NCBI RefSeq assembly: GCF_028291725.1
Contig: NZ_JAQGNT010000059.1
Span: 62,001-126,000, forward strand
Direction: 5' to 3'
DNA length: 64,000 bases
From: Hydrocarboniphaga sp.
GTDB lineage: Bacteria; Pseudomonadota; Gammaproteobacteria; Nevskiales; Nevskiaceae
Below, in pieces: positions 1-64,000 of the stretch (position 1 is its first letter; the number at the start of each line of letters is the position of its first letter). Position numbers and translations under genes: made by a program. The notes beneath the pieces were generated by a model. It did no database searches, was not told where the DNA came from, and saw nothing but the letters and a program-made list of their open reading frames with translations.

Positions 1-2
1 CC

Positions 3-278
3 GCAGCAGCGCCGGTTTCGGCCGAGGCGCCGCAAGCCCCGGCGCCTGGCGCGCCGACTTTTGCCGATGCCGGGCCGTCTGCAGAGGTGCCGGCCAGCGG
101 CGAACTGCTCAGCACCTTCCGTCGCCTGGTCGCGCCCGAACGCGTAGCGCAGCAGAAGCCGGCACATCTGCACTTCAACTACAGTGCCGATTCCATCGCG
201 CCACGTGCCATGCAGGCGCGCGAGGAGAATCTGGGCGATGTATTCAGCCGGATTTCCGACCCGCGTCCGCCGCGCTGA
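3..278 (+). CDS. C-terminal fragment of a probable cellulose-biosynthesis accessory protein (BcsO/BcsP-like)
   Basis: The reading frame is open from the left edge and ends at 276-278, so the start lies outside the window. The visible part begins with an Ala/Pro-rich stretch and ends in a more conserved tail with the residues LGDVFSRI near the terminus. Pro/Ala-rich proteins with a short C-terminal motif of this kind often sit just upstream of bcsQ in proteobacterial cellulose operons and are called BcsO or BcsP. The bcsQ start follows 22 bases downstream in the same direction, which suggests co-transcription. The family assignment rests mainly on position; the visible residues alone do not separate BcsO from BcsP or an unrelated linker protein. 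Confidence 0.55.
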   Translation, partial: AAAPVSAEAPQAPAPGAPTFADAGPSAEVPASGELLSTFRRLVAPERVAQQKPAHLHFNYSADSIAPRAMQAREENLGDVFSRISDPRPPR

Positions 279-299
279 GCGCTCGGCGGCGTATCGCAC

Positions 300-1076
300 G
301 TGAATCCACGCTCAACGCTCGTTGCCGTCGTATCGCCCAAGGGTGGAGTCGGCAAGACGAGCGTCGTCGCCAATCTGGCGATGGCCCTGGTCGATCGCCA
401 GCGGCCGGTGCTCGCGGTCGATCTCGATCCGCAGAACGCGCTGCGCCTGCATCTGCGCATGCCGGTCGACGATGCGCGCGGCCTGGCGGTGCAGGGCCTG
501 CAGCAGTGGACGCTGGCAGGCGCGGAATTCGCCAGCCCTTATGGGGTACGCCTGCTGCCTTACGGCTCGCTGGCCGAGTCGGATCGCCGCGACTTCGAGC
601 GCGGCCTCGATCGCGATCCAGATTGGCTGCGGCGCAATCTGCAACAGGTTCCGGCCGAGCCGGGCACGATCACGCTGATCGACACGCCGCCCGGCGGTTC
701 GCTGTATCTGCAGCAGGCTCTGCTCGCTGCCGATGTCGCGCTGACGGTGCTGCTGCCCGATGCGGCTTCGTTCGTCACCATCGCCAGTATGGAAAGATGG
801 CTAGCCGAGTACTGCCGTTCCCGTTCAGAGTTCGCGAGTTCCTATTACCTGGTCAACCGGATGAACGCGGCCCGCCCGCTGTGCCGCGACGTGCTGGCCG
901 CGATGCAAGGCGAGCTCGGCTACCGGCTGGTACCGTCGGTGCTGCGCTTCGACGCGTTGGTGGAGGAGGCCCTGGCCTCGCAGGCTCCGGTTTCGCGTTA
1001 TGCGCCAGACTCGATCGCCGCGCAGGATGCCGGCCAGATCGCCGACTGGCTACTGAACCAGCCAGAGTTTAGGTAA
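300..1076 (+). CDS. bcsQ: Cellulose biosynthesis protein BcsQ (MinD/ParA-type ATPase)
   Basis: This 258-residue protein belongs to the deviant Walker A ATPases. The motif SPKGGVGKTS is at about residues 12-21, and LIDTPPG supplies the switch/Walker B region near residue 127. BcsQ (YhjQ) is needed for cellulose production and polar placement of the synthase in enterobacteria, where it acts on the cytoplasmic face of the complex. The length fits the family (about 240-260). The start is a GTG at 300, the first usable codon before the P-loop region. The gene is followed after 6 bases by the fused cellulose synthase gene, so it is almost certainly in the same operon. Confidence 0.92.
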   Translation: MNPRSTLVAVVSPKGGVGKTSVVANLAMALVDRQRPVLAVDLDPQNALRLHLRMPVDDARGLAVQGLQQWTLAGAEFASPYGVRLLPYGSLAESDRRDFERGLDRDPDWLRRNLQQVPAEPGTITLIDTPPGGSLYLQQALLAADVALTVLLPDAASFVTIASMERWLAEYCRSRSEFASSYYLVNRMNAARPLCRDVLAAMQGELGYRLVPSVLRFDALVEEALASQAPVSRYAPDSIAAQDAGQIADWLLNQPEFR

Positions 1077-1082
1077 AGACCG

Positions 1083-4000
1083 ATGCCCCTGATCAACAAT
1101 CTGGACCGCCGCATCGAGCATCTGATCGAGAAGCCGCTCTGGGAGCATCCCTGGGCGCTGTGGGGCGTGCTGCTGGTCTGTGTGCTGCCGATCTACGTGG
1201 TGGTCACGGTGCCCTTGTCGCTGAGTTGGCAGTTTGCTTTCGGCGTCGCGATGTTCCTGGCCGCGACCTGGCTGAACCGCATCGAAGGGCGCCTGGTGTC
1301 CTTGATGATGATGGGCATCTCGGTGCTGGTTTCGACCCGCTACATGTACTGGCGCGTCACCGAATCGGTGAGTTTCTCGGCGCATTCGGTGTTCGACAAC
1401 GGCTTCGCGATCGGCCTGATCCTGGCTGAGTTCTATGCCTATGTCGTGCTGGTGCTCGGCTATTTCCAGGTGCTGTGGCCGCTGCAGCGCAAGCCCAGCC
1501 CGCTGATGTCGCCGCCGACGCAGTGGCCGACGGTCGACATCTATATCCCGACCTACAACGAGCCGCTGAAAGTGGTGCGGCCGACGGTGCTCGCCGCGCT
1601 GGCGATGGACTGGCCGAAAGATCGCTTCAACGTCTACGTGCTCGACGACGGACGCCGCCAGGAGTTCAAGGACTTCTGCGCCGCGGTCGGCGTCACCCAC
1701 ATTACGCGCAACGACTCCAAGCACGCCAAGGCCGGTAACCTGAACCGGGCGATGGAGAAGACCCACGGCGAGTACATCGCGATCTTCGACTGCGATCACG
1801 TGCCGACGCGCTCGTTTCTGCAGATCACGCTCGGCTGGTTTTTGAAGGACAAGAAGCTGGGCATGCTGCAGACGCCTCACCATTTCTTCTCGCCCGATCC
1901 GTTCGAGCGCAACCTCGGCACGTTCCGCAAGGTGCCCAACGAGGGCGAACTGTTCTACGGCCTGCTGCAGGACGGCAACGATTTCTGGAACGCGACCTTC
2001 TTCTGCGGCTCCTGCGCGGTGCTGCGCCGCACCGCCTTGATGGAAGTGGGCGGCATCGCGGTCGAGACCGTAACCGAGGACGCGCATACCTCGCTGAAGA
2101 TGCATCGGCGCGGCTGGAACACGGCCTACATCAACCTCGCGCAGGCCGCGGGCCTGGCCACCGAATCGCTGTCGGCGCATGTCGGCCAGCGTATTCGCTG
2201 GGCGCGCGGCATGGCGCAGATTTTCCGCACCGACAATCCGATGTTCGGCAAGGGCCTGAACTTCGGCCAGCGGCTGTGCTACACCAACGCGATGCTGCAT
2301 TTCTTTTATGGCCTGCCGCGGCTGGTGTTCCTGACCGCGCCGCTGTCGTACCTGTTCTTCCAGGCGCACATCATCCAGGCTGGCGCGCTGGTGATTCTGG
2401 CCTACGCCGCGCCGCACATCATGCACGCCAACCTGACCAACTCGCGTCTGCAGGGGCCGTTCCGGCATTCGTTCTGGGCCGAGGTCTACGAGACCGTGCT
2501 CGCGACCTACATCCTGGTGCCGACGCTGCTGGCCTTGATCAACCCGAAGCTGGGCACTTTCAACGTGACCGCGAAGGGCGGCCTGGTGAAGCACGAGTAT
2601 TTCGATCGCGATATCGCCAAGCCCTACGTGACGATCCTGGTGCTGAACATCCTCGGCCTGCTGGTCGGCGTGATGCGGCTGCTGTTCTGGAACACCCACG
2701 AACTCGACACTGTCGTGCTGAACCTGCTGTGGACCACGTACAACATCATCATCGTCGGCGCGGCTCTGTCGGTGGCCTGGGAATCGCGGCAGATCCGCGC
2801 GTCGATCCGCGTCTCCACCGACATCGGCGCGCTGGTGCGGGTGCCGGGCGGCCCGGAGATCGCGGCGACGACGATCGATCTGTCGGAAGGCGGCACCGCG
2901 CTGACCCTGACGCAAGCCCTGCATCTGCCGCTGGACGCGCATGTGCAGGTCGCGCTGGCGCCGGAATACAAGAAAGTCTGGATCGACGCGACGGTGACGC
3001 GCTCGACCGGCGACGTGCTGGCGATGCAGTTCTCCGAGATGAACCTGCGCCAGGAGAGCCAGCTGATCTATGCGATCTTCGGCCGGGCCGACGCCTGGGT
3101 TCACTGGGCCGAGAATCGTCCGATGGACGATATGGCGCACTCATTCAGACAAGTGTTGGCGCTGGGCACCGTAGGGACGCTCAGAATGGTCAATGTGGGC
3201 TTTGCGACGGCGGGAAGTGAAATGAAACAGTCTTTGAAGAAAATGATCCGGTCGCTCCGGCCGCGCAAGGCGATTGTGACGGGCTTGCTGATCGGTCTGG
3301 CCTGCGGGAGTGCCGGCTTCAGCCCGCCGAGCCGCGCGCAGGACGGCAATCTGGCGCAGCCGGCCGGCACGCTGCCATCATCGGCGGTGTCGCAGGCGCT
3401 CGCCCAACCGACGGCGCTGAACTCGTCGACTCGCACCGAGACGCGCTCGCTGAGCTTCAAGGACCTGGGCGTGCAGAAGCCGATCCGGCTGCGCGGCGTA
3501 CAGGGTGAGTACGCGATCCCGCTTTCGGTGCGCGACGACGAGGTCATCACCAAGGCCAGGCTGAAGATCAAGTTCGCGCATTCACCGGCGCTGCTCTACA
3601 ACATCAGCCACCTGAACATCCTGGTGAACAGCGAACTGGTCGGCACGATCCGCATCAACGACGAAACCGCCGGCGGTGCCGAGCGCGAGATCGACGTCGA
3701 TCCGCGCCTGTTCGTGCAGTACAACCAGATCGGCCTGCAGGCGATCATGTCGTACACGATGGACTGCCAGAACCCGGTCGATTCCAGCCTGTGGACGATC
3801 GTCAGCAATACCTCGTCTCTCGACGTCGAGGTGCAACCGCTGGCGCTGCCCAACGACCTGAAGACCCTGCCGCAGCCGTTCTTCGACGCGCGCGATTCGC
3901 GCAAGCTGAGCCTTCCGTTCGTGTTCACCTCGGCTCCCGGCCTGCAGGAACTCGAGGCGGCCGGCGTGATCGCCTCGTGGTTCGGCTCTATTGCGACTTA

Positions 4001-5570
4001 TCGCGCCGCCAGCTTCCCGGTCTACATCAACCAGCTGCCGCCTGGCCACGCGGTGGTGATTTCCAGCAATGGTGCGCTGCCCGAAGGTTTGCAGCTGCCG
4101 GGCGGCAGTGGCGGCGCCAAGGTCAGCATGATCGACAACCCGCGAGGCCGTGGTGCCAAGCTGCTGGTGGTGTCGGGCAGCGACGGCGCGGCGCTGAACA
4201 TGGCGGCGCGCGCGCTGACCCTGAGCACGCAGGCGCTGACCGGCGACAACGTCTCGGTGCGCGAGCTGACCGAACCCAAGGAGCGCAAGGCCTACGACGC
4301 GCCGCGCTGGGTACCGACGGACCGGCCGGTGCCGGTGGGCGAGCTGGTCGAGCCGTATGCGCTGGAAGCCACTGGCCTGTATCCAGAGCCGATCCGCGTG
4401 CCGTTCCATGCTCCGCCCGATCTGTTCACCTGGCGCGGCGAAGGCATGAAGCTGAAGCTGAAATACCGCTACACGCCGACCGTGGGTTCCAAGTCGACCT
4501 TGAACATCAACAGCAACGGCGAGTTCGTGTCGGCCGTGGCGCTGTCGTCGACCGGTGAGGACCAGGCCTCGGCCGATCGCATCAACCTGCCGTTCGTGTC
4601 GCAGTACGACTCGATCAACACCGCCACCGTCTACGTGCCGGACTACAAGTTCGGCGCCGACAATGCGCTGCAGTTCCAGTACTACTTCGAGCGCAAGAAG
4701 GAAGGCCCCTGCAAGGACGTGGTGCTGGACAACCTGCGCGGATCGATCGACGAAGACTCCACGATCGACCTGTCGGCGTATCCGCACTACACCCATCTGC
4801 CGGAACTGGCTCTGTTCGCCAATGGCGCCTTCCCGTTCAGCAAGTACGCCGACCTGGCGCAGACCGGCATCGTCGTCCCCGAAGCAATGGGCGCCAAGGA
4901 TATCGAGGCCTATCTGACGGTGATGGGCCGCATCGGCAATGCCACCGGCTATCCGGCGTATCGCTTCAAGCTCGGCCACGCCGCCGATGTCGGCGGCATG
5001 GCCGACCGCGATATCCTGGTGCTGGGCTCCGGTCCGAGCCAGCCGCTGCTGGATCAATGGGCGGAGCAGATGCCGATGACGTTCTCGGGCGGCGTCACGC
5101 GCCTGCGCATCATCGGCCCGGTCGAGCGCCTGCGCGCGCGCTGGGAAGGCCGCGACATCGAGGCGGCGATGGACCATGCCGGCAATGTAATCCTGCAGGC
5201 CGGCCGCAGCCTGGCGGCGATGATGAGCTTCGAGTCGCCGCTGTCCTCCAGCCATACCGTGGTCGTGCTGACCGCCGGTGACGGCGATCGGCTGGCGGAA
5301 CTCGCCAGCATCCTGTCCGACAGCGGCAAGACCCAGTTCCTGCGCGGCGACCTGGTGCTGCTCAACGGCGAGGAGATCAACCACTACGTGATGGGCAGTC
5401 AGTACGCCGTCGGCCATCTGCCGTTCTTCACCGCGCTGCGTTGGTGGTTCGCGCAGCAGCCGGTGATCCTGGCCTTCGTCGCGTTGTTCGCGGCGCTGCT
5501 GGTCGCGGTGGTGCTGTTCCGCACGCTGCGCCGCATGGCGGTCAGCCGCAAGAGCGGTGCCGGCCACTGA
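1083..5570 (+). CDS. bcsAB: Fused cellulose synthase BcsA-BcsB
   Basis: One uninterrupted 1495-codon frame encodes both core subunits. The BcsA part has N-terminal membrane segments and a GT2 domain with DDGRR near residue 188, DCDH near 236, TED ending at 333 and QRIRW at 369, then more membrane segments and a PilZ domain (RASIR near 572, DLSEGG about 30 residues later) that should bind c-di-GMP. The BcsB part begins around residue 714 with a basic stretch and a hydrophobic segment ending SRAQD, looking like a signal peptide. It continues as a periplasmic beta-rich protein and closes with a C-terminal transmembrane helix. Together they polymerise UDP-glucose and thread beta-1,4-glucan across the inner membrane. 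AB fusions are known in Komagataeibacter (AcsAB) but are not the usual form. An internal ATG at 3222, with GGGAAG four bases ahead of it, could also start a separate BcsB. Confidence 0.96.
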   Translation: MPLINNLDRRIEHLIEKPLWEHPWALWGVLLVCVLPIYVVVTVPLSLSWQFAFGVAMFLAATWLNRIEGRLVSLMMMGISVLVSTRYMYWRVTESVSFSAHSVFDNGFAIGLILAEFYAYVVLVLGYFQVLWPLQRKPSPLMSPPTQWPTVDIYIPTYNEPLKVVRPTVLAALAMDWPKDRFNVYVLDDGRRQEFKDFCAAVGVTHITRNDSKHAKAGNLNRAMEKTHGEYIAIFDCDHVPTRSFLQITLGWFLKDKKLGMLQTPHHFFSPDPFERNLGTFRKVPNEGELFYGLLQDGNDFWNATFFCGSCAVLRRTALMEVGGIAVETVTEDAHTSLKMHRRGWNTAYINLAQAAGLATESLSAHVGQRIRWARGMAQIFRTDNPMFGKGLNFGQRLCYTNAMLHFFYGLPRLVFLTAPLSYLFFQAHIIQAGALVILAYAAPHIMHANLTNSRLQGPFRHSFWAEVYETVLATYILVPTLLALINPKLGTFNVTAKGGLVKHEYFDRDIAKPYVTILVLNILGLLVGVMRLLFWNTHELDTVVLNLLWTTYNIIIVGAALSVAWESRQIRASIRVSTDIGALVRVPGGPEIAATTIDLSEGGTALTLTQALHLPLDAHVQVALAPEYKKVWIDATVTRSTGDVLAMQFSEMNLRQESQLIYAIFGRADAWVHWAENRPMDDMAHSFRQVLALGTVGTLRMVNVGFATAGSEMKQSLKKMIRSLRPRKAIVTGLLIGLACGSAGFSPPSRAQDGNLAQPAGTLPSSAVSQALAQPTALNSSTRTETRSLSFKDLGVQKPIRLRGVQGEYAIPLSVRDDEVITKARLKIKFAHSPALLYNISHLNILVNSELVGTIRINDETAGGAEREIDVDPRLFVQYNQIGLQAIMSYTMDCQNPVDSSLWTIVSNTSSLDVEVQPLALPNDLKTLPQPFFDARDSRKLSLPFVFTSAPGLQELEAAGVIASWFGSIATYRAASFPVYINQLPPGHAVVISSNGALPEGLQLPGGSGGAKVSMIDNPRGRGAKLLVVSGSDGAALNMAARALTLSTQALTGDNVSVRELTEPKERKAYDAPRWVPTDRPVPVGELVEPYALEATGLYPEPIRVPFHAPPDLFTWRGEGMKLKLKYRYTPTVGSKSTLNINSNGEFVSAVALSSTGEDQASADRINLPFVSQYDSINTATVYVPDYKFGADNALQFQYYFERKKEGPCKDVVLDNLRGSIDEDSTIDLSAYPHYTHLPELALFANGAFPFSKYADLAQTGIVVPEAMGAKDIEAYLTVMGRIGNATGYPAYRFKLGHAADVGGMADRDILVLGSGPSQPLLDQWAEQMPMTFSGGVTRLRIIGPVERLRARWEGRDIEAAMDHAGNVILQAGRSLAAMMSFESPLSSSHTVVVLTAGDGDRLAELASILSDSGKTQFLRGDLVLLNGEEINHYVMGSQYAVGHLPFFTALRWWFAQQPVILAFVALFAALLVAVVLFRTLRRMAVSRKSGAGH

Positions 5571-5602
5571 CACAATCGCTATAGAAGGCGGGAACGCAAG
5601 GC

Positions 5603-6745
5603 ATGAAGGCGGTACTCGTCAGCCTGACGCTCGTGCTACTGGCGGCCGCAGCCGGTTTCGGCTGGCTGTGGCAGCGAGCCTACGGGCCATGGTCACAATG
5701 GCAGGTGTATGCGGAGCACTTCGTGCAGCCCGACGGCCGCGTGGTCGACATCACCGCCGACTCGCGCAGCACCTCGGAAGGGCAGGCCTACTCGCTGTTT
5801 TTCGCGCTGGTCGCCAACGACCGGCCGCGCTTCGATCGCATACTGAAATGGACGCGCGACAATCTCTGCGCCGGCGATTTCGCGGTGCAGCTGCCGTCGT
5901 GGCTGTGGGGACGCAAGGCGGACGGCAGCTGGGGCGTGCTCGATGCCAATGCCGCCACCGACGCGGACCTGTGGCTGGCGTACACGCTGCTGCAGGCGAG
6001 CCGAGTCTGGAACGATGCGGCTCTCGGCCAGAGCGGCCGCGTGCTGCTGTGGCAGATCAAGGCCCAGGAAATCGCCGACATGGGCGTGTCCGGCAAGCTG
6101 ATGCTGCCGGCGCCGCAAGGTTTTGCGCTCGAAGGCCAGCGCTGGAAACTGAACCCCAGCTATTACCCGCGGTTCCAGTTCGCGGGCCTGGCCACCGAGG
6201 ATCGGTCCGGGCCCTGGAACGAGATCTGGCAGAACTATGAGCGACTGCTGCCGAAGATCGCCGCGCGCGGTCTGGTTCCGGACTGGTTCCTGCTCGACGC
6301 CATGGGCCAGGTGCAGCCGGACCCGGGCGCGCCCAATGTCGGCAGCTATGACTCGATCCGCTCGTATCTGTGGGCCGGCCTGTCGACCGCGGCGGACCCC
6401 GAGGGTATCCGGCACTACGCGGGTTTCGTCGACGTGATCAAACGCAACGGCGTGCCGCCTTCGAGGATCGACGTTGCATCCGCGGCCGTCACTAGTACAA
6501 ACGCTCCAGTGGGTTTCAGCGCGGCTGTATTGCCTTGGCTCAAAGACTTGGGTGAAGATGTTGCAGTAGAACATCAACAACGGGAACTGCAGAACCATCG
6601 TGTCGATGGGCTGCTGGGGCGTCCGGCCCATTACTACGATCAGGTGCTGGCCTTGTTCGGCGAAGGCTGGATCTCCAGGCGCTACCGGTTTGAAGCGGAT
6701 GGGCGGGTAACGCTGAGATGGGAGAGCCTATGGTTCGGACTGTGA
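5603..6745 (+). CDS. bcsZ: Periplasmic endo-1,4-beta-glucanase BcsZ (GH8)
   Basis: This 380-residue protein matches glycoside hydrolase family 8. It starts with a hydrophobic signal sequence (about residues 1-22). The catalytic acid sits in STSEGQAYSL and the catalytic aspartate region in YDSIRSYLW. BcsZ cleaves beta-1,4-glucan in the periplasm and is needed for orderly cellulose export. The start ATG at 5603 follows a purine-rich region. The gene lies 32 bases after bcsAB, and its 3' end overlaps the bcsC start by 28 bases, so translation of bcsC is probably coupled to it. Confidence 0.95.
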   Translation: MKAVLVSLTLVLLAAAAGFGWLWQRAYGPWSQWQVYAEHFVQPDGRVVDITADSRSTSEGQAYSLFFALVANDRPRFDRILKWTRDNLCAGDFAVQLPSWLWGRKADGSWGVLDANAATDADLWLAYTLLQASRVWNDAALGQSGRVLLWQIKAQEIADMGVSGKLMLPAPQGFALEGQRWKLNPSYYPRFQFAGLATEDRSGPWNEIWQNYERLLPKIAARGLVPDWFLLDAMGQVQPDPGAPNVGSYDSIRSYLWAGLSTAADPEGIRHYAGFVDVIKRNGVPPSRIDVASAAVTSTNAPVGFSAAVLPWLKDLGEDVAVEHQQRELQNHRVDGLLGRPAHYYDQVLALFGEGWISRRYRFEADGRVTLRWESLWFGL

Positions 6746-9700
6746 AATCGACGGCTGCTTCGCAGCGCGCGGTGTTGACGGCGATCCTGCTGTCGATCAC
6801 GCCGTGGCTGATGCCGTCGCTTGCACAGGCGCAGGCCTCGACCGACCAGCTCGTCACCCAGGCGCATTACTGGGAAGACAAGGGCCGCTACGATCTGGCC
6901 CGCGAATCCTGGCTGAAACTGCTGCGTGTTTCGCCCGACAATGCCGACGCGCTCTCGGGCCTGGCGATGGCCGAGGCCAAGAGCGGCCGCGGTGCCGCTG
7001 CCCAGGTTTACCTGGATCGTCTGCGCACCACGCATCCCGACGCCGCCGGCACCAGCGGTATCGAAGACGCGATCCGCAGCGGCAGCTACGACCAGGACAA
7101 GCTGCAGGCGCCGCGTGCACTCGCCCGCGATGGCAAGTTCGACGAGGCCGTGGCGGCGTACCGCCAGATATTCAACGAGCAGATTCCCGACGGCCGTCTC
7201 GGCCTGGAGTACTACCAGACGCTGGCCGGCGTCGCAGACGGCTGGGAGCCGGCGCGTGCCGGCATCGACAAGCTGGCCAAGGCGCATCCGGACGAGCCGC
7301 TGTATCAGCTGGCGCTGGCGCAGCATCTGACTTATCGCGAAGAAACCCGGCGCGAGGGTATTAGCAGTCTGCAGAAACTGGCCGGCCAGCCGAGCATCGC
7401 CGCACCGGCCGAGCAGGCCTGGGCCCAGGGTCTGATCTGGCTCGGCGCCAAGCCGGGCGACGAGCATCTTTACCAGTCGTATCTGGCCAATCACCAGAAT
7501 GCCCAGGTATCGGCGAGGTTAGAGACCCTGCGCAGCGGCCAGGCCGCGGCTGCGGCGCCGGCCGCCTCCGGTTATCCGGGCCGGGTCGAAGCGCCGCGCC
7601 CATTGAGCGCCGAGCAGATCCGCGGCCAGCAGGTACAGCTGGCCTACGACAAGCTCAATGAAAACCAGCTGACCGAAGCCGGGCAGATGTTCGAGCAGAT
7701 CCTCGCCAGTTCGCCGGGTAGCGACGATGCGATGGGCGGCCTCGGCATCGTGCGGCTGCGCCAGGAACGCTACGGCGAGGCCCGCCAGTATTTGCAGCAG
7801 GCCACCGCAATGGCGCCCAAGCGCGCCGCGCGCTGGAAAGAAGCGCTCGGCACCTCGCGTTTCTGGGAACAGGTGCGTGCCGGGCAGGCCGCCCGCACCG
7901 CCGGCGATCTGTCCGGTGCGGAACGCATGCTGCGCCAGGCGATCACGGCCGATCCGGCGATCGCCGCGAAGGAGACCTCGGTCAAGTCCTCGCTGGCCGA
8001 CATCCTGGCCGAGGACGGCGATGTCGAGGGCGCCGAAAAGCTCTACCGCGAAGTGCTCGCCTCCAAGCCCGACGACATCGGCGCCATGCGCGGCCTGATC
8101 GCGGTGCTGGTCAAGCGCAACCGTCTGCCGGAAGCGCTGAACCTGGCCGACCGCCTGCCGCCCGATCAGAAGGACGAACTGGGCAATCTCGGCGCGCTCA
8201 AAGGTCAGTACCTGCGCGATCAGGCCAAGCTCGCCAGCGACGCCAAGGACGACGCCCAGGCCGAGACCCTGCTGAAGCAGGCGCTGCTGGAAGATCCGGA
8301 AAGCCCCTGGACGCGGCTGGATCTGTCACGCATCTACCAGCGCCAGCACCGCACGCGCGAAGCCAACACCCTGATCGACGGCCTGCTGACCGGCGGCAAG
8401 ACGATGCCGGAGGCGCTGTACATCAAGGCCCTGCTGGTCGCCGAGAACGAGAACTGGCTGGAAGGCCTGCAGATCCTCGAACAGATCCCTTACGAGCAGC
8501 GCACCCAGCCGATGGCCGATCTGCAGCGCCGGCTGTGGGTGCGCTACCAGACCACGCGCGCTGGTGTCTACACGCGCTACGGCCGCCCGCAGGAAGCGGC
8601 CGCGATCCTGCAGCAGGTCGAGCCTTTCGCCCAGGATTCCCCGGAACTGCTGGGCGCGCTGGCGACCGGCCTGGCCGACATCGGCGAGGACGGCCGCGCG
8701 CTCAACTACATCCGCCAGGCGCTGTCGCGCCAGTCGACGCCGGACGTCGGCCTGCGCATGCAGTACGCCGGCCTGCTGTTCAAGCTGCGCCAGGACGCCG
8801 AGTTCGAAGTGGTGATGGAGGAGCTGATCAAGTATCAGAACTTCGATCAGCAGCAGTCGCTGGATCTGGCCAACCTGCGCATCGCCTACCGGCTGCGCCA
8901 GGCCGACCTGGTTCGCGAAGAAGGCAACCTCGCGCGCGCCTACGAATATCTGGAGCCGCTGCTGCGCGTGAACCCGAACGATCCGCGCCTGGTGATGGCG
9001 CTGGCGCGTCTGTACAACGACGCCAAGGAATACGACAAGGCCGCCGAGCTGTACAAGCGCGCACTGCAGACCGACCCGAACAATCTCGACGCCTACAAGG
9101 GCGCGGTCAGTGCGGCGCTGTCGATGAATCAACCGGAGCAGGCGCAGGCGCTGCTGGATGATGCGATCCGCCTCGACCCGCAGAACCCGCGCCTGTACGC
9201 ACTGGCCGCGCGCACCGCGCGGGCCCGTGGCGAAGACGGCCGCGCGCTGCAGCTGTATCAGCAGGCGCTGCGCCTGGATCAGGAACATGGCGGCGATAGC
9301 GAGTTCGGCGACGGCCGCTACACGCCGCAGCTGTATCTGCTCGATCCGAGCAGCAGCCCGGTCAACAACCCGTTCTACGGCCCGACGCCGCCCAGCAACC
9401 TGCCGCGCCCGCAGATCGGCGGCCGCTATGGCGCGATCGACTCCGCGCCGCCGGCCGTGGCCGCCGCGTCGGTGACGCGGTCGGCACCAGCGGTCAAGGT
9501 CGCCCGCCTGCAAGCCGCTCCGATCACCGGGGCCGAAAAAAAAAAGCAGCTGACGCGGACGTATTCGCCGGCGCCTGAAGCTCTAGCGTCGAATCGCATT
9601 GCGCCGCGCCGCCGATCTCTGCAGCAGGGCGACATCGTGCTGACGACGCTGCCGCGCTGGTGGAAGTCGGGCCGGCTGATCAAGGTTTCGACCTATCCCG

Positions 9701-11670
9701 AAGGCAGTGTCGCGCAGGTGCCGCCCGCGCCGGTGACGAGCACGCAGGGCTGGGTGCAGACCGCGCCGGGTCGCTACAGCTACGGCGTGCAGACCGTGCA
9801 GCCGTCCTCGGTCCCGGTGCAGCCGCAGTACGCGCAGCCGGTGAATTCGTTGCCCGCTTATGTGCCGCGGCAACTGGTGCCGAGCCAGCAGCTCAGCGTT
9901 CCGCGCCCGAAAGTCCAGCCGCGTTCGACGCTGCGCGACGAGGTGCTGCGCGACATGGGCGAAATCACCGGCCAGCCGGCGATGCCCTATGTCGCACCTT
10001 CCGCATCGTCCGCGCCGCGTCTGCAGACGATGGGACCCGCTCAACAGCAGCCGGCGCAGCCCTCCGGTTATCCGGCCGGCGCGATGCGCGCGCAGCAGCA
10101 ACCGCTTCAACCGCAATACGCGCAGCAGATCGTCGTCGTGCCGCCGCAACAGTACACGGTCACCGCGCCGCCGCCGGGCGTCGGAGCGACCGAGGCCGAT
10201 TACGCGCGCCAGGGTTTGCGGGTGCTGCCCGGCTCCGCGCCGGTGCCGGTCTACAGCACGCCGGTGCCGGCGCAGACCTATGTCGTCCAGGTGCCGGCCC
10301 AGCAAGTGCAGCCGATCGCGCCGATGCCGACTTACGTACCGGCTCCGGTGCAGGCCGCGCCGGCGCCGATTTACGGTGCGCCGATCGCGCCGAGCTACGG
10401 CATGCAGCTGCGCTCCGATCCGGCGCTGGCTACGCCCGACTTCGTGCTCGCGCGCCGCCGCCCGACGGCCGATCAGCCGAACGAAGTGCTGCGCGAAATC
10501 GCCGACATCAATGCCAAGCGCACGTCCTATGCGTCGTTCGGTCTGAGCATCCGCAGCCGCGACGGCCAGGCCGGCCTGGACAAGCTCACCGATCTGGAAA
10601 CGCCGGTTGAATTCAGCGTTGCCGGCGTGCAGGCCGGGCGCTTCAAGCTGCGCGCGGTGCCGACCTTCCTCGACGCCGGCAGTGTCTCCGGCTCGCAGAT
10701 CCCATTGTTCGGTGCGATGGCCCTGGTCGATCCGAATACCGGCTACGACTTCAGTCAGAGCGAGACCGGCATCGCGGTCGGAGCGGCTTACGAGATCGGC
10801 GATTTCAAGGCGGATTTCGGCTCCTCGCCGCTGGGTTTCCCGGTCGAAACCCTGGTCGGCGGCATCAACTGGCGGCCGCATATGGACAAGGTCAGCTTCA
10901 AGCTCGACCTGTCGCGGCGCCCGGTCACCGACAGCCTGCTGTCGTACGCCGGCACCGTGGACCCGGCCACCGGCAATACCTGGGGCGGCGTGACCAAGAC
11001 CGGCGGGCGGCTCGATGTCGCCTACGATCTGGGCCAGTTCGGCGTCTATGTCGACGGTGCCTACCACGTGCTCGACGGCGAGAACGTTGCGCGCAACAGC
11101 GTCTACGAAATCGGTGGCGGCTTCTATGCGCGCGCGCTCGACCGCCGCGATATGCGCATCACCTACGGCGTCAACATGACCACGTTCTTCTATAACAAGA
11201 ACCTGCGCCGTTTCACCTATGGCCAGGGCGGCTATTTCAGCCCGCAGAGTTATTTCGCGATCGCGATTCCGGTCGAGTGGAGCGGCGGCCGCGACCGCTT
11301 CTCGTACAAGCTCAACGCGGCGATCGGTATCCAGTCGTTCAAGGAGGACGCCAGCGCAGCGTTCCCGAACAACTCCGACCTGCAGACTGCGATCGAGACT
11401 TTCGTGATCGACAATCCCGACACCACCGCGGTCGCCGGTTATCCGTCGCAGAATTCGACCGGCATCGGCTTCAACTTCGGCGGCGCGTTTGAATACCTGA
11501 TCTCACCGAACCTGATCGCCGGCGCGCGCTTCGGCGTCGACAATGCGCGCGACTACGAAGAGGCGCAGGCTCTGGGCTACATCCGCTTTGCGTTCAGCGG
11601 CCAGCGCGGCGTGGCGAATCCGCCGGCGACGCTGATGCCGTTTTACGATTTTGGAGACCCGACCGAATGA
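6718..11670 (+). CDS. bcsC: Cellulose synthase outer-membrane secretin-like subunit BcsC
   Basis: At 1650 residues this is a long BcsC (E. coli about 1157). A signal peptide ends near AQAQAS (about residue 40). Tetratricopeptide repeats fill about residues 45-880 and would line up the nascent glucan in the periplasm. A low-complexity linker rich in Pro, Gln, Ala and Tyr spans about residues 880-1240. The C-terminal 400 residues form the BcsC beta-barrel that exports cellulose across the outer membrane. Two start codons are possible (6718 and 6730). The linker length is unusual, and a run of ten adenines at 9536-9545 lies in it, which could allow slippage. The gene overlaps the next one by four bases (ATGA). 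Confidence 0.95.
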   Translation: MGEPMVRTVKSTAASQRAVLTAILLSITPWLMPSLAQAQASTDQLVTQAHYWEDKGRYDLARESWLKLLRVSPDNADALSGLAMAEAKSGRGAAAQVYLDRLRTTHPDAAGTSGIEDAIRSGSYDQDKLQAPRALARDGKFDEAVAAYRQIFNEQIPDGRLGLEYYQTLAGVADGWEPARAGIDKLAKAHPDEPLYQLALAQHLTYREETRREGISSLQKLAGQPSIAAPAEQAWAQGLIWLGAKPGDEHLYQSYLANHQNAQVSARLETLRSGQAAAAAPAASGYPGRVEAPRPLSAEQIRGQQVQLAYDKLNENQLTEAGQMFEQILASSPGSDDAMGGLGIVRLRQERYGEARQYLQQATAMAPKRAARWKEALGTSRFWEQVRAGQAARTAGDLSGAERMLRQAITADPAIAAKETSVKSSLADILAEDGDVEGAEKLYREVLASKPDDIGAMRGLIAVLVKRNRLPEALNLADRLPPDQKDELGNLGALKGQYLRDQAKLASDAKDDAQAETLLKQALLEDPESPWTRLDLSRIYQRQHRTREANTLIDGLLTGGKTMPEALYIKALLVAENENWLEGLQILEQIPYEQRTQPMADLQRRLWVRYQTTRAGVYTRYGRPQEAAAILQQVEPFAQDSPELLGALATGLADIGEDGRALNYIRQALSRQSTPDVGLRMQYAGLLFKLRQDAEFEVVMEELIKYQNFDQQQSLDLANLRIAYRLRQADLVREEGNLARAYEYLEPLLRVNPNDPRLVMALARLYNDAKEYDKAAELYKRALQTDPNNLDAYKGAVSAALSMNQPEQAQALLDDAIRLDPQNPRLYALAARTARARGEDGRALQLYQQALRLDQEHGGDSEFGDGRYTPQLYLLDPSSSPVNNPFYGPTPPSNLPRPQIGGRYGAIDSAPPAVAAASVTRSAPAVKVARLQAAPITGAEKKKQLTRTYSPAPEALASNRIAPRRRSLQQGDIVLTTLPRWWKSGRLIKVSTYPEGSVAQVPPAPVTSTQGWVQTAPGRYSYGVQTVQPSSVPVQPQYAQPVNSLPAYVPRQLVPSQQLSVPRPKVQPRSTLRDEVLRDMGEITGQPAMPYVAPSASSAPRLQTMGPAQQQPAQPSGYPAGAMRAQQQPLQPQYAQQIVVVPPQQYTVTAPPPGVGATEADYARQGLRVLPGSAPVPVYSTPVPAQTYVVQVPAQQVQPIAPMPTYVPAPVQAAPAPIYGAPIAPSYGMQLRSDPALATPDFVLARRRPTADQPNEVLREIADINAKRTSYASFGLSIRSRDGQAGLDKLTDLETPVEFSVAGVQAGRFKLRAVPTFLDAGSVSGSQIPLFGAMALVDPNTGYDFSQSETGIAVGAAYEIGDFKADFGSSPLGFPVETLVGGINWRPHMDKVSFKLDLSRRPVTDSLLSYAGTVDPATGNTWGGVTKTGGRLDVAYDLGQFGVYVDGAYHVLDGENVARNSVYEIGGGFYARALDRRDMRITYGVNMTTFFYNKNLRRFTYGQGGYFSPQSYFAIAIPVEWSGGRDRFSYKLNAAIGIQSFKEDASAAFPNNSDLQTAIETFVIDNPDTTAVAGYPSQNSTGIGFNFGGAFEYLISPNLIAGARFGVDNARDYEEAQALGYIRFAFSGQRGVANPPATLMPFYDFGDPTE
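9536..9545 (+). repeat. A10 homopolymer inside bcsC
   Basis: Ten consecutive adenines encode the end of a Glu-Lys-Lys-Lys stretch at the start of the low-complexity linker of BcsC. Homopolymers this long are rare in such GC-rich coding sequence and are candidate sites for replication or transcriptional slippage. Confidence 0.8.
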
Positions 11671-12176
11671 AGCCCGCCCTGATGCTGATGCTGTTGTCGT
11701 GCGCGGCGAGCCTGGTTGCGTGCAGCCTCGATGGTGGCACTGGCACCGGGCCGACGCCGTCCGGCGCTTATGTTCCGGCACCGAACGCCGGCCCGGCTTA
11801 CGCCGCCGGCGGTGCCGACAGCAGCGCCAAAAGCAGCCTCGCCAACGGCGATATCGCCGGTGCGGCGGCCGGTTTCGGCCAGGCGGTCGACACCAATCCT
11901 TTCGATCCGATCGCGCTGAACAATCTGGCGGTGGCGAAAACAGAAGCCGGTGATTTCCATACCGCGCTGGAGTTGCTGGAGCGGGCAGAGCGCCTGGCGC
12001 CGCAGAACACCGAGGTCGCCGCGAACCTGGCGCGCCTGCGCAGCTGGAACCAGAACTACGCGATGCAGGACGGCAGCACGCTGGGCCAGGCCGGTGTGCC
12101 AACTGGCACCACGTTCAAGAACCTGCCGCCGGAACCGCCGCCGTTGTGGGATACGCGGACGAGCGCGGAGAAGTAG
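11667..12176 (+). CDS. Small TPR-containing lipoprotein at the end of the cellulose operon
   Basis: The 169-residue product has a lipoprotein signal peptide with lipobox LVAC (Cys19), a Gly/Pro/Ala-rich stretch to about residue 55, and then one or two TPR-like helical hairpins (about residues 58-115), including a segment reading NPFDPIALNNLAVAKTEAG. Its ATG overlaps the bcsC stop as ATGA, so it is translationally coupled to bcsC. It does not correspond to a named bcs gene that I recognise. Position and fold suggest an outer-membrane-anchored accessory of the BcsC exporter or an assembly factor. This function is inferred from context only. Confidence 0.85.
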   Translation: MKPALMLMLLSCAASLVACSLDGGTGTGPTPSGAYVPAPNAGPAYAAGGADSSAKSSLANGDIAGAAAGFGQAVDTNPFDPIALNNLAVAKTEAGDFHTALELLERAERLAPQNTEVAANLARLRSWNQNYAMQDGSTLGQAGVPTGTTFKNLPPEPPPLWDTRTSAEK

Positions 12177-12194
12177 GCGGTTTGTCGGCTTGAT

Positions 12195-12268
12195 GTTGGG
12201 GTTCGCTGCGCTCACCCCAACCTACGGATCGATGTGTGTAGGTTGGGGTGAGCGCAGCGAACCCCAAC
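12195..12268. repeat. Palindromic repeat family A, copy 1
   Basis: Two 31-base arms, 12195-12225 and 12238-12268, are perfect reverse complements; each contains GGTTGGGGTGAGCGCAGCGA or its complement. The same 31-mer recurs as inverted pairs near 13645, 19526 and 41459. It lies between the convergent cellulose operon and the ParA-like gene, so it may also act as a bidirectional terminator. Confidence 0.95.
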
Positions 12269-12289
12269 AACATCGCCCGAGCCGAACCC

Positions 12290-13063
12290 TCAAGCCTCGC
12301 CGCTCAGCGCATCCCACAGCGCCAGATACTCCCTGGTCACCCGATGCGAGGCCTCGAGATAGACCATCGGGCAATGCTTCTCGTGGCTTTCCTTGACCCG
12401 CACCGAGCTTGAGATCGTCTGGTCCAGCAACGGCCGGCCTTCGGCTTTCAGCTCCTCGACCACGCGCGTCGGCAGCTTGCTGCGCGACTGGAACTGGTTG
12501 ACGACGATGCCCTCGATCTCCAGATCCTCGTTATGGTCGCCGCGGATCTCCTCGATGTTGTCGACCAGCGTATACAGTGCCTGGCGCGAGAACTCGTCGC
12601 AATCGAACGGGATCAGCACGCGATCCGCCGCAATCAGCGCCGAGCGCGCATAAAAGTTCAGCGCCGGCGGCGTGTCGATGAAGATCGCGTCGTAGCCCTT
12701 GATCTTCTTCAGCGCGTCGCGGAACTTGTAGATCTTCTGCTTGGCTTCGAGCTTCACCGTCAGCTCTTCGAGCCGCGGATCGGCGGCGACCACGTCCAGG
12801 TTCTCGAAAGGGCTGTTGGTCGCATAGCTGACGAAGGGCGGCGACTGCAGCGAGAACGACAGTGTCGCCTCGAAGAAATCGGCGACCGTGCGGTCGGGCT
12901 TGGCGCTGTCGGCACCGAGCAGGTATTGCGTCGAATTGCCCTGGGTGTCGAGATCGATCACCAGCGTGCGCAGGCCGCGCGAGGCGGCGATCGCCGCCAG
13001 GTTGCAAACGATGGTGGTCTTGCCGACTCCGCCTTTCTGATTGAACACGACCCGCTTGATCAT
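12290..13063 (-). CDS. ParA/Soj-family chromosome-type ATPase
   Basis: The 257-residue protein starts MIKRVVFNQKGGVGKTT, giving the deviant Walker A motif at residues 8-17, followed by VIDLDTQGNS (about 36-45) and FIDTPPALN (about 118-126). These are hallmarks of ParA-type ATPases that partition DNA or position protein cargo. No parB or plasmid replication gene is nearby, so this is probably an orphan chromosomal ParA. An AAGGACGAG Shine-Dalgarno region precedes the ATG at 13063. The gene converges on the cellulose operon with repeat family A between them. Its cargo cannot be told from the sequence. Confidence 0.9.
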   Translation of the reverse strand: MIKRVVFNQKGGVGKTTIVCNLAAIAASRGLRTLVIDLDTQGNSTQYLLGADSAKPDRTVADFFEATLSFSLQSPPFVSYATNSPFENLDVVAADPRLEELTVKLEAKQKIYKFRDALKKIKGYDAIFIDTPPALNFYARSALIAADRVLIPFDCDEFSRQALYTLVDNIEEIRGDHNEDLEIEGIVVNQFQSRSKLPTRVVEELKAEGRPLLDQTISSSVRVKESHEKHCPMVYLEASHRVTREYLALWDALSGEA

Positions 13064-13168
13064 CTCGCTCGTCCTTGAAGGGTGATTGAAGCCGGTGCAC
13101 AGACGCTTTCATAGCAGAAAGCTTGCCGCGCGGACATGGCCCCGCGGGCAATGCGACAATCCTGCGCT

Positions 13169-13648
13169 ATGAACGACGCCGCCTCTTCACTCACCGCCGC
13201 ACAGGCCGCCGCCGATCTGCCATGGGACGTGACGGAGCCCTACATCGAGCGGGTGGTGGTTGGGCCCGAGCATCTGGACTTCTTCGGCCACACCAACAAC
13301 GTGGTTTATCTGTCCTGGCTGGAGCAGGTTGCCTGGGGCCATTCGCAGCATCTGGGGCTGGATTTCGCCGACTATCAGCGGCTCGGTGCCGGCTGCGTCG
13401 CACGCCGGCACGAGCTGGACTACCTGGCGGCAACTTTCGAGGGCGATGTGCTGTGGCTGTCGACCTGGATCGCCGAAACCGACTCGCGGCTGACGATGTG
13501 GCGCGCCTACCAGGTGATCCGCGAGCGCGACAAGCGCACCGTGATGCGCGGCCGCACGCAATGGGTCTGCGTCGACATGGCCAGCGGCCGGCCGCGAAGA
13601 ATGCCGCCGGAGTTTGTCGCTGCTTATCGGGTCACGACGTCGCGGTAG
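13169..13648 (+). CDS. Acyl-CoA thioesterase of the hotdog (4HBT) family
   Basis: The 159-residue product has the 4HBT signature DFFGHTNNVVYLSWLEQ (about residues 34-50), with the catalytic-type aspartate and the conserved HxNN. The family hydrolyses acyl-CoA or aryl-CoA thioesters in the cytoplasm; the substrate is not predictable here. An in-frame ATG at 13136 exists, but the product from 13169 better matches the usual family length. The TAG stop at 13646-13648 lies within the first bases of a repeat family A arm that begins at 13645, so the repeat contributes the end of this gene. Confidence 0.88.
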   Translation: MNDAASSLTAAQAAADLPWDVTEPYIERVVVGPEHLDFFGHTNNVVYLSWLEQVAWGHSQHLGLDFADYQRLGAGCVARRHELDYLAATFEGDVLWLSTWIAETDSRLTMWRAYQVIRERDKRTVMRGRTQWVCVDMASGRPRRMPPEFVAAYRVTTSR

Positions 13649-13722
13649 GTTGGGGTGAGCGCAGCGAACCCCAACATTCATTCGCGCTGATGTTGGGGTT
13701 CGCTGCGCTCACCCCAACCTAC
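13645..13722. repeat. Palindromic repeat family A, copy 2
   Basis: Perfect 31-base inverted arms at 13645-13675 and 13692-13722 are identical in sequence to copy 1 but in the opposite relative arrangement. The element overlaps the thioesterase stop codon and ends six bases before the 3' end of the convergent DUF3293 gene. Confidence 0.95.
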
Positions 13723-13728
13723 ACGGCG

Positions 13729-14163
13729 TTACGGATTGAGCCACAGCAGCCGCGGTGCTTCGCCGATTTTCGCGGTAACCAGCGCGTTCTGGTAGAAGCG
13801 CTCGCCGAGATCCATGACCCAGACCCGGTCCGCGTCCGCGAGCAGAAAGCCCGGCTCGTCCGGCCATTCCTGAGTCGGGTCGCAGTTCAGAGCCTGGATC
13901 CAGTTGCCGGCGCGCGTCTCCAGTTCGTAACGCAGTTCGTTGAAATAGAAAAGATTGAGTTCCGAGCGCGCCAGTTCCGAGCGCGGATTGCAGGGTGTGA
14001 TGATGTACCACTCGCGCCGCATATGAGTCTGCTCGCGCAGCCGGCGTTCAAGCTCGGCGTCGTACTGGCCGATGCGCAGGGTGATCGTGCCGGAGTCCAG
14101 CATCACCTTGTATTCGGTTTTGCGGTAGACCGATTCCCAACGGCTCTTCACCGTGTCGTTCAT
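13729..14163 (-). CDS. DUF3293 domain-containing protein
   Basis: The 144-residue protein resembles the DUF3293 family, small cytoplasmic proteins of unknown function. The supporting region is WYIITPCNPRSE (about residues 52-63), followed by a helical stretch and the segment EWPDEPGFLLADAD. The start codon overlaps the stop of the upstream alpha/beta hydrolase gene by four bases (ATGA type), so the two form a tight operon. No catalytic motif is evident. Confidence 0.8.
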   Translation of the reverse strand: MNDTVKSRWESVYRKTEYKVMLDSGTITLRIGQYDAELERRLREQTHMRREWYIITPCNPRSELARSELNLFYFNELRYELETRAGNWIQALNCDPTQEWPDEPGFLLADADRVWVMDLGERFYQNALVTAKIGEAPRLLWLNP

Positions 14164-14675
14164 GGTGCTGAAACCTGCGTCGCGCGGTCGAGGAGATCAG
14201 CAAACAATACGCCGAGTTCGGGCAGCCGATCGTTGAGAGAGTGGTCGGAGCGCAGCATGTGCAGATCGGCGCGGTGGCGCTGGGCGAAGCGCAGCGCACG
14301 CTCGAACGGCACGATCTCGTCGTCCCAGCCGTGCACCACCGAACACAGCGCCGGAATGGCCTCGGGTTCCTCGTCGTAATGCGGGAAATACAGTGCTGGC
14401 GCCATCAGGAACAGCGCGGCCGGCGCTAGCTGTCTGCAAGCCCGCGCCGACACGTAACCACCCATGCTAGAGCCGGCCAGCACCAGAGTACGTGCGCTGG
14501 GTGCCAGCGTATGCAACTCGGCTACGCGCTGCCGGGGATTGCTCGTGTGACTATAATCCGGACTGATCACATCGAAACCGCGTCCGCGCGCGATCTCCGC
14601 CAGGTGCGTGATCTTGATACCCCAGGGACCGCTTTCCTTGCCATGGGCGAAGCAGACCAGCTTGTCGGGCTTCAT
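14160..14675 (-). CDS. Alpha/beta hydrolase (YqiA/RBBP9-like small esterase)
   Basis: The 171-residue product from the ATG at 14675 begins MKPDKLVCFAHGKESGPWG, which gives the oxyanion-hole HG motif. The nucleophile elbow is GSSMGG (about residues 70-75), the acid is in HGWDDE and the histidine in DHSLND, completing a Ser-Asp-His triad. Small hydrolases of this layout include YqiA-type esterases. A longer frame runs upstream to 14783, but the family starts just before the first beta strand, so 14675 is preferred. It is translationally coupled to the DUF3293 gene. The substrate is unknown. Confidence 0.85.
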   Translation of the reverse strand: MKPDKLVCFAHGKESGPWGIKITHLAEIARGRGFDVISPDYSHTSNPRQRVAELHTLAPSARTLVLAGSSMGGYVSARACRQLAPAALFLMAPALYFPHYDEEPEAIPALCSVVHGWDDEIVPFERALRFAQRHRADLHMLRSDHSLNDRLPELGVLFADLLDRATQVSAP

Positions 14676-14715
14676 GTGTGGACTTTTTGGGGCAAGGGAT
14701 TGAGGAGCGGCGACC

Positions 14716-15009
14716 ATGATAGCGAAAGCACGCCGCAGCGCCGGCCGGAGTCGTCGCCGTGAGCCACTCGACATCAAGCTCACGCTCGCTTTCCGCTTCG
14801 GCGACGAGCCGGAGGATCATGTGACGGTGATGAACGATCGATCCATCCCGCTGGTCGGAACGGTGTTCGAGTCGCGTGACAGGATACTGCGCGGCTTCTC
14901 GCGGCTGCTGTTCAAGGCGGCGGCGCAAAAGCCGAAGGTCGTGTCGGAACTGGTCCCGCTGTTCAAGTTACTGGGCGGCCGTGGCCGCCGGAAGAAAAAA
15001 GCGAAATGA
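14716..15009 (+). CDS. Conserved-looking small basic protein of unknown function
   Basis: The 97-residue protein is strongly basic at both ends (Arg-rich start, a tail ending RRKKKAK) with a central region of alternating hydrophobic and acidic residues (KLTLAFRFGDEPEDHV). GAGGAG lies about ten bases before the ATG, and the stop overlaps the next start (ATGA), supporting real translation. I do not recognise a family. The gene is divergent from the hydrolase/DUF3293 pair and may share its promoter region. Confidence 0.65.
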   Translation: MIAKARRSAGRSRRREPLDIKLTLAFRFGDEPEDHVTVMNDRSIPLVGTVFESRDRILRGFSRLLFKAAAQKPKVVSELVPLFKLLGGRGRRKKKAK

Positions 15010-15302
15010 AGACGCTGCTGCTGATTGTCGACGGATCGATCGCCTGCCTCGGCCTGACCATGGGCCTGGTGCAGGCGGTGGTCTGCATCCTGTACGGCTT
15101 CGTGCTCGACATGTCGCCAGCGCTGGTCAAGCAGATGCCGATGCTGCTGTGGAGCACGACGATCTTCACTGCCGTCGGCCTGATTTTTCTTGCCGGTTTC
15201 TTCTTGCTGCTGCGCGGCCGCAGTTGGGGCTGGCCGGTGCAGGGTTTCGCGCTGGCATCGCTGGCGCCCGCCGGCGTCGTGCTGACGCGGTTGTTCGCCT
15301 GA
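15006..15302 (+). CDS. Small inner-membrane protein of unknown function
   Basis: The 98-residue product has three hydrophobic segments (about residues 3-34, 48-70 and 76-95) consistent with transmembrane helices and few charged residues. It overlaps the upstream small basic protein by four bases, so the two are co-translated. No domain was recognised, and no function is proposed. Confidence 0.7.
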   Translation: MKTLLLIVDGSIACLGLTMGLVQAVVCILYGFVLDMSPALVKQMPMLLWSTTIFTAVGLIFLAGFFLLLRGRSWGWPVQGFALASLAPAGVVLTRLFA

Positions 15303-15316
15303 CCACCCCTATTCGA

Positions 15317-15371
15317 AGGGCCTGTTGACATTGAATCGAGCGCAGCAACCGATTCAATGTCAACAGGCCCT
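15317..15371. repeat. 22-bp perfect hairpin with IS-end-like arms
   Basis: The arms 15317-15338 and 15350-15371 are exact reverse complements around an 11-base loop. They begin GGGCCTGTTGACATTG, resembling terminal inverted repeats of IS5-type elements. It may be the collapsed remnant of a MITE or a bidirectional terminator. An ATG inside the right arm (15357) is in frame with the next gene but is unlikely to be its start. Confidence 0.85.
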
Positions 15372-15395
15372 AAGCTGGCACTCTGCGGAGGCTAC

Positions 15396-16826
15396 ATGGC
15401 TATGCAAATCGCGGCACCGCGTCAATGGGAATGGATGGCCCTGATCCCGCTGCTGGCCGGGCTGTATGCCCTGGCTTCGCATGAAGGTTTTTTGTGGTGG
15501 TTGTTCGCCGGCGTGCCCGGCACCCTGGTGCTGGCTTCAGCGGTGGCGCTGTTGCTGATGCCGGGCGATCCGCGCGTGACCGCGTACATGAGCCTGGGCT
15601 CGGTGCTCGGCCTGCTGTTTGCGCTGCCGTTGATCCTCGCGCACGGCTTCGGCCCAGCGCTGGTCGCAGCGCTGTTGTTCGTCGGCTCGTTCCTGGTCGC
15701 GGGCCGCAGCGGGTTGCGCAACGAGCCGGTATACGAAGGTGCGGCCGACTTGCATCTCGACGTGAAGATGGACGCCAAAGCGGCGGTGGACGAGGCGGTG
15801 CTCGGCTACTTCCTGGCCTCGGCCGCGGTGCCCAGCGGTGAAGCCGCGGCGCGGATGAGCGAGGACGCGGTCAAGCTGGAGGCGATGCTCGACGCCAATG
15901 GCTGGCGGCAGAATCCCGAGCTGTTCCACAAGGAGCCGCCGCCGCCGGAGCGCGTGCAGATCCACAAGGCGCGGCTGTTCGGTATCGAGTACGAGCGCGC
16001 CAGCTTCGACAGCGGCTTCAGCCTGCCGCCGGAACTGCCGGGCGCGCAGGTCTGGATGGGCCATGAAAAGAACAACCGCTGCGTCGCCAACGTGCTGCGC
16101 CATCCGGGTGCACCGCGCCCCTGGCTGATGTGCATTCACGGCTACCGGATGGGTGAGGCCTGGCTGGATTTCGGGCTGTTTTCGCCGAATTATCTGCATC
16201 ACCATCTCGGCCTGAACGTGCTGATGCCGACCCTGCCGCTGCATGGCACGCGCAAGATCGGCCTGCGCACCGGCGATCATTTCCTGGACGGCGATCTGCT
16301 CGATCTGCTGTACGCCGAGTCGCAGGCGCTGTGGGATCTGCGCCGCTGGCTGGCCTGGCTGCGCACGCAGGAGGAAAACCCCGCAATCGGCGTCTACGGA
16401 ATCAGCCTCGGCGGCTACAACGCCAGCCTGCTCGCCGGCTACGCCGAGGGCCTGGATTTCGTCGTCGCCGGCATTCCGATCGTCGACCTGGCGATCGGCA
16501 TCTGGCGTTTCGTGCCTTCGATGCACCAGCGCTACCTGACATGGCGCGGTCTCGACGAGAAGCGCTACCAGGACATTCTCCGTGTGGTGTCGCCGCTGAC
16601 GCGGCCGCCGAAGCTCGACCAACGCAGCCTGCATATTTTTGCAGCCACAGGCGACCGCATCGTCGCGCCGCGCAATCCGGTGATGCTGTCGCAGCACTGG
16701 AACGTGCCGGTGACCTGGTATCAGGGCTCGCATCTGTCGATCCGCTATCAGCCTGAGCCGAAACAGGTTCTGGAAGAGGCGATGAGCCGCGCCGGCTGGC
16801 GCTCGAGTGCATACGCGACGATATAA
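15396..16826 (+). CDS. Membrane-anchored alpha/beta hydrolase
   Basis: The 476-residue protein has an N-terminal block of four to five hydrophobic segments (about residues 8-112) followed by a soluble alpha/beta hydrolase domain. The nucleophile elbow is GISLGGY (about residues 333-339), and the C-terminal end has TGDRIVAP (acid) and GSHLSI (histidine). The ATG at 15396 follows GGAG at a good distance; the frame also extends to an ATG at 15357 inside a palindromic repeat, which is rejected. The FabH-like gene follows 55 bases downstream on the same strand, hinting at lipid or acyl-chain metabolism, but the substrate is unknown. Confidence 0.8.
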   Translation: MAMQIAAPRQWEWMALIPLLAGLYALASHEGFLWWLFAGVPGTLVLASAVALLLMPGDPRVTAYMSLGSVLGLLFALPLILAHGFGPALVAALLFVGSFLVAGRSGLRNEPVYEGAADLHLDVKMDAKAAVDEAVLGYFLASAAVPSGEAAARMSEDAVKLEAMLDANGWRQNPELFHKEPPPPERVQIHKARLFGIEYERASFDSGFSLPPELPGAQVWMGHEKNNRCVANVLRHPGAPRPWLMCIHGYRMGEAWLDFGLFSPNYLHHHLGLNVLMPTLPLHGTRKIGLRTGDHFLDGDLLDLLYAESQALWDLRRWLAWLRTQEENPAIGVYGISLGGYNASLLAGYAEGLDFVVAGIPIVDLAIGIWRFVPSMHQRYLTWRGLDEKRYQDILRVVSPLTRPPKLDQRSLHIFAATGDRIVAPRNPVMLSQHWNVPVTWYQGSHLSIRYQPEPKQVLEEAMSRAGWRSSAYATI

Positions 16827-16881
16827 GCCTTTCGCCGGTTAGAATGTGACCTTTGGAACGCGACCTGTCGATGGATCTGCG

Positions 16882-18003
16882 ATGAAATCTGTCTGTATCA
16901 GCGGCACCGGCCTGTATACCCCGACCGAGTCGATTTCCAACGACGAGTTGGTGGCCTGCTACAACGCCTACGTCGGCGAATACAACGAGGAGCATGCAGC
17001 CGAGATTGCGGCCGGTTCGCTGCAAGCGCTGCCGCCGTCGAGTTCGGAATTCATCGTCAAGGCGTCCGGCATCCAGGCGCGCTACGTGGTGAACAAGTCC
17101 GGCGTGCTCGACACCCGGCGCATGCGGCCGCAAATCCGCACGCGCAGCAACGATGAGCCCTCGCTGATGGCCGAGATGGGCGTGGCTGCGGCGCGTCAGG
17201 CACTGCAGGCGGCGCGTCTAGAAGGCAGCGATATCGACTGCGTGCTGGTTGCCTGCTCGAACATGCAGCGTGCGTATCCGGCGATCGCGGTCGAGATTCA
17301 GAGCCTGCTCGGCGCTGCCGGTTACGGCTACGACATCAACGTTGCCTGTGCATCCGCCGCGTTCGGCGTGCAGGCCGCGGTCGACGCGCTGCGCAACGGC
17401 AGTGCCAGGCGCGCGCTGGTGATCAGCCCCGAGATTTGCTCGGGCCATCTGAACTTCCGCAATCGCGACTGCCATTTCATTTTCGGCGACGCCGCGACCG
17501 CGATCGTGGTCGAGGCCGCGGAGACGGCGCGCGGCGAGCGTAATTTCGAGATCCTGGGTACCCGGCTGCAGACGCAGTTCTCCAGCAATATCCGCAACAA
17601 CGCCGGCTTCCTGAATTCGGCCGAAGTGCCACCGCGTCCCTGGGACGACGTGCTGTTCCGCCAGGAGGGCCGCAAGGTTTTCAAGGAAGTCGTGCCGATG
17701 GTGTCCGAGCTGATCGCCGGCCATCTCGCGGATTTGCAGCTGGCGCCGGCGCAGGTCAAGCGTTTCTGGCTGCATCAGGCCAATCTGTCGATGAACGAAT
17801 ACATCACGCGCAGACTACTGGGCCGCGATGCCGAGCGCGCCGAAGCGCCGGTGATTCTCGACGAGTACGCCAATACCAGTTCGGCCGGCTCGGTGATCGC
17901 GTTCCACAAATATCAGCAGGATCTGGTCCCCGGCGATGTTGGCGTGCTGTGTGGTTTCGGTGCCGGCTACTCTGCCGGGTCCGTGATCATGCGCCGCATC
18001 TGA
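16882..18003 (+). CDS. Beta-ketoacyl-ACP synthase III family protein (FabH-like)
   Basis: The 373-residue thiolase-fold protein carries the full catalytic triad: Cys156 in NVACASAAFG, His298 in WLHQAN and Asn331 in YANTSSAGS. FabH-type enzymes condense acyl-CoA with malonyl-ACP to start fatty acid synthesis; longer relatives like this one (FabH2/PA3286-like) take medium-chain acyl-CoA. No other fab gene is adjacent, so a role outside the main fatty-acid operon is likely. OleA-type head-to-head condensation is a less likely alternative, since no oleBCD genes follow. The ATG at 16882 was chosen over 16846 because the conserved fold starts immediately after it. The 3' end overlaps a small minus-strand gene. 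Confidence 0.87.
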   Translation: MKSVCISGTGLYTPTESISNDELVACYNAYVGEYNEEHAAEIAAGSLQALPPSSSEFIVKASGIQARYVVNKSGVLDTRRMRPQIRTRSNDEPSLMAEMGVAAARQALQAARLEGSDIDCVLVACSNMQRAYPAIAVEIQSLLGAAGYGYDINVACASAAFGVQAAVDALRNGSARRALVISPEICSGHLNFRNRDCHFIFGDAATAIVVEAAETARGERNFEILGTRLQTQFSSNIRNNAGFLNSAEVPPRPWDDVLFRQEGRKVFKEVVPMVSELIAGHLADLQLAPAQVKRFWLHQANLSMNEYITRRLLGRDAERAEAPVILDEYANTSSAGSVIAFHKYQQDLVPGDVGVLCGFGAGYSAGSVIMRRI

Positions 18004-18248
18004 GCGCGCACCGCAGTGGCTAGAGCGGGCGACAGCAGCAGCAGATTCACCGTCGAACTGTAGATGCGCTGCTTCGCACGCAGGCTGTCGATGATGGCGC
18101 GATCGTCGTCGTGATGCAGCACGCGAAAGTCTTGCGGCTCGCTCCAGTGAGCTTCGATGCGGCGGAACGCGCGGAATGCCGTGCCCTTGGCGGCGTGCTC
18201 TGCCTCGTCGACTTCGCGCAGCGTGATCCAGTTTTTCTCCATGTTCAT
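17967..18248 (-). CDS. Small hypothetical protein overlapping the FabH-like gene 3' end
   Basis: The 93-residue protein begins MNMEKNWITLREVDEAEHA and has a balanced, folded-protein composition with a mid-region HHDDDRAIIDSLRAKQRIY. It has the look of a real small cytoplasmic protein rather than a shadow frame, because most of it lies outside the neighbouring gene. It is convergent with the FabH-like gene and overlaps it by 37 bases. No family was recognised. Confidence 0.6.
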   Translation of the reverse strand: MNMEKNWITLREVDEAEHAAKGTAFRAFRRIEAHWSEPQDFRVLHHDDDRAIIDSLRAKQRIYSSTVNLLLLSPALATAVRAQMRRMITDPAE

Positions 18249-18322
18249 ACCTTAGTGCCGCGGATTCGTGATCGTACTTGGGAACCGAGGCACTTTGTCG
18301 ATGATGCGCCGGGAGTCCGCGC

Positions 18323-18976
18323 TTGAACGACTGCGCGGACACCATCGCCGCCGACGCCAGTGGCTGGGAACGACGCCTGCGCGACGCACTGGCCGGCAGC
18401 AGCGATGCCGAGCCGCGGCCGATGAGCCGCACGGAACTGCCGCTGCATCTCGATCGTCTGATCGAGTCCGAATGGCTGGCAAAGCTGCGCCGCGCCGCGG
18501 TGCTGGTCCCGGTGGTGGACCGGCCCGGCGGGCCGACGGTGGTGCTGACGCAGCGCTCCGAGCACTTGCGCAACCATAAGGGCCAGATCAGCTTTCCGGG
18601 TGGCCGCCGTGACGATGACGATGTCGATTCGGTCGATACCGCGCTGCGCGAAGCCGAAGAAGAAATCGGCTTGCCGCGTCAGCATGTTGAAGTGCTCGGC
18701 TATCTGGACGACTATCCGACGATTTCGCTGTATCGCGTGACGCCGGTAGTCGGCGTGATCCGCGAGCTGCCGCTGCTGCGCATCGATGCCGCCGAGGTTG
18801 CCGAGGCTTTCGAGGTGCCCTTGTCGCTTTTGCTCGATCCTGCCTCCTACGAGCGGAAGCATCTTTTCTTCGGCACCGTGAAGCGGCCGTTTTACGAGGT
18901 GAATTACGGCAGCTACCGGATCTGGGGCGCGACCGCCGGCATGCTTTGGGATCTGTGCCGCAAGGTGAATGCTTGA
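18323..18976 (+). CDS. nudL: CoA pyrophosphatase, Nudix hydrolase (NudL/YeaB-like)
   Basis: The 217-residue product has the UPF0035/NudL signature LRNHKGQISFPGG directly before the Nudix box, which ends REAEEEIGL. NudL-type enzymes split CoA and its derivatives to 3',5'-ADP and phosphopantetheine. The longer spacing between GG and REAEEE, filled with DDDD, is normal for this subgroup. The first start is a TTG at 18323; an ATG at 18422 would still leave the domain intact, so the start is uncertain. The MazG-like gene begins about 100 bases downstream on the same strand, and both act on nucleotide pyrophosphate bonds. Confidence 0.88.
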   Translation: MNDCADTIAADASGWERRLRDALAGSSDAEPRPMSRTELPLHLDRLIESEWLAKLRRAAVLVPVVDRPGGPTVVLTQRSEHLRNHKGQISFPGGRRDDDDVDSVDTALREAEEEIGLPRQHVEVLGYLDDYPTISLYRVTPVVGVIRELPLLRIDAAEVAEAFEVPLSLLLDPASYERKHLFFGTVKRPFYEVNYGSYRIWGATAGMLWDLCRKVNA

Positions 18977-19079
18977 GCGCACTGCGACACGGTGTCTGCC
19001 GCGTAGCGGCAGTGGGTGCGGGAGCAGGGCGACTCGCTCACGCTTCCGACGGGTGCCTCTCATGCGGAAAGGTACGCCA

Positions 19080-19445
19080 GTGAGCGACCCGTTGATCGAA
19101 GCCGAAGCCCTGCAGTGCGACGCCGCGCTGCAGGGCTTCGACTGGAACACGCTCGCCGAGCTATGGCCGAAGCTGTTCGAGGAAATCGCCGAACTACAGG
19201 AAGCCGTCGATCAGGGCGCGGCGCGCCGGCTCGACGAACTCGGCGATCTGCTATTCATGGTGGTGAACATCGCACGCCATCTCGGCGCCGATCCGGCGGC
19301 GGCGCTGGCTACCGCGAATGCGAAATTCCGGCGCCGCTACGGCCATGTGATGGCGCATGCGGCGACGCTGCCGCCGCTCGGTTCGCCCGAGCGTCTCGAT
19401 CGAATGGAAGCGCTGTGGGTCGAGGCCAAGAAGCTGGGGCTGTAG
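19080..19445 (+). CDS. MazG-like nucleotide pyrophosphohydrolase (single C-terminal domain)
   Basis: The 121-residue protein matches only the C-terminal half of MazG: GFDWNTLAELWPKLFEEIAEL, then DELGDLLFMVVNIARHLG with the metal-binding acidic residues, then ANAKFRRRYGHV. Full MazG is about 265 residues with two such domains, so this is a half-size form. The GTG at 19080 has GGAAAGG eight bases ahead; an ATG at 19062 and a frame open to 18969 are alternatives with poorer signals. The TAG stop at 19443-19445 falls within a palindromic repeat. It likely cleans up non-canonical NTPs, inferred from the family. Confidence 0.8.
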   Translation: MSDPLIEAEALQCDAALQGFDWNTLAELWPKLFEEIAELQEAVDQGAARRLDELGDLLFMVVNIARHLGADPAAALATANAKFRRRYGHVMAHAATLPPLGSPERLDRMEALWVEAKKLGL

Positions 19446-19500
19446 CCCGGGTGAAACCCGGGGTTCGATCGCGCCGGCCCCCGGGTTTCACCCGGGCTAC
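19442..19500. repeat. Palindromic repeat family C
   Basis: Perfect 21-base arms, 19442-19462 and 19480-19500, of the type GTAGCCCGGGTGAAACCCGG form a hairpin that overlaps the MazG-like stop codon. Seen once in this window, but the form is that of a REP-like element. Confidence 0.85.
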
Positions 19501-19525
19501 CAATGCTGTAACCGCGCAGGGTTTT

Positions 19526-19604
19526 GTAGGTTGGGGTGAGCGTAGCGAACCCCAACATGGGTTCCGCGCCGACGTTGGGCATCGCTACGCTCAGCCCAAC
19601 CTAC
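19526..19604. repeat. Palindromic repeat family A, copy 3 (diverged)
   Basis: 31-base arms at 19526-19556 and 19574-19604. The left arm differs by one base from the family consensus (GTAGCGA in place of GCAGCGA), and the right arm has two further changes, so the arms pair imperfectly. It separates the convergent MazG-like and GlrR genes. Confidence 0.9.
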
Positions 19605-19607
19605 GAG

Positions 19608-20948
19608 CTATTCCTCGCCAACCGCCTTGAACTGCGTCGGCGCCAGCCCGTAGCGATTCAGCAGCTTGTAGAAATCCGTGCGATTGCGCCGCGCCAGCCG
19701 CGCCGCGCGGCTGATATTGCCCGACGACAGCTCCAGCAGCTGCCGCAGATACGCCCGAGTGAAATCGGCGCGAGCCTCGTCGAACGAGGCCAGGCTGCCG
19801 CTGGTTTCACCCAGGCAGCGGCGTGCGAGGGATGCGCTGATGATGCGCGCTGGCGCCAGTGCGGCGCAGCGCTCGACGACGTTGAACAACTGCCGCACGT
19901 TGCCCGGCCATGCGGACGCGACCAGCAGCTCCATCGCCTCCGGCGCACACACGCGCCGCGGGCCGCCGGCCGCATGCAGATAATCCAGGTGATGTGCCAC
20001 CAGCGCCGGAATATCTTCGCGGCGCTGATCCAGCGCCGGCAGGCGCAGGCGCACCACGTTCAGGCGATAGAACAGATCGGCGCGGAACGAGCCGTCCTCG
20101 ACACGCGCCTCCAGATCGCAGTGCGTCGCCGAAATGACCCGCACATCGACCCGCACCGTGCGCGTTTCGCCGAGTGGGCGCACTTCGCGCTCCTGCAGTA
20201 CGCGCAGCAGCTTGGCCTGCAGGTTCAGCGGCATGTCGCCGATTTCGTCGAGAAAAATGCTACCTCCTTCCGCGGCGCGGAACAGGCCGGGATGGTCGGT
20301 AGTGGCGCCGGTGAAACTGCCGCGCTTGTGGCCGAACAACTCGGATTCGAGCAGCTCCGAGGGTACGGCGGTGCAGTTGATCGCGACGAAAGGCCGCGGG
20401 CCGCGCGGACCGCCGCGATGGATCGCGCGCGCCAGGACCTCTTTGCCGCTGCCGCTGGCGCCGGTGATCAGGACCGCCGAGTCGGTGCGCGCGACACGTT
20501 CGGCATCGTCGAGCAGTGCATGCATCAGCGGGCTGCGCGTGACCACGTCATGTGCCCAGTTCTTGGTGCCGGCATGCAGCGGTTCGGTATAGCGGCGAAT
20601 GCAGGCGAGCAGGCCATCGCGATCGATGGGCTTCAACAGAAAGTCGACTGCGCCGGCGTGCGTTGCGCGCACCGCATCGGGCACGTCGCCATACGCCGAC
20701 AGGATTGCAACCGGCAGGCTCGGATGACGCTGCTGAATCTGCGTCATCAGCTGAATGCCGTCGAGCCCGGGCATGCGCATATCCGTCAGCACCATGTGCG
20801 GCCGCGCGATGTCGAGCCGTCGCAGGGCCTCTTCGCCAGAACCGGCCGCAATCACGCCATAGCCTTCGGATTCCAGGCGCAGAGTCAGGATACGCAGCAG
20901 TTTGCTATCGTCGTCAACGACTAATATTTGCGGGCTTTCCACTGTCAT
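19608..20948 (-). CDS. glrR: GlrR-type (QseF) sigma-54-dependent response regulator
   Basis: The 446-residue protein has a receiver domain (DDD at 12-14, phosphoacceptor Asp56 in LTDMRMPG, Lys in LLKPID), an AAA+ sigma-54 activation domain with Walker A GASGSGKE, the sigma-54 contact loop GSFTGA (canonically GAFTGA) and Walker B IFLDEIGDMP, and a Fis-type HTH at the C-terminus. The last helix region, NRTDFYKLLNRYGL, is nearly the same as in E. coli GlrR. The ATG at 20948 fits the receiver start; the frame runs further upstream but inside the neighbouring gene. It overlaps the QseG-like gene by 35 bases. In enterobacteria GlrR activates glmY at sites TGTC-N10-GACA; such sites lie upstream of the alginate operon here. 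Confidence 0.92.
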   Translation of the reverse strand: MTVESPQILVVDDDSKLLRILTLRLESEGYGVIAAGSGEEALRRLDIARPHMVLTDMRMPGLDGIQLMTQIQQRHPSLPVAILSAYGDVPDAVRATHAGAVDFLLKPIDRDGLLACIRRYTEPLHAGTKNWAHDVVTRSPLMHALLDDAERVARTDSAVLITGASGSGKEVLARAIHRGGPRGPRPFVAINCTAVPSELLESELFGHKRGSFTGATTDHPGLFRAAEGGSIFLDEIGDMPLNLQAKLLRVLQEREVRPLGETRTVRVDVRVISATHCDLEARVEDGSFRADLFYRLNVVRLRLPALDQRREDIPALVAHHLDYLHAAGGPRRVCAPEAMELLVASAWPGNVRQLFNVVERCAALAPARIISASLARRCLGETSGSLASFDEARADFTRAYLRQLLELSSGNISRAARLARRNRTDFYKLLNRYGLAPTQFKAVGEE

Positions 20949-21453
20949 TCCTGCCTGGTTGCTTGTCCGCTGCCGTATCCAGGCTGCGTTCGATCGAGAC
21001 GATCTTGTCGAGGCGGCGCTGCAGATCAGCATTCGACGCCTGGTATTCCAGCATCGTGTCGAGCTCGGCGACGCGCAGCTTGGCAAGGTTGCGCAGATCG
21101 GGATCTACCTGACTGCGCGAGCTGATCTTCTTCAAGTCCCGCTGAGCTGCGGCTGGGTCGTATCCGCTGTGCGAGGGCAGGCTTTGGAGCAGCGCGATCC
21201 GCAGACGGCCGGCTTCGCTGCCGGTATCACCGCGATGTGCGCGCCACAGCTTTTCGCGCTGATCGGGCGTTGCATTCATTGCCGCAACCAGGAATTCCAG
21301 TTGCGATGATGGTGATGAGCGCGCATCGCCGCGCGGACTTGCGTCAAGCACGCAGGCCGATAGCAGCATGCCTGCGCTAATCGCAGGGAACAGGCCAGAG
21401 CAGATGAAAGCGCGCGCCAGGCTGAGCATCTTCGATAGTGATTGTGCCACCAT
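20914..21453 (-). CDS. qseG: QseG-like outer-membrane lipoprotein
   Basis: The product (179 residues from the ATG at 21453) has a signal peptide with lipobox LSAC (Cys34), then a mostly helical, charged region ending in a coiled-coil-like stretch (NADLQRRLDKIVSIERSL). It sits between the GlrK-type kinase and the GlrR-type regulator, which is exactly where qseG (yfhG) lies in E. coli, where it interacts with the kinase. Sequence conservation in this family is low, so the name rests mainly on gene order and the lipobox. Starts at 21429 or 21537 are also possible; all overlap the kinase 3' end. Confidence 0.75.
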   Translation of the reverse strand: MVAQSLSKMLSLARAFICSGLFPAISAGMLLSACVLDASPRGDARSSPSSQLEFLVAAMNATPDQREKLWRAHRGDTGSEAGRLRIALLQSLPSHSGYDPAAAQRDLKKISSRSQVDPDLRNLAKLRVAELDTMLEYQASNADLQRRLDKIVSIERSLDTAADKQPGRNDSGKPANISR

Positions 21454-22885
21454 GAGCTTCTGCAACTTCCTTGACGATGGAGAGACCGACACCGGTGCCC
21501 CGGATGCCTTGTTCTTCGGCTTCGCCGCCGCGGACAAAGGGCTCGAAAATGTTCTGCTTCTCGGCTTCGGCGATGCCGCGGCCGTAGTCGCGCACGCTGA
21601 TTCTGCAATGCACCTGATCGCGGGCCGTGCGGATCTCGATCACGCTGCCGCTCGGTGCATGCTTCAGTGCATTGGTCAGCAGATTGTCCAGTGCGACGCG
21701 GATCTGCGAACGCTGGCCATGCAGCGGAATATCGTCGGCGGTGTCGACGTCGATGAACAGCTCACGTTTGGCCATCGCCAACGCGTGCATGGCCAGCACC
21801 TCGTCGAGCAGCGGCCGCGGCGCAAAGTCGACGCACCGCGCCTGACGCAGTCCGTCGTGCCACTGCGCATATGCCAGCAGATTGCTGATCAGCGAGTCGA
21901 GCTCGGCGGTCGCTTCGGACAGAATGCCGGCGACTTCGCTCTGTCTCGGCGTCAGTCCGCCGAGCGCGCCTTCGCACAGCATTTCGGTGCCTTCCCGAAG
22001 GCTTGCCAGCGGTGTTTTCAGCTCGTGCGAAACCTGGCGCAGAAAGCGGTCCTTGTCGGCTTCAAGCTGTGCTAGGCGCCGTCGCAGCCATTCGAGCTGT
22101 TCGCCGAGCCTATGCATCTCGCGCGGGAAGCCGATCGTGACGGCGGGCACGGCGCGGCCATGGCCGAGCGCGGCAATCGTGCGGTATATCTTGCGCAGCG
22201 GGCGGGTCACCGCCAGCGTGCAGGCGAAGGCGAGCAGCGCGGCGAGGGGGATCAGCGTGATCGCCGACATCATCATTTCGCGTCGCGCATGCAGCGTGGT
22301 ACCGCGCAGTTGATCGAGCCGCAGGATGGTGCGCTCGCGCATCAAGACGATGATGTCGTGCAGCTCGGTGGCGACCGCATGCAGCTGCTCGCCGGACCGA
22401 TCCCCATTGGCGGCTTCTTCGGTGCCGACGTCGGCTTCCCAGGTCCTGCGCGTGTCCAGCAGCTGCCTGCGCACTTGGGTAACCTGCGCAGCGAGCTCGA
22501 TTCCGAGCGGCTGTGCGGCCAGGCTCTGTGCGGTCGCGAGTGCAGAGTCCCAGCGCCGCTCCGCCAGTTGATACAGCTGAGGATCGCGCAGCACCAGATA
22601 CTGGCGCACGCTGCGCTCGACATCGTCCAGTTGGCTGTCGAGGTCACCGGCCAGTTGTGCAACGGTAACGCCTTCGTCGATCAGCGCCTCGGTGCTGTCG
22701 ATGATGCGTTCCAGGGACTGCCCGGCGAGCCACAACGCAAACAGCAGTGGCGTCGCCGCCAGCAGGCAGCCTCCACCGACGAGGCCGGCCATGGTTCGAG
22801 GCCGCCGCAGCAGCCAGTTCGCGAAGCGACGCGGGCTTTCGGCTCGCCGCAACGCGACATCGATGGGCACGCTGATGGTATTCAC
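21377..22885 (-). CDS. glrK: GlrK-type (QseE) membrane sensor histidine kinase
   Basis: About 502 residues. Two transmembrane helices (about 32-54 and 206-228) flank a helical periplasmic sensor. A HAMP-like linker follows, then the H-box FLRQVSHELKTPLASL with His287, the N-box NLLTNALKHAP, and the G2 box GTGVGLSIVKEV. It should phosphorylate the GlrR-type regulator encoded two genes downstream. The GTG at 22885 is the chosen start; the open frame extends far upstream without coding character, and 22870 is another possible start. The gene is transcribed away from the alginate operon, sharing the 22886-23383 intergenic region with it. Confidence 0.9.
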   Translation of the reverse strand: MNTISVPIDVALRRAESPRRFANWLLRRPRTMAGLVGGGCLLAATPLLFALWLAGQSLERIIDSTEALIDEGVTVAQLAGDLDSQLDDVERSVRQYLVLRDPQLYQLAERRWDSALATAQSLAAQPLGIELAAQVTQVRRQLLDTRRTWEADVGTEEAANGDRSGEQLHAVATELHDIIVLMRERTILRLDQLRGTTLHARREMMMSAITLIPLAALLAFACTLAVTRPLRKIYRTIAALGHGRAVPAVTIGFPREMHRLGEQLEWLRRRLAQLEADKDRFLRQVSHELKTPLASLREGTEMLCEGALGGLTPRQSEVAGILSEATAELDSLISNLLAYAQWHDGLRQARCVDFAPRPLLDEVLAMHALAMAKRELFIDVDTADDIPLHGQRSQIRVALDNLLTNALKHAPSGSVIEIRTARDQVHCRISVRDYGRGIAEAEKQNIFEPFVRGGEAEEQGIRGTGVGLSIVKEVAEAHGGTITIEDAQPGARFHLLWPVPCD

Positions 22886-23000
22886 TCGCTTTCGCGGTCC
22901 ACGGAAACCCAGCCCTTCCTTAGGCAATGAGCCGATTTCGGACGAAGTGGACTTAACCAGCGATGAACGCGGAGTTCGTCGGGTGCTCGGCTGCGCGAGC

Positions 23001-23018
23001 TGTCGCTGAATCGCGACA
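23001..23018. promoter_or_regulatory. Predicted GlrR binding site 1 (exact match)
   Basis: TGTCGCTGAATCGCGACA matches the enterobacterial GlrR consensus TGTC-N10-GACA exactly and is a 6-6-6 dyad (TGTCGC/GCGACA). Confidence 0.7.
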
Positions 23019-23099
23019 GGCCGCGCCTTGGCGTTCGCCGCAAGCGGCTGGTCGGCAGTACCGGGGCAGGAGTAACGGGCTGTGCTTGACGCTGCCCGG

Positions 23100-23117
23100 T
23101 GTTGCTCGATGGCGACA
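23100..23117. promoter_or_regulatory. Predicted GlrR binding site 2
   Basis: TGTTGCTCGATGGCGACA matches TGTC-N10-GACA with one mismatch and keeps the outer GC pairs of site 1. Confidence 0.6.
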
Positions 23118-23180
23118 GCGGCAGAAATGGTGCAGCGCATGCCGGTCGCCGGCGGTTTCGACGATTGGCAGAACGATTCT

Positions 23181-23198
23181 TGTCGCCAGATCGCGACG
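23181..23198. promoter_or_regulatory. Predicted GlrR binding site 3
   Basis: TGTCGCCAGATCGCGACG matches TGTC-N10-GACA with one mismatch in the last base and lies about 100 bases upstream of the sigma-54 -24 element, a normal enhancer distance. Confidence 0.65.
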
Positions 23199-23284
23199 CT
23201 TTTCAGCGTGTGCGGCGCGGCAATATTCGGCTTGACGGCGGGCACCGATCGCAAGTCACTGATCTCACAGGCAGCACTTCGAGC

Positions 23285-23300
23285 TGGCACGGCCATTGCC
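23285..23300 (+). promoter_or_regulatory. Sigma-54 promoter for the alginate operon
   Basis: TGGCACGGCCATTGCC matches the -24/-12 consensus TGGCACG-N4-TTGC, with GG (23286-23287) and GC (23298-23299) separated by exactly ten bases. Transcription would begin near 23311, giving a leader of about 73 bases before manC. Confidence 0.8.
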
Positions 23301-23383
23301 ATATTTCTGCTGCGAGTTGGTGGCAAGGATTGCCGGAAGACCGAGCTCGCATCGCCACGGGCAACCGCAACGAGAGGTGTGAC

Positions 23384-24874
23384 ATGGACGTTCCCCCTAG
23401 ACTTTTTCCTTCGATGATTTCGGCGCGAACCATCGTTCCGGTGCTGCTCGCCGGCGGTAGCGGCAGCCGGCTCTGGCCCTTGTCGCGAGAGCACTACCCT
23501 AAACAGTTTCATGCGCTGCTCGGTGCCGAAAGCCTGTTTCAGGACACCGTCGCGCGTGCATCGCAAATCGAGAACGCGCTCGGGCCGGTCGTGATCGGTG
23601 CCGAGAAGCATCGATTCGTCATCGCCGAGCAGCTGCGTCAATCGGATATCCGCGACGCATCCGTGCTGCTGGAGCCCGATGCGCGCAATACCGCGCCGGC
23701 GGTCGCGGTTGCCGCGCATTTCGTGATGGAGAATTTCGGATCCGAGGCTCTGGTCTTCGTGATGGCGGCCGATCATGCGATCGGCGACATCAAGGCGTTC
23801 ACCGAGGCGGTGACGGCCGCGGCCGAAGTCGCCGAGCGCGGTTACATCGTCACTTTCGGCATCAAGCCGACGCGCCCCGAAACCGGCTTCGGTTATCTGA
23901 AGGCCGGCCCCAGGCTCGGCACCAGCAGCGCCCATCTGGTCGAGAGCTTCGTCGAGAAACCCACGGCGACGCGCGCCCAGGAATTTATCGAGCAGGGCGA
24001 TCACTACTGGAACGGCGGCATGTTCCTGTTCCGCTCCGGCCAGTTCCTCGCCGAGCTGCGCAAGCACGAGCCGGCGACGTATGAGAAATCGCGTGAGGCG
24101 ATCGACAAGGGCCGCCGCGATAAAAATGTGATCAGCCTGGATGCCAAGTCCTTCAGCGGCTGCCGCGCCGATTCGGTCGACTATGCGGTGATGGAAAAGA
24201 GCGACCAGCTGGCGCTGGTGCCGCTGGATGCCGACTGGGACGACGTCGGCTCCTGGAATTTTCTCGAGCGTCTACCCGAGCAGGACGCCGACGGCAACCG
24301 TAGCCGCGGCGATGTGATGTTCGAGTCCTCGCACGGCAACCTGGTGCATTCCGGTGGGCGGCTGATCGCGATGGTCGGCGTCGATGATCATGTTGTCGTG
24401 GAGACCGAAGACGCGGTGCTGGTGGTTCCGCGCAGCCGTGTGCAGGACGTCAAAAAACTGGTGCAGCAGCTGAAGCGCCGCAAACGCAGCGAGGCCGATG
24501 CGCACCGCCGCGTCTATCGGCCCTGGGGCTTCTACGAAACCGTTGCGTTTGGCGAGCGCTTTCAGGTCAAGCGTATTGCCGTCAAGCCAGGCGAGCAGCT
24601 GAGCCTGCAGATGCATTACCACCGCGCCGAGCACTGGGTGGTGGTCAAGGGCTCGGCGATGGTCACTTGCGGAGACAAGCGCTTCATCGTGTCCGAAAAC
24701 GAGTCGACCTATATCCCGACCGCCCAGGTTCACCGCCTGGAAAACCCGGGACGCGTGACGCTGGAGCTGATCGAAGTCCAGTCCGGCTCCTATCTGGGCG
24801 AGGACGACATCGTGCGCATGAGCGATGTCTACGGCCGCATCGAAAGCAAGGCCGACAGCCTCGCAAAAACCTGA
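23384..24874 (+). CDS. algA: Bifunctional mannose-6-phosphate isomerase / mannose-1-phosphate guanylyltransferase (AlgA/ManC)
   Basis: The 496-residue enzyme has the N-terminal nucleotidyltransferase motif GGSGSRLWPLSREHYPKQF (about residues 23-41), FVEKP in the middle and a C-terminal type II isomerase cupin (RPWGFYE, then QMHYHRAEHWVVV). It makes mannose 6-phosphate from fructose 6-phosphate and GDP-mannose from mannose 1-phosphate, the first and third steps of alginate precursor synthesis. The ATG at 23384 has GAGAGG six bases ahead; a longer frame starting at 23099 would run through the sigma-54 promoter and is rejected. In Pseudomonas algA ends the operon; here it is first. Confidence 0.93.
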   Translation: MDVPPRLFPSMISARTIVPVLLAGGSGSRLWPLSREHYPKQFHALLGAESLFQDTVARASQIENALGPVVIGAEKHRFVIAEQLRQSDIRDASVLLEPDARNTAPAVAVAAHFVMENFGSEALVFVMAADHAIGDIKAFTEAVTAAAEVAERGYIVTFGIKPTRPETGFGYLKAGPRLGTSSAHLVESFVEKPTATRAQEFIEQGDHYWNGGMFLFRSGQFLAELRKHEPATYEKSREAIDKGRRDKNVISLDAKSFSGCRADSVDYAVMEKSDQLALVPLDADWDDVGSWNFLERLPEQDADGNRSRGDVMFESSHGNLVHSGGRLIAMVGVDDHVVVETEDAVLVVPRSRVQDVKKLVQQLKRRKRSEADAHRRVYRPWGFYETVAFGERFQVKRIAVKPGEQLSLQMHYHRAEHWVVVKGSAMVTCGDKRFIVSENESTYIPTAQVHRLENPGRVTLELIEVQSGSYLGEDDIVRMSDVYGRIESKADSLAKT

Positions 24875-24882
24875 TGCCTGCA

Positions 24883-24923
24883 CCACTGACGCGGCGCGCT
24901 CCGGAAGCGCGCCGCGTCAGTGG
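24883..24923 (+). other. Strong hairpin between algA and algD
   Basis: Arms 24883-24900 and 24906-24923 are perfect 18-base complements with a 5-base loop. No T tract follows, so it looks more like an mRNA stability or processing element than an intrinsic terminator. Seen once in the window. Confidence 0.8.
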
Positions 24924-25027
24924 AGCGACGCCCGTCACCGCGCAAACAGTTTCACTCCGCCTCGCCTTGTATCGCTCTCTTGTGTCGCTCTTTTGAATCG
25001 CTACTTTGAACAGGAAACCGCTCAATC

Positions 25028-26338
25028 ATGGACATCAGCATTTTTGGTATGGGATATGTCGGCGCCGTCTGCGCCGCCGCCCTCGCAGACCGTGGCCACG
25101 GCATCATCGGCGTCGACGTTTCCAAGGACAAAGTCGATCTGATCAATGCCGGCCGTTCGCCGATCGTCGAACCCGGCCTGGAGGAGCTGCTCGCCAAGGG
25201 CGTCAAGTCCGGCAAGCTGCGCGCGACTTCGGACATCATCGACGCGATCACGGCGACCAGCCTGTCGATGATCTGCGTCGGCACGCCGAGCAAGAAGAGC
25301 GGTGATCTGGATCTGGAGCATATCGAGGCGGTGTGCCGCCAGATCGGCGCCGCGCTGAGAGGCAAGCAGGAGCGTCATACGATCGTGGTTCGCAGCACCG
25401 TGTTGCCGGGCACCGTGCGCAATGTCGTGATGCCGATCATCGAAGAAGCGTCCGGCAAGCAGTTCGGGCCGCAGCTGGGCCTGGCGGTGAATCCGGAATT
25501 CCTGCGCGAGAGCACCGCGATCAGGGACTACGCCGAACCGCCGATGACGGTGATCGGCGAGCTTGACGAATCGTCCGGCGATCTTCTCGCATCGATCTAT
25601 GAAGACTTGCCGGCGGAGATCCTGCGCCGATCCATCGAAGTGGCGGAGATGGTGAAGTACTCGTGCAATGTATGGCACGCGACCAAGATCTCGTTCGCCA
25701 ACGAAATCGGCAACATCGCCAAGGCCGCCGGCGTCGATGGACGTGACGTCATGGAAGTCGTCTGCCAGGACAGCAAGCTCAATCTGAGCGACTACTACAT
25801 GCGCCCGGGCTTCGCGTTCGGCGGTTCCTGCCTGCCCAAGGACGTGCGGGCGCTGTCGTATCGTGCGACGCAGATGGACGTCGAGATCCCTCTGCTGAAG
25901 TCGCTGATGCTGACCAACCAGGGCCAGATCAAGAAGGCCTTCGACCTGGTCGAATCCTTCGGCCTGCGCAAAATCGGCATGCTCGGCCTGAGCTTCAAGG
26001 CCAAGACCGACGATCTGCGCGAGAGCCCGCTGGTCGAACTCGCCGAAATGCTGATCGGCAAGGGCTACGAGCTGAGCATCTACGACAAGAACGTCGACTA
26101 CGCGCGCGTGCACGGCGCCAACCGCGACTACATCAACAGCAAAATCCCGCATATTTCGTCGCTGCTCAAAACCGAGCTTAGCGATGTGATCGACGAATCC
26201 GAAGTTCTGGTGCTTGGCCTGCGCGACCGCAGCTTCGAGAAGTACGTCAACGGCTCACGTGCGGACCACAAAGTCGTCGACCTGGTCGGCTTCATGCCGG
26301 AATTGTCCGACGAGGACATGCAGGGCATCTGCTGGTAG
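25028..26338 (+). CDS. algD: GDP-mannose 6-dehydrogenase AlgD
   Basis: The 436-residue enzyme begins [20 protein letters not shown], a Rossmann NAD-binding start typical of AlgD. The catalytic cysteine is in [16 protein letters not shown] (about residues 261-276), and the C-terminus ends LVGFMP...GICW as in Pseudomonas. It oxidises GDP-mannose to GDP-mannuronic acid, the committed and usually limiting step in alginate synthesis. Length and motifs match the family along the whole protein. It lies 153 bases after algA with a strong hairpin between them. Confidence 0.97.
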
Positions 26339-26354
26339 ATGCGGAGTACTCAGC

Positions 26355-27902
26355 GTGATTGCGCCAAGCCAGATCGCCGTGCCCGCAAGGCCGGTCGAGG
26401 TTCGCCAGCCGCAAGGCCGCTCGAAGTTTCGCGACTTCATCGGCTGGCTGCTGTACGCCACCGGCCTGCTGTTGATCGCGATCCTGCTGCCGGCGGACGC
26501 TTTTGATCCGGCATCGGCGAACTACTTCATGGCGATCGGCGCGCTCGGCATCTGGCGCTACTCACTGCGAGCGATCCACTTCATCCGCGCGATGCTGTTC
26601 CTGAAGTGGGAGTATCCGCGGCTGCGCAAGCTCGCCGATGCGGCGGGTGACAGCGCGGCGCCTTCGCATGTGTATCTGCTGATCACCAGCTTCCGCATCG
26701 ACGCGCAGACCACCGCCGACGTTTATCGCGCCAGCATCCAGGAGGCGATCCGCTGCGGCTGGCCGGCCACCCTGGTCGCGTCGATCGTCGAGATGTCGGA
26801 TCAGCGCATCATCATGTCGCTGTGGGATGCGATGCAGCCGCCGGATCGGGTGCGGCTGAAGATCGTGCGCATTCCCGGCACCGGCAAGCGTGACGGCCTG
26901 GCGCAGGGCTTTCGTGCGATCTCGCGCGACATGCCCGACGACGATGCCGTGGTTGCGGTGATCGACGGCGATACGCTGCTGCAGCCAGGCGTGATCAGCC
27001 GCACCGCGCCGTTCCTGAAGCTGCTGCCGGGCGTCGGCGCGCTGACCACCAACGAGTTCTGTCAGGTCGAAGGCGGCTACCTGATCAGCGAGTGGTACAA
27101 GCTGCGGTTCGCGCAGCGCCACCTGAACATGTGCTCGATGGCGCTGACCCGGCGCGTGCTGACGCTGACCGGAAGAATGTCGCTGTTCCGCGCCAGCATC
27201 ATCACTGACCCGAGCTTCATCTACGACGTGCAGCACGACGCGCTCGATCACTGGCGTCTCGGCCGCTTCCAGTTTCTGACCGGCGACGACAAGTCCAGCT
27301 GGTACAGCCTGATGCGTCTGGGCTGGGATACCTGGTACGTGCCGGATGCGTCGATCAGCACGGTCGAGCATCCACCCGATCCCAGTTTTTTCAAATCCTG
27401 CAAGCAGCTGATGTTCCGCTGGTACGGCAACTCGCTGCGCCAGAACGGCCGCGCGATGGGCCTGGGCCCGGGGCGCCTCGGCTGGTTCACCTACTACGTG
27501 CTGCTCGATCAACGCATCCTGATGTGGACCGGCCTGCTCGGGCTGGCGCTGGCGGTCGCGGCCAGCATCCGCTTCAACATTTTTTTCCTGGTCAGCTTTC
27601 TGCTGTGGGTCGGGCTGACGCGCCTGATCATGGCCTGGCTGCTGGTAATTTCCGGTCATCCGGTCGGTCCGGGATTCCCGCTGCTGCTGTACTACAACCA
27701 GATTCTCGGCTCGCTGATGAAGATCAAGGTTTCGTTCCGTCTCGACCAGCAGTCGTGGACGCGGCAGAAGACCACGCTCGACCGCGGCCTCAACGATTTT
27801 CAGACTCGATTCAATCGCTGGTCTTCCAACATTTTCACTTTTGCCGCGTGCAGCTTGTTTGCAGCTTTCGTGGTGGCGATGGTGACCGCGCCGGCACCGT
27901 AG
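26355..27902 (+). CDS. alg8: Alginate polymerase Alg8 (GT2 glycosyltransferase)
   Basis: The 515-residue protein has N-terminal membrane helices, a cytoplasmic GT2 domain with VIDGDT (metal-binding DxD type) and LTGDDKSSW (catalytic base), an RWYGNS motif standing in for the QxxRW-type acceptor motif, and C-terminal helices. Alg8 polymerises GDP-mannuronate into polymannuronate across the inner membrane and needs Alg44. The GTG at 26355 has GGAG eight bases ahead and begins 16 bases after algD; the frame reaches back into algD but the family start supports 26355. Confidence 0.95.
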
Positions 27903-27906
27903 CGCC

Positions 27907-27975
27907 GTAGGGCGGGTCGTGACCCGCCGTTTTTTAGACGATGCAGAAACAGCGGCGGGTCACGACCCGCCCTAC
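27907..27975. repeat. Palindromic repeat family D with terminator-like left half
   Basis: Perfect 23-base arms at 27907-27929 and 27953-27975. The left arm is itself self-complementary (GGCGGGTCGTGACCCGCC, 27911-27928) and is followed by GTTTTTT, so it has the shape of an intrinsic terminator inside the alginate operon between alg8 and alg44. Confidence 0.85.
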
Positions 27976-27998
27976 ACGGACAGTCAACAGGAACGCTC

Positions 27999-29240
27999 AT
28001 GGACGATGTCAGACCTTCACTGGTGCACGAGGCCGAGGCACAACGCCAGCATCCGCGGGTGCGCGTCGCCGGCAGTTTTCTGCTCGACGGCGAAGGCGCG
28101 CCGCGCAGTTATCGCCTCAACGACCTGTCGGCCGGCGGGCTCAGCTTCGACGCGCAGAGCGATCGCTTCCAGGTCGGCGCCACGCTGCGCGGACGGCTTG
28201 GTTTCCAGCTCGAATCGGTGTCGATGGTGTTGCCGATCACGCTGCAGATCCGCAATGTATCGCCGGGCGGCAGCCGCGTCGGCGGCAGCTTCATGGCGCT
28301 GGGCACGCGCGAAACCTCGGTGCTGCGTCAGCTGATCAACTCGACGCTGGCGGGCGAGCTGGTATCCACCGGCGAGCTGATCAACGTGCTGTCGCGCGAC
28401 AATTTCGTCAAGCCGCGCGCGGTCAAGGACGCCGGCGGGCTCAGCGGCCGCGCACGCTTTCGCGCGATGATGGCGACCGCGGCGATGGCCCTGGTCGGAA
28501 TCGCTGCCTGCTTTTATGCGGGGTCCAAACTCTATGCGATGGCCTTCGTCACGCAGGCGTCCGCGGCCAAGGTCGCCGCGCCGAGTTTCGCGGTGACGAT
28601 GCCGCGCGACGGTACGTTCTTCAGCCTGATTCCGGCCGACGGCATCGTCAAAAAAGGCCAGCCGCTGGGTTCGTTCCAGGCGGCGATGCTCGACGTGGTG
28701 CAGTCCGATCTCGGCTCTATGCATCTGACGCCGGAACAGCTGTCGGCGCTGATGGGCGAGCAGCTCAAGGGCACCTTGTCGAGCCCCTGCGATTGCCGCG
28801 TGCAGCAGCAGATCGCGTTCGACGGCCAGTATGTGAACCGCGGCCAGCCGCTGTTCGAGCTGGTGCCGGTCGACGCCAAGCCTTACGTGCTGGCGCGCTT
28901 CCGCTTCGAGAGCATCGATCGTCTGCCGATCGGCCGTGTCGTCGCGTTCACGGTCACCGGCGATTCGACCGAGCGCTACGGCAAGGTGCGTGATCTGCGC
29001 CTGCTGTCGCCGGCCGGCGCCGCCGAAGCCAGCGCCAGCGACATGCGCGGCCTCAACGGCGCCAGCGCTCTGTCCGACGTGATCGCGACGATCGAGCCGG
29101 ACCGCCCGCTCGACAACCAGCTGATCGACCGCCCGGTGCAGGCGACACTCGGCAACGAGTCCGCGATCAGCGCAGCGGTGGCGAGCCTGAGCGAACGCGC
29201 GCGCACGCTGGTGTCGCAGAAGCTGGTCGCGCAAAAGTGA
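27999..29240 (+). CDS. alg44: Alginate co-polymerase Alg44 (PilZ c-di-GMP receptor)
   Basis: The 413-residue protein has an N-terminal PilZ domain with RQHPR at residues 16-20 (RxxxR) and the downstream NDLSAGG motif that together bind c-di-GMP. A transmembrane helix (about residues 157-180) follows, then a periplasmic HlyD/MFP-like region containing GDCRVQQQ-type strand segments. Alg44 activates Alg8 when c-di-GMP is bound and bridges to periplasmic components. Both key arginines are present, so allosteric control should be intact. The gene starts 96 bases after alg8. Confidence 0.95.
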   Translation: MDDVRPSLVHEAEAQRQHPRVRVAGSFLLDGEGAPRSYRLNDLSAGGLSFDAQSDRFQVGATLRGRLGFQLESVSMVLPITLQIRNVSPGGSRVGGSFMALGTRETSVLRQLINSTLAGELVSTGELINVLSRDNFVKPRAVKDAGGLSGRARFRAMMATAAMALVGIAACFYAGSKLYAMAFVTQASAAKVAAPSFAVTMPRDGTFFSLIPADGIVKKGQPLGSFQAAMLDVVQSDLGSMHLTPEQLSALMGEQLKGTLSSPCDCRVQQQIAFDGQYVNRGQPLFELVPVDAKPYVLARFRFESIDRLPIGRVVAFTVTGDSTERYGKVRDLRLLSPAGAAEASASDMRGLNGASALSDVIATIEPDRPLDNQLIDRPVQATLGNESAISAAVASLSERARTLVSQKLVAQK

Positions 29241-29250
29241 GCCGGCGCGC

Positions 29251-30945
29251 ATGAGCCGGTTCCGGCATGGCGCCGCGCGCTTATCGGTGATGGCCTTGTC
29301 TGGCGCGCTGCTGGTTGCGGCGGTCGCCCGGGCGCAGGAGACCGTCGTCGTCGAGGCCAAGTCGGCTGCGGCCCGCGGGCTGCCGGATCTGAAGCGCGGC
29401 CAGCTGGCCGCCACCGAAGATCGCATGGACGATGCCGAAGCCGATCTGCTGCCGCTGGCCGAGCTTGGCTATGTCGAGGCGCAAATCGCGCTCGGCAAGC
29501 TCTACGCACGCATCGGCACGCCGGATCGCATCGCTGCGGCGATCGTCTGGCTGCGCCATGCCGGGCAACGGGCACCGGTGCCGGTGCAGGTTCCGCTCGG
29601 CCGCCTGCTGGCCCGCTCCAATGATCCCAACGAACTCGTCGAAGCCCAGCAGCTGTTGAGCACGGCCTACGCGGATCGCAGGGACAGCGAGGCGCTGGCC
29701 GGCCTGGTGCGCCTGTACTCCGGACATCCGCAGCTGGATCGCGAGCGGCAGGTCGCCAGGCTTGCCGCGCGTGCCGAGAAGATTCCGCAGCCGGACACCC
29801 TCTCGGCCGCCGTTGGCTGGTATCGCAGCACGCCGCAGATAGAAGGCCATCCCGCGCATCTGCTCGAGCTGTGCCGCAAGGCGATCGACCAGGTACCGGA
29901 ATGCCATATCGATCTGGCCAAAGATGCGCGGCGCCGCGGCGATCACAAGCAGCTCGAAAAGCAGGTCGACGACAGCATCGTCGCGTATGACGCTCAACTG
30001 CTGAGTGAAACCGCGCTGACTTCGCTGGCGCGTGTACTGGTCGACGATCCGAAAGACGACAGCAACGATCCGATCCCGAATCTGTCGGCCCTGGACGTGA
30101 AGCTGTCCGATGTCGAGGAAGACGAAGGCGAGGCGGCGCTGCGCCAGCAGGCTGCGGAGCACAGCCAGATCTCGCCGGGCTGCAGCGGGCCGAGCCTGCC
30201 GGTCGCGGCGAAACCCGCCGGCGATGACGCCGCTCCGACGGACGCGGCGACTTCGGCAGCCGCGCAGGAGATCGCAGCCGAGCCTGAACTTGCCGGCAAG
30301 GTCCTGCAGAAACTGCTGCAGGGGCAGGGCCTCGCACCGGTGCTCGCGGCCGGCGTGGTGGTGCGCTATCCGTATCTGTTGCCCGGCACCGACGTCGAAG
30401 CCAGGCTGAAGCAGGGCGACGAGGATGGGGTGCCGGAAGCGCGGCTGTATCTGGGCACGCTGTATCTGCAGGGCGCTCGGGCGGTCCGCGATCCGGCGCG
30501 CACGCTGCAATATCTGAGCAAGGCCGAACACGATCCGCAGACGGCGCTGCAGGCGCATTATTTTCTCGGCCGTCTGTATCAGTACGGCTATCTGGACGAG
30601 AGTTCGCCGCTGTTGGCAACCCGGCATCTGATCTACGCCGCGCGGCATGGCTATGCCTCGGCCGACGGCGCGATCGCGCGGCTGTTTTCGTCCGGCAAGG
30701 GGCTATGCCCGAATCTGCTCGACGCCTACGTGTTCGCCAAGCTTGCCGTTGCCGGCGGCAGCGACAACACCGCGCCGCTGCTCGCTGCGATCAAGGCGCA
30801 GCTGAGCCCGCAGCAGGCCACCGAGGCCGAGCAGCGGCTGCGCGCCGAAATCGCCGCGCGCCCGGATGCCGGCGCCGGCCGCTATGCCCAGCAAACGCCG
30901 GCGAATCCGCTGGCCGCCGGTTCTGCCAGGGACGGCCAGACCTGA
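29251..30945 (+). CDS. algK: Alginate periplasmic scaffold AlgK (TPR/Sel1)
   Basis: The 564-residue protein has a signal sequence and many Sel1-like TPR repeats (for example AEADLLPLAELGYVEAQIAL and ARLYLGTLYLQGARAV). AlgK is an outer-membrane lipoprotein in Pseudomonas (about 475 residues) that binds AlgX and positions the AlgE porin. Here the signal peptide ends AARAVARAQE-like with no lipobox cysteine, so the mature protein may be soluble or anchored otherwise. A low-complexity Ala/Asp/Pro segment (about residues 305-345) explains part of the extra length. It begins ten bases after alg44. Confidence 0.9.
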   Translation: MSRFRHGAARLSVMALSGALLVAAVARAQETVVVEAKSAAARGLPDLKRGQLAATEDRMDDAEADLLPLAELGYVEAQIALGKLYARIGTPDRIAAAIVWLRHAGQRAPVPVQVPLGRLLARSNDPNELVEAQQLLSTAYADRRDSEALAGLVRLYSGHPQLDRERQVARLAARAEKIPQPDTLSAAVGWYRSTPQIEGHPAHLLELCRKAIDQVPECHIDLAKDARRRGDHKQLEKQVDDSIVAYDAQLLSETALTSLARVLVDDPKDDSNDPIPNLSALDVKLSDVEEDEGEAALRQQAAEHSQISPGCSGPSLPVAAKPAGDDAAPTDAATSAAAQEIAAEPELAGKVLQKLLQGQGLAPVLAAGVVVRYPYLLPGTDVEARLKQGDEDGVPEARLYLGTLYLQGARAVRDPARTLQYLSKAEHDPQTALQAHYFLGRLYQYGYLDESSPLLATRHLIYAARHGYASADGAIARLFSSGKGLCPNLLDAYVFAKLAVAGGSDNTAPLLAAIKAQLSPQQATEAEQRLRAEIAARPDAGAGRYAQQTPANPLAAGSARDGQT

Positions 30946-31033
30946 TGAACATGATCTATAAAAACGGGATCAATAAACAGGATCAATAAACAGGATCAAT
31001 AAACGGGATCAATAAAAACATGATCAATAAAAA
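30945..31033 (+). repeat. 13-bp tandem repeats leading into the algE start codon
   Basis: Units of the form GGATCAATAAACA start at 30967, 30980 and 30993, with variant units at 31006 and 31021; the algE ATG (31020) lies at the junction of the last two. A 14-codon open frame beginning at 30945, overlapping the algK stop as TGATG, reads into the repeats and stops at 30989. The array looks like slippage duplication of the algE ribosome-binding region. Confidence 0.85.
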
Positions 31034-32480
31034 TTCCAATGGAGCCTTGGCTGTTGTTCGCCGCCGGCATCTGTCGATGCTCGTCGCCGCCGGCTTTGGT
31101 GTCGCGATGCCGGTGATCGCCGATGCGCTCGAACTCGACTATCGGCTGAAGGCCACGGTCGCCGGCGTCGCCGATGGCGGCCGCGATCTGGATCTCAACA
31201 ATGCGGACTCGACCGCCGAGGCCTACGTCGACATGACGCCCTGGGTGCATCTGCAGTTCAATGAGGACTGGGCCGCGTTCGTCCGCGTGCGTGCTTATCA
31301 GCCGAGCGGCAGCTTGCTGCAGCCCGGCAACGAGAACGACAACCTCGGTGCCACCAGCAAGGGCTTCGTCGCGCTGAAGGAAGCCTGGGTTGAATACGGC
31401 GGCCTGACCAGCTATCCCGGCGAAGTACTGCGGCTTGGCCGGCAGCGCATCCGCGATGAAGATGCCCAGTTCCTCGATCAGGAAATCGACGCGCTGCGCT
31501 GGATCGTCGACACCACGCTGCTCAACAGCGAGCTCGGCGTCGCCCACCAGTTCGACAGCTACCGCAGCGATGGCGCCGATATCGCGCGCGAGCAGAAGGA
31601 CCGTACCTACGTATTCGGCCATATCGATTACGACTGGATCGAGCGTCAGCGCATCGGCCTGCGCGTGGCGCATGCGATCGACGACGAGCATCTGCCGGCG
31701 CCTGGCGACACCGTTGACCCGAGCGAGCGCAACACCCAGGGGAATCTGACCTGGATCGGCGTCTACGCCGACAACCATTCCTATGATTGGCGGCCGATCC
31801 AGCCTCAGGGCGCCGAGCTTTCGTACTGGAGTTCGGCGACTTTCCTGAGCGGCCATCGCGATCGCATCATCGAGGACCCGGCGACGCACACGGTCGTCGG
31901 CAGCGCCGGCGAAGACACGCATGCCTGGGCTGCCGAGACCGGCATCCGCGCGCGCGTCGCGGGCCCGGTTCAAGTCGGCGCGGCTTACGCCTACAGCAGC
32001 GGCGGCAGCGCCGATGACGCGGACCGGCAGTTCGAGCAGACTGGCATCCAGAGCAACTACTCGCGCTTCACCGGTACGCGCACGCAGATCTATCGCTACA
32101 ACGAGGCCTACCGGCCCGAACTAGGCAACCTGGAAGTGGCCAGCGCGTTCGCGTCGCTCAGCGAAGCCGGCTACGACGCCAGCCTGATCTACAACCGCTT
32201 CCGCCGTACCCAGAGCGACGGTGCCGTGGTCAGCGACGGGCTGAGCGTATCTCCCGTGCAGGACAGCCACGACCTCGGCGACGGCCTCGACCTGGTGATG
32301 AGCCGATACTTTTCGCTCGGCCGCGCCAGCACCGACGAGCTGCCGGACTACACGCCGTCCGACGACGCGGCCGACAGCTCGCTGCGGCTGCGTGCGTCCT
32401 GGTTCAATCCGGGCAAGGCCTACGGCGCGCAGGCCAAGGACGAGTACCGCGTGATGCTGGAGTTGACGCTGTGGTATTGA
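31020..32480 (+). CDS. algE: Alginate outer-membrane export porin AlgE
   Basis: The 486-residue protein has an N-terminal signal sequence ending near ADALELDYR, then a beta-rich sequence with alternating hydrophobic strands and a C-terminal residue set ending LTLWY, typical of an outer-membrane barrel. The segments LRLGRQRIRDEDAQF and DEEIDALRW-like portions match AlgE, an 18-strand barrel with an arginine-lined, anion-selective pore. Pseudomonas AlgE is about 490 residues. The start codon sits inside a tandem repeat; the last ten bases overlap the algG start. Confidence 0.93.
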   Translation: MINKNSNGALAVVRRRHLSMLVAAGFGVAMPVIADALELDYRLKATVAGVADGGRDLDLNNADSTAEAYVDMTPWVHLQFNEDWAAFVRVRAYQPSGSLLQPGNENDNLGATSKGFVALKEAWVEYGGLTSYPGEVLRLGRQRIRDEDAQFLDQEIDALRWIVDTTLLNSELGVAHQFDSYRSDGADIAREQKDRTYVFGHIDYDWIERQRIGLRVAHAIDDEHLPAPGDTVDPSERNTQGNLTWIGVYADNHSYDWRPIQPQGAELSYWSSATFLSGHRDRIIEDPATHTVVGSAGEDTHAWAAETGIRARVAGPVQVGAAYAYSSGGSADDADRQFEQTGIQSNYSRFTGTRTQIYRYNEAYRPELGNLEVASAFASLSEAGYDASLIYNRFRRTQSDGAVVSDGLSVSPVQDSHDLGDGLDLVMSRYFSLGRASTDELPDYTPSDDAADSSLRLRASWFNPGKAYGAQAKDEYRVMLELTLWY

Positions 32481-34243
32481 GATGGCCAGCGACGCTGTCG
32501 GGCCTGCTGCTGAGCCTGATGCTGGGGCTGGGCTGCGCGCCGGCGGATGCGCGGCCCGCGGCGCAGCATACGCCGCTGCCGAGCGCAGCGAGCGACCCGG
32601 ACGAAGACCCGGATGTCGTGACGCCGAAGTTTGCAAAAACGCCGCGGCTCGGCCTGGGCGATCACGACGACGCATCCAGCGACGACGAGATGCTCGATGC
32701 CTCGCTGGACGATCCCGGCGAGCGCTATCAGACCGACGGCTCGGATCAGGACGATCCGGCCGAGGACGATCGCAAGCTGCTCGAAGCCGAGAAGCGGCCG
32801 TACGAGATCAGCACCTCGTCCGGCGCCGAGCTGAAGATGGCGCCGCCGACCTTGCCGGATCTGACGCCTTATACCGCCGACAAGGTGATGGAGAAGATTC
32901 AGCAGAAGCGGCCGGGCCGTGCCGAAGTCGCCAGCGTGCTGAACCAGCTGTCGTTCCGCGGCTTCATGGGCCGCGACGAACGCATGCGCGACTGGGCGGC
33001 GCGGCAGGGCGGCTTGCCGAAAGCGATCTTCATCCGCGGTGGCTACGTCACGCCGCGCGACATCGCCCGGCAGGTACCGCGCCAGTACTTCGAGGAAGTG
33101 CAGAAGGGCGTGTTCGTCGCGCGCCTGCCGATCGACGTCGCGCCGGGCGCGACCCTGCATATCGACGACTCGGTCGGCGATTTCCGCTTGTCGCAGGATC
33201 GCGGATCGTTCCTGATCAACGAGGGCCGGCTGTTCATCACCGGCAGCCGGCTGCGTGCCTGGAACGAGGCACGCAAGGACGCCGCGCAGTTCGAGGACAA
33301 GCACGACTTCCGGCCCTTCATCGTGTCCTGGGGCGGATCGCAGACTTACATCGTCAACAGCGTGATCGCCAACCTCGGCTATGCATCGAGCAAATCCTAC
33401 GGCGTGTCGATTTCGCAGTTCTCGCCGTCGCTGAAACAGGTGATGAACCGGCCGAACCCGAGCGGCTGGATCATCGACTCCGAGTTCTATGACCTGTGGT
33501 ATGGCTTCTATTGCTACGAGGCTGAAGACTTCGTGCTGCGCGGCAACGACTACCACGACAACATCAAGTACGGCATCGATCCGCACGATCGCTCGCGGCG
33601 CCTGATCATCGCCGAGAACAAGGCGTATAGAACTCGCGAGAAGCACGGCATCATCGTCTCGCGCGAAGTCGACGACAGCTGGATCATCAACAACGAGGCC
33701 TATGAGAACCATCTGTCGGGCATCGTCGTCGACCGCAACAGCGTCAACAACGTAGTTGCGTACAACCGTGTCTATCGCAACAAGTCCGACGGCATCACGA
33801 TTTACGAGAGCCCGCAGACGCTGATCTGGGGCAACCTGGTCACACGCAACAACCGTCACGGCATGCGCGTGCGCAACAGCACCGACGTGCGCCTGTACGA
33901 CAACGTCGCCATCGCCAACGGCCTGTCCGGCGTCTACGGCCACGTCAAGGACCTGCGCGGCACCGGCCGAAACATGGCGCTCGATCCTTTCCGCAAGACG
34001 ATCTCGATGATCGTCGCCGGTGGCCAGCTGATCTCCAACGGCTCGTCGCCGGTCAACATCGATCAGCCGCTGAGTCTGGAGTTGTACGACGTCGACCTGC
34101 GCGCGCCGCAGCGCGAGCTCGGCATCAAGTTCACCGGCATTCTCGGCAAGCACCAGGACGAAGTGCTGAACATTCTGATGCGGCAGAAGAAGGCGGTGGT
34201 GGTGCGGCCCGCAACCGCCACCGTCGTCGGCACGAGCAACTGA
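32471..34243 (+). CDS. algG: Mannuronan C5-epimerase AlgG
   Basis: The 590-residue protein has a signal peptide (about residues 1-28), a right-handed beta-helix built of parallel-helix repeats, and the catalytic motif DPHD at residues 370-373. AlgG converts mannuronate to guluronate residues in the periplasm and belongs to the export scaffold. Residues about 40-105 are highly acidic and probably disordered (DPDEDPDVV, DDASSDDEM, SDQDDPAEDD), an extension compared with the 543-residue Pseudomonas protein. The GTG at 32471 overlaps algE by ten bases; a TTG at 32477 is another option. Confidence 0.95.
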   Translation: MVLRWPATLSGLLLSLMLGLGCAPADARPAAQHTPLPSAASDPDEDPDVVTPKFAKTPRLGLGDHDDASSDDEMLDASLDDPGERYQTDGSDQDDPAEDDRKLLEAEKRPYEISTSSGAELKMAPPTLPDLTPYTADKVMEKIQQKRPGRAEVASVLNQLSFRGFMGRDERMRDWAARQGGLPKAIFIRGGYVTPRDIARQVPRQYFEEVQKGVFVARLPIDVAPGATLHIDDSVGDFRLSQDRGSFLINEGRLFITGSRLRAWNEARKDAAQFEDKHDFRPFIVSWGGSQTYIVNSVIANLGYASSKSYGVSISQFSPSLKQVMNRPNPSGWIIDSEFYDLWYGFYCYEAEDFVLRGNDYHDNIKYGIDPHDRSRRLIIAENKAYRTREKHGIIVSREVDDSWIINNEAYENHLSGIVVDRNSVNNVVAYNRVYRNKSDGITIYESPQTLIWGNLVTRNNRHGMRVRNSTDVRLYDNVAIANGLSGVYGHVKDLRGTGRNMALDPFRKTISMIVAGGQLISNGSSPVNIDQPLSLELYDVDLRAPQRELGIKFTGILGKHQDEVLNILMRQKKAVVVRPATATVVGTSN

Positions 34244-34277
34244 CGTGAAACTGGCAATGCCCATCAATCACGCCGCT

Positions 34278-34378
34278 CCGTTCCTCCCGAGTAGCCTCGC
34301 GCAGCGAGACGTATCGAGGGACTTGAGCACGATGCATCCCTCGATACGGCCACTGCGTGGCCTACTCGGGAGGAACGG
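34278..34378. repeat. Palindromic repeat family B, copy 1
   Basis: The outer arms read CCGTTCCTCCCGAGTAGC and its complement, with inner GTATCGAGGGA/TCCCTCGATAC complements, spanning 34278-34378. Related copies occur at 40480-40602 and 42963-43060. It fills the algG-algI gap of 183 bases. Confidence 0.9.
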
Positions 34379-34426
34379 GGTTTCCCGAAGAGTGTCGATC
34401 CACGCCACCAGCGAGCGACTGTAACC

Positions 34427-35857
34427 ATGGTCTTCTCATCCAACGTATTCCTGTTTCTGTTTCTGCCGCTGTTCCTGGCGGTGTACTACCTGACGCCGGA
34501 TCGCGGCCGTTACCGCAACTGGGTCGTGCTGATCGGCAGCTATGCGTTCTACGCCTGGTGGCGTGTCGATTTCCTGCTGCTGTTCGCCGGCGTCACGGTG
34601 TTCAACTACCTGATCGGTCTGCGCATCGGCCAAGCCGGCGCACGTAGCGCGCTGGCCAGGCGCTGGCTGATGCTGGGTGTCGGCGTCGATCTGGCAACGC
34701 TGGGCTATTTCAAGTACGCCAACTTTGGCGTCGACAGCTTCAACCTGCTGCTAGCCCAGTTCGGGCTGCAGCCCTTCGTGCTGGCGCATGTGATCCTGCC
34801 GATCGGCGTGTCGTTCTATGTGTTCGAGTCGATCAGCTACATCGTCGATGTTTATCGCGGCGACGTCGAAGCCACCAAGCATCCAGTGGACTTCGCGACC
34901 TTCATCGCGCTGTTCCCGCATCTGATCGCCGGCCCGGTTTTCCGTTACAAGGATCTCGCCGGGCAGTTCGAAAAGCGCGAGCACAGCGTCGAGCTGTTCG
35001 GTCAGGGTTCGCTGCGATTCATGCAGGGTTTCGTCAAGAAAGTCTTCATCGCCGACTCGATCGCGCCAATGGTCAGCCAGGCTTTTTCGCTGAGCGATCC
35101 GACTACGGCCGACGCCTGGTTAGGGGCGATCGCGTATACGGTGCAGCTGTACTTCGATTTCAGCGGCTACAGCGACATGGCGATCGGCCTGGGCCTGATG
35201 ATGGGCTTCCGCTTCGTCGAGAACTTCAACCAGCCCTATGTCAGCCAGAGCATCACCGAGTTCTGGCGGCGCTGGCATATGAGCCTGTCGAGCTGGCTGC
35301 GCGACTATCTGTACATCGCGCTCGGCGGCAATCGCGGCGGCGTCGCCAAAACCTATCGCAATCTGTTCCTGACGATGCTGCTCGGCGGGCTGTGGCACGG
35401 CGCCAATTTCACGTTTCTGATCTGGGGTGCCTGGCACGGCGCGATCCTGTGCATCGAGCGGGTACTCGGCGTGAAGGCCGAGCGTCCGGGCTTCAGCCTG
35501 ATTCGCTGGGCGCCGACTTTCCTGTTCGTGGTGCTGGGCTGGGTCATGTTCCGCGCCGAGCGCGTCGGCGTCGCCTGGCAGTTCTATACCGCGATGTTCT
35601 CCTTCGATGGCCTCGGCTTGAGTGAGGCTTTCGGCAGCTCGATTACGCATCTGCAGCTGGCGACGCTGCTGCTGGCAGTGCTGGTGCTGATCTGGCGCGG
35701 CGCCACCGCCGGTCGTGCCGAGCCGACGGCACTGCGGCCGGTGATGGCGCAGCGCATGTTCAGCCTGGCGCAGTGGCTGGTGTGGCCGCTGTTCGTGCTC
35801 GCGGTGCTGAAGCTGTCGGCACAGAGCTATTCGCCCTTCCTGTATTTCCAATTCTGA
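34427..35857 (+). CDS. algI: Alginate O-acetyltransferase membrane subunit AlgI (MBOAT)
   Basis: The 476-residue integral membrane protein has about eleven hydrophobic segments and the MBOAT signature around GLWHGANFTFLIWG, with the putative active-site His at residue 324. AlgI takes acetyl groups from a cytoplasmic donor and passes them to periplasmic AlgJ/AlgX. Length and the WHG motif match Pseudomonas AlgI. It is separated from algG by repeat family B. Confidence 0.95.
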   Translation: MVFSSNVFLFLFLPLFLAVYYLTPDRGRYRNWVVLIGSYAFYAWWRVDFLLLFAGVTVFNYLIGLRIGQAGARSALARRWLMLGVGVDLATLGYFKYANFGVDSFNLLLAQFGLQPFVLAHVILPIGVSFYVFESISYIVDVYRGDVEATKHPVDFATFIALFPHLIAGPVFRYKDLAGQFEKREHSVELFGQGSLRFMQGFVKKVFIADSIAPMVSQAFSLSDPTTADAWLGAIAYTVQLYFDFSGYSDMAIGLGLMMGFRFVENFNQPYVSQSITEFWRRWHMSLSSWLRDYLYIALGGNRGGVAKTYRNLFLTMLLGGLWHGANFTFLIWGAWHGAILCIERVLGVKAERPGFSLIRWAPTFLFVVLGWVMFRAERVGVAWQFYTAMFSFDGLGLSEAFGSSITHLQLATLLLAVLVLIWRGATAGRAEPTALRPVMAQRMFSLAQWLVWPLFVLAVLKLSAQSYSPFLYFQF

Positions 35858-35898
35858 GTTCCCGTTCTGAGTTCCAGTTCTGAGGCCGGAGAGATCGC

Positions 35899-37005
35899 AT
35901 GAATCTGCCCGTTATCCGTCGCCCGCAACTCGCGGTTCACGCCGCGTTATTCACGCTGGTGGTCCTGGGCGTCGCCATCACCGCGTTCAGCCGTGCGTCC
36001 AGCTTCGAGCCCCAGGTCGACCAGGCAGTGCTCGACGGCCGCATGGCCAAGTCGTTCGAGACGCACTACGACCAGGCTTTCCCGGCGCGCGGATTCGGCA
36101 TCAGCCTGTGGGCCGCGATCGACTATCTGATCTTCGGCGAAGCCCAGAGCGGCGTTGTTCTCGGCAGGGACGGCTGGCTATATACCGACGAGGAATTCGT
36201 GGTGCCGAAGGCGGCCGAGCAGCAGGTGGAGCGGAATTTCGCGCACATCCGTGAAGTGCGCGACCAGCTCGCCGCGCACGGCGTCAAGCTGGTGGTCGCG
36301 CTGGTGCCGGCGAAATCGCGCGTCTATCCGGAGCATCTGCGCAAGCGCAAGCCACCGGCGTTTCGCGAGGGGCTATATGCGCAGGCGGAGGAAGAACTCA
36401 CAGCGAACGGCATCGCCAGTCCCGATCTGCTGCAGTCGCTGATCTCTGGCAAGCGCGATGGCCCGACGTTTCTGCGCACCGATACGCACTGGACGCCGCA
36501 AGGTGCGGCGCAGGCCGCAGTCGTGGTCGCGGCTGCACTGCGCCGGATGCTGCCGGTGTCGGCCGAGGCCAGCGCAGGCTTCACGACGGTAACGGCGGCG
36601 AAGCGCAAGCATCATGGCGACCTGCTGAACTTTCTGCCGCTGGATCCTTACTTCAGCCGGCTGCTGCCGCCGCTGGACGAAGTGTCCACGGCCAGCACCA
36701 CCGCCGCTGGCGGCGACGATCTGCTCGGCGCCGCCGCCGCGCCGCGCATCGCGCTGGTCGGCACCAGCTACAGCGCCAATCCGGAATGGAATTTCGTCGG
36801 CGATCTGCGCCAGGCGCTGTCCGAGGACATCGCCAACTACGCCAAAGACGGCCGCGGCCCGTTCCAGCCGATGTTCGACTACCTGCAGAGCGAGGACTAC
36901 AAACAGGCACCGCCGCGCGCGGTGATCTGGGAACTGCCCGAGCGTTATCTGCCGTACGACAAGCCGCCGGAGCTGGCGGCAAAGCACGAGGACGGGCATC
37001 CGTGA
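35899..37005 (+). CDS. algJ: Alginate O-acetylation protein AlgJ (SGNH-like)
   Basis: The 368-residue protein has one N-terminal membrane anchor (about residues 13-32) and a periplasmic SGNH-like domain with DTHWT (Asp195, His197) and GTSYS (Ser290), the catalytic triad known from AlgJ. It receives acetyl groups through AlgI. A low-complexity Ala/Ser/Thr stretch lies just before the serine motif (about residues 265-282). algJ starts 41 bases after algI. Confidence 0.94.
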   Translation: MNLPVIRRPQLAVHAALFTLVVLGVAITAFSRASSFEPQVDQAVLDGRMAKSFETHYDQAFPARGFGISLWAAIDYLIFGEAQSGVVLGRDGWLYTDEEFVVPKAAEQQVERNFAHIREVRDQLAAHGVKLVVALVPAKSRVYPEHLRKRKPPAFREGLYAQAEEELTANGIASPDLLQSLISGKRDGPTFLRTDTHWTPQGAAQAAVVVAAALRRMLPVSAEASAGFTTVTAAKRKHHGDLLNFLPLDPYFSRLLPPLDEVSTASTTAAGGDDLLGAAAAPRIALVGTSYSANPEWNFVGDLRQALSEDIANYAKDGRGPFQPMFDYLQSEDYKQAPPRAVIWELPERYLPYDKPPELAAKHEDGHP

Positions 37006-37037
37006 GAGCGGGAACTTCATTCGCCGCCACCGCTGCC

Positions 37038-37116
37038 GTCATTCCCGCGAAGGCGGGAATCCAGGGATGCGAGCGGCGTGCTATCCGCTCTGGATTCCCG
37101 CCTTCGCGGGAATGAC
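37038..37116. repeat. Palindromic repeat family E
   Basis: Perfect 27-base arms, 37038-37064 and 37090-37116, of the type GTCATTCCCGCGAAGGCGGG, a form seen widely in proteobacterial genomes. Each arm is also self-complementary (TTCCCGCGAAGGCGGGAA). It lies between algJ and algF. Confidence 0.9.
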
Positions 37117-37149
37117 GAAGCTTAAGTAGTTCAAATCAGGAGAACCACC

Positions 37150-37773
37150 ATGAAGCATTCCAACAAGCAATCCCCGGCGATCATCGCCGCCCTGGTGCTA
37201 AGTGCGGCAACGTTCAGCGCCGATGCCGGCCTGTATCCGCCGGCCGCGCCGCCGGATTCCGCGTTCGTGCGCGTGTTCAACGCGACGCCTCAGGGCCGGC
37301 TCAAGGCCACCATCGGCGATCACGCGATCCCCGACGCGGCGCCGATGGACGCGAGCAGTTACGTGTTCCTGCCGCCGGGCAGTTATCCGGCAAAGATCAG
37401 CGGCGCCGAGAAGACCGTCAGCCTCGACAGCAAGCGCTGCTATACCGCGGCCGCGGAGCCCGGCGCCATCCAGCTGTTCGACCAGGACTGCTTCAACAGC
37501 CAGCTCAAATCGCTGGTTTCGGTCTACAACCTGATCGACGGCGCAACGCTCAGCGTCAAGGTCGGCGAGAACGGCCCGGCCGTGATCGACGGCGTCGCTG
37601 CCAATACCGCCGGCCATCGCGAAGTCAATCCGGTGAAGGCCGATCTGGTGGTCTACAACGGCGGCACCAAGCTCGCGCAAGCCAAGCCGGTGACGCTGGA
37701 GCGCGGCAAGGTGTTCAGCCTGTTCGTGACCGGTTCGGTGGCCGCGCCGGTGCTGACCTGGGTCGTCAACTGA
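37150..37773 (+). CDS. algF: Alginate O-acetylation adaptor AlgF
   Basis: The 207-residue periplasmic protein has a signal peptide ending near FSADAGLYPP and two beta-sandwich-like repeats; the motif LYPPAAPPDSAFVRVFNA marks the AlgF N-terminus. AlgF links AlgJ and AlgX during acetylation and has no catalytic motif of its own. Length is close to the Pseudomonas protein (216). The stop is 9 bases before the algX start, and AGGAG precedes the ATG. Confidence 0.93.
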   Translation: MKHSNKQSPAIIAALVLSAATFSADAGLYPPAAPPDSAFVRVFNATPQGRLKATIGDHAIPDAAPMDASSYVFLPPGSYPAKISGAEKTVSLDSKRCYTAAAEPGAIQLFDQDCFNSQLKSLVSVYNLIDGATLSVKVGENGPAVIDGVAANTAGHREVNPVKADLVVYNGGTKLAQAKPVTLERGKVFSLFVTGSVAAPVLTWVVN

Positions 37774-37781
37774 GCCGGCTG

Positions 37782-39380
37782 ATGAACCGGCTGATGAGTC
37801 GACGCACTCTGTTGATGGTGTCGAGCCTGCTCGCCGCGCTTGCGACAGGCGCGGCCGCCGCCGATGCGGACAGCGAAGCGGCGAGTGCGAGCGCGCCGGT
37901 CTACAACGTCGCGCTGTGCTGCCAGCTGTGTCCGCAGGCAGCCGATCCGCAGAACTATGCCGGCTCGACCTATCTCGAGGAGTTCAGCGTGCTGCAGCAG
38001 GGCCGGGATGGCTGGCTGTTCCGATCGCGCGTCGATCTGAGCACGCGGATCGAAATCACCGACGACAGTCTGGCCGAACTACGGCGGCTGGCATCGGCGA
38101 TGCGCGCGCGCGGTACCGAACTGGTGGTCGTGCTGCAGCCGCCGCGCGCGCTGATGGATCCCGACAAGCTCGGCGACGATCAACGCGCAAGCTACGATCT
38201 CGGCGCCGCGCGCGCAGGCTATGCCCAAGCGCTCGCACGCATCCGCAGCGCCGGCGTCACCGTGCCGCCGCTGGACACGCTGGTCGACGAGCACAAGCAC
38301 TACGAGTATTTCTTCCGCCGCGATCATCACTGGACGCCGGCCGGCGCAGAAGCAACGGCCAAAGTCGTTGCGGCGACGGTGCAGCAGATGCCGTCGTTCC
38401 GGGAGGTGCCGCGGCTGACGTACGCGACGCGCGCCAACGCGCTGATCGGCAAGCCCGGTACCTTGCAGAAGGTCGCCTCGCAGATCTGCGGCGGCAGCTA
38501 CTCGATGCAATACCTGACCGGCTATATCACCGAGGCTTCCAGCGATAACGCGGCGGCCAGCGCCGATGCGCTGCTCGGACCTCAGCCAAAAAAATCCGAC
38601 AGTCCGTCCGGCGGCCTGCTCGACGACCACGCTGCGAGCGCCGGCTCGGGCGGCCTGCTCGATGATGGCGATGCCGGTGGCGACTCCGGCGCGCCGCAGA
38701 TCGCGTTGATCGGCACCAGCAACAGCGATGCCAAGGGCGGCTACAACTTCGGCGGCTACCTGCAGCAGTACATCGGCGCCGACATTCTGAACGCGGCGCT
38801 GTCCGGCGGATCTTTCGATGGATCGCTGCTGCACTACCTGCCGAGCGAGGCTTACCAGAAGCACCCGCCGAAGATCGTGATCTGGGAAATGCCCTGGCAG
38901 AACTGGCCGGGCGCCGACAAGAACCCGTACAAGACCTTCCGCCAGGCGCTGCCGCTGGTGCACGACGGCTGCCGCGAACGGCCCGCCGTGCTCGAGCGGC
39001 AAATGGCGCTGAAAGCCGGCGACAACGAACTGCTGTTCAATGCCGGCGGCAAGCCGCTGCAGGGCGGCCGCTACTGGCTCGACCTGCAGTTCGACGATCC
39101 GACGATCAAGGATCTGCATGCGATCATCTGGTACTACACCGGCCAGAAGGAATCGCTGAAGCTGCACTTCAATCAATACGTCGACAACGGCGGGCGCTTC
39201 GTCACCGAGTTGCGCCGCAACCGCCCCGATTACGCGGCCGCGACCTTCATGGGCGCGACGCTGAACCTGGAGCAGGAGCCGGTCAAGCCTCTGAGCGTCA
39301 AGGTGCGTGTCTGCTCCATGGAAGGCCCACAGCAGCAGACGGCTACGGCCGCGGAGATTCCAAATGCACATTCGCACTAG
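37782..39380 (+). CDS. algX: Alginate acetyltransferase and scaffold AlgX
   Basis: The 532-residue periplasmic protein has a signal sequence, an SGNH-like domain with RDHHWTP (Asp181, His183) and GTSNSD (Ser313), and a C-terminal carbohydrate-binding module. AlgX is the terminal acetyltransferase and part of the AlgK-AlgE export complex. The distance between His183 and Ser313 is about 37 residues longer than in Pseudomonas because of a Gly/Ser/Asp-rich insert (about residues 267-303) with two copies of the motif SGGLLDD. An ATG four codons in is also possible. The 3' end overlaps algL by 17 bases. Confidence 0.94.
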   Translation: MNRLMSRRTLLMVSSLLAALATGAAAADADSEAASASAPVYNVALCCQLCPQAADPQNYAGSTYLEEFSVLQQGRDGWLFRSRVDLSTRIEITDDSLAELRRLASAMRARGTELVVVLQPPRALMDPDKLGDDQRASYDLGAARAGYAQALARIRSAGVTVPPLDTLVDEHKHYEYFFRRDHHWTPAGAEATAKVVAATVQQMPSFREVPRLTYATRANALIGKPGTLQKVASQICGGSYSMQYLTGYITEASSDNAAASADALLGPQPKKSDSPSGGLLDDHAASAGSGGLLDDGDAGGDSGAPQIALIGTSNSDAKGGYNFGGYLQQYIGADILNAALSGGSFDGSLLHYLPSEAYQKHPPKIVIWEMPWQNWPGADKNPYKTFRQALPLVHDGCRERPAVLERQMALKAGDNELLFNAGGKPLQGGRYWLDLQFDDPTIKDLHAIIWYYTGQKESLKLHFNQYVDNGGRFVTELRRNRPDYAAATFMGATLNLEQEPVKPLSVKVRVCSMEGPQQQTATAAEIPNAHSH

Positions 39381-40467
39381 CACCCCGATCATCGTCAGCG
39401 GCCTGTTGCTGAGCGCTCTCGGCATGAGTGCTTCGGTCAAGGCAGCCGATCTGGTCCCGCCGCCGGGCTACTACGCGCCGGTTGGCCAGCAGAAGGCCAA
39501 GTCGTTCAGCTGCCCGGCGGCGCCGGAGCCGTTCGCCGGCACGCTGGATTTCCCAAGCAAATACGAAGGCTCGGGCAAGGCGCGCGACCAACTCAACGAG
39601 GCGGCCGACCAGAAATACAAGGCGCTCACAAAGCCCATTACCGACATGGAAACCGGCGCGACCAAGCTGGTCGATCAGTACATGGAGTCCGGCCAGAGCG
39701 AAGTGCTGCAATGTGCGCTGGACTGGTACGGCGGCTGGGCCCGCGCGCGCGGCCTGCTCGGGCCGGCGGCGAATCACACCGGCGCGTCGATGCGCAAATG
39801 GTCGCTGGCCAGCCTCAGCGGCGCCTGGCTGCGGCTGAAGTTCTCGTCTTCAAAGCCGCTGGCATCGCGCAGCGCGCAGGCCGCGCAGATCGATGCCTGG
39901 CTGGGTGAAGTGGCTGACAAGGTCGTCGGTGAATGGGATCTGAAAGCGCCGCTGGACAAGATCAACAACCATTACTACTGGGCCGCGTGGAGCGTGATGG
40001 CGAGCAGCGTCGTCAACAACCGGCATGACCAGTTCGACTGGGCGGTGAAGATGTACGACATCTTCGCCGGGCAGGTCGATGCCGAAGGGTATCTGCCGAA
40101 CGAGATGAAGCGCGAAAGCCGCGCCGCCGGCTACCAGGTGTACGCGGTCACGCCGGTGGCGATGATCGCGGCTTTCGGCAAGGCCAACAACGCCGACCTC
40201 GCCGCGACCGGCAACAAGGCGCTGAGCCGGGCGGCCGAGCGGGCGCTGAGCGCCTACGACGATCCCAGCCAGTACGAGGCCAAGACCGGCAAGCAGCAGA
40301 CGCTGGAAGGCGCCGACGAGCAGAGCGCCAAGCTCGCCTGGCTGGAGCCGTATTGCTGGGCCACCCAGTGCAGCGCGGCGACGATCGCCAAGCGCGACCA
40401 GCTGAGGCCGATGAAGAATCGCCGGCTTGGCGGCGACGTCACCGCGGAGTTTCGCAACGCGTCCTGA
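39364..40467 (+). CDS. algL: Periplasmic alginate lyase AlgL
   Basis: The 367-residue protein has a signal peptide ending SVKAADLVPPPG and an alpha/alpha-barrel PL5 lyase with NNHYYWAAW (His203) and the tyrosine region AAGYQVYAVTP. AlgL degrades alginate left in the periplasm and prevents clogging. The ATG at 39364 is supported by the signal peptide; the frame extends upstream inside algX. It ends the alginate operon and is followed by repeat family B. Confidence 0.94.
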   Translation: MHIRTSTPIIVSGLLLSALGMSASVKAADLVPPPGYYAPVGQQKAKSFSCPAAPEPFAGTLDFPSKYEGSGKARDQLNEAADQKYKALTKPITDMETGATKLVDQYMESGQSEVLQCALDWYGGWARARGLLGPAANHTGASMRKWSLASLSGAWLRLKFSSSKPLASRSAQAAQIDAWLGEVADKVVGEWDLKAPLDKINNHYYWAAWSVMASSVVNNRHDQFDWAVKMYDIFAGQVDAEGYLPNEMKRESRAAGYQVYAVTPVAMIAAFGKANNADLAATGNKALSRAAERALSAYDDPSQYEAKTGKQQTLEGADEQSAKLAWLEPYCWATQCSAATIAKRDQLRPMKNRRLGGDVTAEFRNAS

Positions 40468-40479
40468 GGGGCGCTCGCG

Positions 40480-41454
<975 letters not shown>

Positions 41455-41458
41455 TCCT

Positions 41459-41547
41459 GTAGGTTGGGGTGAGCGCAGCGAACCCCAACGATCACCACCG
41501 TTGGCGCGAAACGAATGTTGGGGTTCGCTGCGCTCACCCCAACCTAC
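41459..41547. repeat. Palindromic repeat family A, copy 4
   Basis: Perfect 31-base inverted arms, 41459-41489 and 41517-41547, match copies 1 and 2 and begin five bases after the dapB stop. Confidence 0.95.
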
Positions 41548-41609
41548 AGCTGGGTTGACAGACCGGGCGTCCACGGCGAGCCTGCAAGCTCGAACACCGG
41601 AGTGTGCGC

Positions 41610-42932
41610 ATGAAGTTGGGACGCTGGGTTTCCGTCGGAATTTTGCTGGCGACCTCATCGCTGCCGGCGGCCGCCGCCGAAGCCGATCTGCACGCGCAGA
41701 TCGACCAGCTCACCGCCGAGATGAACGGCACGCTGGTCGAGGACCGTCGCTGGCTGCATCAGCATCCCGAGCTGTCGAATCGAGAAGTGAACACCGCGGC
41801 CTACGTCGCAAAACGCCTGAAGAAGCTCGGCCTCAAGCTGCAGACCGGCGTCGCCAAGACCGGTATCGTCGCGATCCTGGAGGGCGGCAAGCCCGGTCCG
41901 GTGATCGCGCTGCGTTCCGACATGGACGCGCTGCCGGTGGTCGAGGAGGTCGACCTGCCGTTCAAATCCAAGGTCAGGAGCACATACGACGGCAAGGACG
42001 TCGGCGTGATGCATGCCTGTGGCCACGATGGCCACATGTCGATTCTGATGGGCGTCGCCGAAGTCGCCTCCAAGCTCAAAGCGCAGTGGCCGGGAACCTT
42101 GAAGCTGATCTTCCAGCCGGCCGAAGAAGGCGCGCCGGACGGCGAGGAAGGCGGCGCCGAACTGATGGTCAAGGAAGGCGTGATGAGCAGCGCGCCGAAG
42201 CCCGAAGTGGTGTTCGGCCTGCACCTGTTCTCGCAGTGGGATGTCGGCCAGCTCGCGGTGCGCTCCGGCGGCGCGATGGCCAGTTCGGACGATCTCGACA
42301 TCGTCGTGCACGGCAAGCAGACCCATGGCGCGCGGCCCTGGGCCGGCATCGACCCCATCGTCGTCAGCGCGCAGATCATCGAGGGCCTTCAGACCATCAC
42401 CAGCCGGCAGATGGACATCAGCCAGGCGCCGGTCGTGGTCACCATCGGCAAGATCGACGGCGGGGTGCGCAGCAACATCATCCCGGACAGCGTGACCATG
42501 CGCGGCACCTTGCGCGCGCTCGACACCGGCATGCAGAAGGACATGCAGGAACGCGTGATCCGCACCGTCACCAAAATCGCCGAAAGCGCCGGCACGACGG
42601 CCGACGTGAGCATCGGCAAGGACCACGCGTATCCGGTGACCTACAACGACCCGGCGCTGACCAAGGCGATGCTGCCGACGATGCAGCGCGTGGTCGGCGA
42701 GAACAATGTGCTCGATGTGCCGCCGATGCTGGGCGCCGAGGATTTCTCGTTCTTTGCGCGCGAGGTTCCGGGCTTGTTCGTGTTCGTCGGCGTGCGCACG
42801 CCGGGCCAGCCGGCCGCTGATTGGGCGGCGAATCATTCGCCGCGCTTTCATATCGACGAGGCCTCGTTGGCGGTCGGTGTCCGCACGCTGAGCAATCTGG
42901 CGCTGGACTATGCGACGGCGCATCAGAAGTAG
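41610..42932 (+). CDS. Secreted M20-family amidohydrolase/peptidase
   Basis: The 440-residue protein has a signal peptide (about residues 1-22, ending PAAAAEAD), the metal-binding HACGHDGH (about residues 134-141), the catalytic EEGAPDGEEGG segment and a dimerisation lid domain. The family hydrolyses N-acyl amino acids, hippurate or indole-amino-acid conjugates. Export to the periplasm suggests scavenging. GGAG lies eight bases before the ATG. The exact substrate is not predictable. It sits between dapB and the radical SAM gene, flanked by repeat families A and B. Confidence 0.88.
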   Translation: MKLGRWVSVGILLATSSLPAAAAEADLHAQIDQLTAEMNGTLVEDRRWLHQHPELSNREVNTAAYVAKRLKKLGLKLQTGVAKTGIVAILEGGKPGPVIALRSDMDALPVVEEVDLPFKSKVRSTYDGKDVGVMHACGHDGHMSILMGVAEVASKLKAQWPGTLKLIFQPAEEGAPDGEEGGAELMVKEGVMSSAPKPEVVFGLHLFSQWDVGQLAVRSGGAMASSDDLDIVVHGKQTHGARPWAGIDPIVVSAQIIEGLQTITSRQMDISQAPVVVTIGKIDGGVRSNIIPDSVTMRGTLRALDTGMQKDMQERVIRTVTKIAESAGTTADVSIGKDHAYPVTYNDPALTKAMLPTMQRVVGENNVLDVPPMLGAEDFSFFAREVPGLFVFVGVRTPGQPAADWAANHSPRFHIDEASLAVGVRTLSNLALDYATAHQK

Positions 42933-42962
42933 AGCTTCGTGTTTGAAATTTATAAACCCAGT

Positions 42963-43060
42963 CCGTTCCTCCCGAGTAGCCGCTTGCGGCGTATCGAGGG
43001 ACTTGAGCGATGCGTCCCTCGATACGCCCGCAAAAGCGCGGGCTACTCGGGAGGAACGGG
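42963..43060. repeat. Palindromic repeat family B, copy 3
   Basis: The arms CCGTTCCTCCCGAGTAGC (starting 42963) and its complement (ending 43060) enclose GTATCGAGGGA and TCCCTCGATACG. It occupies the gap between the M20 peptidase and the radical SAM gene. Confidence 0.9.
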
Positions 43061-43086
43061 GTGTGGTGCTGGCATGAAGAATAACC

Positions 43087-44157
43087 TTGGCCACCGCTAG
43101 CGGACCGCGCAAAGGGCAGGGTGCCGGCTCCAACCCGGCGGGGCGCTTCGAGTCGCGGCGCACCGAGGTTTTTCACGACGACTGGGATCTGCTTGAAGAA
43201 GAGCCCGCTCGGCTGAAGATCGAAGTCCGCGAGGACCGTGCGCGCAGCATCATCAGCCACAACGATTCGCCGGACATCGGTTTCGATCAGTCGATCAATC
43301 CGTATCGCGGTTGCGAGCATGCCTGCATTTATTGTTTTGCGCGGCCGACGCACTCGTACCTGAACCTGTCGCCCGGCCTGGATTTCGAGACCAAGCTGTT
43401 CTACAAGGGCAACGCGGCCGAAGTGCTGGGTGCGGAACTGCGCAAACCCGGCTACGTGCCGAAGATCATCGCGCTCGGCACGGCCACCGATCCCTATCAG
43501 CCGATCGAGCGCGAGCATCGCGTGACGCGCCGGATACTCGAAACCCTGTTCGCGTTCCGTCATCCCGTCGGCGTGATCACCAAAGGCGTGCTGATCGAGC
43601 GCGACCTGGATCTGCTGGCCGAGATGGCGGCGCTGAACCTGGTCAGCGTCGGCATGACCCTGACCACGCTGCGCGACGAGCTGAAGCGCGATCTGGAACC
43701 GCGGGCGGCTTCGGGCCGGGCACGGCTGCGGGTGATCCGCCGGCTGACCGAGGCTGGCGTTCCGGTGCGGGTGATGTTCTCGCCGGTGATTCCGTTCGTG
43801 AACGACCACGAGATGGACGAGGTGCTGGCGCTGGCGGCCGAGGCGGGTGCGCGTCATGCGTCGTGGGTGATGCTGCGGCTGCCCTACGAGGTCAAGGACC
43901 TGTTCCGGGAATGGCTGGTTCAGCGCTACCCGCTGAAAGCCGAGCACGTGATGAGCCTGGTCCAGCAAGTGCGCGGCGGTCGCGACTACGACTCGACTTT
44001 CGGCAAGCGCTTCCGCGGCACCGGCCAGTACGCTGAGTTCACCGCCCAGCGGTTCCGGCTGGCCTGCCGGCGAAATCAGTATCTGGAATCGGGGCCGGAT
44101 CTGGACTATTCCGGCTTCCGCATTCCGGGCGCGGGCGGGCAGATGTCGCTGCTGTAG
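43087..44157 (+). CDS. PA0069/Rv2578c-family radical SAM protein
   Basis: The 356-residue protein has the radical SAM cluster motif CEHACIYCFARPTHSY (about residues 75-90; Cys spacing CxxxCxxC) and GTATDPYQPIE. It resembles the PA0069/Rv2578c family of DNA-repair-like radical SAM proteins, whose substrate is not firmly known. The conserved N-terminus (KGQGAGSNPAGRFE) begins a few residues after the chosen TTG at 43087; no better start is in frame, so a rare start is likely. Confidence 0.85.
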   Translation: MATASGPRKGQGAGSNPAGRFESRRTEVFHDDWDLLEEEPARLKIEVREDRARSIISHNDSPDIGFDQSINPYRGCEHACIYCFARPTHSYLNLSPGLDFETKLFYKGNAAEVLGAELRKPGYVPKIIALGTATDPYQPIEREHRVTRRILETLFAFRHPVGVITKGVLIERDLDLLAEMAALNLVSVGMTLTTLRDELKRDLEPRAASGRARLRVIRRLTEAGVPVRVMFSPVIPFVNDHEMDEVLALAAEAGARHASWVMLRLPYEVKDLFREWLVQRYPLKAEHVMSLVQQVRGGRDYDSTFGKRFRGTGQYAEFTAQRFRLACRRNQYLESGPDLDYSGFRIPGAGGQMSLL

Positions 44158-44170
44158 CGCTGACTGCTAG

Positions 44171-44328
44171 CAGCCTGTCGGGCTTGGGAGATCGTAGCGA
44201 GGGTTTGGCCTGCTGTGTCCAAGCTGCGGGCGACTGAGGAAAATATCGAGTCATATTTGACGAGGGCGCCCGCAGCTTGGACACAGCGGGCCGAAGCCGC
44301 AGTAGATCTTGCCAAGCCCGACAGGCTG
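44171..44328. mobile_element. MITE-like element 2 with CTAG target duplication
   Basis: Perfect 17-base terminal inverted repeats, CAGCCTGTCGGGCTTGG at 44171-44187 and its complement at 44312-44328, are flanked on both sides by CTAG (44167-44170, 44329-44332). A perfect 21-base internal inverted repeat (44212-44232/44267-44287) would fold the element into a long hairpin. CTAG-type duplication suggests mobilisation by an IS5-family transposase. It carries no gene. Confidence 0.85.
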
Positions 44329-44338
44329 CTAGGCCTCA

Positions 44339-44417
44339 ATCGCGGACAAGGTCCGCTCCTACAGGCAGCTTGCGCAGCCCTGGTTCCGCAACTGTAGGAG
44401 CGGACCTTGTCCGCGAT
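44339..44417. repeat. Palindromic repeat family F
   Basis: Perfect 25-base arms at 44339-44363 and 44393-44417 read ATCGCGGACAAGGTCCGCTC and its complement, similar in style to the TGTAGGAGCG-type REP elements of Pseudomonas. Confidence 0.85.
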
Positions 44418-44501
44418 CGAGGCCAGGATTACCGATCGCGCCGACTTCCTCCGTGGACGGAACAGGCTTCGACCGGTAAACTGCCGGCCTAATCACGCGA
44501 G

Positions 44502-44517
44502 GGGGGCGCAAGCCCCC
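44502..44517 (+). other. GC hairpin with a GCAA tetraloop upstream of carA
   Basis: GGGGGC-GCAA-GCCCCC forms a very stable GNRA-capped stem about 54 bases before the carA start, followed by only three T. It is probably in the carA leader or 3' of something upstream; its role is unclear. Confidence 0.6.
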
Positions 44518-44570
44518 TTTGCTATGTCTGCAACGCGGATTAGCGCATAAATGAGTCTTTAAGAGAGCCG

Positions 44571-45719
44571 ATGACGAATCACAGACCGGCCCTGCTTGCC
44601 CTCGCCGACGGCAGTGTTTTCAAAGGTGTATCGATCGGCGTCGACGGGCAGACCGTTGGCGAAGTGGTTTTCAATACCGCGATGACCGGCTACCAGGAGA
44701 TCATGACCGATCCCTCGTACCGCGAGCAGATCGTCACGCTGACCTATCCGCATGTCGGCAATGTCGGCAGCAACCCCGAAGACGCCGAGTCCGACCGCGT
44801 GCATATCGCCGGCCTGGTGCTGCGCGAAGTACCGCGAAAGCACAGCAGCTGGCGCTCGCAGATGGATTTCAGCGAATACCTGCGGACCAACCAGGTCGTC
44901 GCGATCGCCGAGATCGACACTCGCCGCCTGACCCGCATCCTGCGCGACAAGGGCGCGCAGAACGGCTGCATCGTCGCCGGCGACACGGTCGATGAGGCTG
45001 CCGCGCTGGCCGCGGCGCGCGGCTATCCGGGCCTGAAAGGCGCGGATCTGGCCAAAGTGGTGTCGGTGAAGGAGGCCTACAGCTTCACGAGCGGCTCGTG
45101 GTCGCTGGGCAGCAACCGCGAAGTGCCGCTGATCGAGGAGCGTTTCCACGTCGTCGCCTACGATTTCGGCGTCAAGCGCAACATCTTGCGCATGCTGGTC
45201 GACCGCGGCTGCCGCGTGACCGTGGTGCCGGCGCAGACTTCGGCCGCGGACGTCTTCAAACTCGAGCCGGACGGCGTGCTGCTGGCCAACGGCCCGGGCG
45301 ATCCCGAGCCCTGCGATTACGCGATCGCGGCCGGCCGTGAGTTCATCGCGCGCAAGCTGCCGTTGTTCGGCATCTGCCTCGGTCACCAGATTCTGGGCCT
45401 GGCTGCCGGCGCCAAGACCTTGAAGATGAAGTTCGGCCATCACGGTGCCAACCACCCGGTGCAGGACGTCGAGTCCGGCCGCGTGCTGATCACCAGCCAG
45501 AATCACGGTTTCGCGGTCGACGAGGCGACGCTGCCGAAGAATGCCGTGGTCACGCACCGCTCGCTGTTCGACGGCTCCAACCAGGGTTTCCGCCTCATCG
45601 ACGCCCCCGCTTTTAGCTTCCAGGGTCACCCGGAAGCCAGCCCCGGCCCCCATGACGTGGACTATCTGTTCGACCGCTTCGTGCAGTCGATGACGCCCGC
45701 CGCGGCGCTAACCGCGTAA
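44571..45719 (+). CDS. carA: Carbamoyl-phosphate synthase small subunit CarA
   Basis: The 382-residue glutaminase subunit has an N-terminal CPSase domain and a class I amidotransferase domain with nucleophile Cys269 in GICLGHQ and the His/Glu pair near GHPEASPG. It supplies ammonia to CarB for carbamoyl phosphate, used in arginine and pyrimidine synthesis. Length equals the E. coli protein. carB is not immediately downstream; a transporter gene lies between. Confidence 0.97.
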
Positions 45720-45726
45720 GGCGCCC

Positions 45727-46416
45727 ATGAATAGCTTCGGCCTCATCGACCTGCCGACTTATCTGCTCGGCACGTTGATCATCGTGCTGCTGCCCGGCCC
45801 GAATTCGCTGTTCGTGCTCGGAACCGCGGCACGCGGCGGCGTAGTCCCGGCGTATCGCGCAGCTTGTGGGGTCTTCCTCGGCGACGCGCTGCTGATGGTG
45901 CTGGCGGCCGGCGGCGTCGCCTCGCTGCTGAAGACCTATCCGGCCGCATTCATGGTGTTCAAGTACGTCGGCGCGGCTTATCTGATCTGGATCGGCGTCG
46001 GCATGCTGCTAGCGGCCTGGCGCGTTTCCCCTCTCCTGGGAGAGGGTGGCCCGGAGGGCCGGGAGAGGGCCCTCTCCCCCCGCTATGCGGGACCCTCTCC
46101 CAGGAGAGGGGAAAAGAATCCGTTCCGCAGCGCCCTGCTGATCAGCCTGCTGAACCCCAAGGCGATCATGTTTTTCATGGCCTTTTTCATCCAGTTCGTC
46201 GACCCGGCCTACGAGCACACGGTGCTGTCGTTCGCGCTGCTCGGCCTGATCGCGCAGACCATGAGTTTCATCTACCTCAGCACGCTGATTTTTGCGGGCG
46301 CCAGGCTGGCCACGGGCTTCCGCAGCCGCAAGCGTCTGTCCGCCGCATTGAGCGGAGGCGCCGGGACCCTGTTTCTGGGCTTCGGCGCAAAACTCGCGAC
46401 TGCCAGCCTGACCTAA
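45727..46416 (+). CDS. LysE/RhtB-family amino-acid exporter with an in-frame repeat insert
   Basis: The 229-residue membrane protein has about six hydrophobic segments and the LysE start ending [17 protein letters not shown]. The family exports leucine, lysine, threonine and related amino acids. Residues about 100-129 are an in-frame insertion encoded by a 90-base palindromic element (46025-46114), adding a charged Gly/Arg/Pro loop between transmembrane segments 3 and 4; family members are about 205-212 residues. The gene lies between carA and carB with 7-base gaps on both sides, so it is in the car operon. Confidence 0.87.
46025..46114. repeat. Palindromic repeat family G inserted in frame in the LysE gene
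   Basis: Perfect 23-base arms (46025-46047/46092-46114), of the type CCCCTCTCCTGGGAGAGGGT, enclose a second GC palindrome. The 90-base length keeps the reading frame open. Confidence 0.9.
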
Positions 46417-46423
46417 GACTCCG

Positions 46424-49648
<3,225 letters not shown>

Positions 49649-49727
49649 GCTAGCTTCAAGGTAGTTTCCACATAGTGCCGCCGCGGGCGCGCACCGGCTT
49701 TTTATATTTGAACCGATCAGAAAAACC

Positions 49728-50204
49728 ATGAGCAAAACGCCCCTCACCGTTCGCGGTGCCGACAAACTGCGCGAAGAACTGCGAGTGCTGAAGTCCGAAA
49801 CGCGGCCGCAGATCATCGCCGCGATCGCAGAAGCCCGAGCGCACGGCGATCTGAAAGAAAATGCCGAATACCACGCCGCCCGCGAGCAGCAAAGCTTCGC
49901 CGAGGGCCGCATCGGCGAACTCGAAGGCAAGCTCGGCGACTGCCAGATCATCGACATCACCAAGATCGAACCGACCGGCAAGGTCATTTTCGGCAGCACC
50001 GTGACCCTGGTCGACACCACCAGCGAAGACCAGTCGCGCTACCAGATCGTCGGCGAGGACGAGGCCGACTCCAAGGCCGGCCTGATCTCCTACAACTCGC
50101 CGATCGCCCGCGCGCTGATCGGCAAGGTCGAGGGCGATGTGGTCGAAGTCCGCGCACCCGGCGGCGCCCGCGAGCTCGAGATCATCAAGGTCGAGTACAT
50201 CTAG
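49728..50204 (+). CDS. greA: Transcription elongation factor GreA
   Basis: The 158-residue protein has an N-terminal antiparallel coiled coil with the acidic tip and [16 protein letters not shown], and a C-terminal FKBP-like domain ([16 protein letters not shown]). GreA rescues backtracked RNA polymerase by stimulating transcript cleavage. Length is exactly that of E. coli GreA. It follows carB by 79 bases, the usual arrangement in gammaproteobacteria. Confidence 0.97.
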
Positions 50205-50221
50205 GGCCTCGCGCCCTTCCC

Positions 50222-50851
50222 ATGAGCCAGAAGCGCAGTAACAGCAGCTCGCGCTGGCTTGCCGAACACGAGGCCGATGAGTACGTCATCAAGGCGCGCA
50301 AGCTGGGTTACCGCTCGCGCGCGACCTTCAAGCTGCTGGAGATCCTCGAAAAGGACCGGCTGATCAAGCCCGGCATGGTCGTCGTCGATCTCGGCGCCGC
50401 CCCCGGCGGCTGGAGCCAGGTTGCGCGGCCGCTGCTCGGCCACAAGGGCCGGTTGATCGCGTTGGACATCCTGCCGATGGAGCCTTTAAAGGAAGTCGAG
50501 TTCATCCTCGGCGACTTTCGCGAAGACGCTGTCCTCAAGGAACTGGAGGCCGCGGTCGGCGAGCAGGCCATCGATCTTGTTTTGTCCGACATGGCCCCCA
50601 ACATCAGCGGCATAGGGGCGGCTGATCAGGCGTCGTCCCTGTATCTCTGTGAACTGGCACTGGATTTCTGCGGCGCCCATCTGAAGAAGGCGGGTGTCAT
50701 GGTCGTCAAAGTGTTCCAGGGCGAGGGATTCGACGAATACCTGAAGGTGGTCAGGCAGAGTTTCGAGAGCGTGACGATCCGTAAACCCAAGGCTTCGCGG
50801 CCCAGAAGTAGGGAAGTTTATCTGGTGGCGCGAAACTATCGGCGGGTGTAA
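50222..50851 (+). CDS. rlmE: 23S rRNA (uridine-2'-O)-methyltransferase RlmE (FtsJ/RrmJ)
   Basis: The 209-residue enzyme has a Rossmann methyltransferase fold with [14 protein letters not shown] (SAM binding) and the K-D-K-E catalytic set ([31 protein letters not shown]). It methylates U2552 in the A loop of 23S rRNA. It lies 17 bases after greA and just before ftsH, as in E. coli rlmE-ftsH. The small gene yhbY, usually nearby, is absent from this window. Confidence 0.96.
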
Positions 50852-50923
50852 GGTTCAGACGAAGCGGTCTGTCCACGACCCATGCAATAAGTTGATGAAT
50901 CCGTTGATGGATAAGGAAATAGC

Positions 50924-52858
<1,935 letters not shown>

Positions 52859-52884
52859 TCCGGCGTCGGTCAGCAGTGGCACCG

Positions 52885-52915
52885 AAGAGGCCGGCCCAGT
52901 GCCGGCCTCTTTTTT
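52885..52915 (+). terminator. Rho-independent terminator after ftsH
   Basis: AAGAGGCCGGC, a 5-base loop and GCCGGCCTC followed by six T form a classic intrinsic terminator 27 bases after the ftsH stop. Confidence 0.93.
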
Positions 52916-52931
52916 GTGAACTCTGGTTTTG

Positions 52932-53771
52932 ATGAAGATGCAGCTGAGAACCCGCGATCGCCTGCTCGATCTGAGCGAGCCCCTGGTCATGGGCATTCTC
53001 AATCTGACGCCCGACTCTTTCTCCGACGGAGGCCGCTATGCCGCTCGCGATGCCGCGCTGCGCCGGGTCGAGACGATGATCGGCGAGGGTGCGGTGATCA
53101 TCGACGTCGGCGGCGAGTCGACGCGTCCCGGCGCAAGGCCGGTTTCGGTCGCCGAGGAACTCGACCGCGTCGTGCCGCTGATCGAGGCGCTGCGCGCCGG
53201 TAGCGACATTCTGATCTCGATCGATACCTTGAAGCCCGACGTCATGGACGCTAGCTGCGCCGCCGGCGCCGACCTGATCAACGACGTGCTGGCCTTGCAG
53301 GCGCCCGGCGCTCTGGCGGTGGCGGAGCGGCATCGCGTCGCCGTGTGCCTGATGCATATGCAAGGCGAGCCCAGAACCATGCAGGCGGCTCCTCACTACG
53401 ACGATGTCGTCATCGAAGTAGGCGCGTTTCTGAATCAGCGGCTGCAGGCCTGTATCGATGCCGGCATCGATGCCGAATGCGTCGTGCTCGACCCGGGTTT
53501 CGGTTTCGGCAAGACTCTGCAGCACAACCTCGAACTGCTGGCGGATTTGCCGCGGATGCGCGTCGGCGGCCGCCCTGTGCTGGCCGGCCTGTCGCGTAAA
53601 TCCATGTTCCAGAAGCTGCTCGGCCTGCCGGTCGATCAGCGCCTGCACGCCAGTCTCGCGGCTGCCGCGCTGGCGGTCTGGCAGGGAGCGTCTATCATTC
53701 GCGCCCACGACGTGCGCGCAACGGTGGAAGCGGTCAGGGTCGCCGCCGCCGTGTTAAGGGCTCGTAAATGA
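52932..53771 (+). CDS. folP: Dihydropteroate synthase FolP
   Basis: The 279-residue TIM-barrel enzyme has NLTPDSFSDGG (residues about 19-29), GGESTRPG and GLSRKSMF, all standard pABA/pterin-binding motifs and the target of sulfonamides. It condenses pABA with hydroxymethyl-dihydropterin pyrophosphate in folate synthesis. A TTG just upstream at 52929 is a less likely start. The last codons (RARK and stop TGA at 53769-53771) are supplied by the left end of an inserted MITE-like element, so the native C-terminus has been replaced. Confidence 0.95.
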   Translation: MKMQLRTRDRLLDLSEPLVMGILNLTPDSFSDGGRYAARDAALRRVETMIGEGAVIIDVGGESTRPGARPVSVAEELDRVVPLIEALRAGSDILISIDTLKPDVMDASCAAGADLINDVLALQAPGALAVAERHRVAVCLMHMQGEPRTMQAAPHYDDVVIEVGAFLNQRLQACIDAGIDAECVVLDPGFGFGKTLQHNLELLADLPRMRVGGRPVLAGLSRKSMFQKLLGLPVDQRLHASLAAAALAVWQGASIIRAHDVRATVEAVRVAAAVLRARK

Positions 53772-54024
53772 ACAATTTGGACGAACGTTGCCGCCCCGGA
53801 ACGCGCCAGGCAAGGCGCGAGGAGCGAAGTGTGCTCATTGCACATGAGCGACGAGCAACGCCGCATGGCGCGTTCCGGGGCGGCAACCCGAAGGGCCGGG
53901 GTCTGTTGTCGCGCACTGCGGCGTCATTCCTCGCTTATGTACGTAAAGTACACCGCGCTCGTCATTCCTTGCATTGCACGACAACAGACCCCGGCGTTCG
54001 TCCAAATTGTTCATTTACGAGCCC
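53758..54024. mobile_element. MITE-like element 1 between folP and glmM, TAA target duplication
   Basis: Perfect 29-base terminal inverted repeats (53758-53786 and 53996-54024), starting GGGCTCGTAAATGAACAA, are flanked by TAA on both sides (53755-53757, 54025-54027). Two further perfect internal hairpins occur: 21-base arms 53787-53807/53867-53887 and 16-base arms 53896-53911/53979-53994. No transposase is present. A 3-base TNA-type duplication points to an IS5-family (IS1031/IS427-like) partner. The 267-base length is a multiple of three and leaves an open frame from 53768 into glmM. Confidence 0.92.
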
Positions 54025-54049
54025 TAAGAGCAAGAGAAACGATGGCCTG

Positions 54050-55390
54050 ATGAGCAGACAGTATTTCGGAACCGACGGTATTCGCGGCCTGGTCGGCAAG
54101 GCGCCGATGACGCCCGAGTTCGCGTTGAAGCTCGGCTGGGCTGCCGGCCGCGTGCTGGCGCGCGATCCGGGTGCGCACGTGCTGATCGGCAAAGACACGC
54201 GCCGTTCCGGCTACATGTTCGAATCGGCGCTGGAGGCGGGGCTTTCCGCCGCGGGTGTTCGCGTCAGCCTGCTCGGCCCTTTGCCGACGCCGGCGGTGGC
54301 ATTTCTGACCCGTGACGTCGGCGCCCAGGCCGGCGTCGTCATCAGCGCATCGCACAACCCTCACCACGACAACGGCGTGAAATTTTTCTCGGCCGAAGGC
54401 GACAAGCTCAGCGACGCCATCGAGCACGAAATCGAAGGCTGGCTGGAACGCGATCTGGAGTGCGTTGCTCCCGAGCAACTCGGCCTGGTCCGGCGTCTGG
54501 TCGATGCACAGCAGCGCTACGTTTCCTATTGCTGCTCGACTTATGTCGGCGAGCCGCTGAGCGGCCTGCGCGTCGTTGTCGACTGCGCTAACGGCGCTGC
54601 CTATCAGGTCGGCCCCGACGTACTGCGCCGGCTGGGGGCCGAAGTCGAAACCATCGGCGACGCGCCCGACGGCTTCAACATCAACCGCGACTGTGGTTCG
54701 ACCCATCTGGCCGGTTTGCGGGCTGAAGTTCTGCGCCGCAAGGCCATGCTCGGCATCGCGTTCGACGGCGATGCCGACCGCTGCCTGATGGTCGACGAGA
54801 ACGGCGAGACCATCGACGGCGATCAGATCCTCTTCGTGATCGCGCGCCAGCGGCTGGGTGAGAACGCATTGCAGGGCCCGGTTGTCGGCACGCTGATGAG
54901 CAACCTGGGTCTGGAGCAAGCGATCCTCAAACTGGGCGTCGGCTTTACCCGTGCGAAAGTCGGTGATCGCTACGTGCTCGAACTGATGCGCAGCAGCGGC
55001 TCGACGCTCGGTGGCGAGACATCCGGCCATACGCTGTGCCTGGACCGTTCGCGCACCGGCGACGGCATCGTCACCGCGCTGCAGGTGCTCGCGGCGATGA
55101 AGGCTGCTGCCTTGCCGCTTTCGGCCATGGTGGCCGGTCTGCGAAAATGCCCGCAGGTGCTGATCAACGTGCCGGTAAGCGGCAAGGCCGCGCCGGTGCT
55201 GGCGCTGCCGGAAGTGCAGCAGGCGGTGACCCAGAGCGAAGCGCGTCTCGGCGCCGATGGCCGCGTCCTGCTGCGAGCCTCGGGCACCGAGCCGCTGATC
55301 CGTGTGATGGTCGAGGCAACGCGCGCCGAGGACGCTCAGGCCGAAGCCGATGCGATCGCCGGCCGCGTCCGCGCCGCCTGCCGCGCTTGA
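54050..55390 (+). CDS. glmM: Phosphoglucosamine mutase GlmM
   Basis: The 446-residue enzyme begins MSRQYFGTDGIRG, has phosphoserine loop ISASHNPHHDNG with active Ser101, the metal loop DGDADR, and the sugar-binding GGETSGH. It interconverts glucosamine 6- and 1-phosphate for UDP-GlcNAc, peptidoglycan and LPS. The ATG at 54050 is chosen because the family starts there; the frame also runs back through the MITE to an ATG at 53768, which would add 94 repeat-encoded residues. A folP-glmM pair is the normal order. Confidence 0.97.
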   Translation: MSRQYFGTDGIRGLVGKAPMTPEFALKLGWAAGRVLARDPGAHVLIGKDTRRSGYMFESALEAGLSAAGVRVSLLGPLPTPAVAFLTRDVGAQAGVVISASHNPHHDNGVKFFSAEGDKLSDAIEHEIEGWLERDLECVAPEQLGLVRRLVDAQQRYVSYCCSTYVGEPLSGLRVVVDCANGAAYQVGPDVLRRLGAEVETIGDAPDGFNINRDCGSTHLAGLRAEVLRRKAMLGIAFDGDADRCLMVDENGETIDGDQILFVIARQRLGENALQGPVVGTLMSNLGLEQAILKLGVGFTRAKVGDRYVLELMRSSGSTLGGETSGHTLCLDRSRTGDGIVTALQVLAAMKAAALPLSAMVAGLRKCPQVLINVPVSGKAAPVLALPEVQQAVTQSEARLGADGRVLLRASGTEPLIRVMVEATRAEDAQAEADAIAGRVRAACRA

Positions 55391-55429
55391 TTCAATCGAA
55401 GTCCCAATCCCGACCGTTCTGGAATCGCT

Positions 55430-56200
55430 ATGACTCGCCAATATCTCGTCGCCGGCAACTGGAAAATGAACGGCTCGCTGAAAGCCAATGCCGAACTGCT
55501 TTCGGGCATCGCGGCGCAGGCGGCCACCGTCGCGGACGTGGAGCTGATGGTCTGTCCGCCGTCCGTGTACCTGGACTCGGTCGGCCGCGCCTTGTCGGCG
55601 GGCGTTGCACTAGGCGCCCAGAACCTGAGCGAGCAGGCCAAGCCCGGCGCGTTCACCGGCGAAGTGCATGGCACGATGCTGGTCGAATTCGGCTGCCGAT
55701 ACGTGCTGGTCGGTCATTCCGAGCGCCGCGCCCTGTATGGCGAAACCGATCAGCGCGTCGCCGAGAAATACCAGACGGCGCAGACGCTCGGCCTGATTCC
55801 GGTGTTGTGTATCGGCGAAACCCTGGAAGAGCGCGAATCCGGCGCCACCGAACTCGTGCTGAGCCGCCAGCTGGATGCGGTGCTCGACCGATGTGGAATC
55901 GCGTCCTTCCAGTCGGCGGTGGTGGCGTATGAGCCGGTCTGGGCGATCGGCACAGGCAAGACCGCCAGCCGGGAACAGGCCCAGGCCGCGCACGCCTTCC
56001 TGCGTGGTCTGCTGGCGGGGCGGGATGCTAAGATCGCGGGCTCGACACGCTTGTTGTACGGCGGTAGCTGCAGACCGGACAACGCGCACGAGCTGTTTTC
56101 CTGCGCCGACATCGACGGCGGACTGATCGGTGGAGCCTCGTTGAAGGCCTCCGATTTTCTGGCGATCGCCGCCGCTGCCCAGTCCCTCTCCAAGGCCTGA
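55430..56200 (+). CDS. tpiA: Triosephosphate isomerase TpiA
   Basis: The 256-residue TIM-barrel enzyme has NWKMN at the N-terminus with the active lysine, GHSERR with the catalytic histidine, and AYEPVWAIGTGK with the catalytic glutamate and phosphate loop. It interconverts dihydroxyacetone phosphate and glyceraldehyde 3-phosphate in glycolysis. It lies 39 bases after glmM and 56 before secG, the conserved order in this group. Confidence 0.97.
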   Translation: MTRQYLVAGNWKMNGSLKANAELLSGIAAQAATVADVELMVCPPSVYLDSVGRALSAGVALGAQNLSEQAKPGAFTGEVHGTMLVEFGCRYVLVGHSERRALYGETDQRVAEKYQTAQTLGLIPVLCIGETLEERESGATELVLSRQLDAVLDRCGIASFQSAVVAYEPVWAIGTGKTASREQAQAAHAFLRGLLAGRDAKIAGSTRLLYGGSCRPDNAHELFSCADIDGGLIGGASLKASDFLAIAAAAQSLSKA

Positions 56201-56256
56201 GCCGTCGGCGCTCCGGCAATTTTTCAATCGCGTTGTTTTTGACGGATCTACAGAAC

Positions 56257-56628
56257 ATGCATACGTTTCTGGTCGTTGTTCAGGTTTTGGTGGCGGTTTC
56301 GCTGATCGGCCTGGTGCTGATTCAGCACGGCAAGGGCGCGGACGCCGGTGCGGCTTTCGGCAGCGGCGCCTCGGGTACGGTGTTCGGCTCGCGCGGCGCG
56401 GCCAACTTCCTGTCTCGAGTGACCGCCGGTCTGGCATTCGTGTTCTTCGTGTCCAGCCTGGCGCTGGCCTATTGGGTCGGCGGCCGCGGCACGGCTCCGA
56501 GCAGCGTCACCGATTCGATCCCGGTCCAGCAGGAGGCCGCGCCGGCTCCGGCAACGACGGTGGTGCCGGGCGACGACACCAAGCCTGCTGCGGCCCCGCC
56601 GGCCGAGGCGCCGAAGGTTCCGGAATAA
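56257..56628 (+). CDS. secG: Preprotein translocase subunit SecG
   Basis: The 123-residue protein has two transmembrane helices (about residues 1-21 and 52-73) around the conserved cytoplasmic loop LIQHGKGADAGAAFGSG, then a Pro/Ala-rich tail. SecG assists SecYEG-SecA protein export. The ATG at 56257 gives the family start MHTFLVVVQ; the frame extends eight codons further upstream. Confidence 0.95.
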   Translation: MHTFLVVVQVLVAVSLIGLVLIQHGKGADAGAAFGSGASGTVFGSRGAANFLSRVTAGLAFVFFVSSLALAYWVGGRGTAPSSVTDSIPVQQEAAPAPATTVVPGDDTKPAAAPPAEAPKVPE

Positions 56629-56791
56629 GCATAAGCCGCGGTTGTTCCTGCCGAGCTTCGGGTGCGCCGGGCAGGAAGCAGTGCAGAAACAAGGCATTTT
56701 CCAGCCTGTTTCGACCGGACTTCGGAATATCGGAAAAAACCGAAGACAAATGCAATTTCAAACGGTAAGATGCGCGCCCTTGCCGATCCGT

Positions 56792-56876
56792 GCCGACGTG
56801 GCGGAATTGGTAGACGCACTACCTTGAGGTGGTAGCGGGGAAACCTGTCCGAGTTCGAGTCTCGGCGTCGGCACCA
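56792..56876 (+). tRNA. leuU: tRNA-Leu (GAG anticodon)
   Basis: The 85-base sequence starts GCCGACG and ends CGTCGGC plus ACCA, so the acceptor stem pairs fully and CCA is encoded. The anticodon arm reads CTACC-TTGAGGT-GGTAG with anticodon GAG. A long variable arm is present, as expected for tRNA-Leu. The position after secG matches other gammaproteobacteria. Confidence 0.97.
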
Positions 56877-56929
56877 TGATTTGGCTGGGTTTTTTGTGAT
56901 GTTGCGCTAAGTTGCAAAGCGGTTTCAGA

Positions 56930-56958
56930 TTGCGGTAAAGGGCACAAGGCTCTATACT
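56930..56958 (+). promoter_or_regulatory. Sigma-70 promoter of tRNA-fMet
   Basis: TTGCGG (56930-56935), a 17-base spacer and TATACT (56953-56958) stand 15 bases ahead of the tRNA-fMet 5' end. Confidence 0.75.
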
Positions 56959-56972
56959 AGTCGTCTGTCTGG

Positions 56973-57049
<77 letters not shown>

Positions 57050-57068
57050 ATTTGATTGTGTTGGAGCC

Positions 57069-57092
57069 AGGCCCCTTGTGGGCCTTTTTTTA
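57069..57092 (+). terminator. Intrinsic terminator after tRNA-fMet
   Basis: AGGCCC, a short loop, GGGCCT and a run of T form a terminator 20 bases after the tRNA 3' end. Confidence 0.85.
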
Positions 57093-57173
57093 TTTTGAAA
57101 TTTAGTAATTGTGTTTGGTTGGGCGGTTGGTTGGCGGATTGATTGGGCGTCGTTGCGACGCAGGAGCGCGGGT

Positions 57174-57638
57174 TTGCTGAGAGATCGTTTGCAGGATCTG
57201 CTGGAGCCGGTCATTACGGATCTGGGATATGAGCTGGTGTTGCTGGAGTTCGCTCCTTCGACCGGCCACGCGATGCTGCGCCTGTTTATCGATTCTCCCG
57301 AAGGCATCACGCTCGATGATTGCACCATCGTCAGCCGGGAAGTTGCCGGCGTGATGGATGTCGAAGATCCGGTCAGCACGCCGTACCAGCTTGAAGTGTC
57401 ATCGCCGGGCGTTGATCGCCCGCTCACCAGGCCCGAGCATTTCGAGCGTTTTGCAGGTGAGCAGGCGCGCGTGCAACTGCTGGCTCCGCTGAACGGCCGC
57501 AAGCGCTACTCCGGAACGATCGCCGGATCCAGCGATGAAGCCGTCATTCTCACTACAGAACTTGGCGACGTCGAACTGCCGTATTCGACGATCGAACGAG
57601 CCCGACTGATCCCGGATTTTGACAAGGGGAAGCCGTGA
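57174..57638 (+). CDS. rimP: Ribosome maturation factor RimP
   Basis: The 154-residue protein has the RimP start LLRDRLQDLLEPVI and GYELVLLEF, then the conserved EVSSPGVDRPL (about residues 100-110). It helps 30S subunit assembly. The TTG at 57174 has AGGAG eight bases ahead and gives the family length; a GTG at 57111 lacks a ribosome-binding site. The stop overlaps the nusA start by four bases. Confidence 0.93.
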   Translation: MLRDRLQDLLEPVITDLGYELVLLEFAPSTGHAMLRLFIDSPEGITLDDCTIVSREVAGVMDVEDPVSTPYQLEVSSPGVDRPLTRPEHFERFAGEQARVQLLAPLNGRKRYSGTIAGSSDEAVILTTELGDVELPYSTIERARLIPDFDKGKP

Positions 57639-59122
57639 ACAAGAACATCCTCCTGATGGCCGACGTCGTTTCCAACGAGAAAGGCGTCGACAAAGCGACC
57701 ATCTTTGACGCTCTGGAAGCGGCTCTGTCGTCTGCCACCAAGGAACGCTACGGCGACGAATCCGACGTGCGCGTCGCGATTGATCAACACACCGGCGAAT
57801 ACGAGTCCTTCCGCCGCTGGACGGTCTTTGAAGACGACAGCGAAGATTTCGAATTTCCCGAGCGCCAGATCAAGCTGAGCTATGCGCAGAAGGACTATCC
57901 GGATATCCAGCCGGGTGAAGTCATCGAGCAGAAGATCGAGTCGATCGACTTCGGCCGCATCGGTGCCCAACGTGCCAAGCAGGTCATCGTGCAGAAAGTG
58001 CGCGAAGCCGAGCGCGCGCAGGTGGTCGAGGCTTACAAGAATCGCATCGGCGAACTGCTGACTGGTCTGATCAAGCGCCTCGAGCGCGGCGCCGTGATCG
58101 TCGATCTCGGCGGCAGCGCCGAGGCGATCATCCCGCGCGAGCACATGATTCCGCGCGAGCCGGCACGTCCGGGCGATCGCATCCGCGGTTATCTGTACGA
58201 AGTCGGCCCGCAGGTGCGCGGGCCGCAGCTGTTCATGTCGCGCACGCTGCCGCAATACCTGATGGAGCTGTTCAAGCTCGAAGTGCCGGAAATCGCGCAG
58301 GGCCTGATCGAACTCAAGGGTGCTGCGCGCGATCCGGGCCTGCGCGCGAAGATCGCGGTGCAGGCCAAGGACAAGCGCATCGATCCGGTCGGCGCCTGCG
58401 TCGGCATGCGCGGTTCGCGCGTGCAGAGCGTCAGCAACGAACTCGCCGGCGAGCGCGTCGACATCGTGCCCTGGGACGAGAATCCCGCGCAGTTCGTCAT
58501 CAATGCGATGGCGCCGGCCGAAGTCGAGAACGTGGTCATCGACGAAGACGCGCACAGCATGTCGATCGGCGTCGCCGAGGACAAGCTGGCGCAGGCGATC
58601 GGCCGCGGCGGCCAGAACGTGCGGCTCGCCTCCGAGCTGACCGGCTGGACGCTCAACGTGATGACCACGGGCGATCTCGAGTCGAAGAAGGACGAGGAAA
58701 ACCGCGGCATTCTCGACATCTTCATGGCGGAACTCGACGTCGACGCCGAACTGGCCGGCGTGCTGGTGGACGAAGGTTTCACCAGCCTGGAGGAGGTCGC
58801 CTACGTCCCCACTGAAGAACTGCTGCAGATTGAAGAGTTCGACGAGACCATCGTCGAAGAGCTACGCAACCGTGCCCGTGACGTGCTGCTGACCAAGGCC
58901 ATTGCCAAGGCCGAGCGCGCCGCCTCGGTCAAGCCGGCCGACGACCTGCTGGCGGTCGACGGCATGGACGAGGAAACCGCCTACCGTCTGGCTGAGGCCG
59001 GCATCATCACTGCCGAAAACCTCGCCGATTTGGCGACTGACGAACTGCTGGAAACCGTGCAGCTCGACGAAGCTTTTGCGCAGGCGCTGATCATGGCCGC
59101 CCGCCAGAAGCTGTACGCCTGA
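57635..59122 (+). CDS. nusA: Transcription termination/antitermination factor NusA
   Basis: The 495-residue protein has the NusA N-terminal RNA-polymerase-binding domain, S1 and two KH domains ([12 protein letters not shown] and [12 protein letters not shown]), and two C-terminal acidic repeats ([24 protein letters not shown]) that bind the alpha C-terminal domain. The length equals E. coli NusA (495). GTGA overlap with rimP shows coupling. Confidence 0.97.
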
Positions 59123-59153
59123 GCCCGGCGCCCCCGATACGAGACGAGGATTC

Positions 59154-61937
<2,784 letters not shown>

Positions 61938-61960
61938 TCGGCTAGATAATCGAGAGCCGA

Positions 61961-62356
61961 GTGCCGAAGGAATATTCCCGCAAGTCACGGATCAACATTC
62001 AGCTGCAGCGCGAGCTGACGGGTTTGATCCGTGATGAGTTGACCGACCCACGCGTGGCCAATGTGACGGTCACGCGCGTCGATGCCTCGCAGGACATGCG
62101 CAATGCCAGCGTGTTCATCAGCGTGATGGGTGAAGATGAGCGGATTCCCGAGGCGGCCAAGACGCTCAATCATGCGTCGGGCCGTTTGCGTCACGGGCTG
62201 GGGCAAAGGCTCAAGCTGCGCCACATCCCGGCGCTGCATTTTCTCGGCGATTTCCAGCTGGTGCAGGCTACTCGCGTGAGCCAGGTCATCCGCGATGCGA
62301 TCCGCAACGACGAGGGCAACGCCCGCGATCGCGACGACGACTCGACCGAGTCGTGA
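61961..62356 (+). CDS. rbfA: Ribosome-binding factor A RbfA
   Basis: The 131-residue protein has the KH-type RbfA fold: MPKEYSRKSRINIQLQREL, DPRVANVTVTRVDASQDMRNA and RLKLRHIPALHF. It supports 30S maturation and cold growth. The usual stretch after PxLHF (a Tyr-Asp-x-Ser motif) is replaced here by LGDFQLVQATRVSQVI, an unusual change. The GTG start is standard for this operon position; its stop overlaps the truB start (GTGA). Confidence 0.92.
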   Translation: MPKEYSRKSRINIQLQRELTGLIRDELTDPRVANVTVTRVDASQDMRNASVFISVMGEDERIPEAAKTLNHASGRLRHGLGQRLKLRHIPALHFLGDFQLVQATRVSQVIRDAIRNDEGNARDRDDDSTES

Positions 62357-63276
62357 ACCGTCGGCGGGACCGGCCAAGATGGCGCCGCGTCGATGGCATC
62401 GTTCTGCTCGACAAGCCGCTGGGCCTCAGCTCCAACGACGCGTTGCAGCGGGTCAAGAAATTGTTCAATGCGGAGCGCGCTGGCCATACCGGCAGCCTCG
62501 ATCCGCTGGCGACCGGTTTGCTGCCGATCTGCCTGGGTGAGGCGACCAAGCTCTGCGGAATCCTGCTCGAAGGTGACAAGCATTATCACGCCAGCGTCGT
62601 GTTGGGCATCAGCACGACTACCGGCGATGGAGAGGGGCAGGAACGCGCGCGATCGGATGCGTCGACAGTGATCCGGGAGGATATCGAGCGCGTTATGCCT
62701 CGGTTTCGCGGCTCGATTTCACAGATACCGCCGATGTACTCGGCGTTGAAGCAACAAGGTCAGGCGCTGTACAAATTGGCAAGAACCGGCCTCGAAGTCG
62801 AGCGACCCCCGCGCGACGTCCATATCCACAAGCTCGACATTCTTTCTTTCGAGCCGGGCCGGCTGGAACTGGACGTTGTCTGCTCAAAAGGGACTTACAT
62901 CCGCACGCTGGCCGAAGATCTGGCGGCCGCTTTCGGGCAGCAGGCGCATCTGGGTGGTTTGCGCAGAATCGGTGCCGCCCCGTTCGACGAAGGCGTACCG
63001 ATGATGAATTTGGAAACCTTGCAGCAGGCATCGGAACACGGTCAGGCGATGCTGGATGAGTTGCTGCTGCCGGCGATTGCCGGTCTCAGCCATTGGCAGC
63101 AGTGGCAGGCCGACGATGAGCAATTGCCGCTGCTGGCCGGTGGCCGGAGGATCAAGACCAGCGGTCTGAAGCCGGGCCGATTGGCCGTCGTCGATGCTCA
63201 AAACAGGCTCTGCGGCATGGCCCGGGTCGATCCGGACGGCATCGTGGCGCCCGAGCGGTGGCTGCTGCCGGAATGA
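62353..63276 (+). CDS. truB: tRNA pseudouridine(55) synthase TruB
   Basis: The 307-residue enzyme has GIVLLDKPLG-type start residues, HTGSLDPLATG with catalytic Asp50, and CSKGTYIRTLAEDL. It makes pseudouridine 55 in the T loop of tRNA. The GTG start overlaps the rbfA stop. Confidence 0.96.
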   Translation: MNRRRDRPRWRRVDGIVLLDKPLGLSSNDALQRVKKLFNAERAGHTGSLDPLATGLLPICLGEATKLCGILLEGDKHYHASVVLGISTTTGDGEGQERARSDASTVIREDIERVMPRFRGSISQIPPMYSALKQQGQALYKLARTGLEVERPPRDVHIHKLDILSFEPGRLELDVVCSKGTYIRTLAEDLAAAFGQQAHLGGLRRIGAAPFDEGVPMMNLETLQQASEHGQAMLDELLLPAIAGLSHWQQWQADDEQLPLLAGGRRIKTSGLKPGRLAVVDAQNRLCGMARVDPDGIVAPERWLLPE

Positions 63277-63281
63277 ACGAC

Positions 63282-63310
63282 TTGTGACCTCCACCAGGGG
63301 AGGCTACAAT
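63282..63310 (+). promoter_or_regulatory. Sigma-70 promoter of rpsO
   Basis: TTGTGA (63282-63287), a 17-base spacer and TACAAT (63305-63310) lie about 46 bases before the rpsO start. Confidence 0.7.
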
Positions 63311-63356
63311 TACGGACTTTGTTATAGCTTTAGACACGTTTTCGGAGTTTTTTAGA

Positions 63357-63626
63357 ATGACCCTCACCGTTGAACAGAAGGCTGGCGTGGTTGAGAAGTA
63401 TGCACGCGGCAAGAGCGATACCGGTTCGCCGGAAGTCCAGGTGGCCCTGTTGTCTGCCCGCATTGCGGATCTCTCCGGCCATTTCGAAAAGAACGCGAAG
63501 GATCACCATTCCCGCCGCGGTCTGCTGAAGATGGTCAATACGCGCCGTAGTCTCCTGGACTATCTGAAGCGTAAAGACGAATCGCGCTACACCAAGCTGA
63601 TCGGTGATCTGGGTCTGCGTCGCTGA
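63357..63626 (+). CDS. rpsO: 30S ribosomal protein S15
   Basis: The 89-residue protein has the S15 signature across its length ([37 protein letters not shown]). It binds 16S rRNA and 23S bridge B4. The ATG and length fit exactly. It has its own promoter and is followed by the pnp gene. Confidence 0.98.
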
Positions 63627-63657
63627 TTTTTCCGATCGCGCGCTCCCGCTTCGCCCG

Positions 63658-63727
63658 TGGGGTCATGCGGTGCTCAGTCTGATGCTCGGTTAAATCCGCA
63701 TCGGTCCGAGCACACGCCATGACCCCA
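63658..63727 (+). other. rpsO-pnp intergenic hairpin
   Basis: TGGGGTCATG...TGCTC (63658-63675) pairs with GAGCA...CATGACCCCA (63708-63727), forming a long interrupted stem. The place matches the terminator / RNase III processing stem of the E. coli rpsO-pnp leader, which mediates PNPase autocontrol; the function here is inferred from position. Confidence 0.6.
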
Positions 63728-63839
63728 TTGTTGTTTCGGTAGATTTATTCGGATTTGGTTGTTCAAGCATATTTGGTTGTTCCAACAGGCGCAGCGCAAT
63801 GCGCTCCTGAGCTTTCATACTAGAAAAGTGAGCACTCCT

Positions 63840-64000
63840 ATGGCGATCCCCGCCACCCCCGCTACACCGATCAAGAAGAGCTTCAAGTACGGCTCTCACA
63901 ACGTCACTATCGAAACCGGTGCCGTCGCCCGCCAGGCGACCGCCGCGGTGATGATCAACGTCGACGACACTGTGCTGCTGGTCAGCGTCGTCGCCAAGAA
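63840..64000 (+). CDS. pnp: Polyribonucleotide nucleotidyltransferase (PNPase), 5' part
   Basis: The ATG at 63840 opens a frame reading [20 protein letters not shown] and then [18 protein letters not shown], the start of the first RNase PH domain of PNPase. The gene runs off the right edge. It degrades RNA 3' to 5' with phosphate. It follows rpsO as in other gammaproteobacteria. Confidence 0.95.

Follow-up and report, generated by a model that had tools for sequence, protein, structure and literature searches.

Conserved GlrR-type operator sites and a sigma-54-type promoter suggest that GlrKR controls the alginate operon in Nevskiales

The alginate operon of the order Nevskiales appears to be a target of the two-component system GlrKR. 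From a comparison of alginate promoters within and outside the order, we propose, with a probability of roughly 0.86, that phosphorylated GlrR activates sigma-54 transcription of these genes, an old operator thus serving a new target. The DNA analysed, hereafter the window, is a stretch of 64,000 nt from a Hydrocarboniphaga sp. genome. The sites, the promoter, the gene content, their conservation, the co-segregation with GlrR and the constant spacing are established at the level of sequence, as described below.

The intergenic stretch at 22886-23383 is bordered on one side by the GTG start codon of glrK (minus strand) at 22885 and on the other by the ATG of algA (plus strand) at 23384. It contains four elements:

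23001-23018, dyad 1 (distal), TGTCGCTGAATCGCGACA, TGTCGC-N6-GCGACA without mismatch
23100-23117, dyad 2 (middle), TGTTGCTCGATGGCGACA, one mismatch
23181-23198, dyad 3 (proximal), TGTCGCCAGATCGCGACG, one mismatch, starting 104 nt 5′ of the -24 element
23285-23300, plus strand, sigma-54-type -24/-12 sequence, TGGCACGGCCATTGCC, one mismatch to TGGCAC-N5-TTGCW, the consensus used for scoring

A preceding sequence-only reading had described three TGTC-N10-GACA dyads (0, 1 and 1 mismatch) followed by a near-consensus sigma-54 promoter reading into the alginate genes, and all four elements were re-found at these positions. The dyads also fit a longer form than the one given there, TGTCGC-N6-GCGACA, again with 0, 1 and 1 mismatches. 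From the position of the -24/-12 sequence, transcription would be expected to start near 23310.

Downstream of this promoter, on the plus strand, lie the alginate genes:

23384..24874, plus strand, algA (GMP/PMI), NCBIfam TIGR01479 at 660.9 bits, above the cut-off of 372.95
25028..26338, plus strand, algD (nucleotide-sugar dehydrogenase), NCBIfam TIGR03026, three UDPG_MGDP_dh domains
26214..27902, plus strand, alg8 (glycosyltransferase), Pfam Glyco_tranf_2_3, true start probably near 26340
27999..32480, plus strand, alg44 (PilZ), algK and algE, Pfam PilZ and Alginate_exp, NCBIfam AlgK at 188.6 bits, below the cut-off of 700
32471..40467, plus strand, algG, algI (MBOAT), two AlgX/AlgJ-type genes, algF and algL, Pfam MBOAT, ALGX (two proteins), AlgF, CBM_26 and Alginate_lyase

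AlgG and the alginate lyase scored 722 and 454 bits against NCBIfam cut-offs of 700 and 429, respectively. Judged by these matches, the genes make up a complete alginate operon (algA, D, 8, 44, K, E, G, I, J/X, F and L). The alg8 and alg44 assignments rely on general domains and, for alg8, also on similarity to named alginate loci, since it matched alg8 at 55-76% in relatives as well as in named Pseudomonas and others. One sequence with a broken frame was left out of the alg8 alignment. A second Alg8-like glycosyltransferase is encoded elsewhere in the same genome (G000:C63:13525-14853) and in a congener (G001:C2:932249-933586), and the stretches fetched around both contained no further alginate gene. 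These paralogs (39-41%) are without a dyad cluster and were set aside.

On the other side of the intergenic stretch, three genes are encoded on the minus strand:

19608..20948, minus strand, glrR, response regulator and sigma-54 activator of 446 aa, Pfam Response_reg and Sigma54_activat
20914..21453, minus strand, qseG-like lipoprotein gene, start codon uncertain (open reading frame open to 21537), lipobox-like LLSAC
21377..22885, minus strand, glrK, sensor histidine kinase of 502 aa, GTG start, HisKA and HATPase_c

The identification of these neighbours as GlrR, QseG-like and GlrK was borne out by domains, models and gene order. The best NCBIfam model for the regulator was GlrR (PRK15115) at 545.6 bits, a score below the curated cut-off of 763 for this model; ntrC followed at 406.9 bits, 139 bits lower, and AlgB was absent among the 25 models listed. 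The protein shares 51.7% identity with E. coli GlrR over 443 positions; its next matches in its own genome by E-value reached 45-46% identity (up to 51% for partial ATPase-domain matches). Model score and identity together indicate that the window regulator is orthologous to GlrR. The qseG-like product gave no Pfam or NCBIfam match; its translation, judged by eye, shows the lipobox-like LLSAC behind a hydrophobic stretch, and homologs (27-46%) sit between glrK and glrR in relatives. GlrK also adjoins glrR in relatives and is 30% identical to its E. coli counterpart over 464 positions, a low value which means that the signal may differ.

The segment that we take to be the recognition helix of GlrR reads RNRTDFYKLL in the window and RNRTEFYKLL in E. 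coli, so the description of this helix as nearly unchanged from enterobacteria holds. The motif RNR[ST]xFY[KR]LL was present in 22 of the 29 GlrR loci scanned; six of the other seven, including G008, were one residue off (RNRTDFYKLM or RNRTDLYKLL), and in L073 the helix was not found. None of the 11 paralog loci scanned in the window's own genome contained it.

To judge the weight of the sites, their frequencies were compared with chance. With one mismatch, TGTC-N10-GACA gave 26 matches in the window for 19.9 expected, a number reached by 13 of 100 shuffles, and the -24/-12 pattern with two mismatches gave 17, fewer than the shuffles (30.3). Over the genome, the 18-mer TGTCGC-N6-GCGACA with one mismatch was found 107 times compared with 120 for the reversed control. 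As these counts are at chance level, the short motif alone was dropped as evidence. Single sites are thus not rare; the cluster is. Triples within 200 nt are expected about 1e-6 times per 64 kb in simulated sequence (0 triples in 3 Mb) and about 6e-6 times when the genome's own site density is used. Ten other genomes supplied 25 dyads for training a symmetric matrix, the window being excluded; this matrix ranked the dyads at 23001, 23100 and 23181 first, third and fourth among all window positions; the second rank fell at 20684, inside glrR.

The dyad was then combined with the promoter in a single pattern (TGTC-N10-GAC, N75-105, TGGCAC-N5-TTGC, zero mismatches), which occurs once in the 6.47 Mb genome of 120 contigs, at the alginate promoter. 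The sequence-only reading had suggested a genome scan for the 18-mer; the site by itself turned out not to be special, and it is the combination with the promoter that is single and located here. Across 58 genomes of the family, the combined pattern was found at 12 places in 11 genomes and its reversed control at none. It was present in 10 of 18 genomes with GlrR (G019 being counted on its truncated gene) versus 1 of 40 without (Fisher p 8e-6). Alginate promoters account for five of the 12 places (G000, G008, G019, G024 and G061), and at least three others look weak and may be due to chance, as they lack the GC extension or are intragenic (G013:C8, G025:C18 and G026). A stricter two-dyad pattern, with two hits across 85 genomes (the G013 alginate promoter being one) versus one for the reversed form, was given no weight. 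A near-copy of dyad 1 at C9:125997 was rejected: in an 18 kb scan allowing two mismatches, a second dyad appeared only 7 kb off, and the nearest -24/-12 match lay at 1.6 kb.

Co-segregation was analysed among the alg8 carriers of the order (19 of 85 genomes, E <= 1e-130), whose alginate promoter was readable in 17, the contigs of G067 and G028 ending too early. Dyads and a sigma-54-type sequence were found 5′ of the alginate genes in all 11 genomes possessing GlrR, ten of which were assigned at E <= 1e-125 and G019 on a gene cut at the contig end. By the same threshold, six genomes with a readable promoter lack GlrR, an absence that depends on this one E-value, and none of the six has the dyad cluster; G071 shows a lone one-mismatch dyad match without the GC extension. 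The corresponding one-sided Fisher probability, calculated by hand, is 1/12376, which is optimistic given the relatedness of the genomes. The six are not six independent events because all belong to genus g3, a genus that also includes G078, in which both GlrR and the dyads are present.

The position of glrR varies in these genomes. In seven of the 11 dyad-bearing genomes glrKR is divergent from and adjacent to the alginate genes. Autoregulation is common among two-component systems, and this arrangement would suit a role of the dyads as autoregulatory sites of the glrK-qseG-glrR operon, with the alginate genes as mere neighbours. We regard this explanation as extremely unlikely. The window scan detected no -24/-12 match (<=2 mismatches) directed from the intergenic region toward glrK. 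The remaining four genomes (G038, G045, G048 and G061) have dyads and promoter at the alginate operon, with their glrR on a separate contig, and neither glrK nor glrR was matched beside the alginate genes; proximity alone therefore does not explain the sites, and the separation argues for action in trans. Lastly, the fixed distance of 102-104 nt is measured to the alginate -24 element.

This distance, from the start of the proximal dyad to the start of the -24 element, was observed in 10 of the 11 promoters, the window included. The exception is G078, where this dyad is a poor match (2 mismatches in 12 positions) lying 111 nt away. The next dyad is 66-69 nt farther in nine of the ten relatives by strict scan, and 67 nt in G078 if a weaker site is counted. 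The window differs here, its dyad spacings being 99 and 81 nt, unlike the 66-69 nt between the two proximal sites of the relatives. The -24/-12 sequences of these ten relatives carry 1-2 mismatches, two relatives having 2.

A close parallel is provided by the GlrK-QseG-GlrR system of E. coli (QseE-QseG-QseF), in which GlrR/QseF activates glmY, as described in PMC6075780. The E. coli glmY promoter contains three exact dyads and a sigma-54-type promoter, in agreement with the claim that three such sites stand at enterobacterial glmY beside glrK. Its last two dyads are 63 nt apart, and the proximal one is 107 nt from the -24 element, compared with 104 in the window; a matrix derived from the alginate promoters picks up all three. 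The two systems further share the kinase-lipoprotein-regulator order, a target adjoining the kinase gene, and, as noted above, a regulator of 51.7% identity with a near-identical recognition helix. They differ in that the window system would act on an operon of some twelve polysaccharide genes instead of an sRNA gene, and in that target and kinase genes are divergent there and co-directional in E. coli. No glmY was found next to glrK, where algA-algD lies instead; the window contains only two tRNAs at the Rfam gathering score.

Besides the kinase, which has diverged as reported above, the two systems may differ in the accessory sites. No IHF-like site (WATCAA-N4-TTR, the consensus used) with up to one mismatch was found in the window promoter, and an exact one is present in five of the ten relatives' alginate promoters. 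Activation of E. coli glmY is assisted by IHF, according to PMC6075780. From the description in the same source, and not by sequence, the window promoter can also be likened to E. coli rpoE P2, which under GlrR combines a sigma-54 promoter, similar upstream sites and an envelope-stress function (PMC6075780). Its target is a sigma factor gene, unlike that in the window.

Outside the order, the promoters look different. Among 80 named alg8 loci, six belong to Nevskiales by title. Five of these have the dyads and the contig of the sixth (L221) ends before the promoter; the five correspond to genomes G013, G019, G024, G070 and G078 and are not independent cases. The dyad cluster was found in none of the other 74, which are mostly from Pseudomonas and Marinobacter (L153 offering just 86 nt upstream). 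Eleven of the 74 contain one or two one-mismatch TGTC-N10-GACA matches, the sole pair (L164) being self-overlapping. A search for GlrR in seven of these 74 genomes gave a best match of <=46% identity in six, namely five Pseudomonas, Azotobacter and Marinobacter genomes and one Dyella.

The seventh, Hahella ganghwensis, encodes GlrR-like proteins matching at 53% and 50%, and its alginate operon is preceded by a -24/-12-like sequence without dyads. By this comparison, the presence of GlrR need not entail control of alginate. In this species, an exact pair of TGTCGC-N6-GCGACA dyads with a spacing of 64 nt was observed at L243:634-715, about 800 nt from glrR, with no -24/-12 match (<=1 mismatch) in the 4.3 kb around them. 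The GlrR of Hahella thus seems to keep the operator but not the alginate target. In two Hahella genomes (L166 and L188), algD is preceded at a distance of about 120 nt by the conserved -24/-12-like sequence TGGCATAAAGCTTGCT, without dyads. Together with the other outside loci, the Hahella pattern suggests that the alginate wiring is specific to Nevskiales among the genomes seen.

The contrast with Pseudomonas drawn in the sequence-only reading, namely that it uses AlgB/KinB instead, is correct insofar as the system is a different one and hides a likeness. As presented in PMC4064291, AlgB itself belongs to the NtrC family, and its action on algD depends on RpoN. KinB/AlgB of P. aeruginosa and the system proposed here would therefore both be two-component systems whose NtrC-family regulator acts on alginate genes with RpoN (PMC4064291); the regulators differ, and the dyad cluster is missing from the 74 alginate loci of the comparison outside the order. 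What is new in Nevskiales would thus be the two-component system and not sigma-54 logic for alginate, since AlgB already follows the latter.

The action of AlgB at Pseudomonas algD (PMC4064291) also raises the question of whether another sigma-54 activator, AlgB- or NtrC-like, uses the dyads, and the window's genome indeed contains 15 further ATPase-domain matches of at least 39% identity. We consider this very improbable. The dyads co-segregate with GlrR, and E. coli glmY, whose activator is GlrR/QseF in the account of PMC6075780, has the same dyads. The GlrR helix motif is absent from the own-genome paralog loci scanned, and the alginate loci outside the order are devoid of the cluster.

A different objection is that dyads and promoter are real and GlrR plays a minor part, the operon being driven mainly by other promoters, for example of the sigma-E/AlgU type. 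Several regulators are integrated at the Pseudomonas algD promoter (PMC4064291), and c-di-GMP probably acts as well in the window's organism, since Alg44 carries a PilZ domain. This remains an unlikely account: in an alignment of six promoters from GlrR-bearing genomes, conservation seems to centre on the -24/-12 element and the dyads, and a different upstream region is common to five of the six relatives without GlrR. This region, conserved upstream of algD in L046, L050, L232, L233 and L236, comprises the blocks TTTTGTGAC, CCTGTGAC and CCGTATACTTG, and TGGCGCGAAA at about -151.

Activation of the alginate genes by GlrR is the reading that we retain. The proposal that the GlrKR switch drives the whole alginate operon in this organism finds support in the comparison through the 11/11 versus 0/6 distribution, the loci in trans, the spacing, the match of helix and operator, and the 0/74 outside the order. 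In the corresponding model, binding, activation, start site and signal are the elements that we infer. GlrK and the lipoprotein QseG would sense and report the state of the envelope, by analogy with E. coli, where QseG is required for QseE/QseF activity, as stated in PMC6075780. GlrR, made by the divergent glrK-qseG-glrR genes, would be phosphorylated and bind the dyads, whose starts lie 104, 185 and 284 nt before the -24 element. DNA looping would then bring dyad-bound GlrR into contact with sigma-54 RNA polymerase at 23285-23300, and transcription of algA-algD-alg8-44-K-E-G-I-...-L would proceed from about 23310.

Other candidate GlrR targets were observed in the order. In family f6, two to three dyads and a perfect -24/-12 sequence lie downstream of glrR in 11 of the 12 glrR loci fetched. 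Of these 11 loci (L109:11947-12901, L113:1-1036 and nine more), eight encode a secreted-looking EF-hand protein of about 93-129 aa, and all 11 contain a C-rich motif in one to four copies, three copies from one locus folding as strong hairpins of about 80 nt. No Rfam match at the gathering score was obtained in the four f6 loci searched. It is possible that the C-rich hairpins form a GlrR-driven sRNA array, in parallel to glmY. In G025, four dyads and a -24/-12-like sequence precede a small EF-hand-like secreted protein upstream of glrK (L142:2504-3393). In G014, dyads with a -24/-12 sequence stand before a BON/OsmY-like gene downstream of glrR (L138:4900-6230), and the same arrangement precedes a further group of small genes (L138:10600-11400). 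The names EF-hand-like in G025 and BON/OsmY-like in G014 were given by eye from the translation. As predicted targets, those of G025, G014 and f6 fit an envelope theme.

GlrKR could be, and we say so tentatively for a rather doubtful idea, an ancestral envelope-status switch whose conserved enhancer layout was transferred as a whole from target to target (in enterobacteria glmY and rpoE; in Nevskiaceae and allies alginate; in f6 the EF-hand gene and hairpins), and alginate might be coupled by RapZ and the kinase to the supply of amino sugars, in the way that glmY is in E. coli. Alginate draws on fructose-6-phosphate, as does GlmS. A RapZ homolog is encoded in the window's genome; in E. coli, phosphorylation of QseE/QseF is stimulated by RapZ when the latter is free of glucosamine-6-phosphate, as reported in PMC7073468.

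GlrKR and its operator have been described before, as has AlgB, a regulator of the NtrC family that governs alginate with RpoN. Full-text searches of open-licence literature, subscription papers being mostly outside this scope, turned up no account of GlrKR acting on the alginate operon, which accords with the view that such a target is not known to be described. If the proposal is true, alginate synthesis would be a large structural target of GlrKR outside enterobacteria, and Nevskiales would use for alginate the system that activates glmY and rpoE in E. coli. It would represent a second route placing alginate under an envelope-sensing system, Pseudomonas using AlgU and AlgB/KinB. With the enhancer geometry kept and the target swapped, this would be a clean case of regulatory rewiring, for which the alginate promoters of the GlrR-less relatives, devoid of the sites, would provide natural controls.
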